Positions 1 to 64,000 of a DNA stretch of 64,000 nucleotides are shown in pieces. Numbering within the stretch: position 1 is the first letter of the stretch; each line of letters starts with the position of its first letter. The notes under the pieces are model-generated. The model saw only the letters and a program-made list of their open reading frames with translations. It was not told the DNA's origin and made no database searches. The translations under genes and the position numbers were made by a program. Source of the DNA: Sthenelais limicola (lineage: Eukaryota; Annelida; Polychaeta; Phyllodocida; Sigalionidae); contig OW804098.1 in assembly GCA_942159475.1 (NCBI GenBank), forward strand, positions 9,836,406 through 9,900,405, given 5' to 3'.

Positions 1-191
1 ACCTCATGTCCTTGTAAAAAGTTCTCGTTGGGTTTGATTTCTTCCCTTTCTTCCAGCTCTTCAGCTTCTAGCTTGTCCAACAAGCAGAGCAACTGAGCAA
101 AGTAGGCCTACCCCTTCTGCCTTTCAAAGCTTTCTTGGGCTTGATCTGCCATAGACCAAACCAACGTTTTTAGATCTATCTCAACTTCCAT
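1..191 (-). pseudogene. Unrecognised coding fragment with an in-frame stop
   Basis: Read on the minus strand from an ATG at 191, the frame gives an acidic, Glu/Lys-rich, helix-prone peptide starting MEVEIDLKTLVWSMADQAQE. It stops at a TAG near 107 and then stays open in the same frame to the window edge with similar composition (LDKLEAEELEEREEIKPNE). The stop lies in the palindrome TAGGCCTA, which recurs in the next 500 bases, so a small insertion may have broken the frame. The Glu-rich continuation looks like coding sequence, but I do not recognise the protein and it is cut by the window edge. It could instead be an exon end or chance. Confidence 0.3.
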
Positions 192-195
192 CGTT

Positions 196-222
196 TAGAA
201 TAGAATAGAATAGAATAGAATA
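196..222. repeat. TAGAA pentanucleotide microsatellite
   Basis: About five tandem TAGAA units are followed by TAATCTTTTATTTG. Read on the minus strand this is a short unique end followed by repeated ATTCT, the form of a LINE or SINE 3' tail, so a retroposon end is possible. Confidence 0.7.
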
Positions 223-1209
223 ATCTTTTATTTGTCCAAGTATTTCAACAGTTACAGACAAATAGGTCCACAGGCCTCTGGGAAGATCCCAGCTCTTCCA
301 GTCGTTACCTTTGACAATTAATTATTCAATTTCACAAACCAAAGACTTGGGTGGCAGGATGAGTGCCCTGATGGTAGAAGTCAATGTTGATTTAAAACAC
401 CAGGTGGCACCACTATTATCAATATGGAGCATGTAGGCCTACATCAAGTCAAAGAACTCTATAATATTATAAAGCACGTAGGCCTAATTCCACTAGGTAT
501 GTCTTCAAGTAGGCCTAGGCTATTATATAGATTACCAATGACAGTTATTAAAGCTAGTGAAATCCAGGCATACATAATTATAGGCCCTATGCCATTGGCT
601 AATCTGGCCATGTTTTTGTTGATACGCCCACCTATCATGGCATAATAGAATATTCTTAATGAGAACAAATTCTGGAGGTGGGACGGGAGGAGGAATGTCA
701 ATAAAATTAATGCTACTGCTAGCGGGGATCCGGGGCGCGGATGGACGTCGACTAAATTGATCGACAGAAATGGGATGGAAAATGCTATTTCCTAATGGAC
801 GAATTATAAATAAGGTAGCAATTCGGAAACTGGGAAAAAGAGCTCTAAGAGCATGTAAAGTATGTTTCTTTATGATAGATAAACTATTTATTTGTGTGCA
901 TTTCAAATCGTGTTTACAAATTCGATGGATTGCCGGGCCGGCTCGCTGACGTAATAACGTAACGTAATTTGTTCAACGTTAGTAACGCGCATTGCCTTTC
1001 TGCGTCCTTGACAACCATTTTTCCCGCTTTGAGCAATGTAGTCCAAGACTGATTTTGAAGGGGCTAGGGGAGGATCTTAGAACGGTTTAACTAATAATAA
1101 TAATAATCAATAAAACGGGTTGTTGGGGCTCCATTGAATCTCAAAGTTTATTTTTATTGTATTCATTTATTTGTATCACAATCCTCTGTGGTTCAGTGCT
1201 CAGATGGTT
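223..1209. other. Intergenic, no supported gene
   Basis: No supported gene. TAGGCCTA palindromes occur near 435 and 510. A GC- and CGTAA-rich patch at about 925-1010 contains CTGACGTAATAACGTAACGT, resembling CRE/ATF half-sites and possibly a minus-strand promoter. A Pro-rich minus-strand frame at about 620-790 (FIDIPPPVPPPEF) could be an exon, but nothing else supports it. Confidence 0.4.
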
Positions 1210-1213
1210 TTAA

Positions 1214-2320
1214 AGGCAAACGCTACTATCTAGTGGAAAATGAAAATAAATGTCATTTTTCTGAAACTTTGGTATTTGATTCTTGAAGTGTTTCTGGTCA
1301 TAAAGATGGAAAAAAATCAATGGGTCGCCGTGCTCATTTTTCAACTACAGTGCTTCAAAATTTGGTATCTCAAAAGAACCAATGAGGACCAAAAGGGGGG
1401 CTCATTTTGCAGTACCTCGACTTGATAGTTCATATTTGCTATTTATATTCACTCAATTTAAGTATAGTTAACAGTTTTGGAGAGAGTATTATTTAGCCAA
1501 TAATTCTATGCCTCTTTTTCATACAGTGAATTGTTTTTTCTATTATGAAAACAACAAATACCTGATGTGAATTTTAAATTAAAAACTCAGAAAAACGCAC
1601 TATTTTTCACTATTTTTATAAAAACAATTTTTTTTTCTCCCCATCGAAATTAAATGTCATTTTTCGGATACTTTAGTATATGATTCTTGAAGTATATGGT
1701 TTCATAAAACTGGAAAAAAAATAATGGGTCGCCATGCTAGTTTCTGAATTACGGAGCTTTGAAACATGGCTGACAACCCAAAAATCTGCTGCTTTCAAAG
1801 TGTTCTATATTTCCTAAACATGTCTATTTCAGACAGCTACAATTATTTTTTTAACGTGATGACATACATTTTTTTCCTTTATATATTTAGACTATTACCT
1901 GCACTATATGTGTAGAAAATTTTGGGACAATAGGAGGTTCTGTTTTTGTTTTATTCCCAAAACCGTGAAAGGAAAATGCAGCATTTCCCAATAGACTTGC
2001 ATGCTAATTGGGTACAACTGAGAGTACCCATAGCTAGCTCTGTTTCCCAAACATGTCTATTTTAGACAGCTATAAAAAAAAAATCGAACGCGATGACATA
2101 TATTTTTTTTCCATTTTATCTGTAGTATATAACCTGAACTGTATGTGTAGAAAATTTTGGGACAGTAGGACTAGCCATTAATTGTTTGTGTTATTCTATA
2201 AAATGTGACAAAATGGGCCGTTTCCTCATAGACTGCAATGCTAAAGGAATAGTGCGTAAAATGGCCGTATATTTGGTATATGGAAAAGGGGGGCGTGGTA
2301 GTGAATAGTAGCGTTTGCCT
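1214..2320. mobile_element. Non-autonomous DNA transposon with TTAA target duplication
   Basis: The ends are inverted copies of AGGCAAACGCTACTAT, each flanked by TTAA (1210-1213 and 2321-2324). The interior contains two related direct repeats (about 1795-2010 and 2035-2200, sharing the AAACATGTCTATTT and AGACAGCTA region) and no coding sequence. A TTAA target with termini starting AGG fits Kolobok-type elements and piggyBac also uses TTAA; the superfamily is inferred. Confidence 0.75.
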
Positions 2321-2324
2321 TTAA

Positions 2325-4804
2325 GCAGTGCCACGACCTCGCGCCAATTCTCAGGAGTTGAGGATGATGAGGTCATCATGACTGACGTAAAGTTTTGGAT
2401 TATGTAGTCAGAAAGTGTACAATCAGCAGCTCTACACATTTGGTACGTTCGGATAAATTAGGCTCAAAATATTTATTAAAGCTGCATTCTCTGCTATTAT
2501 GACCATAAGGTTGTTACCAAATACACTCATATTATGACCTATAAGACTGCCTTTATCTATATTCTACTGCTGATATATGTTATACAAGAATTTGAAGTCT
2601 GAAAAAAACGTCCGTCGATGATCAGGGAAGTCACCTCACGAAAGGATTTGGCGGGGGCCCGAAATATAGGCTAAATGTGGACCTTTATGAAGCCTTGTTG
2701 CAAAAATAACTGGACAAAATCCTCCAGTTATTACGACAAAAGAAACCTTACCACATTTACTCATATTACATGATATTAGCCAACCAATACCAAATACCTT
2801 ACCAAATTTACTCATAAATTAGCCAACCAATACCAAATACCTTACCAAATTTACTCATTATTATGACTCATAGGGCTGAATCTATCAATATTCTGCTGCT
2901 ATATGATGTTAGTAAACAAGAAAGAGGAAACATATTATAAACATGTAAGAATATTAATCATATACTGAATGATCGTGTGAAATATTATATATAGAGAGTC
3001 TGCAGTATTCATGATACGTAGAAAATGTTAAAAAGGTATACGATTAAAGGTAATGATATAGTAAGATCAAATGATTATGCTTTGAACTTGGCGAATGGGA
3101 ATTATCACATTGTGAAACTTTGACCAATAGATTATCTTTTTTTAAATAAAAAAATTAGTTTCGAAGAAGTTGAAGGTGACTGAAAGTGAATCCGCCTATA
3201 GTTCTTAACTGGACACGGGTGGAGGTGAGGGGAGGGAGGACCAGCTAGGACCACTCCTTTAGGTAATGAGGCCCGCCATCCTGATACATACTGTTATACA
3301 TGAACGCCATTACAGCCATTAGTAGGCATTACAGCGTTCTGGATGATCGCCATTAGGCCTGTAATGTCATTCATGATGATATGACAAGGGGAGCTGTCCC
3401 CCAAATCTGAGTTCCTCCATCCTATCCCAGCTGTTGTTTTCATGAGGAGGCGACAGATTTCGAGAGGTTTAATGGAATTCCGTCTTCCACCCTTCCCAAT
3501 CAAAGAAATGTCCCCGCAACGCGGGTATCATGTTACCAACTATAGAACAAAATGGCCACCAGGGAGCGATAATAATTGGAGTCACGCCAGGAAAGGATTC
3601 CGACATGTCCTCCACATACACATGTGGACGTTTATGGAGCCCTGTATTGTAACACAGACCAACAACATCGTCCAAAGATTTGGTCAAATGACTTTAAGGT
3701 GGGTTGGAAAAAAATTGAACAAAAAGTAGAAAATGTTCAATTCTTGGCTGATGTTAATTGAGAGTGCAAATTAAAGAAATTGTCGAATAGAATTGATGCA
3801 TTCAGTTGAATTAAGAAGAAAGTCTGATATACCCCAATAGTAGAAGAACACCTCAAGAATAAGAGATAAGCACAGTTACTTTATTTCCCGTCCTTTAAAA
3901 TGGTAATAAGAACAAATATAGACGGTTTACAGATTAGATTAGACCTGTTTCTGTTTAAAATATTAGTTTCACTTATCTCAGAAGTTCTCTGCCTTTTATA
4001 CTGTATGGAAGAATTTATGTTATTTATGTAAATATTATTTTTTTCACTCATCTTCTAATAAATTCCTTTGTATTTCCCATTCATATGAAATCGAATAGGC
4101 ATACAATATGTTACTTGTATTTTGCATATTATTATTTTGTTAATGGAAAAATACTGCTGGAAACGAAAATGCTTGACAAAGAATGCCTATTTAGATAGAC
4201 ATATTATATACAATTCATAAGATAGTATACAGATTCGTTTATTCATATTGATGTTTATACCGCAAGTTAAATGATAATAAAGTAAGAAATACATGTATCC
4301 ATACATTGAACGTCATTATTATGACGCAGGCTCACGAGATAAATTCAACTGTCTTTGTATATGATCCCAATAAAAAAACTAGGAATAGCCATGCTTTCCC
4401 GCCTACTGTTGTGTCTAGCAATTCACTAATGCAATCCTTAGACATTTTAATCCGTCTATACGCTACGTTAATCTAGTCGAGACTTCGTTTTTATTTAGGA
4501 TTCTCAAAGTGTGTGTCATCAACATTCATCATACATGGAGTCGTGTACTAATCGTCGTGTATTAATGTACATTTTCATTGAATACAGGGAGTGGCATTAC
4601 CTTTCTTGGATAGAATTTGACGTGGAATAGCCATGGACTGCCGTTCTTCCCTATAGTATAGCTATAATTCTAATGACTAATGCATAGTGTTTATTGCAAT
4701 AAAATAGAACTAATGAGAGTAATCTCTATGAGGCTGTATATGATGGCCACAGGTTCCTACCGATATGGGGATGTCTTTTGTAGTAGTATTCGTATAAGTA
4801 GTAG
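2325..4804. other. Intergenic, repeats but no supported gene
   Basis: About 2480-2700 holds a sequence (TATAACATATATCAGCAGTA read on the minus strand) that reappears in opposite orientation at about 5500-5630. Two short direct repeats (ACCAAATACCTTACCAAATT) sit at about 2790-2860. Overlapping frames of 60-95 codons at 3290-3760 exist on both strands with no recognisable motif and look like chance. The rest is AT-rich and featureless to me. Confidence 0.4.
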
Positions 4805-4876
4805 TATATATGTACAGAAACTATATTTCTAAGTGTATATTATCAACAACAGTAAAACCTGGAAATAGGTCGGCAT

Positions 4877-5636
4877 TCTTTGTCCATGACAGTTCAACCG
4901 AGCGGACCTTCTATTTATATCTCTACCTTTTAGATTTTATATCGCATAAAACATAATATCTACTTTTGTATAGGATCAGGATTTCTGGGAATAGCATCAT
5001 CGGTGTAATGTAATTCCTGAATAAAAAAATCTAAACTCTAATAAAGGTTTTCGGGCTAGGTAGCCTTGCAGTAGTCGGCGTTTTACTCCCAGGTATAGGG
5101 CTTAAATGCCTACCTTAAAGGTTTTCGAACCATGTAGCCTCCTCTTTATCTTACATGTATCATTAATAAATACAAATACAATAGTAGTATAGCAATAATC
5201 TTTGAAAGGGAAGGAGGAGGATGAAATATCTGTAATCTGCAGAGAATATTGTCTTTGTGATGTAATGCTTCCAATAGATGTTAAAGCTTAAAGTTTAATC
5301 AGTTTAATCTCACGTTTAATCTCAGTTCAGTTTAATCTCACGGTGGTTAATATGTCTTTTCCAACTCATCTAAAAATCATTTCATTAAATTTTTCAAGGA
5401 TTTTCTCCGTTGTTTTTGCGACAGGGCTTCTAAACGTCCTCATTTGTATTTGGAGGACCCGCCCTAATCTTTTCCAGCGAAGACGTCACTTATTATCGAT
5501 TGATCTGGCTTTAAATTCGTGTATAACATATATGATACATAAACAATAGCAGCAGAATATAGATAAATTCAGTCTTAAGTAATAATGATAATATGTGTAA
5601 ATTTGGTAAGATTTGCTTTGTTGTAATAGCTAGCTT
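4877..5636. other. Gene A-specific insertion upstream of the promoter block
   Basis: In genes B and C the sequence ACCTGGAAATAGGT runs directly into the ACACATCTTCG block of the conserved upstream region. In gene A the same two blocks are separated by roughly 760 bases. The insert carries the inverted relative of the 2480-2700 repeat (about 5460-5630) and a short CAGTTTAATCTCACG repetition near 5300-5340. No terminal repeats were resolved. Confidence 0.5.
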
Positions 5637-5676
5637 TACACATCTTCAGACGGCCTGCCCCATATGAAGTATTAAC

Positions 5677-5912
5677 TGGGTCAGATTTTCAGAAAATGTA
5701 CAATTGGCAGCTCTTTACATTAAATAACTTCAGCTTAAATAGGCTGAGAAATTATGACTACCGGGTATATCTGAGCATATTTGGTATCACATTGATTTAA
5801 AGTATCAGTTCTGTTATGTTAAACTGCATTTTAAAGCTCATTTTCGTCTTAAATGTGGGTTATTTGAGAGGAATGGTGGAGGCGAATTGTACTGTCTGGA
5901 AAATCTGACCCA
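5677..5912. mobile_element. TGGGTCAG-family MITE, copy 1
   Basis: Inverted termini starting TGGGTCAGATTTTCAG and ending GAAAATCTGACCCA bound an AT-rich 236-bp core. This copy sits inside the conserved upstream block of gene A and is absent from the same place in genes B and C. A 14-bp direct repeat, TAWGAAGTATTAAC with one mismatch, flanks it. Genes B and C have a single copy of this sequence. Confidence 0.75.
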
Positions 5913-6120
5913 TAAGAAGTATTAACTGGTGCATATCCATACCAGTGTACACCCACCCACCGACCCCGACCCCCAGACTCTGGTATTCCCGTAACGTCTC
6001 ATCACGACTTCTAAGCTCACAGGTGCAGTAGGATATACGCAATATATCCCTGAAGGAGATACATGGAAGCAGTAGGACTGAATTATACGATACCATCATA
6101 ATAGAGATATCAAAGACATT
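5913..6120 (+). promoter_or_regulatory. Conserved upstream region of receptor gene A
   Basis: The roughly 200 bases before the start codon are conserved in all three paralogs (26098-26322 and 55445-55677), including CCAGACTCTGGTATTCCC, AACACTCACAGGTG in B and C (shorter in A), and GATATCAAAGACA just before the ATG. Conservation next to shared first exons suggests promoter and 5' UTR. There is no clear TATA box; GAATTATACGATA about 40 bases before the ATG is the nearest candidate. Confidence 0.5.
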
Positions 6121-6193
6121 ATGGGGATTACTTTGTTACTAATGGGAATATTAATCTGCATACAAGTACCATGTGGATTTACTGGATCACCAT
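6121..6193 (+). CDS. Gene A exon 1, signal peptide
   Basis: Encodes MGITLLLMGILICIQVPCGF and four more residues, then a split codon before GTAAGT. The short hydrophobic core with small residues after it is a classic secretion signal. It differs from gene B exon 1 at only two of 73 bases and from gene C at one. Confidence 0.85.
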
Positions 6194-9100
6194 GTAAGTA
6201 CATTTGGTCAGTGTTAAATATTTCATGCTGAATATGCCATGTTTTCTATAGCATTTACACTGACATACAGCTTCCATAATTGCATGCGATGGAGATTCAA
6301 GATGACGGACATGCAAATCTATCTTTAGGTCAATATGGATGTTTACCATTCAGAGATAACACGACATTAAATATATATAATAAATATGTATTTTATAATG
6401 GACAGTAGTAAGGGACACAGTGTTTACGCAAATAATTGACAGTTAAATAGACTTTAATTTTAACTTTAAGTTCTGGCTGGCATTTTTATATGTACACCAC
6501 GTCCCTAAATGTTGGTCTATAGGTTTCTATATGTTTCGTATTGCCAACTATACCTGTTTTATGAATATTAAGATCGTATAAGTATTTTTCTCTGACGAAG
6601 CTGGCTAAAAAAATATATTTAATGATAGGTTATACACAGTACATCATTTGTTCTACAACTTTTTAGAAAAAGTTTTCATTACATTTACATCATCTATGTA
6701 ACATAATAGGGTAAAACGATAAGAATGGATACAAACTAACTCCCGCGCAGTGTCAAAATACTTCCAATATGGCTATTACCTTAAGTTTGTTCAAATTTGT
6801 TTTTGTCCTATTCATCAACTGACTCCAGGCATTTTAACATTTAACTACCTTATACAAAACAATTCAATAATAACTATTCACAAAGCCCCTACCTCTGGTA
6901 ATTTCCAGATTTCTTCAGAATTTTCAAACAGTTGCCTATAGAAGAATTTTATATTTTATATTTAAACATGTTTGTGTCCTCCATCTCAAGGTTTCTAACT
7001 GTCATTGGAAGGGAGTTCCATAGCTGTTCGATTTTTCCAAACAAACTACTATGTATACTTTCCTTCCTCCAGTTGTTCACCTGGAGTCTAAGTCCATCTC
7101 TGAGGTTGTATGGTCTCACTAATTCCTCTGCAATACTAAATTTACATCTAAATAAAGGATAAAATATTATTGACGCCTGTAACAAAGTGGTGTTAATGCT
7201 GACCTTATATGGGCATCATAATTCGGGAGCTTTTTTTGTACTCGCCTATTCGTTTTTATTCCATTAACTACTCTTAGACAACAACTGCACTCTTTTCACT
7301 TCTTTTTGCGCTGCTAAGTCAATAATAATACTACATCATACCAGTACAGGAAGAACATAGGTTTTATATATAAGCAAAGCAGTTTTTCTGTCAACAAAAT
7401 GTCTGATCCTGCTCAATCTTTTCAACAATAGTCGGCCATTTATGTTATTTATGTGCAGCACAATACTTAAAGTGTTGTTTAGAATAAACCCTAGGTACTT
7501 AAAAGTCACAACATTTGTAATACATTCTCCATCAGTTTACATTTGATATTCTCTTTTTTTCTTATCATTACAACCATAAAAGACCTGCAGTTTAGTTTTT
7601 ATTGTGTTGACCGTCAAGTTATGTATTACAGTCTCAAAACATGTATTGTTCAAGAGTTGCTCGATTTATGAGCAAAACAGCTGGTCTACTGATGACATCT
7701 TTTAAGGAGAAACGGGTGTGTGTACTGAGGAATGAGGGAGGGGGGGGGGGGGTTGACTCAATCAATTCTGGTGTAACATAATCAGCTTATCAGGAAATAT
7801 GATTTTCATTTAAACATAGGACATTAAATGAGAGGTTTATTAGATATTAATTAAACCTTTAATCAAGTAAACCTACTTACGGTATACTGAATTATACCGA
7901 TCATCTACTTTACTAGTTGTATGAGTCAACCTGACCACATTTTGTTAAATTATTCTTTATTAATTCATTTTGATCAATTCCTGTAATGCAGTTGTGGAGA
8001 AAATGGAAACACTGAGATCCGATTAGAGTAGCCCAGGGAAGAAAACGGGCACCAAATGAAACCCTAGTTTTTAAAAAAAAATGGAAAATGTACATTTAGT
8101 GTATCCATTGACCTTCAATATGAAAATATGCTATAATATAGAGCGCTGTACCCTTACGTATCATTAATCTTGGAATATAACCTATTTGTAGAATAGTTAT
8201 ACAACGGTTTGTCATTTGCTATGTTAGAATCAGATTTGATGTACCCGACGGGCACTGAGTGCAATTGAGTGTGATAGCACTGTGATCATTTTGGGATTGA
8301 CCGCAAACTAGTGAAGTGTGATACTTATGGCTTTGAATCACAGTGAAATGGACATGCCATTAGCCATCATTATGTGAAATCCATTGCGTCTATTTCCTCC
8401 AATGCTGTTGGTGATCTCACACTTGTGTTGGATCAAGTTCTCATTCATATTCATTTATGTTTGTATTAAACATGTGTTAATTAACCAATTGTATCTGCAA
8501 ATACATGTTTTCTTCAAAAGTAATTAATATGGGTGTGATCTCAATTGCGCTTATAATGCGCATTCCAAATCGCGTCTAAATAGGTATCCCAGAGGTCGCC
8601 GCTATGGCAATGAAAAATTGACGCACATGCAAAAGGCTCTGTGCTCATACAGATGCCATGCCACCGAAACAAACAAAAGATACGTATAGATATATCATGA
8701 GAAAGGCCAAAGAATTATCTTTCCAGTGATATACAATACATCATATATGATTATAATTTCAAGCTGGTTGCTTTAGTCGATTCTGAGATAATTTGAGTCA
8801 AAAATCGCTCAAAATTAGATTTATTGGGCTCTCTATAGATATGGATTTTTTCCTAATTTTCCCATTTTTATAGGCCATATTTGAAAATGTTCTTGAATAC
8901 ATACAAGTTTTATATCTTGTGGGTTTACTCTCACAATTACCTATTATCAGATAATATAGGATTAAACGTTCTCTGTTGAGTATTTATCTAATCATATGTT
9001 TCGTTAAATCTCCCTAATAATACTAATTTAATCGATGATGAAAATGGTGTAAAAAAATGGTAAATTTTTAATTTTGAAAAAATCATAGAAAAAAAACCTA

Positions 9101-12100
9101 ATCAACCGATTTTAAAAAGAAAAGAGCCAATCTTCATCATTCATTAAGAGCTACATCATGGTAATAATGTATTTCACTTATTCACAATCTTTAAAAAGAC
9201 TCTGGGATACCTAGTCTAAATACATAATGCAGCCACAAAGTTCTGCATGGATACAATACCTGGTACTGCTCACTCACCTAGCATTCACACTTACTTTTGC
9301 GCATCTGACACTCACTCTCTGATACCCAGTCAAAGAAACCCCTACACACAGGTGGTGGTACTGTTTTCACCAGGTGGCGTAAGTGAGAACTGGGGTGCAC
9401 TTACAAATTCTTTAACAATAAAGGTGCCTCTAATACACTTGTATGGCATTTATACCACTATGGATATTCCGCATCATGTACATAGAAATGTTATAAGTGA
9501 TATATACATCTATACGTTATGTCTGTTATAAACCTGATATTGAAAAATGCTAAGATGAAACCACCCTAATGATTGTGCATATAGATTGTCCCTATAGTGG
9601 CTTGGGTAAGCCAGAGCAAACAAACAACTGATACACTACAAATGGAAGGCTGCTATGCTTCAGGCTCACAAAGACGATGGTAGAATTGATGAAACTAAAA
9701 TGATGCATATAAGAAGAGGGTAACATACAATGCCCTAAACTCTCTTCGAAATTTGTAGGGAATAACCTACCTGAGAAAAAATGAAACTGGAAAATGAAAC
9801 TGCCATGAAGTGTCTCATTTGTTTCAGATGCTATTGATATAAGGGATCGGTGGTATGAATATCCCACTCAAAATGCCATAAGAATTTGCAAACTGTTGAA
9901 CCTATATTGCGTCATACCTTTAGCGTGACCATCTCGCGATCATTGTGCAATAATTATTGCGTGAAAAGCGTCCACGCTCATCACGGAACTCTGGCGAAAA
10001 TCGCATAGAATTGCGTTCATTTGCCCGTCGGGTATAGTCCAAAATTCAGTCACCAAGATCTAATATCCTTTCCCTTAAGAACTCAATATATGGGTGAGAC
10101 TTTCAGAAAATGTACAATTCACCAATACCTTCACCAATCCTCTCAAAAAACCCAAATTTCAGACGAAAATAAAGTTCAAAATACATTTCAACCTAACCAA
10201 ACAGATTGCTAGAATCAATGCAATGCAAAATATTCTCGAATATACCCATTATTGACCAAATTGCAGCCTAATTTAGCAGAACTTGTTAAATGTGTACAGC
10301 TGCCAATTGTACATTTTCTGAAAATCTGACCCAAATACATGATTAGTAAATCTACAGTAAAGAAGGCTGAAATCTACTCTTAATCTCTTCGGGATTAAGG
10401 GCATTATGTGACAATGACCTCTAAAGACTGATGCTGCAGTTTTGTTTTCATTACTAAAGCACATCTCGTGATCTGTAAATCATTTCCCCCCACCTGTCCA
10501 TGACCTATATATTTACAAGTAATGCACAATGTTGTTCTACCTAAACGATATTTAGACATATGTTTAAGTGTTTCCCTGGTAAGTACTATTTACATTTCTG
10601 TCTATGTACCTTGGCAACCCATTAGTATATCAAAAGCAATGATAGCAAGTTACACGTTTCTTATTGCAGGTCTAGGCGGAGATGGTTGGTGGGGGATAGC
10701 GTGTCCTGTTGGTGAAACTCATGTCTTCATGAAATGGAGGGGATGGAGACATACCTGTCTCAATGGTAAGTTAAAGCGAGTTGTTATTAGGTTATTATTG
10801 CCATCTGGAATTCCAATGGCTTGTGTCATGTGTGGTGAAATTACTTTGAAAAATCAAAATGTAACCATAACGTCTAAATTGGAATCCGATGCAAAACAGC
10901 AGCCTACTTTGGAAATGTGTAGCAACATGGTCATTTGGTCATTGGATTATGATGGAAAAGACCATGGGATTGGGTCAATTTCTGACATTTCTGGCTGCCT
11001 ATTCCAACATAGACACCAGCAAAATTTAATATTTTCTCAAATTCCAGTTTGGCAGTTTCAAACAAAATTTAGTAACAGTGCTTACATTTCGAGAACAATT
11101 TATGTCCTAACCAAAACTGGACATCAGATAAGATGTAGAAAGGCGCATCCCAGTGTCATTCATAAATAGGAATAGACTTCAAAATTGAGTTGCACATTTG
11201 CCCCTAAATATTAGGGAAAATATCAAAACAGAATTGCAGAAGTATTTAAAAAAAGACACATAATCAGTATAAAAAAAAAGAAAATACTCCATCGAGTCTG
11301 CTGTGACTATCAGTAATCCTTTTATTGAAATTCTGTCATCACTTGTGATCAATTAAGATTACCTATGATGACACTAGATCAGAAACATACATAATTTTAT
11401 TCCTGTTCTGTTATCACTGTTCACCATTGATCCCTTGTACTGATGCCTTAAGCTATTACCAAAATAACTAGGACAGTTTAATGAGACCTAAGATCGTGTT
11501 ATACTTATGATAATCATTAATATCGTGTTATATTTACAATAATTATTATTATCATGTTATACTTATAATAATCATCATCGAACAATTGTCATAAAAAATA
11601 GAAATGGTATACATAGAGAGACTGAAATGAGCCGTCAGTAATAAAAGATTTATTGGACGAGATCCATCTGTAAATGAAGTCCAATAACCTTTCAATTACA
11701 AGCGGCGAGTACTTAGTTATTCCATTCTATATTCATCATATCGGTCAGATTTTCAGAAAATGTACAATTCATCTACGACAATCTTCTCTAATAACCCAAA
11801 TTTCAGACGAAAATAAAGTTTAAAATACAGTTCAACCTAACCAAACAGATTGCTAAAATGGCGGCTATATTGAAATTTATCCAATCCAAAGTATTGTTTG
11901 TGGTATTTGTTCTGAAAAAACCCATATCATTTGTCTCCATGAGTGTAGATATAGACCTCTAGTTAACACAGTTTCAACCCTCTAAAATCAGGTTATAATA
12001 GCCATGGTCATTAATCATCAGAAACATCTAAATCCTCCTTAATTAAGGTATTAAATTAGTATGCACGAGCCGTGGGAACCCCAAATAAACAAACCTCAAG

Positions 12101-15100
12101 AAATTAACTAGACGATTTCCACCTATATGTTCTATGTTGACTTCTGTTATTTAATGTGTTCATTTGCTTTCAGGGACACTACCGTTAAATGACTGCAGCT
12201 GTTGTAGAGGCTGCCCTTTGTGGTGTCACACGTGCCACACATCCACAGGTTGCTCTTCATATGAATACTTTGGACATCACAAATCACATAAAAGTGGTAG
12301 GTACCACTAAAAACCAAGTATTCTCTAAACACACATACTGGATTGTGTGAACTGATTAATTAAAGTGATACTTTTGCTTGCCCTCTTGCTTACAAATACA
12401 ATGATCCCCAATGATCCAAAACAAACATCTGGTTACTTAATATTTGCCCGATGCTGACCTACACTCTAACAAACTAAAAGGCATTTACACTGGGAATTCC
12501 ATGTGTTCCTCTGATGCCAAGATTACACTGTGCTACACACTACACTGGGCTTTTATCAGCACTGGGAAATGAGTATTGGGAAAGCAACACTTGAAAAACC
12601 CATGCAGCTAGCTTGTCCAAACTCTTGACATCATCACAATAATATTGACAGCATGACAATATCCACACCTTTGGTTCTTTCAATGGATTGAGCATATCAG
12701 GGGTGGAATAAAATATTGTATAAACTATGATGCGTTTCACAGGGGTGAGAAAAGGGTGGACCAAAAAAGGTTTTTCATTCATAATTAACTGAGAATGTAG
12801 CTGTAATAAGTTGGTCAACATTGAATTCCAGATAGTTCTGATGGATGCCAGGATGTGAGGGCTGAGTTGGAACATGCAATCTTCCTTTCCTGGCATACCA
12901 TACATGAATGCGGTATTGTGCCCACCACCATGAGGCATGTATTAGTATGGAAACCTACCACTAGGCCTAGCGTTGCCACCAAAACGATGTCTTCTGCTGG
13001 TAGCACTTCGCAACCACCAAGCATTTTTACCACAATGTCTGGTACAGAGGCCTCTAGTGGTAATACAGGTAATTGGGCTTTTTCAGCGACCATGTATTTA
13101 GACAAAGGACAACCTGTCATTGATACGCTTGACTTTTCTATATGAGCACATGTGGTCGAAATGGACATTTTTCTGGAGTGGCCACAGGCCACAAGTGAAA
13201 AACATTCATTTCGACCACCAAGGACGCATAGAAACTTTTAAGTGTATCAATGACAAGTTTGTTTTGTTTTAGAATCACAAGTCCCCCATTTTGGATGACA
13301 AAGACAACAATAAATACCTCTAATTTCATTTGACCACTGTCTGCCGGTCCCCATATTGTGTTCATCAACCAAACTTATTTTCCAGCATTTTTTCTCCCTT
13401 TTTCTCTAACTCTATTTCCTGGGTATGACCATAAACTGCTTTCCTATCAGCTCTCCCGCCCTTGATATAACCATCTTAAATGTGTTGATAAGGGCATAAA
13501 GCAACCGATCTCACTCACTCCCTCTCAGCTCTCCCGCCCTTGATATAACCATATTAAATGTGTTGATAAGGGCGTAAAGCAACCAATCTCACTACTGGCA
13601 ACTGCCTTATGACGTCACACTCTCTCCGCCAATCAAGATTCACCATAAATAAATGCAGACAGGCAGCTACTTCCATCTTTCTGGCATCTCCACTGGTCTG
13701 ATCTTCTGTGTTTCCTCCAACTGCCCCCAGTTGAGATAATGCGGCCGTCCATGATTAAATAAAACTTTGAAAAGAAATCGGTTAAGTGGAAATGAGGCTT
13801 TAGTGGACATGAGGCCTTACACAGATGACAATTCAATCACTTTATATCCTAAAATGGAAACATTTACTCACCATTATAATTACTTATAGTAAGTTATACG
13901 ACATAAAGCTGGTTTTTACGTAAATTGGTAATTGCACCAGTGAATACCTTTTGAATCCGTTCATAAATACAGTAGTGAGTGAGTGAGATTGGTTGCTTTA
14001 CGCCCTTATCAACACTTTGAAGTGTTATATCAAGGGCGGGAGAGCTGAGAGGGAGGCAGTTTATGATCATACCCAGGAAATAGAGATAGAGAAGAAGATA
14101 AATACAGTATTTGATATAATATAATAATATAATAGTGACATTAATTCAATTTTGCAGTAGCAGTAGCTGGGCGTATCGCTGGGAGTGTGGTAGGAGGGAT
14201 TTTACTATTAGCAGCCATCATCATGATTGTCATACTTATCAAAAGGTAAATCCACATCTTATAGCGGTATTTATATTGTTATTAAATGGCGTAAAGTAAA
14301 GACGGAATAGATACAAAATGTACTACGCTGGGTGGAGTATGAGTTATCAGTGGAAATTCATCAAATCCTATAAGGATCAGGTCTTGAATTGCAGCCGAGT
14401 ACAAAGTGGCTTTAGTTATCATTAGCGCCGAGAGGCATGCCCTTGTGGAAAATATTTGACTAGGCGATTAAAGGACAAACGCCACCCAGAGAACTGCCAC
14501 CTAGAACAAACATCAACTAGGACAACCGCCATAAAGACAAACATTGCTCATAGAAATAGTTATTGCTATTCTTTCTATTGCCTAGTTATAGCAAATGGCA
14601 CGATGGAGGGTTCCCATTCTCTGATGGGTCCCGATCAGTTTGAACCAGAACAGAGTGCTATTTGCTATTTATTACACACTCTATTGGGATGTTAAAAAGT
14701 AATTTTAACTTGTATAGCCTATAGTTTAGCTCAAGGAGGCTTGATTCCCCGCAATTTGTAGGCCTAAGTTAATGCTAAGCCAATGAGATTGCATGTTTGC
14801 CCGAACTGATCGATGTGCAGTTTGGGTCAACCAAACTGCACCCCCAAACTGCACCTTTCTAACTGCTCATGTGTGTAATAATGTATCTAATCTTGATGGG
14901 TGGAGTTTGTCCAGGTGGCAGTTGTTAAGGTAATGTGTGGCCTGACACTGACCAGGGCACATTATGTGATAAACCTTTGTGATAACTTTACTACTATCAG
15001 TTATTCATGTGGTTATATTATATCCTAAATGTCCTGTACTTATACAATACATGACCTGCTATTTTCAGGGGGATCCTACCCAAGCAGAAATTACAAGCAA

Positions 15101-15552
15101 TACTGCGACAAGTCAGGCACTCCCAGACCAATGATTATGGTGATTCACCTTCTGCTCCCCCTCCCCCCTCTGCCCCTCTTAGACCTCTCCCATCTCTCCC
15201 TCACCCTCACCCCCCACCACCCCCTTCTAGACCTCAACCATACAACCCTACTCCTTTACCTGCACCAACACCCGCACCACCGTTACCCCCTCGACTATCC
15301 ACACAAACTTCCAACCCAAGCCCTCCAATATACCAGCCCCACCTACCCCATACAGCCCCCACAGCAAACCCACCCCAACCATCACCCGCAGACCTTTACA
15401 CCGCAGTCATACGGACCAACGGCAGACTTGGGAGAAGCTCAGGAGGAACACAACCTGAAGGAGTGGTCAGAGGAGCAGGAGGAGGAGCAACAGAAGCTGC
15501 TGCAAATGACCCATCTGTGTATTTAGAAGAAAATGAATTATATAACACATAA
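6121..15552 (+). CDS. Receptor gene A: single-pass Cys-rich membrane protein, six exons
   Basis: Predicted exons are 6121-6193, 10670-10765, 12174-12296, 12832-13068, 14158-14245 and 15069-15552, all with GT-AG borders, giving 366 aa. Layout: signal peptide (1-23), Cys-containing ectodomain (25-120), Ser/Thr/Pro stalk (about 120-176), transmembrane helix (about 184-204), and a 161-residue Pro-rich tail ending VYLEENELYNT. This is the order of a type I cell-surface receptor. Introns 1-4 are all phase 1 and the last is phase 2, so ectodomain exons can be lost or swapped without shifting the frame. Gene B has the same exon order and phases, which is the main support for the model. I do not recognise the ectodomain family. 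The tail suggests SH3 and SH2 adaptor binding, by inference. Ligand and function are unknown. Confidence 0.75.
6932..7625 (-). pseudogene. Decayed LINE reverse-transcriptase C-terminal fragment
   Basis: On the minus strand 7500-7330 reads FKYLGFILNNTLS, then RKTALLIYKTYVLPVL, the end of the reverse-transcriptase and thumb region of CR1/Jockey-type LINEs. After a break, a further frame (7185-6949) contains LVRPYNLRDG and EQLWNSLPMTV, the usual LINE ORF2 C-terminus. It is 5'-truncated and has stops. The fragment is missing from gene B at the same intron position, so it was inserted after duplication. Confidence 0.8.
8244..10032. mobile_element. TA-target non-autonomous transposon with intact empty site in gene B
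   Basis: The ends are inverted CCCGACGGGCA...TGCCCGTCGGG with imperfect inverted sequence inward (GCAATT motifs). TA lies on both sides (8242-8243 and 10033-10034). Gene B near 45985-45995 reads GATTTGATGTACAGTCC with no insert, which is the unoccupied site. No convincing transposase is inside. TA duplication fits Tc1/mariner-like mobilisation by inference. A second element (8581-9213) is nested in it. Confidence 0.8.
8581..9213. mobile_element. Nested MITE with 7-bp GTCTAAA duplication
   Basis: Termini TAGGTATCCCAGAG and CTCTGGGATACCTA are perfect inverted repeats. GTCTAAA directly precedes (8574-8580) and follows (9214-9220) the element. The interior is AT-rich and noncoding. A 7-8 bp duplication is compatible with hAT-like mobilisation. 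It lies inside the TA-target element and is therefore younger. Confidence 0.75.
10091..10333. mobile_element. TGGGTCAG-family MITE, copy 2
   Basis: Termini TGGGTGAGACTTTCAG and GAAAATCTGACCCA. The corresponding point of gene B (about 46045) reads straight through from AACTCAGTATTA to AGTAAAG, so this copy is specific to gene A. AATATA and AATACA flank it as an imperfect target duplication. Confidence 0.75.
10670..10765 (+). CDS. Gene A exon 2, CPVGETHVF ectodomain exon
   Basis: Thirty-two codons between TTATTGCAG and GTAAGT. Contains CPVGETHVF, shared exactly with gene B, and ends in HTCLN. Residues on either side differ (GGDGWWGIA against RRADTIV in B), whereas the intron just downstream is almost identical in the two genes. 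Confidence 0.75.
11493..11580. repeat. 29-bp tandem repeat, three units
   Basis: Three imperfect units of the form ATCGTGTTATACTTATGATA followed by ATCATTAAT. Short AT-rich minisatellite in intron 2, not present in gene B. Confidence 0.7.
11743..11868. mobile_element. TGGGTCAG-family MITE, truncated copy
   Basis: Begins GGTCAGATTTTCAGAAAATG, like the full copies, and continues with the family's AACCCAAATTTCAGACGAAA stretch, but the second terminus is missing. Confidence 0.65.
12174..12296 (+). CDS. Gene A exon 3, Cys-cluster exon
   Basis: Forty-one codons between TTGCTTTCAG and GTAGGT, phase 1 both ends. Encodes CSCCRGCPLWCHTCHTSTGC followed by SSYEYF. Gene B exon 3 keeps only the pattern C-x-C-x2-C and C-x2-Y-x-Y. 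The spacing loosely recalls Apple/PAN modules, but I would not assign it. The odd number of cysteines in the cluster may allow inter-chain disulfides. Confidence 0.65.
12832..13068 (+). CDS. Gene A exon 4, paired-Cys helix and stalk
   Basis: Seventy-nine codons. It opens with two cysteines separated by 20 residues (CQDVRAEL to IHEC), exactly the spacing in gene B. Next comes a Ser/Thr/Pro-rich stalk ending TEASSGNT before GTAATT. Only about the last 30 bases match gene B closely. The acceptor is the less certain border; I chose the AG at 12830-12831 because it keeps phase 1 and an open frame. Confidence 0.65.
13069..14157 (+). other. Gene A intron 4
   Basis: Phase 1 intron ending TTGCAG. The middle is occupied by a foldback element (13400-14100) absent from gene B intron 4. 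No other feature is visible. Confidence 0.6.
13400..14100. mobile_element. Foldback element with inverted and direct internal repeats
   Basis: Outer inverted segments carry CTATTTCCTGGGTATGA and its complement near 14075. Inside, a block containing CAGCTCTCCCGCCCTTGATA and TAAAGCAACC occurs twice in direct orientation (about 13447 and 13528) and once inverted (about 13985-14055) beside a GTGAGTGAGTGAGA run. Noncoding, of MITE or SINE-derived type; limits are approximate. Confidence 0.6.
14158..14245 (+). CDS. Gene A exon 5, transmembrane segment
   Basis: Encodes GRIAGSVVGGILLLAAIIMI, then VILIK, and ends in a phase 2 split Arg codon. About 21 uninterrupted apolar residues with GxxxG-like small-residue spacing, then basic residues, the signature of a type I membrane anchor. 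Gene B exon 5 is nearly identical through the helix. Confidence 0.8.
15069..15552 (+). CDS. Gene A exon 6, Pro-rich tyrosine tail
   Basis: Starts after TTTTCAG and encodes the 161-residue cytoplasmic tail. A basic juxtamembrane helix (LPKQKLQAILRQVRH) comes first, followed by a long proline-rich stretch with PPLPPRL, a class II SH3 consensus (PxxPxR). The C-terminal third is Gly/Arg-rich with an ADLYTAV tyrosine motif and the end VYLEENELYNT. The frame is set by phase 2 splicing. A longer alternative frame over the same bases (15029-15526) is not the coding one, because the spliced frame is conserved with gene B to the stop. Confidence 0.8.
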
Positions 15553-17071
15553 CTACCTCATATTGTATACCATTCCCTTTTCTTAAAATTTGTAGTAAAT
15601 GCTGAGCATTTTCCCTGAGATGTACCAAATTATAGCAAACATATCCATGTATATTACATGTATATCATAAAATGTGATAATTATATGACGAATAAGTTCT
15701 GTATAATGAACTGTGATCAAATTAGAAGCTGGCTTCATCGCAATTAATACTAATTTGTCAACTTATGAATCCTTATATTTTTCAGAAAGCTAAAGTTTTT
15801 CCTAATCTAGAAACCCTGATGCGGGTTGTACGTACCTCTTCTATTGTACAGCAATAACCTTCACATCTAGTCCTCAAAGTCAGGCAGACTTTTCTGTCCA
15901 TTCTGATACATTCTAGGCAGCATATCACAGATTGCCGCTTTGCTCTAAAAGATTTAAGCTTTTTTTTTGAGTAGAAAAAAATCAGTATCCAACTCAGATT
16001 TGGCTACCGTTAGCCGTAAGTCAAGGTGGGCAGGGTTTTGTTTTGTTTGAGTTTTTTTCGGGGGGCGGAGAGGGGGATGAAAGATATTCTTTCCTACATG
16101 GAAATCCTTGCTGGTACCAATAGCCTTAACCTGGTAAAATAAACCATACCGGTACTACTGATATATATATGAGGAAAAGCATTAAAAAATATATACAAGA
16201 ATATTTTCTATTCTTCTGAAAATAAATATTCATAACATTACTCCTGAACTAGCTAATATGAATACAATAAACATGTGTGGGGAATTTATTTTGATTATAC
16301 AATTTTGAATAAATATATATGAAGATTTAAATAAGTTCAAATGAGTTTAGATTGTGATATAATATAAAAGTGTTGATATAGTGTAAATTTGATTAAAAGC
16401 GTGTGAGTGATGTAGAGGTGTGCAGAGAAGTGTGGGAGAGGAAGGTGGGAGTGGGTGAGTATATTATGTGAGTGTGTGTGAGTGTATAAGATTGGAGGTG
16501 AGTGTATCAGTGTGTTTCTGCCAGGATTTTTGAATTTTTTTTTTTTGAATTTATTGTATATACATGTATCTGTATAAGGTTTATTTCTGGAAATGCGTAC
16601 ATGTATGATACAGTAAAAGGCTGCCTCTTTTCTATGATAACCATAGCTCTTCCAGAGGGTCCCTAATAAAAATGGAGTTGAAGTAAATAAAATAAAAATA
16701 TAGCTAGTAAAATGGGATAAACCAGCTGAAGGTCAACAAGGTGAAGCCAGATACAAACATTCCCTTATGTATTGTTTCTGTGGTAAACAGGTTCACAAGT
16801 ATTTTAGTGACTATCAGGGCTTTTTGCTGTTTTATTATCACAAATTTGGGCCTTCAGTCTTCGAGATTTGGATGCCTTGATGTCATAAGTATTAGTTTCA
16901 GCAGTTAAATTGTTATTGTCATATCCAGTTTCTTGATTGTCTTGTTTGTGAATGAGGGAGCTAGAGCAATGCACGAGCATTGCAGGAGCGTTTGTCTAAG
17001 ACCAATGCTAACTATATCACAGAAACTGTCATATATACCCAATGTAAGTGATCTCACGTGTATATTCTTTA

Positions 17072-17305
17072 TGGGTCAGATTTTCAGAAAATGTACAATT
17101 CGTCTTCACCAATCCTCTCAAATAACCCAAATTTAAGAGAACACGAGCTTCAAAATGCAGTTTAACATAACAGAAGTGATACTTTAAATCAATGCGATAC
17201 CAAATAAACTTAGATATACCCGGTATTCATCATTTTCAGCCTGATTTAGCAGCATTTCCTAATGTGTAGAGCTGACAATTGTACATTTGCTGAAAATCTG
17301 ACCCA
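17072..17305. mobile_element. TGGGTCAG-family MITE, copy older than the duplication
   Basis: Termini TGGGTCAGATTTTCAG and GAAAATCTGACCCA. An equivalent copy lies at 51608-51841 in gene B's 3' flank, followed by the same TGTACCTGTGCTG sequence, so it was present before the genes duplicated. Confidence 0.8.
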
Positions 17306-17564
17306 TGTACCTGTGCTGTTTTATAATCAACCTGTCACAGCTCTGTTAATTACATGTACATATAAAGATGATTGTTAATGCCAGAGGATTAGCTATGTGA
17401 TTACTCCATTGTTTGTGAGTTTGCTTTGTGAGTGGTATGTGATATAAATAACAGATTGACCAATATTATGATACAACTGGATGATATATAAAAGTCTATA
17501 AGGTGGTTAAATAATGGTGATAATAACGTGCAATGTCAAACATGTAAATGTTCAATAGATTGAC

Positions 17565-17570
17565 AATAAA
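17565..17570 (+). terminator. Candidate polyadenylation signal, gene A
   Basis: AATAAA in GATTGACAATAAATTG, conserved at 52099-52104 behind gene B. It is about 2 kb after the stop codon, so the assignment is tentative. Confidence 0.3.
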
Positions 17571-17830
17571 TTGTATTCTTAAGTTATGTGTGAATCTGCC
17601 TTTTTCCTGGGATAACTGGGAGATTATAGTGATTATATATTTGTGATATGCTATGGAAAGATAACTCACAAGTCACAAACAAGTAATGTTATTAGGATAC
17701 TATCATATGTGATGTGTCAGAATGTCAGAAGAAAATTGTTGGAATACGCTTGATCTTATATTACAAATGTGCTGGTATTTAAAATCCATTATTTTGAAAC
17801 CTGAGACCCATTTTTCTGTGACATATCACA

Positions 17831-18831
17831 TCCCCACACACCCCGCTGTGGTTTATACTGCAGTTGGCAATTCGGGGAATTCACTGCAGTCACCGTGGGC
17901 AGCAAAGAGCGGCAAGCGTTACTCATGGCGACGCGATGCCATCACCGCGGTCGCCGCGGCAACATGAGAACACGTTGACTGCACTAAAACACTATATGGA
18001 CGTCACACATATGCTGCTGTTGGACTGCGGTTATTTAATATGGTGGGTGGGTGGGGGCGGGGGCAGGGGCATGACAATATTGATTCATATTTATTTTATT
18101 TATCCTCAGAAAGTCATCATTTGATCATTTTCGTTCATCAATAGGTATTCCAGTCCATTCTTCCTTCGTCTCCTCTAGTGGAAGGCACCTCACTCCCACA
18201 AAGCCTGTTAAATGATTAACATATATAGGTTCATAACAGGGTAAATGATATCATTTTTTTATCAATATCTAGCTGTAAGTAGTTATAAAAACATTTATAA
18301 CATAATTAGTAACAGACAGCATAGGCATCCAGTTTCTAACCGTCCTCTTCCTGAAATAGTGTACACACATGGAAACATGTAGAGAAAGGAAATGGTAAAC
18401 TTAGAGAATTAATGAAAAAGTCTAAAAATGGATGCATTATTATTATTTTATCAAGAACCAGGACTTGGAAATTTCTTGCACACATAAATATTTCAACACT
18501 CTAGCAGTTTGGATTTAAAATATTACCTTATAAATTTATGTGTCCAGTTGTTTCTTGTTGATGGCTGTCGCTCATTGTAGAGTAAACTTCTTGGTGGACA
18601 TATCTTGACCTATAAGAATAATGATTATGTATTATAGCCATCAAATGGTGCACCATAAAAGTAATATTTTAGGTATATAATACAATACATGCAGCATATA
18701 AGACACCTACCCTCTGTGACTGCAAGATGGCATCTGATGTATCCGCGCCAATAATTCCCGCCAAAAACCATGAATCCTTTGTTTCTAGGCCTTGTATATA
18801 GATGGCTGTTGCTTCTATTTCCGCCCTACCC
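17831..18831. other. Intergenic insertion, no supported gene
   Basis: Gene B's flank runs from TGACATATCACAT to the CCTTTCGGAAA block within about 60 bases. Here those blocks are about 6.6 kb apart (17831-24490). The left part has a GC-rich patch with CGCGGTCGCCGCGGCAACAT (about 17940-17965) and CTGCAGT motifs shared with the hairpin at 23772. No protein is recognisable. Confidence 0.5.
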
Positions 18832-19079
18832 TTCTAGCTGGGAGGGAATTCGAGAAAATCGTGCACTTGGTGACAAGTTTTTGAAATTTGGCGTGGTGTT
18901 AGGTATGGGTATTAGGTATTCAAAACTCCGTGCAAACAGAATGTGGTGGCCCTCTGGTGGCCATTATGCGCAAAAAACAAAACGGCTCCCACTGGGACAT
19001 AACAATGTTATATCTCAGCCCCATTTAGCACTAAATCCATGTGTAATACCACTTTGACCATGTTTTAAGGTATGGGGAA

Positions 19080-19990
19080 TCTATTTCCAACATTATTATT
19101 TTGTTTCAAGGTCAATTTCAAGGTTAAAATCCAAAATGGCTGCCCCTGGAAAGAGTAAATATCATATCTCAGCTCCTGTTTGTACTAAATCTATGTATAA
19201 TACCACTTTTAGTATGTTTTAAGGGATGAGGGATCAATTTCTGAGGTCACCTTTCTGTTTCAAGGTCAATTTCAAGGTCAAAATCCAAAATGGCTGCCCC
19301 TGGCAAGGGTAAATATTATACCTCAGCTCCTGTTTGCACTACATCTATGTATAATACCACTTTCAGTATGTTTTAAAGTATCAGGAATTCATTTCTGAGG
19401 TCACCTTTCTTTTTTCAAGGTCAATTTCAAGGTCAGAATCCAAGATGGCTGCCCCTGGAAAGAGTAAATATCATACCTCTGCTCATGTTTGCACTACATC
19501 TATGTATAATACCACTTTTAGTATGTTTTAAGGTATGAGGAATTCATTTCTGAGGTCACCTTTCTGTTTCAAGGTCAATATCAAGGTCAAAATCCAACAT
19601 GGCTGCCTCAGGGAAACATATATATCATATTTTAGCTCCTGTTTGCACTACATCTATGTGTAATACCACTTTCAGTATGTTTTAAGGTATGAGGAATTCA
19701 TTTCTGAGGTCACTTTTCTATTTGAAGGTCATTATCAAGGTCAGAATCATTGAGTCAAAATCCAAAATGGCCACCAGCTAGTAATGTAAATATCCTATTT
19801 CAGCTCCCATTACTACTAGAACCATTTATAATAATGTCCCTTCATGTTAGTTTTTGGAAATTGGGAATCCCTTTTTGTTACAAGGTCATTTTCAAGGTCA
19901 TTTCCCAAAGTCAAAGGCTAACAGTAATGTTCTGTTTAAAGACAAAAGCTATTTATGATGGGCCATTTGATACAGCCACCCATTGAGATA
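19080..19990. repeat. Subterminal tandem repeats, left arm
   Basis: Five to six units of about 160 bp. Each has a doubled TTTCAAGGTCA segment, AAAATGGCTGCCCCTGG, a CAGCTCCTGTTTGCACTA-type segment, and TTCTGAGGTCACCTTTCT. The right arm carries the same units inverted. Confidence 0.8.
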
Positions 19991-20024
19991 ATAGAAAGAT
20001 CAGGTTTTATATCATTAACTACTT

Positions 20025-22295
20025 TCACAGATTATTAGTGCAGCCCCCTTCACACTTGCATAATGTGCTACAGCGCAGTCCAGCTCGATGGCACTTACAT
20101 GCTCCCTTACAGGCAACCACACATCCACAATGGAGGAGCAGTGAACAAGCCTGGCTGAGATCTGCCAGATCAGTCCAATATGGCACCCACTGTTTGGTTC
20201 TAGCATTCCATTCCCAGCCATATTTGCTAGGGTCTGGAATCTCAGGGGCTTTAGAGAGGGCCTGCCTCCAGACAAAGCCTGCAGTGAGCAGGGCATGCTT
20301 AGCATGCTGGAATAAAGCATTTTGGGTTGGGGTAATCGATTCCAGGCACTTGAGGCCATGGGTGAACATCAGCTTTCTTGCTTCATTCACTGTGTCTGCA
20401 CTGCAATTTTGACTGTACATGAGCACAGTCCAATGCTCGAGACGTTGCATATGCAAGGAATCCAGAGTGAGGCTGGTTGGGTCTTGAGTGATAGCAATGA
20501 ATGTGTCAATGACCTCAGGAAAGGCACCCCATGCTTTCCATGCAGTCTTTTTACCAATTCTAAACATTGCTGATACAACATCACACCCTGTGAATGCATC
20601 AAAGAATGGAAGTGCCTCACAATATTCAGGTCCAAACACTTGTGAAATGTGGTGGATTCCCATTTGGTATATCTTTATATGATTTTCCTGTTCCAAATCC
20701 AACCCACAGTTCTTACAGGCCAATCTCATAGAATAGATTGATGGCCAGCACAACCAATTCTTTGGAAGACCTGGCTAAATCAGGAATTGTATTTTTGTTT
20801 TACCAGACATCGAACTCCTTTGTGCAGCAAGATCAGCATAATAAAGAATACTTGAACCACATCACTATCCACTATCCTGAGGTAGGCTTTAGTGTGACCC
20901 AGCTTGGCAGCATGTAGTAAGTGGAGCATCATTTGTGTGTCAGCTTCTTGCCAATCTGTGGAGCCAATCTGTGGAGCTCCCATGAGGGAGTTGGTGATTT
21001 CATGGTCCATTACCTCACCAGTGTCCAATGTGAGGAGCTCTGGACCAATTTCCTTGAAAGGATTGACCACTGTACCATCCTTAACAAGGTTGTATAGAGC
21101 CTTGAGGTGATTGAGGAACTTGTTCTGTTCAGCTACTGAAGACTCTGGATGTTTCTTTGTTGTCTGCAGCAGAGAAACAAGCACTTTCTTTTTCCTCCTG
21201 TTGACCGTACAGGCCTTCTGCCCCACTATCCTCCTTCAGAAATGTGATGCTGTGTTTCTGGCTCTGATCCAATCCCATCATTGAGAACTCTTTGTCCCCA
21301 CATTGCACAACAAACTTCCCCTCCATGAATGCCTCATTCAAGGATGGGTTTCCAGAAGTTGCACGATGTCTTTCAAGAATACTGGCATCCAGCAGGCATA
21401 ATTTGTGTGCCCAAAGGTGAAAAACCATGGACACATATCATAGCAGGCATTTAGAGTCAGTGGCCAATCACCAACCTGCTGACCCTAAACAAAATGGCAG
21501 TTAATGAGCAGGTAATCTCTCACTGTTGTCCAGTAGCAAATTGTTGGAGCATTGTTAATGAGACGCCTTTCCCATGTCTCCATGGGTTCATGAGGTCCAT
21601 ATCCCTCAGAGCAGTAATCATTGTATGCCTGAACTTTGAGTATATGGAGCCAGGCAAGAGTGAGCTGGTATGCATACCATGTATGCTTGACATGCTTGCC
21701 ACCTAGCAGAGAAGCTGCAACACCAGTATTGCAAATCTTTGCAAGGGAAAACATGTGTTCCCAGCTTGATCCAGCCAACAGCTTACCCCGACATTCTTGA
21801 GATGTCATTTCAACATGGAATCCCATAAAACACACCATCTTCAACTCACCCACCTCATCTGGGTATTGCCATTGACATTTTTTCTGTTGTGCATAGAGAG
21901 GACAGTCACCTTCAATCACTGGAATCTGGCCAGGATTCACAAACTCAATTGCCTTCTTCACCAGAAGCATTGCATGTTTCTGCATAGCCATTGACGAGGC
22001 CTTCTCATAGAATACAGGAAAAACTCCAACTGTGGCCCTTGGCCTGACATCTTCTGGGTGTTGGCCATGGGAGAAGGACCCAGATTATGTCAATGGTGTT
22101 TCTTGAAACTTTCCATCTTTTTCTATGAGAACCTTGTGAAGATGGTTGAGCCATGCCTCCTCGGGCACACCTGCTCTTGGATTATTCGTAAAAGCTGGTC
22201 TGACAGATCCATTTAGACATTTTGAGAGAGTGATTTCTCCAGCATATTCATCAATGTATGGGACAGTGATGAAGTCATCAGGAAGCTGGATAGTT
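20025..22295 (-). pseudogene. Decayed XPG/FEN1-like transposon nuclease
   Basis: Minus-strand coding runs from about 22295 to 20025. Open segments lie at 21991-21485, 21434-21129, 21226-20780 and 20753-20025, joined by frameshifts. One clear in-frame TAA lies near 22087, inside otherwise continuous coding (ETPLT, stop, SGSFSHGQHPEDVRP). Motifs in order: a central block with IEGDCPLYA; EADTQMMLHLLHAA and RIVDSDVV, matching the XPG-I acidic signature; FTGCDVVSAMFRIGKKTAWK, comparable with GCDY...GIGPKRA of FEN1; and a C-terminal Cys-rich region (CGCVVACKGACKCHRAGLRC). The same family is found as repeat-encoded proteins in many invertebrates. Probably inactive here. Confidence 0.7.
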
Positions 22296-22329
22296 GATAC
22301 TAAAAGTGGTATTATACATAAATGTAGTG

Positions 22330-23280
22330 CAAACAGGAGCTAAAATAGGATATATATGTTTCCCTTAAGCAGCCATGTTGGATTTTGACTTTGATATTGA
22401 CCTTGAAACAGAAAGGTGACCTCAGAAATGAATTCCTCATATCTTAAAACATACTAAAAGTGGTATTATACATAGATGTAGTGCAAACATGAGCAGAGGT
22501 ATGATATTTACTCTTTCCAGGGGCAGCCATCTTAGATTCTGACCTTGAAATTGACCTTGAAAAAAGAAAGGTGACCTCAGAAATGAATTCCTGATACTTT
22601 AAAACATACTGAAAGTGGTATTATACATAGATGTAGTGCAAACAGGAACTGAGATATAATATCTACCCTTGCCAGGGGCAGCCATTTTGGATTTTGACCT
22701 TGAAATTGACCTTGAAACAGAAAGGTGACCTCAGAAATTGATTCCTCATACCTTAAAACATACTAAAAGTGGTATTATACATAGATCTAGTACAAACAGG
22801 AGCTGAGATATGATATTTACTCTTTCAAGGGGCAGCCATCTTGGATTTTGACCTAGAAATGACCTTGAAACTCAGAAGTGACCTCAGAAATGAATTCCCG
22901 ATACTTTAAAACATACTGAAGTTGGTATTGTACATAGACCTAGTGCAAACAGGAGCTGAGATATGATATTTACTTTTACCTGAGGCGGCCATGTTGGATT
23001 TTGACCTTAATATTGCCCTTGAAACAGAACGGTGACCTCAGAAATTGATTCCTCATATCTTAAAACATACTAAAAGTGGTGTTATACATAGATCTAGTGC
23101 AAACAGGAGCTGAGATATGATATTTACTCTTTCCAGGGGCAGCCATTTTGGATTTTGACCTTGAAATTGACCTTGAAACAAAATAATAATGTTGGAAATA
23201 GATTCCCCATACCTTAAAACATGGTCAAAGTGGTATTACACATGGATTTAGTGCTAAATGGGGCTGAGATATGACATTGT
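22330..23280. repeat. Subterminal tandem repeats, right arm
   Basis: Inverted counterparts of the left-arm units: TTGACCTTGAAA, GGGGCAGCCATTTTGGATTT, AGAAAGGTGACCTCAGAAAT and AGTGGTATTATACATAGAT. About six units, diverged from each other by a few percent. Confidence 0.8.
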
Positions 23281-23771
23281 TAAGTCCCAGTGGCAGCCAT
23301 TTTGTTTTTTGCGCATAACGGCCACCAGGGGGCCACCACATTCTGTTTGCACGGAGTTTTGAAAACCTAATACCCATACCTAACACCACGCCAAATTTCA
23401 AAAACTTGTCACCAAGTGCACGATTCGTGCAAATTTTGGCGAATTCCCTCCCAGCTATTCATGGACTTGTGTAGGTTGGATAAATGATGGTATTAAGTTG
23501 AAGGAGAAGGAACAGTGGGGTAGAAAGAAAGAAAGAATTATAGTAAGCCTAGAGAAATATCTAGGCAATAATGAAATAGCCTAAGAATCAATGTATTACC
23601 TTATCATGTACATGGTAGTTATGTTCCAAAGTTGTTAACAGGGACCATGTGTTTTGATATACCATCACAGGTTAATCATGGTATTGACATACCAGATTGG
23701 CTTATTCTGATTACAAAATAAATCATGTATATTATGACGATCATTATGCCCAGAAAAAGAACTTTTCAATG

Positions 23772-23860
23772 ACTGCAGTATAACCAGGAAGCCGTGTGAT
23801 TCCCTGATGCACTCCTATAGTGCATCAGGGAACCACACGGCTTCCTGGTTATACTGCAGT
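23772..23860. repeat. Near-perfect 42-bp-arm hairpin
   Basis: Left arm 23772-23813, five-base loop CCTAT, right arm 23819-23860. The arms are complementary with one mismatch. Outer ends are ACTGCAGT; the inner part contains CCAGGAAGCCGTGTG. A compact foldback MITE or an RNA-hairpin-forming locus. Confidence 0.85.
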
Positions 23861-23987
23861 GACCCCCACATAACCAGAGCATTATAAGAGTGGCGAATGC
23901 ACGGAGAAATGGGACCGCAGAGATGATGCAGTGAGTGATGGTTTCAATGCACATGACACATCTGGGGGTGTGACTCGGGATATTTAT

Positions 23988-24474
23988 CCCCTTCAATGCG
24001 GGGACAGTTTACACATATTTTGTCTAGCTGATGGGGGCCCTTTTCCCCCTTTTTGGGCTTCAGGACGGGTGTTTAACATGAGGATTAAGGTTTTAAAATA
24101 CTTTAAGAATATTCTCTTCAAATAATATGTGTCATATGTACAACGTTTAATAGATGTAAACAGTTATTGATCATATTTTTCCATAATTTCTAGAATTTGG
24201 TCTTCAATAATTAAAATAATGGGTTCCAATTGGGTGCAATATGGCAGCAACCTTGCTCCAAATTCACTTTCCAGCATTTACGTATGTTAGTTATGATGTC
24301 ATCATTATTGTCTCCATGACAATATACCTATGAAAATATTTCTAGTATGATTGTATACATATATTTTAAATTTCATCAAAATCCGTTTATTTATGAAGTT
24401 CAATTTATATAAAAAAGAATGCCTTGAGGCATCAGCCTGCCTTGTCTCCTTCTTGACGTTGATGCCTCAATGGG
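23988..24474. mobile_element. TTAA-flanked MITE, diverged relative of the LINE-interrupting copy
   Basis: Inverted relative to, and clearly homologous with, the element at 32835-33399; shared segments include CCCTTTTCCCCCTTTTTGGG and CAGGACGGGTGTTTAACATG. The right end is CCTCAATGGG then TTAA (24475-24478); the left flank is TTAT, a mutated target. It lacks the triple palindrome of the other copy. Confidence 0.75.
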
Positions 24475-24478
24475 TTAA

Positions 24479-25190
24479 AATGATGAGAATTCTAACAATG
24501 GTACCCTTTCGGAAACAAAATACATACTTCTATTTTTTTGGGTGAAACTATTAGCAACATAACTGGATATATATGTCTATAATGAGCATTCCTTTATCTA
24601 TATATGTCATAAATGTCCATGCTAACCATCACCATATAGCCAGACATACATCCTGCACTAAACCAATCTCTTCCTTGAGCTCAATATCCAATCACATCCA
24701 TCATTACATTGGCCAATCATTTTCTCAATTAGCAGAAGGGAAAGCCAATCACAAAGCCTGTCTTTGAATTGTTCTTCCTCGTCTGGACTAATTGTTTAGT
24801 CATTACAAATGTACAATTGACAACTGTACACATTTATTTTCTATTCTTCTTTATGGTAAAAATGGAGGAAAAAGAAAGTTGCCACTTCCACCCCCACCTC
24901 CTCTCATCCCAATATCAATAGGTAAGTCTACTAAACAAAGCAAGGCTCAGGTAAATAATCTGGCAGAAATAGAAACAATGCCCAGGGACCACAAACAAGT
25001 GGACAAATGTTTTTGGAGCTGGCGGGAATCTCTAGCGCCAATTCTCATTTAAAATAATCGCCCTTTTCTCCACGAAATTGGGAAAGATCCTGAGTACATG
25101 ATTGTAAGCACACGATCATGAGTACACATGTGTTTGCGGTGTTTGTGAATGCATGTTCTGTGTGCATGGTCTAAATGCATGTTATGACAC
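24479..25190. other. Intergenic, no supported gene
   Basis: Begins with sequence shared with gene B's flank (TACATACTTCTATT, CTATTAGCAACATAACTGGA). A Pro-rich short frame at 24860-24920 ending before GTAAGT (KLPLPPPPPLIPISI) looks exon-like, but no partner exon is visible. It leads into the minisatellite. Confidence 0.4.
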
Positions 25191-25713
25191 ACACTGACAG
25201 TGGCAGAACAACACTGACAGTGGCAGAACAACACTGACGGTGGTAGAACCACATTGACAGTGGCAGAACCACACTGACAGTGGCACTGACACTGGCAGAA
25301 CCACACTGATGGTGGCAGAACCACACTGATGGTGGCGGAATGACACTGGAGGTGGCAAAACGACACTGAAGGTGGCAAAACGACACTGACAGTCGCAGAA
25401 CTGCACTGACAGTCGCAGAACAACACTGACGATGGCAGAATCACTCTGACAGTGGCAGAACCACACTGACAGTGGCAGAACTGCACTGACAGTGGCAGAA
25501 CCACACTGCCAGTGGCAGACCCACACTGACAGTGGCAGAACTGCACTGACACTGGCAGAACCACACTGATGGTGGCAGAACTGCACTGACAGTGGCAGAA
25601 CCACACTGACAGTGGCAGAACTGCACTGACACTGGCAGAACAACACTGACAGTGGCAGAACTGCACTGACACTGGCAGAACAACACTGACACAGGCAGAA
25701 CTGCACTGACAGT
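25191..25713. repeat. 20-bp minisatellite, array 1
   Basis: About 26 imperfect copies of a unit like ACACTGACAGTGGCAGAACC, with one irregular unit near 25275. Long open frames on the minus strand are a by-product: a 20-bp unit without stops reads as the same cycling peptide in three frames. A sister array lies at 53220-53622, and both end in CACTGACAGTAAATCAGATA. Confidence 0.9.
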
Positions 25714-25769
25714 AAATCAGATACCAGCCCCATTACATCCTGTCATAGTACACGATTTTCTCAGCTTAT

Positions 25770-25990
25770 ACTCAGAAATGTAAAATAAAGCTCTACACAT
25801 TTAGGAAATTCTGCTAAATTAGGCTGAAAAATTAAGTATACCGGGTATATCTGAGTATATTTGGTATCGCATTGATTTAAAGTATCAGTTCTGTTATCTT
25901 AAACTGCATTTTGAAGCTTGTTTCTGTCTAAATGTGGGTTATTTGATAGGATTGGTGAACATGAATTGTACATTTTCTGAAAATCTCTCT
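25770..25990. mobile_element. TGGGTCAG-family MITE lacking its left terminus
   Basis: Contains TACACATTTAGGAAATTCTG and ends AATTGTACATTTTCTGAAAA, but the left terminus is replaced by other sequence. A matching truncated copy (about 53690-53840) stands next to the second minisatellite. Confidence 0.6.
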
Positions 25991-26097
25991 CTATATATAT
26001 ATACATTTATAAGAAACTATATTTCCAAATGCATATTATCAACAACAGTAAAAGTTAAAATTGTTTTACCTGGAAATAGGTTGACACATCTTCGTAT

Positions 26098-26322
26098 GGC
26101 CTGACCCATATGGAGTATTAACTGGTGCATATCCATACTAGTGTACACCCCCCCCCCCACACACACACACACCACTCCCCCTCTCCCCAGACTCTGGTAT
26201 TCCCGTAAAATTCCATCATGACTTCTTAATGCAGCAAACACTCACAGGTGTAGGAGATATATCACTGAAGGAGATACATCGAAGGAGTAGCTACGACTGA
26301 ATTATACGATATCAAAGACATT
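26098..26322 (+). promoter_or_regulatory. Conserved upstream region of receptor gene B
   Basis: Counterpart of 5913-6120 and 55445-55677, uninterrupted by a MITE. Carries a C-rich run and AC dinucleotide repeat (about 26147-26172), then CCAGACTCTGGTATTCCCGT and GATATCAAAGACA before the ATG. Probable promoter and 5' UTR by conservation only. Confidence 0.5.
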
Positions 26323-26395
26323 ATGGGGATTACTTTGTTACTAATGGGAATATTTATCTGCATACAAGTACCATGTGGATTTACTGGATCTCCAT
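26323..26395 (+). CDS. Gene B exon 1, signal peptide
   Basis: MGITLLLMGIFICIQVPCGF and four more residues, then GTAAGT. One residue differs from gene A. Confidence 0.85.
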
Positions 26396-29300
26396 GTAAG
26401 TACATTTATTTTGGTCAGATTTTTAGAAAATGTATAATTGGCAGCTGTACACATTTAATAAATTCTGCTAAATTAGGCTGTAATTTGGTCAATACTAGGT
26501 AAATTTGAGTACATTCAGTACTGCATTGGTTCTAGCAATCTGTTTGGTTAGGTTAAACTGTATATTGAACTTTATTTTTGTCTGAAATTTAGGCTCTTTG
26601 AGAGGATTGGCGAAAGTGAATTGTACATTCTCAGGAAACTTCACCCATTGATACCAATACAAACTACTGTCCGTAATGTAAACAACCATTATTCAGGGAG
26701 GGAGTTGAGGGGTCTTGGCTAAGGGAGGGGAATAGAAAGGGTGTAATGTAGATGTGATTCCACACATCCCTCAGAAACAATTCATGGCCTGTTCTTAGGA
26801 TCAACAAATCGATACTGACAGTGACAATTGATAACATATTTTCCTGGCCGGACAATTTGACATAGACATTAGTGACAAAATAATGGACCATATTTCTAAT
26901 AGAAGTACCTAAAATTATTGTCAAATGCCAATTCCTGTTTCTTGATAGTAACAATAGGAATGAGTGTTTTGAGTTAAATTGTTTTATTGCTTTAATTGAT
27001 TGTCTTAGATATTATACGTTAATAAAGTATTTAATTGTATTTGATGAACTTGGCCATAGTCAGTGGGTATGTTATTCGATTTGTCCCACTTCCCAGACAC
27101 TTACAAATGGGATCTTTTCACCTATATTATAGCTTTTGTAATTTTATGATCATATGAAATTTTTGAAAACAAATGCATGAAGGGAAAGATGAAGTCTTGT
27201 TTCATGGAAAAAACATATGGCTATTTACATGTGATCACTGTTAAATATCCCATGCTGAACATAACATGTTTTCTATAGTTCTTAAACTGACATACAATTC
27301 CATAATTGCATGCGATCGAGATTCAAGATGGCGGACATTCATATTTCCTGTTAAAACATTATATAGAAAGCTGAAAAGAGTCAACAACTATCTACCATTC
27401 AGAGATAACATGACATTATATTATATATTATACATAATATATATTTTATAATGGACAGTAGTAAGGGACACAGTGTTTACACTTTCATGATTTACCCATA
27501 CTTTACTTCCACAAGAGCAATAATTCAAAGAGTAGAATTAAGTATAGCCTTTTTGCTCTCATTAGCATTATCTAGACACCACAGTAGGTGACAGACCATG
27601 CGTATTCCTCAGTAAATTAGCTCCTGTGACCCCATATATCTCGATGGGTAAAACTGCATTTTCAATATATCTTTTCATTTCTTGATGATGAGCTATATGA
27701 ACATACTAAAGGTGGACCCACAAAGAAATATATATTAAAGAGCCCTTTTAGCTAGACAGTGTGGTGGTTGGGTTTGGTGTGTTGGATATGAGGAATAATA
27801 AGGTAGTTGGTAGAGTTCTAAATATTATATTGTCAAAACACTGATGTTGATTATAGGTACATAGCAATAGTAGGCCAAATGTCCAGGGATATAGTGTCAG
27901 TGTTCAGCCAGTAACTTTCCCTGACAGAGATCCTTCTTACAGGCCTGAATCTAACTTCAATTCTGTCTGTTCCTTGGTGAGTACATGGTATTTCGAGTCT
28001 CAGAGAATTTAGTTCCTACAAGTATGACAATTTCTGTTTCCAAGGCCGGAACTTCCAAATCCCCTACTAGAATCAGTGACAGAGATCTGACAGGGTCACA
28101 AGAGAGGGTGTAATAGCATAAATTATTCATTGCTTCAGCTTTTAGTAATTATCTGTCCACCAAGTCAAATGAATATCTCTGTTGAATATACATTAAAGGA
28201 ATGCAAATGGCTTGACCTTATAAGCGTAAGATGGCGTCTACCGGTGCGGACGTTGGCTAAGTGTTGGGAAAGCAAGGCCCAATAATATGCCACAAAACTA
28301 ACTCGGACAATATATACACAGTACCACCAGAAAGCCACTATGCATGAGAGAATATACATGGACCTTTTACCTGATATCACTCATTCCTGATCGAAATATC
28401 CAATAATTCCAAATTGCCGTGACTCACTATCCTGCATTATCGTCCAATGGGCGATGACAACGCAGATCCGACCACACGTAGCAACAAACGACTACCATAC
28501 GCTTTGAGACGTATCATTTCTGACGAGACAGAAGCTAAAACTTTAAAACTTTATATTAGATCGCCACAGAAAATGGGTTCTGAAAGACGATCCTCAGAAA
28601 GGATAAATACATCGAATACTATCGGGAAAATGGAAGAAACCACTTCCCAAATGGCGTCACTGACAGCCGACCCAACAAAACAACCAGCATCGGGGTCACC
28701 CGAGTGCACGCAAGAGATAATTTATGCGGCACCTCTAGAGTTAGTTCAGGGAGATGAGGAATCGGTGGATTTGCAAAACGCAAATTCACCCCAGCAAACA
28801 GATTCACCTCAACCACCATCGAATGAAATGATTGACCCATTGAAAATCTATTTTGCCGAATTAGTGAAAGACTTGAAACGCCACAACGAAACCTCCTTAG
28901 AAGAACTTAAACAACACAATGAAACAACCCTAAAAACTCATACAGCCCAAATCGAAGAAAAGATAAAGAGTGCTTCACAAGAAATGCTAAAAAGACAGGA
29001 AAAGTATGACAAGCGCCTAGGGGAAATTGAGCAAAATCTTGGAGAAATAAAAGCAAGAACTGGCCCTGATAAACTCAACTCACTGATCAAAACTCAACTC
29101 GATGTACATATTCAAATCTTAAACGAAGGGGTGAAGAAAGAGAAACTCGCATGGGACACCCACATCAGAGAAATGAAAGATGACATAAGCACAAAAGCTC
29201 AAGCTTTACCTAACGACCAAGGAATCTTAAACGAAGCTAACAGAAAAATCGGAGACTTCGGGCGCAAACAAACCAACTTTGAGGGATTACTGGCCCAATC

Positions 29301-32300
29301 GGCACGTTCAAATGCAAAACTCAAAGCTCAGCTACATGAAGCTGACCACAGAAATGAACTTCTGGATATCAAGATCAGAAATAAAAATCTAATCATCCAA
29401 GGAGTTCCAGAAAATAAAGGAGAAAATTTTGACGACTATTTCTTCAATCTTATCGCCCCTACAGTTGATCACTTTGACCAAAGCCATATAGATCACGCTT
29501 ACAGGAGAGGAAAGTTTAACCCAAAATTTACCCGCTCAATTGTTCTAACCCTGACAACAGTTCATATGAGAGATCAAATATTGAAACAGGCAAAAGAAAT
29601 CAAAGACCAAGCGCAAATGGACAATCTTTGGATAAACAAAGACATCCCTGATGAGACCAATAGGAAAAGTGCCCTTATACGCCAATGCGGTAAGGCCCTC
29701 ACTGCTTTGAAACCTACTGAGAAACCAACCATTCGTGCAAATCACCTGATTCACAATGATCAAACATACCATTACGACGACCTTCACCTTCTCCCAAGCG
29801 GAGCTACCCCGTACGATCTGAAAACGCAAATCTATCCCAATGTAAATGCTTTAGGGTTTCAGGGAGACCACGTATATCTGTCTAACTTTTTCCAAAAAGA
29901 TTTTTGGTATAAAGGTGTGATTTATAGCTCTGTAGAGCAGGCTTTTCAGATTGCGAAAGCTCAAGATAATCCAACTCCCCAGAATACGAAACTCGCACTA
30001 GAAATGGGCAACATTGATGACCCATACGTTCTCAAACGAAAGGCCGCGAACATTACACCGGGAGCAAGTTGGCAAACTAAAGAGCGAGAATTACTCAAAG
30101 GTATTGTAAGATTGAAATTTCACCAAAACAAAGACCTAGGGCAGAAACTTAAGAACACTCCTCAAACCAAATTTTTCGAAATGACCAAAGATAGAAAGTG
30201 GGGCACTGGCTTCCGAATCAGAGATAAACGATTCGACCCCACACGTGTTGTAGGAAATGAGTTCGGTAAAATTTTGACAGAGCTAAAGTTAGAGCAAAAC
30301 TAACCGTTTGGGAATCGAAATATATATACTCCCATAAGTTGAACTGACATACCCATCTGAAATTGAACTGATAATATGCATTCTTGTAATATTCACTCTT
30401 ATTTTCTACTAAGATGGCTACCATATTCCTGGTCGGCGATTCACGTATATGTGACATCAAGCCCTATCTACAACCCTATTTGTCCGAACCACGCTTCGAA
30501 CATTTGCAAGTCATGTCTTTCGCGGGGGCTTCCCTGAAGCTCTCGTCTTTCATGGCAGAAGATCGCATCCGCTCGGTCAGACCTGGCACAATTATATTTG
30601 CTGCTGGCCTCTGTACCTTAACTAGGAAAAAGGACGGTATTGTTTCAGTGGCCCACCCCACTATAAACAAAGCAGTCGAAGTGTACAAGGCAGACATGGA
30701 AACGGTCGAAACCAGAACGAAGCAAGCATTATTTCCATGCCAAGCGAATATTATTTTCGCTCCAGTAACAGGTATGCACCTGGCTACATACAATGGGCAG
30801 CACTACAATACACAACAAATCCTCCTGAACCACACCGTAACAGAAGTAAACCTCGCTATTCGTCAGAGGAATGAGGTGAGAGGCTACCCCACCCCATATC
30901 TGGCAGATCTCGTGCACCATAATACGAAAGGAAGCAAACAGAATTACTATTGCCGCCTTGACATCGATGGATGCCACTTGACCGAGAGAGCTTACGATCA
31001 CTGGTCCAAGCAAATAGGACGTATGGTTGACCGTCTAGATATTGCGATGCACAACCGCACAATACTCTATGACTTTTAATTAAGTATGGACATGTAATCG
31101 TGAGTAGAAATCTTTAATTTAAGGTGTTGTTTGATGTTATAAGAAAACACCAAGGTAATTTACTCACGTATCTCTCCGTCCAAACCATCATAAGTTATTC
31201 ATTCCATTTATTGTTTACCATGGGTATGTTAGATCAAAGCAGGGATGTTTTTTCTCCCTATGCTGTGGCTGCTTCCCCGAAGCTCCCACAAACTATAAAG
31301 TATTAACACTACTGTATATAGAAAAGAATTTCTCTAGATTATTTCCTAATGATATAGAGAACTACCACCGTTGTGGTATGAGTTGGGCCAATTTGCTGAC
31401 CCAATTAGGTCAGATAGTGTCAGCACCGAGAGACACAAATATAAACGTTGGTAATGTAGATCTATCACTTAGTGATAGTGTAAGTTTCAATGAAACAAAA
31501 GGTTTTAAAATAGTCAGCTTGAATGTGAGAAGTTTATTAAATAAGATTGAAGAGATTGATACATTGTTTGATCAATTTAAAACACAGGTGATATGTATTA
31601 ACGAAACCTGGCTTGACAAAAAAGTCTATGATAACATGATTAAGCTGGATGGATATAACCAGTTTAGAAACGATAGACAAACGGAAAAAAAAACTGGAGG
31701 TGGGCTTATTACATATGTAGCGGATAAATATGAAATTCTGCCAATTAGTGATGATGTACAGCATTGTTCGGTGGACATTGAGATCCAAACAACTAGGATT
31801 AAGCAAAACCAAAATAAAACCATAACGATAATCAATACTTACAGGAGCCCAAGTGGCAACCTAACCAAAGCTATCGATGTAATTATGGAAATTTTAGAAA
31901 AAATAGATAATAGTGATACGCTGGTCCTGGTTGGGGATCTCAATGTGGACTATAGCTCCTCTTCCCCAGCAAAATCTCAGTTACAAACAATTGAGAATAA
32001 TACTTCACTGAAGCAGTTCATAACATTACACACCAGAATCACCACTACAACTCAAACAACAATTGACCTTTTATTCTCAAGTTCTAAATTTATACTAAAG
32101 TGTGGCACAATTAACACCAACATAAGCAACCATAAGCCAATATTTGCCATAATAAAGAAATGTAAAGAGACTTATGAAAAGATAAGCTTTAGGTGTCGAT
32201 CTTATAGACGCTTCAGCGAGGAAGTTTTAACCAATGACCTACTGTCCAATGATTGGGTGAAATTGCTAGAATCCTCAGATCCTGAAACCTGTTGGCAGAA

Positions 32301-35300
32301 TATGTTAGAAGCCATAATGAATGCAATTAATACGTCTTGTCCAATTTATGAAAAAACCAATGTGAGAGCGAAAAAACCGTGGATTACGGCTGAACTCCTT
32401 GACCTCATGAAATCTAGAGATCAACTATTTAAAGCTTCCCGGAAGCTCAAAAACTCTGGACTGCAAGATAAAGCAAAACAACTTAGAAGAAGAGTAAACC
32501 AATTAGCAAGAAACTTAAAAAATAATTATATAAAAAACGAAATTGAACAAAACAAAAGTAACCCTAAAAAACTTTGGACTACTTTAGGCCCACTTATTAA
32601 TGGTAAAACTCGACCACACTATAAAGATATAATCTTAAAAGAAAACGATACGGAAATCCCTAAAGAAGCGGTCCCTGACACATTTAACCACTTTTTCGCC
32701 TCCATTGGTAATAAACTCGCTGACCAGATCCAAACACCCGACAATGCTGAAGACAGAAAGTACGATAATATAATAAAAGAAACAAAAAAAGAAACACAAG
32801 CCCAATTTAGGTATAGACCCACTACAGTTATTAACTCATTAAGGACGGGATGCTGCCTCAAGGCAGCATTTTCAAAATGGCGTTGGGGACGGGATGCTGC
32901 CTGCAGGCAGCATGATGTCCTCTCCATTAAGGACGGGATGCTGCCTGCAGGCAGCATATTTTTATATAAATTGAAGGGGGCATAACTTAATAAAAAATAA
33001 ACGGATTTTGATGAAATTTAAAATATATGTATACAAACACACTAGAAATATCTTTATAGGTATGTTGTCATGGAGACAATAATGATGACGTCATAACTAA
33101 CATACGTAAATGCTGGAAAGTGAATTTGGAGCAAGGTTGCTGCCATATTGCACCCAATTGTGACCCATTATTCTAATTATTGAAGACCAAATTCTAGAAA
33201 TTATGAAAAAATATGATCAATAACTGTTTACACCTATTAAACGATGTACATATGACACATATTATTTGAAGAAAATATTCTTAAAGTGTTTTTATACCCT
33301 AAACCTCATGTTAAACACCCGTCCTGAAGCCCAAAAAGGGGGAAAAGGGCCCCCGTCCACCAGGCAAAATATGTGTAAACTGCCCCCGTCCTCAATGAGT
33401 TAACCTTAAACGTATAATCGATACTATATCTTCCAGTAAGTCGTTGGGTGTGAGGGACCTCCCAGCCTGGTTATTAAAGCTATCGCTTAAAATACTTGCC
33501 ATCCAATTTCTCAAACTTGTTGACATGACTTATGAAAAGGCTATTATACCTGTAAGCTGGAAAACAGCCGCAGTAACACCATTATATAAGGCTGGATGTA
33601 CTACAAATCCAAGTAATTACAGGCCGATTTCCACAATATTATTACCTGCCAAAATATTAGAAAAAATTTTCCACCAGCAAGTAACTTCTCACTTAGAAAA
33701 TAACAACATTTTGTACGAATCTCAATATGGATTCAGATCTGGGCACTCAACCCAAGATGCAATGGTGAATTATTTGAATACTGTTTATGCCGCTCTTAAT
33801 GATGGTTTGGTTGTTAGGGCTGCCTACCTCGACCTCAGAAAAGCGTTTGATACCGTAAATCATATTAATTTGCTTTCAAGACTATCTTGCTCAGGTATTC
33901 GAGGAAAGGAACTAGAGTGGTTCAGAAACTATCTAACAAATAGACACCAGTCAGTGACGGTGAATAAGATCAAGTCGGATAGTCTCCCGGTTACCTGTGG
34001 GGTACCCCAAGGGACCACCCTAGGACCACTCCTCTTCATTATATATATTAATTCCCTCCCAAAATTTATTCAAAATTCGAACATACAAATGTTCGCTGAT
34101 GACACCATAGTTTACGCCACAGGACAATCAATACAAGAATCAACTAATAAACTACAAACTGACCTAGACTCACTAAACTATTGGTGTAAGACAAGTAAGA
34201 TTTCACTCAACTTAGGGAAAACCAAGGTACAAACTTTTTTTAGTCAAAACATTCTGAGGTCGAGGTGGGAAAAAGAACAAGCATATCTAGAACCAAGAAA
34301 TGTACTAACCCTCGATGGGAGCAGCCTCGAAGAGGTCAACGAATACAAGTACCTGGGTATCATTATTGATAAAGCTCTTAAATTTAAAATATTAGTGCAA
34401 AATTTAACCAACATATTAAACTATAAAAGTTGGCAACTTGCCAAACTGAGAGATAAGCTACCCATAAAAACCTTATTACTTATATATAAGGTCATGGTTC
34501 TCCCTCTGATCGACCAAACCGACTTACTTCACGACTCGCACATTACTTCAGGCACCAACCGATTGCAAATTGTTCAAAATAAAATACTCAGGGTTATATT
34601 CAAGCTCCCACCAAGGACAAATGTCGAGCAACTACATATTGACAATAGAATACTTCCATTAAAACATCGCCGCCGTCTGCACCTACTACAGGCAGGACAT
34701 CGTTTAGCAAAAAAAACCAGGAATATTGATTTAAAATTATTAAATACAAGAAACTTCGCGGAAGGTCGGAAAGTACTAAAACAGATAACACCTAAGAACG
34801 AACAGTTAAGGAAATCTTTATTAAACCGTATTACTTTCTCCTGGAATAAGTTGCAAACAGTGGCACATCGACTAGTAGATCCTCAGGCATTCAAATTACA
34901 TGTAAGGCACAACCCCATCTGGGAAGACCAAAATTTTATAGATTAATCTATGTATATTCTTCACCAAAAACACCATTGTAAAGTATTATAGAGTTGTGAA
35001 GCTATTTCAATATAGAAGTTCGGACTCAAGAAGACAAGGCGTGGTGGTGGTTTAGAAGTGAAGTTTTACTGGTCACAGGGTTACATATATACCCCCCGGG
35101 GCATTCTCCCGCTGGGGGGGGGAGGGTAGTACAGCATACCCTGCTGGCCTACATCATGGTTACATAACATGGTTTTATTACATCACACTTATATTCCATA
35201 ACTATCATTCATATTAATCTCATTTGAATATGCAGTACAACCTTATTCCCATTTCCTAGAACTAGACATTTATTAATTCATAAACAGTCAATGTTACCTC

Positions 35301-38300
35301 CCCCCCTTTCTAGGGTTATAGCCTCTCCCAACTAGTTGGAGGGAGAGCTAGGTTGAGGGGGGAGGGTGGGCAAGGCAACAATGGTGGGGTGGGGGTCTGT
35401 GGCTCAGGATTGCTTTAATTACAAGGTTTAATTACAGTGAGGGTTGGTGTAGGGGTATAGTGTTGGTGTATAACATCAAGTGGTTAATTGTAGTGACAGC
35501 CCAGCAGGTGGTATTGTTGGTCAGCAAGGGGATTAATTTCTAGGTATCTTCTAGGAGGACAAAGGGAGTATAGGGGGTGTCAGGTTTTAGTGTTAGTTTT
35601 AGGCTGTTATGTTAAGGGTAATTTTGCACTTAAGGGATCTGGAGGTGGGCTGATTTGAGGGTCGTTTTACTGGGTTTTTAGAGGAAATTGTACCTGTACC
35701 CATAAATATAGATTCCCCTTTTGTGTGGTAGAGTGACTGTGTGGGAGCGTGGGTCCAGTAATTGGTTTAATTGGATTAATGTATTTCGACCCCTGGCGTG
35801 CCCCCCCTCTACCTGGTACATAGCTTAATAAAATATAAAATATTTCTACAATCGTCTATACCTTTTTGTTCAGACTATATCGTCTGAACACACTTATCTA
35901 CTCTCTACCTTCGATTACATATGCGTGCGGTATTCTATTCTATGGTGCTATCTCAATGTCTTATATCAACTATGTTTTTAACCTTCCAGTGTCTAAAACA
36001 ATGTCTTTTTAGATTCGTTCGTTGCCGACAATGTCTTTCGGTTCGTGACTCACTGGTGGTATTTCTTCTCTTTCTTAATCGCTCGATTATCCCCCCTTCC
36101 GTCGGGGACTTTGTCTTGTAATCAATTTTCTAGGAAGGCAGCCACCACCGTGTTGCGCTCGTGAACGCAACACCACTGCATGCCTTCCTATCTTCATACC
36201 CGATAGACCGGTGACCGGTGTCTATCTCCACTCGTGAGCGGCGTCATGTCTGACTCTCCTTTTCCTGCTAACTAGAGTGGCTGGGGACCCGGGATCACAT
36301 CCGCTTGGGTCTTGGCGTAGTCCGTTCTTATCGTTCTGATGTGTTTAAACCCTTGGTTTATCAAAACCATATAGCCCCATGGCTGCTTGCCGGTATGGGC
36401 CGAGGAGAGGGTCTGCTGTTGCTCCTATCTGTTCGCTTTCTGCCCTGTGGCTGCCAGCGAGGGCGGCGATGGAGTGCCTGGATGCCTTGACGAACGGTGG
36501 GGCTGATCCGTACATCTCCGTGGTGTGCATGAAGGTAGGGTAGCTGTGTGCCCTATTGAGGGTTGGTGTGCTAACTTCTCTCTTACGTTTCATGCCTCTA
36601 GATCTATAGCAAGTTAGCATTTTTGGCACTGACAGGCATCCTGTAGTTTTGCTCTTGTTTTTACCCCTGGTACACACCACTGTGATTGTGCATACTATGC
36701 CTACCGTAATAAAGATGGAGGTTAATATTAGAACTATTTGGTGTTTCTGGAAAAATCTATGTGTCGGCTCGACGTGGGGTTCTGGTGCCTGTATTAGGGG
36801 AACTTGGGCACGTTTGACCAGTTGTAACTGCTTGGCCAATGGCGTGTTTCTTATTATAGGGGTTGTGATGTTCAAACTTGGCAGCCGGACAGGTTGAGGA
36901 TTCGGCAGACGTAGTTCATCGCGGGCTTCATAGAGGCCACGGATCCTCCAATCCTTATACTCCAGTGAGCATCCGCTCTGAACCACCATCCGTCTTGGTG
37001 CTGCCACCTCGTGAGTAATAGGATGTTGACTGGGACAACGCTGTACCACTTTGATCGGGGTGTATGGTACAATCACTACAATGGAGAGATAATCTGCGTC
37101 CCTATACAACTGACAGGTCTGATTCTTTTGTTGTTTAACTTCTGCTTTGCAGTGGACGGGGTCCTGTGCCATCAATAACTCACTTTCGCAAGTTGCTTGA
37201 GTGTACTCTACCGTGGCAGTACAGACACGGGGCCCCTTCCCTGTACACTGTTCAGGTACAAAGGTGGCTTTGGATAAACTGTCTAGGGCTATTTCTGTAT
37301 GTCCTATTATGGTACGAAGGTACCCATTCTGGAGAGGGATGGCAAAATACCTGAGTTTATAATGTAAATACTGTGTTTGGGCGAGTCCGGGTATTATCAC
37401 TTGGTAGATTAATTCCTCGTCTCTATCTACCATCATTTTGGTGTGACAATGCTGATAATGCCACCTGAGGGGGGCGTGGTCGTGCCCTCTTTCTCTAATC
37501 TTTTGTAGTATCTGTTGTAGATAGGCGGGGGGTAGAATTTCATCAGTCAGTTGTCCGCGTTCTAGTTGCAGGCGCTGTCTATGAAAGGTTTCAGTTAGAC
37601 GATGATATTTTAAGATAGCTTGGTCAATGGTATATATTAGATTGTCTACTTGTCTACGTATGTGCAGCCTATGTATCCTCCTGCCATCTTCTGACAAGTG
37701 GGTCATTATATTTGATACTTGTTCCTGTAAGTTTGTTGTGATAGCCTGTAAATCACCTATATCTAGCCTATTCTCCTGTATGTACAGTCGTGTTTCATTA
37801 ATGACTGAAATCATTTCAGTTTGGTGGTGTCCTAGAGCCAACACACTCGTTTGTGTGTCCATCACTGCGCTGGCCAACTCCTGCACTTGGGTTTCCGTAG
37901 CCGTGCCGAACAAGAGATGGGATAACATACCAATGAAGTTGAATGGGCTGCGTCGTCCCCTGTTCGGTTTGGTGTTGTAAGTAGTAGAGAAGTCATAGGC
38001 GATGTATTCCAGACGTTCTAACCACTGTTGTGCGTCGTCGTCGCCCAACGCTTGCGTTTTGGTTAAATCTAATATCTTCTCTCTCATTTCTTGTATCCAT
38101 ATCTCTATCTTGGGCGGTTCTGGCGGATGTAGTAGAATAATGGTAGTCCAGATACCGCTCAATGCTCTCATTTCTCCCAGTTTGTATACCAGTACTCCTT
38201 CTTCGGAGAATAGATCTTTTGAGTGGCCACTGGTGATTAGTATGATGACCACCAAGCCAAGAATGCCGCAACTTCCTCTACACATTTCTTCTTTTGTAGG

Positions 38301-41300
38301 CGTACAAGGTCTTCAGGAGGGGGAACTAGAGCGTTTCGTTTCTGGCCCTGTGGAAAACGTTCTCTCTTAGAAGGAGGTTCGTCCACGTCTACCTCTGATC
38401 CTGTGTGTACTTCAGATGTGGACGGTTGAGGAAGGTCTCGCTGGACCCTTCTTCTAGTAGTGACTCCTACGGTGTCAGGTAGGCCGGACCACGGGGGTAG
38501 GCGGCTGTGGTGTCGCTTGCGATTGTGAGTGACTGGGTTTGGTTGCTGCTGGGGTCCTGATGGGTCATTAGGTGGGTCAGGGTCCTCGCCTGGGTCTGCA
38601 ATATCTTCTTCCTCGTCGGTGATGTCTCCTGGGTCAGGCTCAGCATCCGGTGCGAGTTCTGGTTGTCCTACAGCAACGTCTGGTTCTGGAAAAATAGGCA
38701 TTACCCCTTGCTCAATAACCTCACGCCTTTGTCTTTCTAGTTTACTTTGTTTTGGGCGGGTGTTTCTATTCCTGATTGAGTCCCATTCTATGTCGGGTGA
38801 TACTAACTTTACCCTTTCTCTATGTATGTGTTTAACCTGTTGGTCCTGTCCCACTACTGTAATTACTTTATCCCTGATTCGTGTGACAGTATAGCCATGA
38901 TCCCATTCTGGGTCTAGAGGGGCGGAGTTATGGTGTAATAAAACTACTGAATCCCCTATGTTTAACACCCCAGCATTTGCTCGCTCTTGTAAACGAGCAT
39001 AGTTGTATTCCCGACTTGTTTCAGTGTTAATTGCTGCCGCTCTGAATGCATCTGTTAGCTGCAGTATTCTTGTACCCAGTACATCTTCTCCCGCTCCTTC
39101 AGGTATTGGAAATAGTTTAGTGAGGGGGTTCTTGGGTTTGCGGCCATATAACAGAAAGAAGGGAGAGTACCCTGAAACTGATGAGGTAGAGATACGATGG
39201 GCCCAGAGAGTGGGGCCAAGGTGATCCTCCCATTCTTGGGGTCTTGCGTTTACAAATTTTCGCAAAATTGATTTAAAAGTACGGTGGAACCGTTCGATTT
39301 TACCGTTGCTTTGCGGTCTACAGGGCGAGGAGTGGCGCACTTCTACTCCTACTCCCCGCAAGTACCCTTCTACTACCCTGTTTTTGAACTCTTTTCCCTG
39401 ATCAGTAATTATGATTTCAGGGGCACCGTAACGTGGCATGTACTCGTGTGCTAGAAAATTAACTACAGCTTCTGCTGTCTTATTGGCTAGTGGTTTGACT
39501 TCTACCCAGCCCGTGCAATGGTCTATTACCGTAAGGATGAATTTATGGCCACATCTGGAGGTAGGAAAAGGTCCACACATATCCATCCCTAGAATCTGGT
39601 TAGGGTATTGGGCAATGGGCATGGGCGTGGGGGGTGTGTGATCACGGCGTGTCTTATTGACTGCACATCGGGCGCATTGTGATATTATTGAAAATACATC
39701 CCGCCTCATTTTTGGCCATTTGTAGGCTTCTTTGAGTCTATCTAGGGTCTTTTGTAGACCTTGGTGGCCTACTTCTGTGTGGGCTCTCCTAATTACCCTG
39801 CCCCGTGCTGAAGTGGGTAAGACTAAACGTGGGTATTCAGGTTTTCCCGGGGGTGGTATTAAGGTGTAGAGGAGGCCTTCATACAATATGTATCCATCCT
39901 CTTCTTCTTGACCCAATAGATATTCGGGCATGGTTTGTTGCTCAGCCTTAATTTGGTTTTCTTCTAATTGGTCAAAATCCCATGGGATGTTATTTATTTC
40001 TTCTATGGCCCCCATTTCTATTTCTTCCCCTATGTAGAGATCAGCACCATCAGTGTTTCTAATACCCGGTTTGAGTCTAGATAGCATGTCCGCGCGTACA
40101 TTATTACTACCTTTCCTGTATTCGATTGGTGCTCCATACTCTGCTAGTAATACTGCCCACCTTTGTATACGCGTGTTCTTAATTTCTGAGAGGAAAAGGC
40201 TCTTTAGGGGTCGGTGATCAGAAAAGATAGTGAAGTCTGCGCCATACAAGTAGGGGCGTAGTTTCTTCAGGGCATGTATTATAGCGAAGGCTTCTTTCTC
40301 AATAGTGGACCAGCGTAGGGAAGCTCCTGACAGCTGTTTGCTAACATATTGAATTGGTCTTTCTATTCCTTCTGAATCCCTTTGACATAATATTGCCCCC
40401 ACCGAGAAATCGGAGGCATCTGTATACAGCTGGTAGGATTTCCCTACTTGTGGGTAAGCCATAATACGATCTGAGACCAGCGCCTCTTTGAGGGTGACCC
40501 ATGCTAGTTGCTCCTCCCCTCCCCATTTGAAATGTGCATATTTCTTGGTTAGTTGAACTAAGGGGTAAGAAATCTTTGCATAGTCTGGGATGCACTGACG
40601 ATAATAGCCAGTCATTCCTAGGAACGAGCGTACTGCTGTTACTGATTCAGGTGGGGACATATTTTGTATGGCTGTTGTCTTCTCAGGGTCCGAGCTAATC
40701 CCTTTCCCTGATACGACATACCCTAGTAATTTGACCTCTGTCTGTTGGAATGAACATTTGCTGCCTTTGACAGTTAAGTTATTGGCCTGAAGTGTTTCAA
40801 ACACGAGCCTCAAGTGTTGTTCATGCTCCTTGACATTTTCAGAATATACTACAATGTCATCCAAGAAAATGAATACAAATTTACCTATATACTCCGCAAA
40901 GACCTTATTCATCATGCGCTGAAATACCGCTGGGGCGTTACATAGGCCAAACGGCATGCGTCTGAATTGGAATAATCCGCGGTGACAGACAAAAGCTGTC
41001 TTTTCTCGACTGGCTTCATCTACTTCTACTTGCCAGTAACCAGACTTGAGATCTAAGGTACTGAATATTTTTGCCCCGCCCAGTCCATCAAAAATATCTT
41101 GAATGTGGGGTAGTGGGTGGGCATCTTTCTTGGTGACTGTATTTACTTTTCTAAAATCTACGCAAAAACGCGTGTCGCCGCTTTTCTTAGGCACCAAATG
41201 CACTGGGCTGGCCCAAGGCGATGCGCTCGTCTCAATGATGCCTTCTTCTAACATCTTATCTACTTCTTGGTCGATCAAGAGACGTTTTGTGAGTGGGACC

Positions 41301-44300
41301 CTATAAGGCTGTTGTCTGATAGGTAGGTTGTCACCTGTGTCTATTTCTAGGGATACTACATGGGTGGCTGGTAAGGCTGTACTGCCTGTACCAAAGACTG
41401 TAGGGAATTCTGCCTGCCAAAATTCTGAGACGGCTACTGCCTCTGCTATGGTCCTATCTTCTCGCCCCCCTTCTGCTGCTGAGTAGGCCCTCCCCTCTAA
41501 GGTGACTGACCTGTCCCGGAAGTTAACAATGCCTTGTAATATTTCTAAGACGTCTGCCCCTATTAGAGCATCATGGTGGAGCGTGTCTACTACATAAACG
41601 GGGAATGCCCTCCCACCCATATCCACCATGCTCTGTCCCAATGTGGGTATTTCATGTCCACTTAGAGATCTTAGATATTCTCCCTTAGTGGTAATAGGGG
41701 CCCTATGTCTTTCTTTACAAAACATTCGCCATATATCGCTTCTAAACATAGACCTGCTTGCGCCGGAGTCGACCAGTGTTTTTCTACCTTTCCCTGCTAC
41801 ATCAATATAGATACACAGTCGTCGATCCGGCGACTTTATTCCCCCTGAGCATTATTGGTAGGGTTCCTGATTGCTGCGATTACTGCAGCTTGGATCTGAG
41901 CATAACGGGTGGGGCATTCCCTGGCGAAGTGGCCTTCTTGGCCGCACTCGTAACATTTATTGGGTCCCCTGAACCGTTTGTTATTACTCCCCCCCTTTGG
42001 TTGTTGGTCTCTGGCTTTATCTCTCCCATTGCTTTCTGTCATAGCCCTCCCTCCCTCTTGGCTATTTGTACCTTGGGCAGCTGCCATCGGCAGCATGTTT
42101 GGATTTTGGTAATACGGTAAGTACATTTGAGGCGTATAGTGAGGGTTACATGCGCAAGGATTGGGGCTGGGTCTGCTCTGGCAAGCGTTTGGTTTAGTTT
42201 CTTTTGGTTTTTTAATCTGAGCTACTTCTTCTTTTAACTCCCTGAGCATTTGCTCCAATTTATCAAATGCATATGGTTTTTGAGAAATGTTGTTTATTGC
42301 TCCTATTTCCATAGGCTCCTCTCTACGAGTGCTTCTGGTAGGAATTGCGGCTAACGCCGAAGTATGAGCTGCAGCACTGGCCGCATTAATTGCCTCGATC
42401 AATGTCGCCGGCCTAGTGGAGAAAACATCCCTACGGACATCTGTATCCCTTAACCCCGTAGTAAAAATGCGTACAAGCTGTTCTTGTACCATTTCATTCT
42501 CCATTTGTTCCTCCCCATAGGCTCTTTGGGCTGCTAATAAAAATCGGCGGCCATACCCTTTTGCATCGTCATAGCTAAGTTGTACTATCGTTGATAGTTG
42601 AGCCCGCAACTGCTGCTCTTCCTCCTCATTCATGAAGAGTCTAATGATTTCCCCCTTTACATTCAGCCAGGTCCTGTGTGGCTGCTGTCTGTTAGCTAAA
42701 AAGTTGGCAATACACCGTGCTAAAGCTCCTTGTGCTAGGCACCCTACTAGTTCAATTATCAAACAGTCCCCCGCATTGCAGTAACGATTTGCGCGGTCTA
42801 ACCCATCCAACCACTCCCTTAAGGCACCCTTATCTGATCCGTCGTTAGTCCCAATTGTATTGCCATGGCGTTCAAGCCTCCTCCTAATTTCTTTCACCTC
42901 AGCTACATTAGCTAGGCGCTCATCAGGTTGAGCTGGAAGAGGTACGCCTCCCCCCTGTTCTTGCTGAGGTAGGGGTGCGGCATTGTTGACATCGGCTATG
43001 ATATTTTGTGCGTTATCCATTATGATTAACAATAATGTAAGAAGGTAAAATGAGTTATCCCTGCAATGCTACCCTGCTCTAACCATGAGTATGTTATTGA
43101 ATTTAGATAAAGCTCAGCATCTAAGTGTATTGCACCTTTGTGCGACTAGCTGCATCTAACCAACATGTAAGATAGGTATGTGCGAAAAGCGCACGCTTGC
43201 CAGAGTTGAGACCCGCATTCCCGAGTAATGCCTATACTTACCAACCGGAGCGGCTGTGTGTGTTCTTGTAGGAGTCCAGGTTCTGTTAGAATTCCTGTCG
43301 GAAATTCTTTATGTTCCTAATTCGTGGTCGCCATTATAGAGTTGTGAAGCTATTTCAATATAGAAGTTCGGACTCAAGAAGACAAGGCGTGGTGGTGGTT
43401 TAGAAGTGAAGTTTTACTGGTCACAGGGTTACATATATACCCCCCGGGGCATTCTCCCGCTGGGGGGGGGGAGGGTAGTACAGCATACCCTGCTGGCCTA
43501 CATCATGGTTACATAACATGGTTTTATTACATCACACTTATATTCCATAACTATCATTCATATTAATCTCATTTGAATATGCAGTACAACCTTATTCCCA
43601 TTTCCTAGAACTAGACATTTATTAATTCATAAACAGTCAATGTTACCTCCCCCCCTTTCTAGGGTTATAGCCTCTCCCAACTAGTTGGAGGGAGAGCTAG
43701 GTTGAGGGGGGAGGGTGGGCAAGGCAACAATGGTGGGGTGGGGGTCTGTGGCTCAGGATTGCTTTAATTACAAGGTTTAATTACAGTGAGGGTTGGTGTA
43801 GGGGTATAGTGTTGGTGTATAACATCAAGTGGTTAATTGTAGTGACAGCCCAGCAGGTGGTATTGTTGGTCAGCAAGGGGATTAATTTCTAGGTATCTTC
43901 TAGGAGGACAAAGGGAGTATAGGGGGTGTCAGGTTTTAGTGTTAGTTTTAGGCTGTTATGTTAAGGGTAATTTTGCACTTAAGGGATCTGGAGGTGGGCT
44001 GATTTGAGGGTCGTTTTACTGGGTTTTTAGAGGAAATTGTACCTGTACCCATAAATATAGATTCCCCTTTTGTGTGGTAGAGTGACTGTGTGGGAGCGTG
44101 GGTCCAGTAATTGGTTTAATTGGATTAATGTATTTCGACCCCTGGCGTGCCCCCCCTCTACCTGGTACATAGCTTAATAAAATATAAAATATTTCTACAG
44201 TATATTAGTAATATGACTTTCGATAACACAATTTACCATTGACCTGGTACATTATTATTATTGTTGTAAAACTGTCTCCTGTAAACACCGATGCATAAGA

Positions 44301-47300
44301 ATTTGAATTTGTAACCAGATGTTTGATTTGATTCTATAACTCATCGTTGACCGATATCGCTATGTGTTATTTAAAAACATATAAACTATGTTGAATAGTA
44401 TATTTAACTGTTTATCAGACTATGTATCTGATATTTGCTATTGTAACTCACTATTGACTGAATATGTTATTTGATACTTATGTTTATAAAACAAGCTGAA
44501 TGATGAACACTTAACTGACTATCAGATTCTATTCTATTAAATTTAATTTAACATTTAAGACATTTCCAACGTCGAAAGAATTAAAACCGTAATTACCTAT
44601 ATATAATTTGCTGTGTGCCACTTTCGTCCCCGACGAAAGTGGAATTGTTCGCAGCCATTCAACTCTGTAAGGACTTCAAGCTGGCAAACCTCCCAATGTC
44701 GGAGAAGTGCCCCCTTATCGTGACCACGGTCAATAATAAATGTTTTACAATACAATACAATATTATTCCATAACTGCAATCGATACATTGTTATTGAAAA
44801 TACTATATGAAACAATGCCTCTTTACTCATATCAAAATTTCACTAATTGTTTAGTTATAAACTTTGGACATGAATAATTGACAATTGAAATAATAATATT
44901 TCAGACTCAAAAACAGACAGTTAGAAAGTTATAACAAACATAAAGCTCAAACAAAATAATTAAATAATTGACAGTTATAAATAGACTTTAATTTTGAAAT
45001 TTCTGGCTGGCATTTTTATATGTACACCACATCCCTAATTGTTGGTCTATAGGTTTCTATATGTTTCTCATTGCCAACTATACCTGTTTTATAAGTATTA
45101 AGATCATATAAGTATTTTAATTACAAATTTACAAGTAATTACCAGCTTAAAAGTTATAGTCTCTAAACATGTATTGTTTAAGAGTTGCTCGATTTATGAG
45201 CAAAACATGGTCTACTGATGACGTCTTTTAGGGAGAAACAAGTGTGTGTACTAAATAATAAGTAGGGAAATTGGCTCTGAAACAATTCTGGGGTAACATA
45301 CTCAGCTTACCAGGAAATATGATCTTCATTTAAACATAGTGTAGTGTCTGCTATTCTTACGTAAGGGCCCCTACGTAAGGGCCCCCTACTCATTAGTCAG
45401 CCCCTGGAGGAGACTCTGTACTTTACATAGGATATTGAAATAGTTGCTTCGCTCTTCCCATGAAGACCACACATGCCTCAGTGTTCCTTCCTTACTCCTT
45501 AACATATTCGAAAGCAATAACGACACAGTCCTTCCAGTCCTCTCTAGCTTATCTGTTTATTATTAAATACGTATTGTGGAAAGCACCCGGACAACTACTA
45601 GGAATCCACCTCACATTGCAGTGGGTGGAAGGTATATTTTTCTGACCGAAGCTTTAGTTAAGTATAAATTAGTTTATCCAGAAGCTAATTTATCCTTTAG
45701 TCACAACCTTCTCCACAACAATAAATTATAGATTGGCAAATAAAGGTTGTTAAATTATTCTTTATTAATTGATTTTGATCTTGATTTTGATCAATTCCTA
45801 TAATAAAGTTGTGAAGGAAATGGTTACACTGAGGTCCGATTAGAGTAGCTAGCTCAGGGACCAAGAGCGGCATCAAATCATACCCTATATAGTTTCAAGA
45901 GAAATATGGAAAAAGTACTTTAGTTTATCCATTTCAATATAAACAATAGTAGTAGTATCAACGTTTTTTTGTTAGAACCAGATTTGATGTACAGTCCAAA
46001 ATCCAGTTGCCAAGATCTAAGATCCTTTTCCTTATGAACTCAGTATTAAGATTGGTAAATCTCCAGTAAAGAAGGCTGAAATCTACTCTTAATATCTTTG
46101 GGACTGAGGGCATTATTTGACAATGACCACTAAAGACTGATGCTGCAGTTTTGTTTTCATTACTACAGCACATCTGATGATCTGTAAATCATTTCACCCC
46201 ACCGGTCCATGACCATACATATTTACAAGTAATGCACAATGTTGTCCTGCCTAAATGACATGTAGACCTATATTTAAGTGTTTCCCTGTAAGTACTATTT
46301 ACATTTCTGTCTGTGTACCTTGACAACCCAATAGTATATCAAAAGGAATGTTAGCAAGTTACACGTTTCTTATTGCAGGTCGCAGGGCAGACACTATAGT
46401 GTGTCCTGTTGGTGAAACTCATGTCTTCAAGTGGGGATGGGACTATTGGAAATTGAGAAAAAGCCATACCTGTCTCAAGGGTAAGTTAAAGCGAGTTGTT
46501 ATTACTCTGACTCTGAAATTGGAATCCGATGCAAAACAGCAGCCTACTTTGGAAATGTGTAGCAACATGGTCATTGGATTATGAAGGAAAAGACCATGGG
46601 ACTGTGTCAATATCTGGAAATTCCAGGTGTCTATTCTTACATAGGCACCGTCAAGCTTTTCATAAATTCCAGGTTGGCTAGTCCAACAAAATATACTAAA
46701 TAGTGATTACATTTCCAAATGAGATAAGATATTGAAAGGCAAATGCCTAAATAGATTTAATATGTTGGCTTTCAGAGACATTAGCAATACCGCCTGTACC
46801 CATTACAGTATCCACCTGCGAGTGTGAGGACTGCTTTTTACAGTGTAGAGAAGATTGCACTGCATATAGATACTATCCATTCAAGAGACGTGGCTTATTG
46901 CGAATTGGTAAAGTATCCTCTGAACTCAAATTAATATTTCTACCAAATTCTGTCCATGTATGATTAGTTCAAGCAATATACTTGGAGCTAAAGTTGGTCT
47001 GCCAACACAATGACACTCTTCTATTTGTATGATATTCTAGATGATGTGTAGTTAGTGTCCATGCGTGTATTTCCACCATTATATTTTGTTTATGCGAAAA
47101 CATTTGAATGACCAAATATTGTGGAACTTATAATTATTGCTTTAAATTAATGATTAAAATGGAAATATGCTTAATAGTTCTTTATTCTGGTTAGGATAAT
47201 TTTCATGAACAAGGAATCTATATAAAATTTGATCCACAGGATACCTACTATCATGTAGTATATATTTAAAATGCAATGAGTCGGCATACCCAACTGCTCA

Positions 47301-50300
47301 AAGTATTGTTGGGGGGATGGTGTCCGGTGTTCCCCCCCCCTCCCAGCTTTCTTCCCACCAACAATCTCCCTGCTACAATCTCCCCACCACAATCTCCCCG
47401 CCACATTCTCCCCGATGCACATTTTTCCTGCCCAATATTCTCCCTGCTGAATGACCTTCCTGCTGACATTTTCCCTGCCAATAAATCCTTCAAATTTCAA
47501 TTTGTCTAGACGGGAGAATGTTGGCGGCATTGTTGTGGGGAAACACATGCATTCTGAAAATTGAAAAGCTGAAAAAAGTAAACTGCAACCAATATTTCTT
47601 GCTGTATACATTAACATCAGCTACATCTTAAAGCTGCACACTTGTCTGATTCAACCAAAAAAACCTCCCTAATGCACTTCATTAAAGCTGCTTTCCCAGG
47701 TATTAAGATTGAATGGTTCTTCTGGAATTATCTTCATATTATTAGTTCCCAAACTCAATATTATCAATCTCTCACATAATGAAAAGTAAAATAAATCTAT
47801 ATTCTGTGATTTTACTATCGAGGACACACAGGAATATGTGTTGCATATGTGTAGTAGTTTTATAGATCCACCCTATTGACATGGGGTGGTGCCTCTGTAG
47901 CAGGCCCAGCCCCATGTTTGACACTCTGTGTGCACAAACCCTCTCTCTGTGTGCATGCGCAGGATGACTGTGGGACGACTGTGGATCAAGGTGGGGTAAA
48001 GTATTTGTGAAATTTGAAAGTGAAATTTGAGGTTTGTATAGAGAATAGCTGGGAGAGCAGCTTTAAATTTTAAAGTAAGGACTGAAGTTGGATTGTGGGA
48101 TTTTGACATTTTGAGAATTGGGAAATCGGAATAACTGTTTGCTCTTTTACATAAAAGGTGTGGAGGAAATCCTTATAATACCGTAACCTATATGTATGCA
48201 GTAAGAAGTAAAATGTTATTTTACATCCATGATTACCTGTTGTATTTTGGGGCAAATTCAATTCCAAATTTTGATGATTATGCAGGCTGCAAAAGTGTGA
48301 AAAAAGACCTGAAACATTTAAGTTTCACTGCCAAAGATTTGCTGCACTGGTGTGCAGAGCCAGAAGTGACAAGCCATGTGACCCCAACTCATTGGACCTA
48401 TACAAAACAAATATTATCTGCTAGTACTACTCCACTGCCACCTAGTGTTGTTACCACAGACCCAGACACATCCAGTACAGAGGCCTCTAGCGGTAATACA
48501 GGTAATTTATAAATCAATACAGGACTTTGCATTGACATCTTCTTGTTCTTTTCAAACTAGGGATGCTCCTTTTACGTTAGCAGAGGGTAGGCTTACATGC
48601 TACCCTCTTCAAGGATTCAACATATTAAACGTTGAGAAGTAATGGGATGATATGAACATGAGGGTTGTTACATAATCATCGGTAACATGTGACGCCAGCA
48701 AATGACCATGCAACTAGTGTTGTATCGAATGCCACTACCTATTGTATTTGATTCAGTATTATTTGTTCAGAATTTGAATGCTAGAAAAAGAATAGGGTTA
48801 CAATATTTTGGTTCATTACATCTTACATATGAATAATCATAATAATACCAAGCAAATTTCGTGTTTCTGTCTATTTCTGAATGATTCTTGATTCTCTTTA
48901 TCCCTTTGTCTCTTATTCTAAGTGGCAGAATTATTCTGTAGGGTCTGTAGGCTGTACTGGGGTCATCTACAAGACACTTTTAGTCTCAGTCTGTGACGTC
49001 ATGCAAGTATAATTATGTCTGTGAGTAATTGACAATGAAGACAGCTGCAGCTTTTATTACAAAATGAAACTGACCCTTTATCCACTGAGCCAATCTTTTT
49101 AATTATTTTTTCGACTGATGGCAAACAGAAAAACAGCCTGATAATCTAATCTAATCTTGATGGGTCTCACTGCCCTCTGCTTCATGCATGTCTGAGGCAT
49201 GTAGAAGTCAGGACTTAATACTGTTTATATATAATGTTTAATATATACTGTTTATGTGCACTCACCTGTATTGAAACGGAAGTTACCCTGCCTCAGGTCC
49301 TGTCATTCCTGCATAGAAGTCTGGGAATATGTCAGCTTACACTAGCCCAATAACAGACAGAGTCCGTTAAATGCCGCCTAACAGCCACAAAAATCATTGG
49401 ATTAGTCATCATAATGTACAGAACATAATATTGTAGAGTTCCTTGACGTCTGAAAAGTCAATATATTCCAGTCAGTTTTTTCCTTCAACTTTTCCTTCAT
49501 TTTCTTTACAGCAGCAGGGATTACCGCTGGGCGTATTGCTGGGGCGGTGGTAGGAGGAATCTTACTGTTAGCAGCCGTTATCATGATTGTCATACTTATC
49601 AAAAGGTAAATCCACATCTAATGAACAATTTTCAGTGACATATTGATATACATCTTTTTAATTTATAACAAATTAGTGAACATACAGTTACTCAAATCAT
49701 CAACAACTTTCCATCACTATAGAAAGATGTGGCACCCACCCACGCTTGATTGTGTACCTACCATTGGTGCCTACTACTAATCATAGGTTACCGCACACAT
49801 ACACACTCACGATCTCAACCCAAATCGTGCTTCATAGAATCATATGGTCTCAAACTTGGAATCCTGCATTGAAAGCAGCCCCAAAATAGTGGATGTGTGC
49901 CCCCAAATCAAGCCCCACGGTTAGTCGTGAACCTGCATGATTTGTGCACCACTGAAACGAAATTGTATGATGAATCATAGGTGCCAAATCGGCATTGAAA
50001 TCGTGAATATGTGTCCCCAGCTTAAGTGGGCATTGATTAGGTTGCACACTCGCCATGCGCATGTGCAACATTTCAAATGATGTAGACTCACGCAGAACTT
50101 TTGCGGAAATGCGGAATTGTTGTAATGGTACACATGGAGGCAGCTAGTAATTCAAGAAGATGCCCTTGAGAAATCATTTTATATAATGGGTGAAGTTGCC
50201 AGAAAATGTACAACTCGCCTTCACCAATCCTCTCCAATTAGATAAATTTAAGACAGAAATGTGGTTCAACAAAACAAAACCGATTCTTTCAATCAACCCA

Positions 50301-51014
50301 ACAGCTAACATACACATATTTACCTAGTATTTGCCATTTTTTGGTCTAATTTAGCAGAATTTACTGAATGTACAGAACTGCCAATTGTACATTTTCTGAC
50401 GCCTTGGCCCACATCCCATGGAAAAGATTTGATAACTTTAATACTACCAGTTACTTGTGTGGTGCTATTATATCGCAAATGTCCAGTGATTATACAACAG
50501 ATGACCTGTTATTTTCAGGGGGATCCTACCAAAGCAGAAATTACAAGCAATACTGCGACAAGTGAGGCACTCCCAGAACAATGATTATGATGATCCACCC
50601 TCTGCCCCTTCAAGACCTCTCCCATCTCTCCCTCAGCCTCCCCCTCCTAGATCTAACCCTCATCCCCCACCACCCCCTTCTAGACCTCAACCATACAACC
50701 CTACTCCTTTACCTGCACCAACACCCGCACCACCGTTACCCCCTAGACTATCCACACAAACTTCCAACCCAAGCCCTCCGATATATCCAGTCTACCAGCC
50801 CCACCTACCCCATACAGCCCCCACAGCAACCCCATCCCAACCATCACCCGCAGACCTTTACACCCAAGTCATACAGACCAACGCCAGACTTGGGAGAAGC
50901 TCAGGAGGAACTCAACCTGGAGGAGTGGCCAGAGGAGCAGGAGGAGGAGCAACAGGAGCTACAGCAAATGACCCATCTGTGTATTTAGAGGAAAATGAAT
51001 TATATAACACATAA
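26323..51014 (+). CDS. Receptor gene B: single-pass Cys-rich membrane protein, six exons
   Basis: Exons 26323-26395, 46379-46480, 46776-46907, 48286-48501, 49512-49605 and 50519-51014 give 370 aa in the same order and phases as gene A. Signal peptide, transmembrane helix and tail are close copies of A. The ectodomain differs: exon 2 keeps CPVGETHVF, exon 3 has CECEDCFLQCREDC, and exon 4 keeps two cysteines 20 residues apart. Every frame is open and each border is GT-AG, so it appears functional despite a 20 kb first intron filled by a LINE and a gypsy element. The LINE is in sense orientation and the gypsy antisense; either could affect transcription. Confidence 0.75.
26396..28399 (+). other. 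Gene B intron 1, left part
   Basis: Contains a TGGGTCAG-family MITE (26411-26647) and sequence alignable with gene C (26690-27050) and gene A (27240-27480). Alignment with A ends at CACAGTGTTTAC (27480); beyond it lies sequence leading to the LINE, whose exact 5' end I cannot fix. GTAAGATGGCGTCTACC near 28220 resembles a YY1-type 5' element seen in some LINEs. Confidence 0.5.
26411..26647. mobile_element. TGGGTCAG-family MITE in gene B intron 1
   Basis: Termini TTGGTCAGATTTTTAGAAAA and TTCACCCA, with the family core (CACATTTAATAAATTCTGCT, GATTGGCGAAAGTGAATTGT). Not present at the same place in genes A or C. Confidence 0.75.
28447..30303 (+). CDS. LINE ORF1: coiled coil, RRM-like domain and C-terminal NADAR domain
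   Basis: Intact 618-aa frame. Residues about 130-310 are Glu/Lys/Gln-rich and heptad-like, a probable trimerising coiled coil. About 310-390 (NLIIQGVPENKGENFDDYF, HAYRRGK, RSIVLTLTT) match the RRM-like RNA-binding domain of LINE ORF1 proteins; about 390-455 fits the following C-terminal domain. Residues 466-618 match the NADAR/YbiA family: YLSNFFQKDFWYKGVIYSS then VEQAFQIAKA (Glu497), a KERELLKGIVRLKF helix, KWGTGF (Trp585, Gly586), and GNEFGKILTELK. NADAR enzymes act on ADP-ribose derivatives, and some remove ADP-ribose from guanine in DNA. A NADAR module on a retrotransposon nucleic-acid chaperone is unusual; its role is unknown. The first ATG of the frame was taken as the start. Confidence 0.85.
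   Translation: MGDDNADPTTRSNKRLPYALRRIISDETEAKTLKLYIRSPQKMGSERRSSERINTSNTIGKMEETTSQMASLTADPTKQPASGSPECTQEIIYAAPLELVQGDEESVDLQNANSPQQTDSPQPPSNEMIDPLKIYFAELVKDLKRHNETSLEELKQHNETTLKTHTAQIEEKIKSASQEMLKRQEKYDKRLGEIEQNLGEIKARTGPDKLNSLIKTQLDVHIQILNEGVKKEKLAWDTHIREMKDDISTKAQALPNDQGILNEANRKIGDFGRKQTNFEGLLAQSARSNAKLKAQLHEADHRNELLDIKIRNKNLIIQGVPENKGENFDDYFFNLIAPTVDHFDQSHIDHAYRRGKFNPKFTRSIVLTLTTVHMRDQILKQAKEIKDQAQMDNLWINKDIPDETNRKSALIRQCGKALTALKPTEKPTIRANHLIHNDQTYHYDDLHLLPSGATPYDLKTQIYPNVNALGFQGDHVYLSNFFQKDFWYKGVIYSSVEQAFQIAKAQDNPTPQNTKLALEMGNIDDPYVLKRKAANITPGASWQTKERELLKGIVRLKFHQNKDLGQKLKNTPQTKFFEMTKDRKWGTGFRIRDKRFDPTRVVGNEFGKILTELKLEQN
30414..31079 (+). CDS. LINE SGNH/GDSL hydrolase-like ORF
   Basis: 221 aa, starting 110 bases after ORF1, in a different frame. 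Begins MATIFLVGDSRICDI, with Gly8-Asp9-Ser10 as block I nucleophile motif. SFAGAS (Gly38) fits block II. IDGCHLTERAYDHW gives the Asp185-x-x-His188 of block V. The block III Asn expected after Gly (GxND) is absent: the text reads AAGLCTLT, with Cys67. Esterase-like domains are known in ORF1 of some CR1-group LINEs; here it stands alone between ORF1 and ORF2. Whether it hydrolyses a substrate or is a binding relic is uncertain. Translation would need reinitiation or a separate RNA. Confidence 0.7.
   Translation: MATIFLVGDSRICDIKPYLQPYLSEPRFEHLQVMSFAGASLKLSSFMAEDRIRSVRPGTIIFAAGLCTLTRKKDGIVSVAHPTINKAVEVYKADMETVETRTKQALFPCQANIIFAPVTGMHLATYNGQHYNTQQILLNHTVTEVNLAIRQRNEVRGYPTPYLADLVHHNTKGSKQNYYCRLDIDGCHLTERAYDHWSKQIGRMVDRLDIAMHNRTILYDF
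31378..32834 (+). CDS. LINE ORF2 N-terminal part: APE-type endonuclease
   Basis: Starts MSWANLLTQLGQ about 300 bases after the SGNH-like ORF. Residues about 40-265 form an APE-like endonuclease: SLNVRSLLNK, NETWLD (Glu), INTYRSP, VLVGDLNVDY, TIDLLFSS and ISNHKPI. The final motif reads SNH where most relatives have SDH; that Asp normally supports the catalytic His, so activity may be reduced. A linker and Lys-rich helices follow toward the reverse transcriptase. The native frame is cut by a MITE at TTAA 32831-32834; the frame continues by chance to 32985 inside the MITE. Confidence 0.85.
32835..33399. mobile_element. TTAA-flanked MITE inserted in LINE ORF2
   Basis: Inverted ends CTCATTAAGGACGGG and CCCGTCCTCAATGAG (one mismatch), with TTAA on both sides (32831-32834, 33400-33403). 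The left end has three copies of GGACGGGATGCTGCC followed by AGGCAGCAT arms. Two of them form the perfect 20-base palindrome ATGCTGCCTGCAGGCAGCAT. The 569 bases added (565 plus TTAA) shift the frame by two, exactly the offset between the two ORF2 parts. Noncoding; needs an outside piggyBac- or Kolobok-type transposase. Confidence 0.9.
33404..34946 (+). pseudogene. LINE ORF2 C-terminal part: reverse transcriptase, separated by the MITE
   Basis: Continues the ORF2 frame after the MITE; a 500-codon frame is open from the first ATG at 33444. Reverse-transcriptase blocks in order: NYRPISTILLPAKILEK, YGFRSGHSTQDAM, AYLDLRKAFDTVNH (catalytic Asp), VPQGTTLGPLLF, QMFADDTIVYA (FADD catalytic pair), LNLGKTKV, and EYKYLGIIID. 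The thumb and C-terminal part includes LLIYKVMVLPLI and FSWNKLQTVAHRLV. There is no RNase H domain. ORF2 is inactive only because of the MITE; otherwise the blocks are complete. Confidence 0.9.
34987..35850 (-). repeat. 3' LTR of the gypsy element
   Basis: In element orientation it runs from TGTAGAAATATTTTATAT to CACAACTCTATA. Near-identical to 43335-44199; a run of nine Gs (near 35115) is ten Gs in the other copy. Confidence 0.9.
35851..36344 (-). other. gypsy region between env and 3' LTR
   Basis: Noncoding. Contains a perfect 8-bp-stem hairpin, GTTCAGAC-TATATC-GTCTGAAC (35870-35891), close to the LTR. In element orientation the purine run AACAAAAAGG just before the LTR is the best polypurine-tract candidate, though a few bases separate it from the LTR. 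Confidence 0.5.
36345..38285 (-). CDS. gypsy env-like fusion glycoprotein
   Basis: Intact 646-aa frame overlapping the end of pol by 49 bases. N-terminal signal peptide (about 1-22), a furin-type RGRR site at 109-112 directly before a hydrophobic, Gly/Phe-rich segment (SPFNFIGMLSHLLFGT) that looks like a fusion peptide, heptad-rich helices after it, Cys-containing outer part, transmembrane helix at about 517-540 (ILTSIFITVGIVCTITVV), and a roughly 106-residue cytoplasmic tail. This plan is that of gypsy/errantivirus Env and baculovirus F-type proteins. It would be made from a spliced RNA. Similarity to a specific family was not searched. Confidence 0.8.
   Translation of the reverse strand: MCRGSCGILGLVVIILITSGHSKDLFSEEGVLVYKLGEMRALSGIWTTIILLHPPEPPKIEIWIQEMREKILDLTKTQALGDDDAQQWLERLEYIAYDFSTTYNTKPNRGRRSPFNFIGMLSHLLFGTATETQVQELASAVMDTQTSVLALGHHQTEMISVINETRLYIQENRLDIGDLQAITTNLQEQVSNIMTHLSEDGRRIHRLHIRRQVDNLIYTIDQAILKYHRLTETFHRQRLQLERGQLTDEILPPAYLQQILQKIRERGHDHAPLRWHYQHCHTKMMVDRDEELIYQVIIPGLAQTQYLHYKLRYFAIPLQNGYLRTIIGHTEIALDSLSKATFVPEQCTGKGPRVCTATVEYTQATCESELLMAQDPVHCKAEVKQQKNQTCQLYRDADYLSIVVIVPYTPIKVVQRCPSQHPITHEVAAPRRMVVQSGCSLEYKDWRIRGLYEARDELRLPNPQPVRLPSLNITTPIIRNTPLAKQLQLVKRAQVPLIQAPEPHVEPTHRFFQKHQIVLILTSIFITVGIVCTITVVCTRGKNKSKTTGCLSVPKMLTCYRSRGMKRKREVSTPTLNRAHSYPTFMHTTEMYGSAPPFVKASRHSIAALAGSHRAESEQIGATADPLLGPYRQAAMGLYGFDKPRV
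38237..41845 (-). CDS. gypsy Pol polyprotein (protease, reverse transcriptase, RNase H, integrase)
   Basis: The first ATG is at 41749, but the frame is open upstream to the end of gag and includes the protease active site DSGAS (codons at 41756-41770), so Pol is probably made by -1 frameshifting from gag near a run of five Gs (41841-41845). Order: protease; reverse transcriptase (LVPKKSGDTRFCVDFRKVN, FGLCNAPAVFQR, FIFLDDIVVYS); RNase H (LYTDASDFSVGAIL, FSDHRPLKSL); integrase zinc finger (HTEVGHQG, CARCAVNK) and catalytic core (GMDMCGPFP, ITDQGKEF, NGKIERFH). A GPY/F-like C-terminal module follows (VVLLHHN to HIHRERVKLVS), then an acidic Pro-rich extension. All catalytic residues I looked for are present. 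Confidence 0.93.
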   Translation of the reverse strand, partial: GGIKSPDRRLCIYIDVAGKGRKTLVDSGASRSMFRSDIWRMFCKERHRAPITTKGEYLRSLSGHEIPTLGQSMVDMGGRAFPVYVVDTLHHDALIGADVLEILQGIVNFRDRSVTLEGRAYSAAEGGREDRTIAEAVAVSEFWQAEFPTVFGTGSTALPATHVVSLEIDTGDNLPIRQQPYRVPLTKRLLIDQEVDKMLEEGIIETSASPWASPVHLVPKKSGDTRFCVDFRKVNTVTKKDAHPLPHIQDIFDGLGGAKIFSTLDLKSGYWQVEVDEASREKTAFVCHRGLFQFRRMPFGLCNAPAVFQRMMNKVFAEYIGKFVFIFLDDIVVYSENVKEHEQHLRLVFETLQANNLTVKGSKCSFQQTEVKLLGYVVSGKGISSDPEKTTAIQNMSPPESVTAVRSFLGMTGYYRQCIPDYAKISYPLVQLTKKYAHFKWGGEEQLAWVTLKEALVSDRIMAYPQVGKSYQLYTDASDFSVGAILCQRDSEGIERPIQYVSKQLSGASLRWSTIEKEAFAIIHALKKLRPYLYGADFTIFSDHRPLKSLFLSEIKNTRIQRWAVLLAEYGAPIEYRKGSNNVRADMLSRLKPGIRNTDGADLYIGEEIEMGAIEEINNIPWDFDQLEENQIKAEQQTMPEYLLGQEEEDGYILYEGLLYTLIPPPGKPEYPRLVLPTSARGRVIRRAHTEVGHQGLQKTLDRLKEAYKWPKMRRDVFSIISQCARCAVNKTRRDHTPPTPMPIAQYPNQILGMDMCGPFPTSRCGHKFILTVIDHCTGWVEVKPLANKTAEAVVNFLAHEYMPRYGAPEIIITDQGKEFKNRVVEGYLRGVGVEVRHSSPCRPQSNGKIERFHRTFKSILRKFVNARPQEWEDHLGPTLWAHRISTSSVSGYSPFFLLYGRKPKNPLTKLFPIPEGAGEDVLGTRILQLTDAFRAAAINTETSREYNYARLQERANAGVLNIGDSVVLLHHNSAPLDPEWDHGYTVTRIRDKVITVVGQDQQVKHIHRERVKLVSPDIEWDSIRNRNTRPKQSKLERQRREVIEQGVMPIFPEPDVAVGQPELAPDAEPDPGDITDEEEDIADPGEDPDPPNDPSGPQQQPNPVTHNRKRHHSRLPPWSGLPDTVGVTTRRRVQRDLPQPSTSEVHTGSEVDVDEPPSKRERFPQGQKRNALVPPPEDLVRLQKKKCVEEVAAFLAWWSSY
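41836..43032 (-). CDS. gypsy Gag
   Basis: Intact 398-aa frame. Capsid-like helical region at about 55-215 (EWLDGLDRANRYC, YGRRFLLAAQRAYG, TTGLRD), then a basic linker and one CCHC zinc knuckle (CYECGQEGHFAREC) near the C-terminus. Nucleocapsid and capsid functions: it packages element RNA. The stop lies just past the run of Gs where Pol is presumed to start. The untranslated leader is 43033-43334. Confidence 0.9.
   Translation of the reverse strand: MLIIMDNAQNIIADVNNAAPLPQQEQGGGVPLPAQPDERLANVAEVKEIRRRLERHGNTIGTNDGSDKGALREWLDGLDRANRYCNAGDCLIIELVGCLAQGALARCIANFLANRQQPHRTWLNVKGEIIRLFMNEEEEQQLRAQLSTIVQLSYDDAKGYGRRFLLAAQRAYGEEQMENEMVQEQLVRIFTTGLRDTDVRRDVFSTRPATLIEAINAASAAAHTSALAAIPTRSTRREEPMEIGAINNISQKPYAFDKLEQMLRELKEEVAQIKKPKETKPNACQSRPSPNPCACNPHYTPQMYLPYYQNPNMLPMAAAQGTNSQEGGRAMTESNGRDKARDQQPKGGSNNKRFRGPNKCYECGQEGHFARECPTRYAQIQAAVIAAIRNPTNNAQGE
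43321..43333 (-). promoter_or_regulatory. gypsy primer-binding site, tRNA-Arg type
   Basis: In element orientation TGGCGACCACGAA starts one base after the 5' LTR. It is the complement of a tRNA 3' end TTCGTGGTCGCCA, which is the form of animal tRNA-Arg (UCG). Arg primers are known in the mdg1/412 group. Confidence 0.8.
43335..44199 (-). repeat. 5' LTR of the gypsy element
   Basis: Near-identical to 34987-35850. It holds the element promoter on the minus strand, hence antisense to gene B. GTAT directly follows (44200-44203). Confidence 0.9.
44204..44761 (+). other. LINE 3' UTR after the gypsy insertion
   Basis: Noncoding continuation of the LINE. It contains a perfect hairpin, CCACTTTCGTC-CCC-GACGAAAGTGG, near 44620-44643 and finishes with AATAAATGTTTT and (ACAAT)3. 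A hairpin near the 3' end followed by a short repeat is typical of CR1-type LINE ends and may be the reverse-transcriptase recognition structure. Confidence 0.7.
44762..46378 (+). other. Gene B intron 1, right part
   Basis: From about 44955 it aligns with gene A intron 1 (AATTGACAGTTA, CTGGCTGGCATTTTTATATG, AGAGTTGCTCGATTTATGAG) and holds the empty site of the TA-target element near 45990. A tandem CTACGTAAGGGCCC occurs at about 45358-45386. It ends TTATTGCAG before exon 2. Confidence 0.6.
46379..46480 (+). CDS. Gene B exon 2, CPVGETHVF ectodomain exon
   Basis: Thirty-four codons, RRADTIVCPVGETHVFKWGW then DYWKLRKSHTCLK. Two residues longer than A. The following intron is almost identical to gene A's for its first part, unlike the exon. 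Confidence 0.75.
46776..46907 (+). CDS. Gene B exon 3, Cys-cluster exon
   Basis: Forty-four codons between GGCTTTCAG and GTAAAG, containing CECEDCFLQCREDCTAYRYY. Only the C-x-C-x2-C and C-x2-Y-x-Y skeleton is shared with gene A. Flanking introns do not align. Confidence 0.65.
46908..48285 (+). other. Gene B intron 3
   Basis: No similarity to gene A intron 3 seen. Contains a degenerate C-rich repeat (47335-47480) but no supported gene. A 148-codon minus-strand frame there is a repeat artefact. Confidence 0.5.
47335..47480. repeat. Degenerate CAATCTCCCC repeat
   Basis: Roughly 13-22-bp units such as ACAATCTCCCCACC, ACAATCTCCCCGCC and ACATTCTCCCCG, decaying rightward into AATATTCTCCCTGCT. Confidence 0.7.
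48286..48501 (+). CDS. Gene B exon 4, paired-Cys helix and stalk
   Basis: Seventy-two codons. Cys pair 20 residues apart (CKSVKKDL to LLHWC), then a Thr/Ser/Pro stalk (STTPLPPSVVTTDPDTSST) ending EASSGNT. The last 30 or so bases plus donor match gene A with one difference. Confidence 0.7.
48502..49511 (+). other. Gene B intron 4
   Basis: About 1 kb, GT-AG, phase 1. No foldback element as in gene A; nothing else recognisable. Confidence 0.5.
49512..49605 (+). CDS. Gene B exon 5, transmembrane segment
   Basis: AAGITAGRIAGAVVGGILLL then AAVIMIVILIK. Two codons longer at the start than gene A, otherwise nearly the same. Confidence 0.8.
49606..50518 (+). other. Gene B intron 5
   Basis: Phase 2 intron ending CTGTTATTTTCAG. 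Contains a MITE (50187-50411). The last 100 bases align with gene A (TTTGATAACTTTA, CAGTGATTATACA against the corresponding A text). Confidence 0.55.
50187..50411. mobile_element. TGGGTCAG-family MITE in gene B intron 5
   Basis: Starts TGGGTGAAGTTGCCAGAAAA and ends with a decayed right terminus after AATTGTACATTTTCTG. Confidence 0.65.
50519..51014 (+). CDS. Gene B exon 6, Pro-rich tyrosine tail
   Basis: 165-residue tail. Same basic start (GILPKQKLQAILRQVRH), proline stretch with PPLPPRL, ADLYTQVIQTNARLG, Gly/Arg-rich segment and terminal VYLEENELYNT as gene A. Small in-frame indels in the proline region (for example an added PV in PPIYPVYQPH) keep the frame, evidence of coding constraint. 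Confidence 0.8.
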
Positions 51015-51607
51015 CTACCTCATATTGTATAGCATTCTCTTTTCGTGGCTATACCTTTTTAGGGGTGGTGGTTTAACACCTTAGAATTTGTATTAAATGC
51101 TGAGCATTTTCCCTGAGATGTACCAAATTTAGCGAACATATCCATGTATATTACATGTATATCATAAAATGTGATAGTTATATGATAAATTAGTTCTGTA
51201 TAATGAACTGTGATCAAATTGGAAGCTGGCTTCATCGCAATTAATAATAATTTGTCAACTTATGAATCCTTATATTATTTTGGAAGGCTAAAGTTTATCC
51301 TAATCCAGAAACCCAGATGAGGGTTGTACGTACCACTTCTATTATACAGTAATAACCTTAACATCTAGTCCTGGATGTCAGACAGACATTTCTTCCCATT
51401 CTGATACATTCTAGGCAGCATATCACAGATTGCCGCTTTGCTGTACAATAGTTAAGCTTCTTTTCGGCTACCGTTAGCCTTAAGTCAGAGTGGGAGGGTT
51501 TTGGGCGTTTTTTTTGTTTTTTGGGGGAGTTGGGGGGGGGGGAGTGGATTGAAAAATATTCTTTCCTATGTGATAATCCTTGCTGGTAGCAATAACTCTA
51601 ACTCTAA

Positions 51608-51841
51608 TGGGTCAGATTTTTTAGAAGATGTACAACTCGTTTTCACCAATCCTCTCCAATAACATTTAAGACATGAATGAGCATCAAAATGCAGTTCAAC
51701 ATAACAGAACTGATACTTTAAATCAATGTGATACCATATATACTCAGATATACCTGGCATTCATCATTTGTCAGCATAATTTAGCAGAATTTCCTAAATG
51801 TGTACAGCTGCCAATTGTACATTTGCTGAAAATCTGACCCA
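51608..51841. mobile_element. TGGGTCAG-family MITE, paralogous to 17072-17305
   Basis: Same position relative to the gene and same flank as the gene A copy; inherited by duplication. Confidence 0.8.
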
Positions 51842-52098
51842 TGTACCTGTGCTGTTTTATAATCAACCTGTCACAGCTCTGTTAATTACATGTATATATA
51901 AAGATGATTGTTAATGCCAGAGGATTAGCTATGTGATTACTCAATTGTTTGTGAGTTTGCTTTATGAGTGCATGTGATATAAATAACAGATTGACCAATA
52001 TTATGATACAACTGGATGATATACAAATGTCTATAAGGCGATTATATAAAGGTGATAATAACGTGCAATGTCAAACATGTAATGTTCAATAGATTGAC

Positions 52099-52104
52099 AA
52101 TAAA
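52099..52104 (+). terminator. Candidate polyadenylation signal, gene B
   Basis: AATAAA within GATTGACAATAAATTG, conserved with 17565-17570. Tentative. Confidence 0.3.
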
Positions 52105-52466
52105 TTGTGTTCTTAAATTGTGTGTGAATCTGCCTTTGTCCTGGAATAACTAGGAGATTATAGTGATTATATATTTGTAATGTGCTACGGAAAGATAAGT
52201 CACAAGTCGCAAACAAGTAATGTTATTAGGATACTATCATATGTGATGTGTCAGAATGTCAGAAGAAAATTGTTCAAATCCGCTTTGATCTCATATTTCA
52301 AATGAGCTGGTATTTAAAATCCATTATTTTGAAACCTGAGACCCATTTTTCTGTGACATATCACATATTTAAAATGTGTATTAGGTGTATTCTAATGATG
52401 GTAACCTTTCGGAAAAAAATACATACTTCTATTTGTTTGGGTGAAACTATTAGCAACATAACTGGA

Positions 52467-53177
52467 CGAGCACAACCGACTGCTATTCGGTATGAATAGC
52501 TTTGCTATGATTATCAAGTCATGTGACCGGTTGACCTCCCGAGAGGAGAAACGTATATATACCCAGAGTATCTTCCGAAGGCCTGTTTCAGTCCTTTATT
52601 TTTTTATGGAACTTTTTATAACCATTCCCAGAAGCTAGACTGAGCCAAGGGGAGCCAAGTTCAAATGGGAACATGTGTTACTTACTGAATAATTAAAAAG
52701 TTATCGCTAACCGCAGATTTGAATCGAAAGCTCTCAGCAATGGCCGCCATAACAAAACTGAAGTAGATGGGAAGAAGCCACTACGACTCTAAGCCAATCA
52801 GATAATCAGAAGCGATCACATGACCATGTGCACAATGACGTCATATATAGCGGCAGGTCGGGGAAGCCCTCCGATCAGAGAAACAAAGCTGACATAGCCT
52901 GTTGCAGGTAGAAAATCCGGGATTATCATTTATTCCATTAAGAATATTCCCATAAGACCTCAACAGACAAACTCAAAGCAAAATGTCTGGAGGCGAGAAC
53001 GGTCAAAGCCATGCCATAAGCAGCTAGAAATAGTTTAGTGATCGGGATTCCTGGCTGGTTTGCGAGGGCCGTTTTCGCGATGATGCTTCATTTGTATATA
53101 TAAAAACAATAATAGGCATACAGATCTTGAGAAATATAATCAAAATAACAATCCTTTCAAGCGGTCTACACTTTCTG
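52467..53177 (+). mobile_element. 711-bp insertion carrying a promoter-like module
   Basis: Absent from the gene A flank, where AACATAACTGGA continues directly to TATATGTCTATAATGAGC. CTGGA is repeated at both borders. Inside are a CCAATCAG box (near 52794), then TGACGTCATATATAG (about 52837-52851), a CRE touching a TATA box. About 130 bases later a short frame starts ATGTCTGGAGGCGAG and stops after 14 codons. It may be a solo LTR or a captured promoter. Confidence 0.5.
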
Positions 53178-53219
53178 GATGTATATGTATATAATCAGCA
53201 TTCCTTTATCTATATATGG

Positions 53220-53622
53220 CTGAACCACACTGATAGTGGCAGAACTGCACTGATAGTGGCAGAACTGCACTGACAGTGGCAGAACTGCACTGACGGTGGC
53301 AGAACCAGTCTGACAGTGGCAGAACCGCACTGACAGTGACAGAACAATGCTGACATTGGCAGAACCACACTGACGGTGGCAGAACCACACTGAAGGTGGC
53401 AGAACTGCACTGAAGGTGGCAGGACCACACTAACGGTGGCAAAACCACTCTGACAGTGGCAGAACCACACTGACGTTGGGAGAACCACACTGACAGTGGC
53501 AGAACAGCAATGACAGTGGCAGAACTACGAACTACACTGACGGTGGCAGAACCATACTGACACTGGCAGAACCACACTGATAGTGGCAGAACCATACTGG
53601 CAGTGGCAGAACCACACTGACA
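53220..53622. repeat. 20-bp minisatellite, array 2
   Basis: About 20 copies of the unit seen at 25191-25713 (ACACTGACAGTGGCAGAACC), with the same end sequence. Open minus-strand frames here are artefacts of the repeat. Confidence 0.9.
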
Positions 53623-53841
53623 GTAAATCAGATAACAGCCGCATTAGTACATAGTAGTACATAGTACACGATTTTCTCAGCTTATACTCAGAAATATAAA
53701 AGAAAACTTTACACATTTAGGATATTCTGCTAAATTAGGCTGAAAGATGATGAATACCGGGTATATCTGAGTATATTTGGTATCGCATTGATTTATAGAA
53801 TCAGTTCTCTTATCTTAAACTGCATTTTGAAGCTTGTTTCT

Positions 53842-55316
53842 TTCATAAAAAGTTTGGCTGAATTTGAAACACAAGCAGGGGCTAGGCCCACCCTTTTCTT
53901 TTTAGTTTTTCTCCGGTATTTTCGAGTTTGCAAAACTTGTGCATAGGAAGAGACATTTATGAACTATCTAAGAACAGTTAGGACAGTTGAGAATAACAGA
54001 GTTTACCATAAGAAGAAGCATTCGGAAAATGATATCTCCACGTGAGTGCATAGAGCCAATGGTCGCCATTGTGGGAAACGCTCGGCAGACGCATCGACCA
54101 ACTGACGGTTGCACCACCATCCTCGCAAATACGGAATAACTAATGTTACTAAATCGCATCTAGGAAGGACATATAGAAATACACAAACAATCTGATTACT
54201 GATTATGATTCTTGGCTGCAATTTAATCAAGACGATTTAATAGAAAATGGGGGAATCTACCTTTAGCGAAATCAAATGTTTACCACCATACAGCAGCAAT
54301 TCTCTATGGTACAGCAGCAATACAAGGAAATGACAGAGAGGATAAGCCCAGCAGTAGAAAATCAAGTCAAAGTCGAGGAGAAAGTCGCTGTGATCGAGAA
54401 AATCTCCAGCCAAGTTATTGTCTTGACTGATGACAATGTCACAAGAGGCATAGGGAATGGTAAACTGAGAAGAGCCACAAGGAAACAAAGAGAAGTGTCA
54501 GCGATGATTAAAGATGACACAGTATCCAGAACCAATGGAACTTCCATGTCCTTAGCCAGACAAGCTGAGCCATTATTATGCACTGCTACCCGATCATTTT
54601 TCTCTACTTTCACATGGGAAACAAGATCCCCCCAAGGGATTGGTTGAACCTTGATCCAGTTTATTTCGTTGATATCTACAAAGCTGAACAGAAAGTATAG
54701 AGGAAAGCAAACAAATCGAAGAACACAAGGTGTTAATTATATCTTCATCATAACGAGAACAACTTTAGGTTCAATTGATATAGTTGATATCTACAATGCT
54801 CCAGTCAATTAAAAGAAAGTTTATTTTCAATTTTCAATAAGGAATCGTTATTTGTATGTATAGTGGATAACAAACATATCAATGTTAACTATACTTTTAT
54901 TGTAACGAGAAAAAAATTATGTACAGGGAAGATGTATATTGACCTAACTAGAGATGTTAATAATAAGCGCATATTCAGTGATATGTATAACTTTTTGAGA
55001 TATTTTTAAGAATTATAAACGAAAGACTATGTGAGCTAAATTATGCCTTTACTAGGAAGACCTGGTACTTTGACACCTGATTTACTGTTGCTGAAATGTT
55101 CATACAAGTCCACTTTTCAACGTAGACATATATTTTATCGTAGGAAATAGTTTGATTAAATGCTTGATGTTTTATTCTTCAACCGAAACCAACCAGAAAT
55201 CTTTATCAACTACGTTCCTCTGATGCAGACAGAAGGGCTTTTGTATAGAGTATGTAAATCACCCTGGACGGTGTGGATTTGTTGATAGGCTGAATAAAGT
55301 TTGTTTTTAAAAAAAT
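53842..55316 (+). mobile_element. Retroposed insertion ending in AATAAA and poly(A)
   Basis: Interrupts the truncated MITE that is continuous at 25770-25990. It ends GAATAAAGTTTGTTTTTAAA plus more A, a processed 3' end. Contains a 123-codon frame (54276-54647) beginning MFTTIQQQFSMVQQQYKEMT, Gln/Glu-rich and possibly coiled-coil, that I do not recognise. Left border approximate. Confidence 0.5.
54276..54647 (+). CDS. Unrecognised Gln/Glu-rich ORF in retroposed insert
   Basis: 123 codons; the N-terminal half is helix-prone (QQQYKEMTERISPAVENQ, EEKVAVIEKISS), the rest basic. It could be a gag-like or coiled-coil remnant of the retroposed RNA. No domain recognised and the minus strand is also partly open, so coding status is doubtful. 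Confidence 0.3.
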   Translation: MFTTIQQQFSMVQQQYKEMTERISPAVENQVKVEEKVAVIEKISSQVIVLTDDNVTRGIGNGKLRRATRKQREVSAMIKDDTVSRTNGTSMSLARQAEPLLCTATRSFFSTFTWETRSPQGIG

Positions 55317-55444
55317 GTAGGTTATTTGAGAGGATTGGTGAACATGAATTGTACATTTTCTGTATGTATAAGAAACAATTTTTCCTAATGCATATTATCA
55401 ACAACGGTAAAAGTTAAAATTGTTTTACCTGGAAATAGGTCAAC

Positions 55445-55677
55445 ACATCTTCGGACAGCCTGACCCATATGAAGTATTAACTGGTGCATATCCATACTAG
55501 TGTTCACCCTACCCCCTGCACCCCCTCCCCCAGACTCTGGTATTCCCCTAACATCCCATCACGACTTCTTAACACAGCAAACACTCACAGGTGTAGTAGA
55601 AACATCGAAGGAGTAGGAATAAGAAGGAGTAGGAATAAATTATACGATACCATCATAATAGAGATATCAAAGACACT
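55445..55677 (+). promoter_or_regulatory. Conserved upstream region of receptor gene C
   Basis: Third copy of the shared upstream block, with CCATATGAAGTATTAACTGG, CAGACTCTGGTATTCCCCTA and GATATCAAAGACA. A short tandem GAAGGAGTAGGAATAA duplication lies just before the conserved GAATTATACGATACC-like segment. Confidence 0.5.
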
Positions 55678-55750
55678 ATGGGGATTACTTTGTTACTAAT
55701 GGGAATATTAATCTGCATACAAGTACCATGTGGATTTACTGGATCTCCAT
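55678..55750 (+). CDS. Receptor gene C exon 1, signal peptide
   Basis: MGITLLLMGILICIQVPCGF and four more residues, then a split codon and GTAAGT; protein-identical to gene A exon 1. Intron 1 fills the rest of the window. The last bases (GATAGCAAGTTA) match the stretch that ends 17 bases before exon 2 in gene A, so the rest of gene C should begin just outside. Confidence 0.8.
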
Positions 55751-56859
55751 GTAAGTACATTTATACCAATATAAACCATTGTCTGTCATTTAAACAACCA
55801 TTGTTCAGTTGAGGTATGTTTCTTGGCTAAGGAAGTGAAATAGAAAGAGTAGAAAGAGTGTAATTCAGATGTGGTTCTGCACCTCCCTCAGAAACAATCC
55901 ATGGCCTGTTCTTAAATTAGGATCAACAAATGGAGGGAGACAGCCAGTGACATTTGATAAGACATTTTCCTGGCCGCCGGACAATTTGACATAGACATTA
56001 GTGACAAAATAATGGACCCTATTTCTAATAGAAGTGGGGGCCGACCTTTCCGCGCCAAGACCAAACCGCACCCAGACCGAACCGTGCACGACCCTTACCG
56101 TGACGAGACCCTTCCGCGAACAAGCGTTGCGCGCTTGCCTGCCCCAAGGCACCCCGGCCTTCCCGTGACCACTAGACCGAGGCAGGGCCTCCTAGCTCCC
56201 GCCCACAGACTGCACCTCAAACTAAAGACTTCTGCACGCTGAGGCTATATGCTAGGTTTTCAGTTGTTCAGGATATAATTGGTTGTATTCGGAATCATGT
56301 ATGAATATTGTTTTCGTGACTTGAGGCTCAAGTGGGGCAGCGGGTCGTGGGTCATAATGCAAAATCAAAAATACACCTGCAAACAGCTTTTCAGGTCTAA
56401 ATGGACGATCCGTTTCACCACTGAGTTTATAGCCTTTTGGAAAATAAAACTTCTGATATTTTCTTATTATTATTTACTCTCTACTGATGTCATATTAAAA
56501 GGTTATCTGTTTAGCTTCTCAACACATTCCGAGATATCTTCTATTAGAGCAGACCAATCTTTTCTTCTCTCCATTACCTACTTTTATTTTAACCAACATA
56601 CCTCTTGATCTTAGATCGTACATGTGGACAATAGGTCCATTTTGCCATCATTGAGAAGTTTCTGCCTATATGCACATATGCTTTATGCACATATGCTTTA
56701 TGTAAGTAAGTAAAATATAGTTTAATGTTAAAAGAATTATTAAGCTAAAATATAATATGAGGTTATTGGGAGTGTTGTACATGTAGAGTCACCGGTTTGA
56801 TAGAAAGTGCAAATTCTGGCAGTGCTTTAGGGTTTAGGGAGGCATAGGACCATTTTAAG

Positions 56860-56917
56860 GGGTCTAGGGGGGGGCGGTGCCCCCCAGGCCCCCCTGGTAC
56901 CGCCACTGATCAAAACA
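56860..56917. mobile_element. hAT-type terminus remnant
   Basis: On the minus strand it begins CAGTGGCGGTACCAGGGGGG and continues with a G-rich run, the form of many hAT and MITE ends. The partner end is not found. Confidence 0.4.
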
Positions 56918-58599
56918 ATCAAGTATAATCCCCGCTGGTTTCGGTGCATCCTATTGTTGTGGTTGTGTGTGTGGCTGGGGTGAGGAGGACGGGGGCGGGT
57001 AAATGACAAAGATAGAAAGAGAGAGAGTGAGGTGGGGCAGGAGGGGGAGGTGAGAGAGATTACAAAACATAACGTAGTTTCAATAAATGTAATATATATG
57101 CACCTTCTAATGAGTAAACTTGGTAGGCTATCGTGAGGAAATGAAGGAGTCTAGTTAAAAAAATACTAGGTAATGCTTTCATTCCTATAATCGCCGACCA
57201 TGCACACGACCACAATTTTTCTGATAAATAAATTAAGTTTATCATGATGAAATTGTCACAGATTTCCATAGATATGTCTGGCTATTTAATACAATTTAAA
57301 TTCTGAGAAATTATAGGATAGTTTTTTAGATACAAGCCGAAACATGTAGACTAATTATTTCCCTGGAAGGTGTTCACTGTTGAAACATGTTATATGATGT
57401 CCATGCGACAATCAGGAAAAAAGGTAGAAGAAATAAATCTATGATAATGAGAGCTTTGCGGATTTGAGTAGATATATGTGCAGCTATGTAATACAATTTA
57501 AATGTTAACGAAATCTTGGGTGTTGATACATGGGTAAGGGTATCTACCATAGGACGCACATATGTATAGAAAGAGGATTCATACATCCAAACCCAGCATG
57601 GGCAGTTTGGTTTTATTCAGTAATACCAATACACAGGAGATAATTCACTAGCTTGTTTAGCCTAGTATTATGAAATATGGCCTGATGAACCCTACACGAT
57701 TTCAATATAATATTTCCAATTCCAGAATTAAAGTACAGATCATTTCATTACATATTATATTGACAGACATACAAGACAATTAGAGATTATTTATGTACAC
57801 GTTCATATTCCAGTTTATTTATGTATTTCCTCTTAGTGGGGTTCGAAATGTAATCCCGTGGGAATTCAATGCTGAAATTAATTTTATTGCACAGAAAATT
57901 CCGTCATGGTACAAGGGTTTAGGAAATCATGGGTGCCATTTTTTTTTCAAACTTTTACATGCCACCAGGGGGCGCTTTGTACCCATTTTTTCACATTTTT
58001 CACCCTGACATATTTATTATTTAAAATACAGATTTGTATATATTAGATTGATTAAAGTACATAAAAAGACCTTTTCAAATCTGTATCATATGATGCAATA
58101 GCATAATTAGATGATTTTCTATGATTTTTCAAATATTTATCATTTTTGTGAAATTCGCGTTTAATTGGCATAAACCCCCAAACAGCCACTTCTAACTCAA
58201 AAGCACTGCATCTGACAACTAAGTCAATATTAAATGTCTCGTAGAGTGTAAAAAGAGCTATCATTTGGTATAATTTGACAGTCATTCAATGAAAAACTCA
58301 AATTTTTATCAATTTCTTTGAAAAAAATCTAGATTCAATACTAGCACTTAAAATCAGGCCAGATTTGAGATGGGTGTGGATGTTTGGAATAAAATCACCA
58401 AATTTGGTCCATATACTAGTCATTGCCTTTGCTTTCAATTTTTTACAGGAGGGCTTTTAAAAAAATACATTATGGCTGCCATCTTGGAATTTGAAGGACG
58501 CCATCATGTAAAAACCTATATATTCAAATATATCAGCTTCCAGACAACATAGGCTCATGATCTTGGTGTCGAAACATAGGTTTCCAGGGTTAATGAACA

Positions 58600-60730
58600 C
58601 AATTATACCATTTAGAAAAGCATCAAATTATATCATGGCCACCATCCTGGATTTTTCTGATTCCCATCATATAGAAACCTATATCTACCAATATCTCAGC
58701 TTTCAAACAAGTTCAATCATGGTCTCTAAACATTATGTATTCAGGGTCAAAGAATACAACTGTACCTTTAGTAGGAATGGTTAGGTATACTTATCAACAC
58801 AGAAACTATATACAAAAAATTATATTCATCACACACTACTGTACATGTCATACATGTGCTTGCCTTCTTTTTTCACAATGGCAAAGGCAAATTTTAATGC
58901 AGTTTCAACTGGTCAGTAAGCACTCTTTTACTCTGGCATAAACATTAGTCTAGTTCAATGGAAGCTTTACAGGTTGCTAGTAACATTGTCATACAGGAAC
59001 TAGGTAATCCAGCCCCATGCTTCCACTCTTGGGGCCACAGTCCAATCTGCTGACACTTGCTCCATGCTTCAATCTGAGAATCCTGCAAAAGATGATCCTT
59101 GGATGCAATGAGTGTCTCCAGTGTGGCTTCACCAATATGTCAAAAAACGTTCAATGTGCATGGTCACTGGAGCTATCTTGTTGGATAAGTGCTCCAGTTG
59201 GTTGATATGTCAAGCACTGACCTCTACCTTTCTTTATGGATGGACTGTTGGTGACTGCATGTGTCATATCCTGATAGCAAAGGTGTGCCTCCCATGGTGA
59301 CTTCTTGCCTCTTCCAATGAAGGTAGACGTGGTATCATCCCAATAACATGGTCAAATACAGGAAGTGACAAGGATTTTTCTCTACAGAAATCTTTGTAGA
59401 TAACATTGATTTGAATATATATGCCTAGATATAGTGCTTACCTTTACCAAAGGCAACCCAATGTTCACAATTTGGCACAGGATGATCAGATGATGGAATT
59501 TGCCTATTATGGAACATCATTATATGTCATCAATATGCAACAGGCATTTGGTGGAGCAATTTGTAAAAGAATCAGCATCCCTAGTCTTTACTTTCTCATG
59601 AGCAGTTGCTGCCATGATTACATAGGTTCATCAAGGAAGGGTTGTGTCACCATATATATAAATGAAGATGTGTTTTAGGGTCGATCTTGTTTAAAATTCA
59701 TGCAAACAGTTCCCTTTGTTGGATGGGTCATTTAAAAAGATGGCCCTGTTCCCTAGTTGTCTTATGCATCTGGGACAAAGGCCTGATCATATTGATTGTT
59801 ATTGTGATTTTAGAAGGAAGCAAATACATTAAAACAGCTCTATTAAGAAGGCTCACATCAATAGATACAGGGGACTCATTCTGCTTTAACATGGGTAGAA
59901 TATCAAGCAGATGTATTTCATTCTGAAGTAACCTTTGGACGTTGTTCTAGCTTTTTTTGTCTTGTCAATGAGCAATGGAAGAGATTAAAGGAAAGAGAAC
60001 TGACATTTTTATTTAATCAGCTCATAAAAGAATGATGGATGATCGATAATCTTTTTTTTTCTGTACATGATAAGTTCTGTAACTTTATGGGTCCATCCAG
60101 ATCCTGTTTGTCTTCTCTTGCTTTTACAATCTCTTAGTGCAGTCCCTCAAATATTTCTAGGATCTTTTCTTCTCCACAGGTCAGAACCCAGTCAGAATAT
60201 AGTTCCATGTAAACTTGTCAACAGTATCTATAGAGTGGTAGGCCAAAGGTAATTACTGGTATATGTACATTTTTGAGAATTCAGTAGCACAGTGCAGCTC
60301 ATTCATTCCATGCCATATCATAATAGCAAAAGCTGCTTATTGTAGAATTGGGGCAAGAGCTGTGTAAGGGTTGTGTGCAGTTGAGCTGATGGATCTGCCA
60401 AAAAGGCATGAATTTCTGACTAAGAGGCACCATTTTCAATTCTACCTTTTTTAACAGATGGCTAGAATGCTCCTGGCAGTTTGCCCTTAATCTGTAAAGC
60501 CTTCAGAGAACCAGTCTATCTATAGTCACACAAGTATGAATTGGGATATGGTGCAAAGTGTTGTGCTGAAAGGCCAGTTGAAATTGGTCTAAAATATGCC
60601 ATTGCCATTGTGAGAAAGGGGGCAAGCATAAACAGCATACATGCACTGTAGTCCATAATGAATATGTCATGTATACATTTTTTTCATTGATAAATACAAT
60701 CTGATACTTTTCTAAATGGTATAGTTGTGG
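58600..60730 (-). pseudogene. Decayed XPG-like transposon nuclease in element 2
   Basis: Minus-strand reading around 59345-59293 gives DDTTSTFIGRGKKSPWEA, matching the GCD-x-x-S-x-F-x-G-x-GKK-x-xW motif of element 1's protein. Numerous stops and frameshifts elsewhere; no long frame survives. The plus-strand frames of 60-85 codons here are incidental. Confidence 0.55.
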
Positions 60731-60818
60731 TCTTTGACCCTGGAAACCTATGTTTCGACACCAAGATCATGAGCCTATGTTGTCTGGAAGCTGAGATATT
60801 TGAATATATAGGTTTTTA

Positions 60819-61172
60819 AGGGGTATACATGGGTCCCATTCTTTATACCTGTGTCTGAGTGTCGCATGATAAGACATTTTTCCATGTCCCATGTCACTTT
60901 TTAAAACAATTCAATGATGTCTCGTGTCACTTTTTAAGCAATACATTAATTGTATTAACGGTCGTTACAATGTCGTGTGTCGCCTGTTAAATAAATCACT
61001 GTGTCTCGTGTCTTTTTTTAATACATTTCTGGATGTCTCATGTCGAATTTTATCAGCCTTTTGGAAGCTGTGTGTGTCGCACGTTAAGGGGATCGTGTCG
61101 CAGTGTCGCCCGCGATTTAGCGGCCGTGTCGCGTGTCAATCGTGTCGAATTTTACCCATATGTACCCATTTT
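60819..61172. mobile_element. Nested GTGTC-rich insertion in the right arm of element 2
   Basis: The left arm reads straight from CATGTAAAAACCTATATATT, but in the right arm the two halves are split by about 350 bases. The insert has inverted ends GGGTATACATGGGT and ACCCATATGTACCC. Its interior repeats TGTCTCGTGTC / TGTCGCGTGTC many times at irregular spacing, with a CpG-rich segment near 61090-61145. Confidence 0.65.
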
Positions 61173-62392
61173 TTACATGATGGCGTCCTTCAAATTCCAA
61201 GATGGCAGCCATAATGTATTTTTTTAAAAATGCTTCTGTCAAAAATTGAAAGCTAAGGAAATGAATAGCATATGGACCAAATTTGGGGATTTTATTCCAA
61301 ACATCCACACCCATCTCAAATCTGGCCTTAAGCTGCCTGACTGTAAGTGCTAGTATTGAATCTAGATTTTTTTCAAAGAAATTGATAAAAATTTGAGTTT
61401 TTCATTGAATGACTGTCAAATTATACCAAATGATAGCTCTTTTTACACTCTACAAGACATTTTATATTGACTTAGTTGTCAGATGCAGTGCTTTTGAGTT
61501 AGAAGTGGCTGTTTGGGGGTTTATGCCAATTAAACGCGAATTTCACAAAAATGATAAATATTTGAAAAATCATAGAAAATCATCTAATTATGCTATTGCA
61601 TCATATGATACAGATTTGAAAAGGTCTTTTTATGTACTTTAATCAATCTAATATACACACATCTGTATTTCAAATAATAAATATGTCAGGGTGAAAAATG
61701 TGAAAAAATGGGTACAAAACGCCCCCTGGTGGCATGTAAAAGTTTGAAAAAAAAATGGCACCCATGATTTCCTAAACCCTTGGACCCTGATGGAAATATT
61801 TATGCAATAAAATTAATTTCAGCATTGAATTCCCACGGGAGTTAATTTTGCTACATTGCAAACCCTACTATCTGTAACTTCTTTGTATGAACCTTATAAA
61901 AAGAGCTATATTATTCTGATATTGTGAGATATGATTTTAAACTTAAATTCGTTCAAGCATCTGTTAATTCCTACTTTTAGATACAACATCAACAGATCTG
62001 TCTTTCTGAAATGTTAAACTGTAAAGACCAGTACAGGGTATTGAATTCAGTTGCCCCTAGCAACGGCACTTTTTAAAGCATGTGGGGGACTTGAAACATA
62101 CAGGTACATTTGGAGAAAATGTGGGTCTAAATTAAACAAAAAGATTTATTCAAATCGATGCATTCTGAGTGGAGCTTTGAGGACGAATTAGAACCATTCC
62201 GGCTTCAAAATAGTATTCACCCTTCTCATACATTAATCAATACATACGGTAACATAGACTCTGAATGGGCAGTGAGGCCGGGTCGCGGTGGGGTCAGGCC
62301 CCCCAGGCCCATAGAGCGCGTATCGGTAAGGTGGGCGCGAAGAGGACGTCGCGGTAAGGGATTGGCGCGACTAGGTATAGGACCATAGAAGT

Positions 62393-62781
62393 AACTGAAA
62401 TTAGTGTCAAATGCCAATTGCTGTTTCTATATATGCCCCATGTTTGAAGTACTAGACAACTATAGTGGAAATATAGCGTATTTTAGACAATAGGGGATTT
62501 GCATGTCTTACTTTCCATGTCTATTACAGTGCATGCTGGGTTTGATTCAGTTCAAGTCTGACAAATCTTTACTTTTATCTTAATCTTTAGAATGTGGTAA
62601 TGTCCCATTGTATTTTATGTGTGTTCGAGTTAAATTGTTTTATTGCTTTAATTGATTGTCTTACATATACGTTAATCAAGTATTTAATTGTATTTGATGA
62701 ACTTGGCCATAGTCAGTGGGTATGTTATTTGTCCCTAGTTATGTTGTAAAGAAGTCTAAGGGTTTTTGCCCATAGGTTCAG
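62393..62781 (+). other. Gene C intron 1 after the 6.3 kb insertion
   Basis: Aligns with gene B about 26916-27080 (GTCAAATGCCAATTCCTGTT-type text; TGAACTTGGCCATAGTCAGT). No gene. Confidence 0.5.
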
Positions 62782-63315
62782 TGTTGAGAAGAAGTGAGAC
62801 AAGAGTCTGATGTAGCAGCAGTTCGTCCGGGGTCGGCCTAGGCAGGAGTGACTCAGCGAGTGCCCGAGACCTCACCCATCCATTTATTTATACTCAAGAA
62901 ATATAATTTATGCATAGAATCAACCCCAAGAATTATTCCACTTGCTCTTCCCCCTTTCTCTAATTGGTTGAGGGAGAGAGGATCTTCCTTGCCCACACAT
63001 TGACCTCTGCTCCCCATGCCAAGGCCATGAGCTGTGCACATGCAAGTTGGATCCCTCCCCTCAACCTTCCCCCCTCCCACCCGTTACTCTTAGATCCCCA
63101 GGGCTCATGCCTGCCCCCCTCCTTCTTAGCCCTTCCCCCCTCTTGATTAACCCAGAGCAGTGGATATGGTAATTAGGTCGGGCTGGGTGGTGGGGTGAGC
63201 TCTGAGTAGCTCATCCCCCCTCCCCTCCTGGCCAGGCCATGAGTGGCGTGCATGTCTGACCATGATCAGGGCTAAATAGGTGAGAGTTTCGACCCAAAGA
63301 ATTCAATTCTTTACA
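62782..63315. mobile_element. Possible solo LTR
   Basis: Bounded by TGTTGAGAAG and TTCTTTACA, with C/T-rich blocks, TTTATTTATAC near 62885 and CCAGGCCATGAGTGGCGTGC. The plan resembles an LTR (compare the gypsy LTRs' C-rich blocks), but there is no clear target duplication. Confidence 0.35.
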
Positions 63316-64000
63316 TTGTACTACAGTCTCTAAACCCAGACATGTATTGTTCGAGAGTTGCTCGATTCATTAGCAAAACAGCGGGACTACTGATGACAAC
63401 TTTTAAGGAGAAACAAGTGTGTGTACTAAATAATAAGTAGGGGGATTGACTCTGAATCAATACTGGGGTAACATACTCAGCTTACCAGGAAATATGATTT
63501 TCATTTAAACATAGTTTAGTGTCTGCTATTCTTATTCTGCGTGATCGTATTCGAAAGCAATAATGACACAAAACTCAGATCCTTCCAGTCCTCCCTAGCA
63601 TATCTGTTTATCATTAAACACGTACTGTGGACACCACCCAAACGATTACTATGAATCAACCTCTCATTGCAGTGGGTGTAAGGTATATTTTTCTGACCAA
63701 AGCTTTAGTAAAGTATAAATTAATTTATCAAGAAGCTAATTCATCCAGAAGCTTATCAAAACGTTCTCCACAACAATAAATTCCTATAATAAAGTCATGG
63801 ACTGGTTGGGTGAAGGAAATGGTAACACTGAGATCCAATTAGAGTAGCCCATGGACCAAGAGTGAAGTTACAAGTTGTCCTACCTAAATGACATGTAGAC
63901 ATATTATGTATTTAAGTGTTTCCCTGGTAAGTGCTATTTACATGTCTGTCTGCGTACATTGACAACACAATAGTATATCAAAAGCAATGATAGCAAGTTA
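63316..64000 (+). other. Gene C intron 1, right end
   Basis: Aligns with gene A from about 7625 and gene B from 45150 (CATGTATTGTTCGAGAGTTG, ATATGATTTTCATTTAAACA, GTATATCAAAAGCAATGATA). Noncoding; leads to the exon 2 acceptor expected at about 64017. Confidence 0.65.

Follow-up and report, generated by a model that had tools for sequence, protein, structure and literature searches.

The locus raises the question of why a LINE should carry a NADAR domain at the C-terminus of its ORF1 protein, and of what such a domain could do for the element. The window analysed is a 64,000-nt stretch of contig OW804098.1 of Sthenelais limicola, and the window copy is the LINE copy inside that stretch. Coordinates are those of the window, on the + strand unless stated otherwise.

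Architecture of the element

The window element is an APE-type LINE with three ORFs, namely ORF1, a separate SGNH-hydrolase-like ORF and an endonuclease-reverse transcriptase (RT) ORF, ORF2. It extends from 28226 to about 44764, is split by two younger insertions, and was delimited by a 5' end common to other copies and by 3' homology. The 5' end at 28226 is shared with four copies (L008, L009, L010 and L011), while the 3' homology reaches 44762 in L037, which covers more of the L011 locus, and 44764 in L022. Comparison with other copies defined a 5' UTR (28226-28446), which is followed by ORF1 (28447-30303; 618 aa), comprising a variable N-terminus, a putative coiled coil, a putative L1-like RRM/CTD and the C-terminal NADAR, and by the SGNH-hydrolase-like ORF (30414-31079; 221 aa). 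ORF2 consists of an APE-type endonuclease part (31378-32830; PF14529, E 4.8e-8; PF03372, E 5e-7) and an RT part (33404-34946; PF00078, E 1.1e-34 for the piece 33444-34946), separated by a MITE (32831-33403, no strand assigned) with TTAA at both ends and 19-bp terminal inverted repeats. An LTR retroelement encoding gag, pol and env, recognized by its LTR pair and domains, sits in the LINE 3' UTR on the - strand (34985-44199), and its two LTRs (34985-35850 and 43333-44199) are 99.9% identical. The remaining 3' UTR (44200-44764) includes a short tandem-repeat tail, (ACAAT)n. Both the MITE that splits ORF2 and the env-bearing element that splits the 3' UTR are absent from L037, where an uninterrupted 999-aa ORF carries PF14529, PF03372 and PF00078. 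The APE endonuclease and the RT of L037 thus lie within one ORF2 downstream of ORF1, which identifies an APE-type LINE.

ORF1 had been described as intact in a sequence-only reading of this DNA, and the frame at 28447-30303 is open over all 618 aa. The RRM-like domain proposed in the same reading was weakly supported: a profile of residues 296-465 had as its four best PDB matches three LINE-1 ORF1P chains and 'ORF1 codes for a 40 kDa product', all weak (E 0.015-0.058), which would place a putative L1 ORF1p-like RRM/CTD region at residues 296-453 (29332-29805), but the Pfam L1 ORF1 model PF02994 (transposase 22) was absent from the Pfam matches of the window ORF1 and of the family representatives. 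This region had 151 matches within the element's own genome. The putative coiled coil agrees with PDB matches, themselves weak, to coiled-coil-like proteins. Pfam matches to Enkurin (E 0.0015) and TCTP (E 0.0086), each in a single member, look like coil-driven noise and were discarded. The protein may resemble LINE-1 type (type II) ORF1p, with which it would share a coiled coil, an RRM and a CTD (profile match E 0.015), and differs from it by the C-terminal NADAR and by lacking a Pfam L1 ORF1 match.

Identification of the NADAR domain and its active site

The C-terminal NADAR domain, first proposed from the letters of the sequence, was recovered by profile search at residues 474-614 (29866-30288; PF08719, E 2.6e-13, 51 bits against a curated cut-off of 35.1). 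All six family representatives matched PF08719 (E <= 0.1), the best at 1.6e-17. The NCBIfam model TIGR02464 (YbiA riboflavin-intermediate N-glycosidase) also matched (E 7.8e-14), and membership in this riboflavin equivalog was rejected, as the score of 52.2 bits fell below the trusted cut-off of 73.7. A sequence search of the PDB at E <= 1 returned only two matches, both to NADAR structures (8bau, E 0.0023; 2b3w, E 0.095), and a six-family profile matched 8bau at E 5e-10.

The NADAR motifs and the Glu497 named in the earlier reading were found in place. Glu497 (29935-29937) is the equivalent of E43 in the solved Phytophthora NADAR, and Lys504 (29956-29958) that of K50, judged by the seven-residue distance to the Glu; Glu578 (30178-30180), paired through the HMMER alignment, takes the place of E125, the marker glutamate of the YbiA subfamily in the last strand. 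Together with D582 and W585, which correspond to D130 and W133, these residues were unchanged throughout an alignment of 47 sequences including 46 viral NADARs (A4; 46 of 80 viral loci entered, near-duplicates and odd lengths being left out), and E497, K504 and E578 were also invariant in a 12-sequence alignment (A1). Among copies, substitutions at E497, K504, E578 and W585 are rare. The pocket varies, with Ser or Gly at the D582 position in 7 of the 16 readable sampled loci. A loss of catalytic residues was rejected, as they are mostly kept, and the NADAR of ORF1 is probably catalytically competent and of the YbiA type.

Conservation of the fusion across the genome

Nearly all family copies examined in the element's own genome (1.13 Gb) keep the NADAR, as the proposed fusion had called for. 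There, 63 of 71 scored ORF1 matches extend to residue 615 or further, that is, through the end of the domain. In a further sample of 20 loci, 19 had NADAR sequence and 15 had at least 136 residues of it. The single sampled locus without it (L138) reads as a broken copy, in which ORF1 meets a stop and becomes unrelated sequence near the domain border. An assembly artefact was rejected, because ORF1 matches were found on all nine large contigs.

Compared with four distant families, the window ORF1 was most conserved in its NADAR (55-61%), followed by the RRM/CTD (42-49%) and by the coil and N-terminus (17-31%); against L014, a nearer family, the RRM/CTD was ahead of the NADAR (84% vs 75%). The NADAR is under purifying selection: its dN/dS, the test suggested in the sequence-only reading, was 0.07, 0.09, 0.13 and 0.08 for the window copy against L008, L009, L010 and L011, about equal to and not lower than that of the whole ORF1 (0.09-0.13). 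Some copies differ little, with a dS of 0.015 between L032 and L033.

Relatives and earlier reports

In a protein database of 5.8 billion sequences, the full ORF1 had no match among 7999 scored candidates, and the NADAR piece alone had none among the only three candidates scored. As the word filter of this search may favour coiled-coil words, no conclusion on distribution is drawn from it. No ORF1 relative was found among viral contigs, from which one NADAR alignment match (L043; E 2e-6 among candidates) was dropped because by eye it resembled a structural protein of a phage in which the motif arose by chance. The NADAR of this LINE shares 27-36% identity with the aligned bacterial, phage and viral NADARs. 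A NADAR tree, which carries a long-branch warning, was built solely from hand-chosen rows of LINE, bacterial, phage and viral NADARs; in it a branch with support 97/78 separates the seven LINE NADARs from the 52 other rows.

The novelty of the fusion is limited, since several Tx1 LINE families of Crassostrea gigas are already noted in a 2025 report (PMC12477816) as having NADAR in their ORF1, and an Ectocarpus Gypsy lineage as having it in Pol. The oyster elements share with the window LINE a YbiA-family NADAR in the ORF1 protein; the two are set apart by description only and may be the same lineage. The features by which the window LINE differs from that description are its RT motif GVPQGTTLGPLLF (TRQGCPLSPLLF in L1 ORF2p), its short tandem-repeat tail and its separate SGNH-like ORF. 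The Ectocarpus lineage is likewise a retrotransposon with a YbiA-type NADAR, but is described as an LTR element with the domain in the N-terminal part of Pol and not in an ORF1 (PMC12477816). The DarT1-associated NADAR antitoxin and YbiA have in common with the window domain the NADAR family, the active-site Glu and Lys and the YbiA-type glutamate (Glu578), whereas they stand alone or in a toxin-antitoxin operon and the window NADAR is fused to a retrotransposon protein.

Proposed function of the NADAR

The best explanation, which we hold with moderate confidence, is an L1-like RNA-binding chaperone whose fused NADAR would remove ADP-ribose from guanine in the nucleic acids of the element. ORF1p, a putative RNA-binding protein, would coat the LINE RNA, and the NADAR would most likely strip ADP-ribose from guanine of the element RNA, the nascent cDNA or the target DNA and thereby keep reverse transcription unblocked. 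We infer a host ADP-ribosyltransferase as the source of the modification, and likewise the activity of the domain, its substrate and its action in cis. Tested NADARs are reported to hydrolyse guanosine-ADP-ribose on RNA (PMC11833690) and on DNA (PMC11543638, PMC11125620), and six edible clams are reported to have guanine-DNA ADP-ribosylating activity (PMC11209040). As NADARs remove guanine ADP-ribose from both nucleic acids and these clams have guanine-DNA ADP-ribosylation, a role of the domain in counter-defence is plausible. The same literature describes a substitution equivalent to one of E497 (E88A) as barely reducing in-vitro activity; YbiA and phage NADARs that stand alone are described there as weaker on RNA and as giving cells no rescue from DarT1 (PMC11125620, PMC11543638, PMC11833690).

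In the solved NADAR each of these conserved residues touches ADP-ribose, so their conservation is as compatible with binding as with hydrolysis. The domain might accordingly be a reader that binds ADP-ribose carried by proteins, RNA or DNA ends and so tethers the ribonucleoprotein to marked chromatin or breaks, which would aid access to target sites; the variation of the D582 equivalent in a subfamily also favours this reading, which we nevertheless regard as unlikely. Sequence alone cannot separate a reader from an eraser, but every tested NADAR in the cited reports hydrolyses guanosine-ADP-ribose, with no reader-only NADAR met there (PMC11125620, PMC11543638, PMC11833690). Other roles have been proposed for NADARs, in riboflavin intermediates and in trans-splicing (PMC11125620). 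The domain might also help to process or translate the element RNA, for instance by handling its 5' end or a splice leader as guessed for RNA viruses and nematode SNA-3, with ADP-ribose not the physiological substrate. This would agree with the suggestion in PMC12477816 that RNA intermediates are processed; it seems improbable to us, guanosine ADP-ribose removal being the only NADAR activity on nucleic acid shown in the cited work (PMC11125620, PMC11543638, PMC11833690). The TIGR02464 match could instead point to a small-molecule substrate, either a reactive intermediate of riboflavin or an NAD-related nucleotide, whose hydrolysis would shield the ribonucleoprotein or alter the surrounding metabolism. 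We give this little credence: the match is under its trusted cut-off, and animals are not known to make riboflavin, which counts against it. That the domain is a passenger retained by chance is hardly credible; LINE ORF1s are described as modular, with changing domains (PMC4120745), but this reading is already contradicted by the conservation of the NADAR, the best-kept part of ORF1 between distant families, with a low dN/dS and a presence in nearly all sampled copies.

Returning to removal of guanine ADP-ribose, a broader and distinctly tentative proposal is that a large LINE lineage encodes a chaperone-fused nucleic-acid de-ADP-ribosylase against host guanine ADP-ribose marking of retrotransposon RNA or cDNA. 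This would be an animal arms race parallel to the bacterial DarT-NADAR systems, with clam CARP-1-like transferases as candidate writers. The role of NADARs in animals has been called unclear (PMC11125620), and a retrotransposon with an intact NADAR active site, in the part of ORF1 best conserved between distant families, offers a directly testable system. If the proposal is true, reversible ADP-ribosylation of nucleic acids would belong to animal genome defence.

Reverse transcriptase and SGNH-like ORF

Tx1 belongs to the L1 group. When the RT was searched against the PDB, L1 ORF2p was the top match (90.8 bits), and the matches listed were otherwise RTs of R2, retron and group II type and generally named entries. 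The RT motif given above, compared with that of L1 ORF2p, speaks against L1. RT relatives were plentiful in the 5.8-billion-sequence protein database (3715 of 8000 candidates at E <= 1e-10) and bore no names, so that the clade is not placed by them.

The SGNH-like ORF was present in five of six fetched 8-kb elements (all except L040). In the window copy it had no Pfam match; among the five members, GDSL families were matched by two (PF00657) and one (PF13472), with a best E of 5.6e-5. By eye, the oxyanion Asn is missing from its expected place. Ser10, Asp185 and His188 are invariant in all five members, and in these residues the candidate SGNH-type protein resembles the LINE-encoded SGNH esterase of CR1/L2 elements (ZfL2-1; PMC3905857), which is described within ORF1, whereas the window LINE has its SGNH-like protein as a second ORF beside the NADAR-bearing ORF1.

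NADAR domain of ORF1

The 618-aa ORF1 (28447-30303, +) was open throughout, and its residues 474-614 matched the Pfam NADAR model at 51 bits (E 2.6e-13; cut-off 35.1), which confirms the sequence-only reading of an intact ORF1 with a C-terminal NADAR. At E <= 1, ORF1 matched just two PDB entries, both of them NADARs: 8bau (E 0.0023, or 5e-10 with a six-family profile) and 2b3w (E 0.095, or 6.4e-4 with that profile). The NADAR piece matched 198 phage and 20 plasmid records by tblastn at E <= 0.01 (best 8e-10). Judged by these comparisons, the NADAR match is beyond chance. The RRM-like part described in the same reading found weak support: a profile of residues 296-465 had four L1-type ORF1 chains as its best PDB matches (E 0.015-0.058), while PF02994, the Pfam model for L1-type ORF1 (PMC4120745), was absent among the Pfam matches of ORF1 and family members. 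Outside NADAR, ORF1 thus appears to resemble L1-type ORF1 weakly.

Distribution in the genome

The genome comprises 1.13 Gb in 161 contigs, of which the nine largest (C1-C9) sum to 1.127 Gb. At least 71 ORF1 matches were scored from 5339 first-look candidates, on all nine large contigs, and 63 of the 71 extended through NADAR, to residue 615 or further. Seven of the other eight were inspected (the eighth lies on C9): four loci (L012, L023, L026, L031) had NADAR sequence in a different frame or piece, L027 was the remaining half of L025, and L013 and L030 kept NADAR in part. The RRM part alone gave 151 genome matches from 2667 candidates. In a further sample of 20 RRM loci outside the 71, hand-picked along the list with short frames included, NADAR sequence lay downstream at 19 (best single match), spanning at least 136 residues at 15 loci and fewer at four (L124, L127, L136, and L125, with just 22 residues). 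The sole locus with no NADAR sequence downstream of the RRM part, L138, reads as a broken copy. On these counts NADAR is therefore a standard component of ORF1 in this lineage, and the proposed fusion holds in nearly all the other copies sampled. A second ORF1-plus-NADAR remnant, much more divergent (NADAR 28% identical), adjoins another element at L042:6764-7690 (-) and represents a further NADAR-bearing lineage.

Pocket residues

In a Phytophthora NADAR with ADP-ribose, the distal ribose is held by E43 and E125, and the pyrophosphate by K50, W133 and, via water, D130 (PMC11543638). Activity of the E. coli C7 NADAR requires the K50 and E125 equivalents; at the E43 equivalent, replacement by Gln abolishes activity, replacement by Ala has little effect in vitro, and neither mutant works in cells (PMC11543638). 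HMMER paired E497, E578, D582 and W585 of ORF1 with E43, E125, D130 and W133 (allowing for an offset of two residues in the count). Lys504 lies seven residues from Glu497, the same spacing as K50. The presence of Glu578 places the domain in the YbiA subfamily by the rule of PMC11543638.

A 12-sequence alignment that added five further families and six NADARs from bacteria or phages showed E497, K504, E578 and D582 to be invariant and W585 nearly so; all five were invariant when 46 viral NADARs were aligned instead. Among the readable entries of a 36-entry locus survey, several from the same place, the residues were kept as follows: E497 (35/36), K504 (35/35), K530 (34/35), W542 (31/34), E578 (33/34), D582 (32/34) and W585 (33/34). 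The 20-locus sample gave E497 in 17/18, K504 in 17/18, E578 in 15/16 and W585 in 16/16; at L137, the one exception for K504, the alignment seems to have slipped, since there is a Lys seven positions after the Glu. D582 was found in 9/16, with Ser or Gly at seven loci (L126, L129, L131, L137, L139, L140, L143) that kept the other pocket residues, possibly reflecting a change of substrate.

Conservation and selection

In an alignment of 16 open ORF1s, comparison of the window copy with four distant families (L033, L034, L041, L042) showed NADAR to be the best-conserved region of ORF1 (55, 61, 59 and 56% identity, respectively), ahead of the RRM/CTD (49, 46, 46 and 42%), the coil (22-31%) and the N-terminus (17-27%). 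For a nearer family (L014), the RRM/CTD (84%) exceeded NADAR (75%). The dN/dS of the NADAR part (Nei-Gojobori, custom script), a check put forward with the sequence-only reading, was low, at 0.07, 0.09, 0.13 and 0.08 for the window copy against L008, L009, L010 and L011, and 0.18, 0.05, 0.08 and 0 for other close pairs, each resting on small counts (0-7 nonsynonymous NADAR changes per pair). Whole-ORF1 values against the same four loci were alike (0.09, 0.09, 0.11 and 0.13), so that in close pairs NADAR is constrained as the rest of ORF1, not more. Ratios are given within families because synonymous sites are mostly saturated between them.

Possible role of the fused domain

NADARs strip ADP-ribose from guanine in DNA (PMC11543638, PMC11125620). 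In RNA, the representatives tested removed it from guanosine but left it on phosphate ends, and the E. coli C7 NADAR was more efficient than either YbiA or a phage NADAR (PMC11833690). ORF1 proteins are presumed packagers of element RNA (PMC3905857); a NADAR fused to ORF1 would be placed on element RNA, cDNA and target site, and the simplest reading is that it would act in cis to reverse guanine ADP-ribosylation. This putative eraser role is plausible, and the writer of the modification may be a host defence enzyme. Six edible clams are reported to have N2-guanine ADP-ribosylating activity, and CARP-1 was cloned from one of them (PMC11209040). The domain may also be a reader of ADP-ribose rather than an eraser: the conserved pocket residues are also ligand-binding residues, and sequence therefore does not separate the two. 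For NADARs in retrotransposons, RNA processing has been proposed (PMC12477816).

Architecture and affinities of the LINE

A 221-aa ORF (30414-31079, +) lies between ORF1 and ORF2 and was found in five of six fetched 8-kb elements, L040 being without it. GDS and, close to the C-terminal end, DGCH were invariant in all five aligned members; PF00657 matched two of the five and PF13472 one (best 5.6e-5), the window copy matching neither. These motifs and matches suggest an SGNH-hydrolase-like protein, of uncertain catalysis since its GLCT block, judged by eye, lacks the usual Asn. Jockey-superfamily esterase ORF1s are given for vertebrate groups only in PMC4120745, and esterase ORF1s occur also in RTEX and Penelope elements (PMC3905857).

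ORF2 (from 31378, +) encodes an endonuclease-RT (PF14529, PF03372, PF00078). Its RT has GVPQGTTLGPLLF where L1 ORF2p has TRQGCPLSPLLF. Together with the short tandem-repeat tail, GVPQGTTLGPLLF presumably fits CR1/L2/Jockey or related groups, not L1/Tx1. The bare NADAR-ORF1 fusion is already in print. PMC12477816, the one paper recognised in full-text searches as linking NADAR to retrotransposons, reports divergent NADAR matches to ORF1 in several Crassostrea gigas families of Tx1 LINEs, as well as a NADAR within Pol in a Gypsy lineage from Ectocarpus. By their description, the C. gigas elements share NADAR in ORF1 and may belong to the same lineage. If the RT placement outside L1/Tx1 holds, NADAR-ORF1 is found in two separate RT clades, consistent with the ORF1 exchange known among Jockey-superfamily LINEs (PMC4120745). 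The passages of PMC12477816 on these elements mention neither an arrangement of three ORFs including an SGNH-like one, nor the near-constant presence of NADAR among the ORF1s of a large lineage, nor active-site and selection evidence for the domain.

Element ends and insertions

The LINE shares its 5' end at 28226 with four other copies; L037 and L022 share its 3' end (44762-44764), which bears a short (ACAAT)n tail. A 573-bp MITE (32831-33403) interrupts ORF2; it has TTAA ends, 19-bp inverted repeats and three internal repeats at 44-bp spacing with a GCTGCCTGCAGGCAGC palindrome, and a second, partial copy (90% identical) lies at 23999-24437. The 3' UTR holds an env-bearing LTR element (34985-44199, -), a recent insertion given its 99.9% identical LTRs, with gag with CCHC, RT, RNase H, integrase and a Baculo_F-like env (22.5 bits, under the cut-off of 24.1). 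L037, a longer piece of the L011 place on C6, is without both insertions; its three ORFs (618, 221 and 999 aa) are all open and fit into ~6.75 kb. Elsewhere in the window, 7279-7617 (-) is a remnant of another LINE RT, 28% identical to that of the NADAR-LINE over 125 residues, and the overlapping ORFs at 25049-25733 (-), with a Cys/Gln/Ser-rich repeat, are probably a minisatellite.
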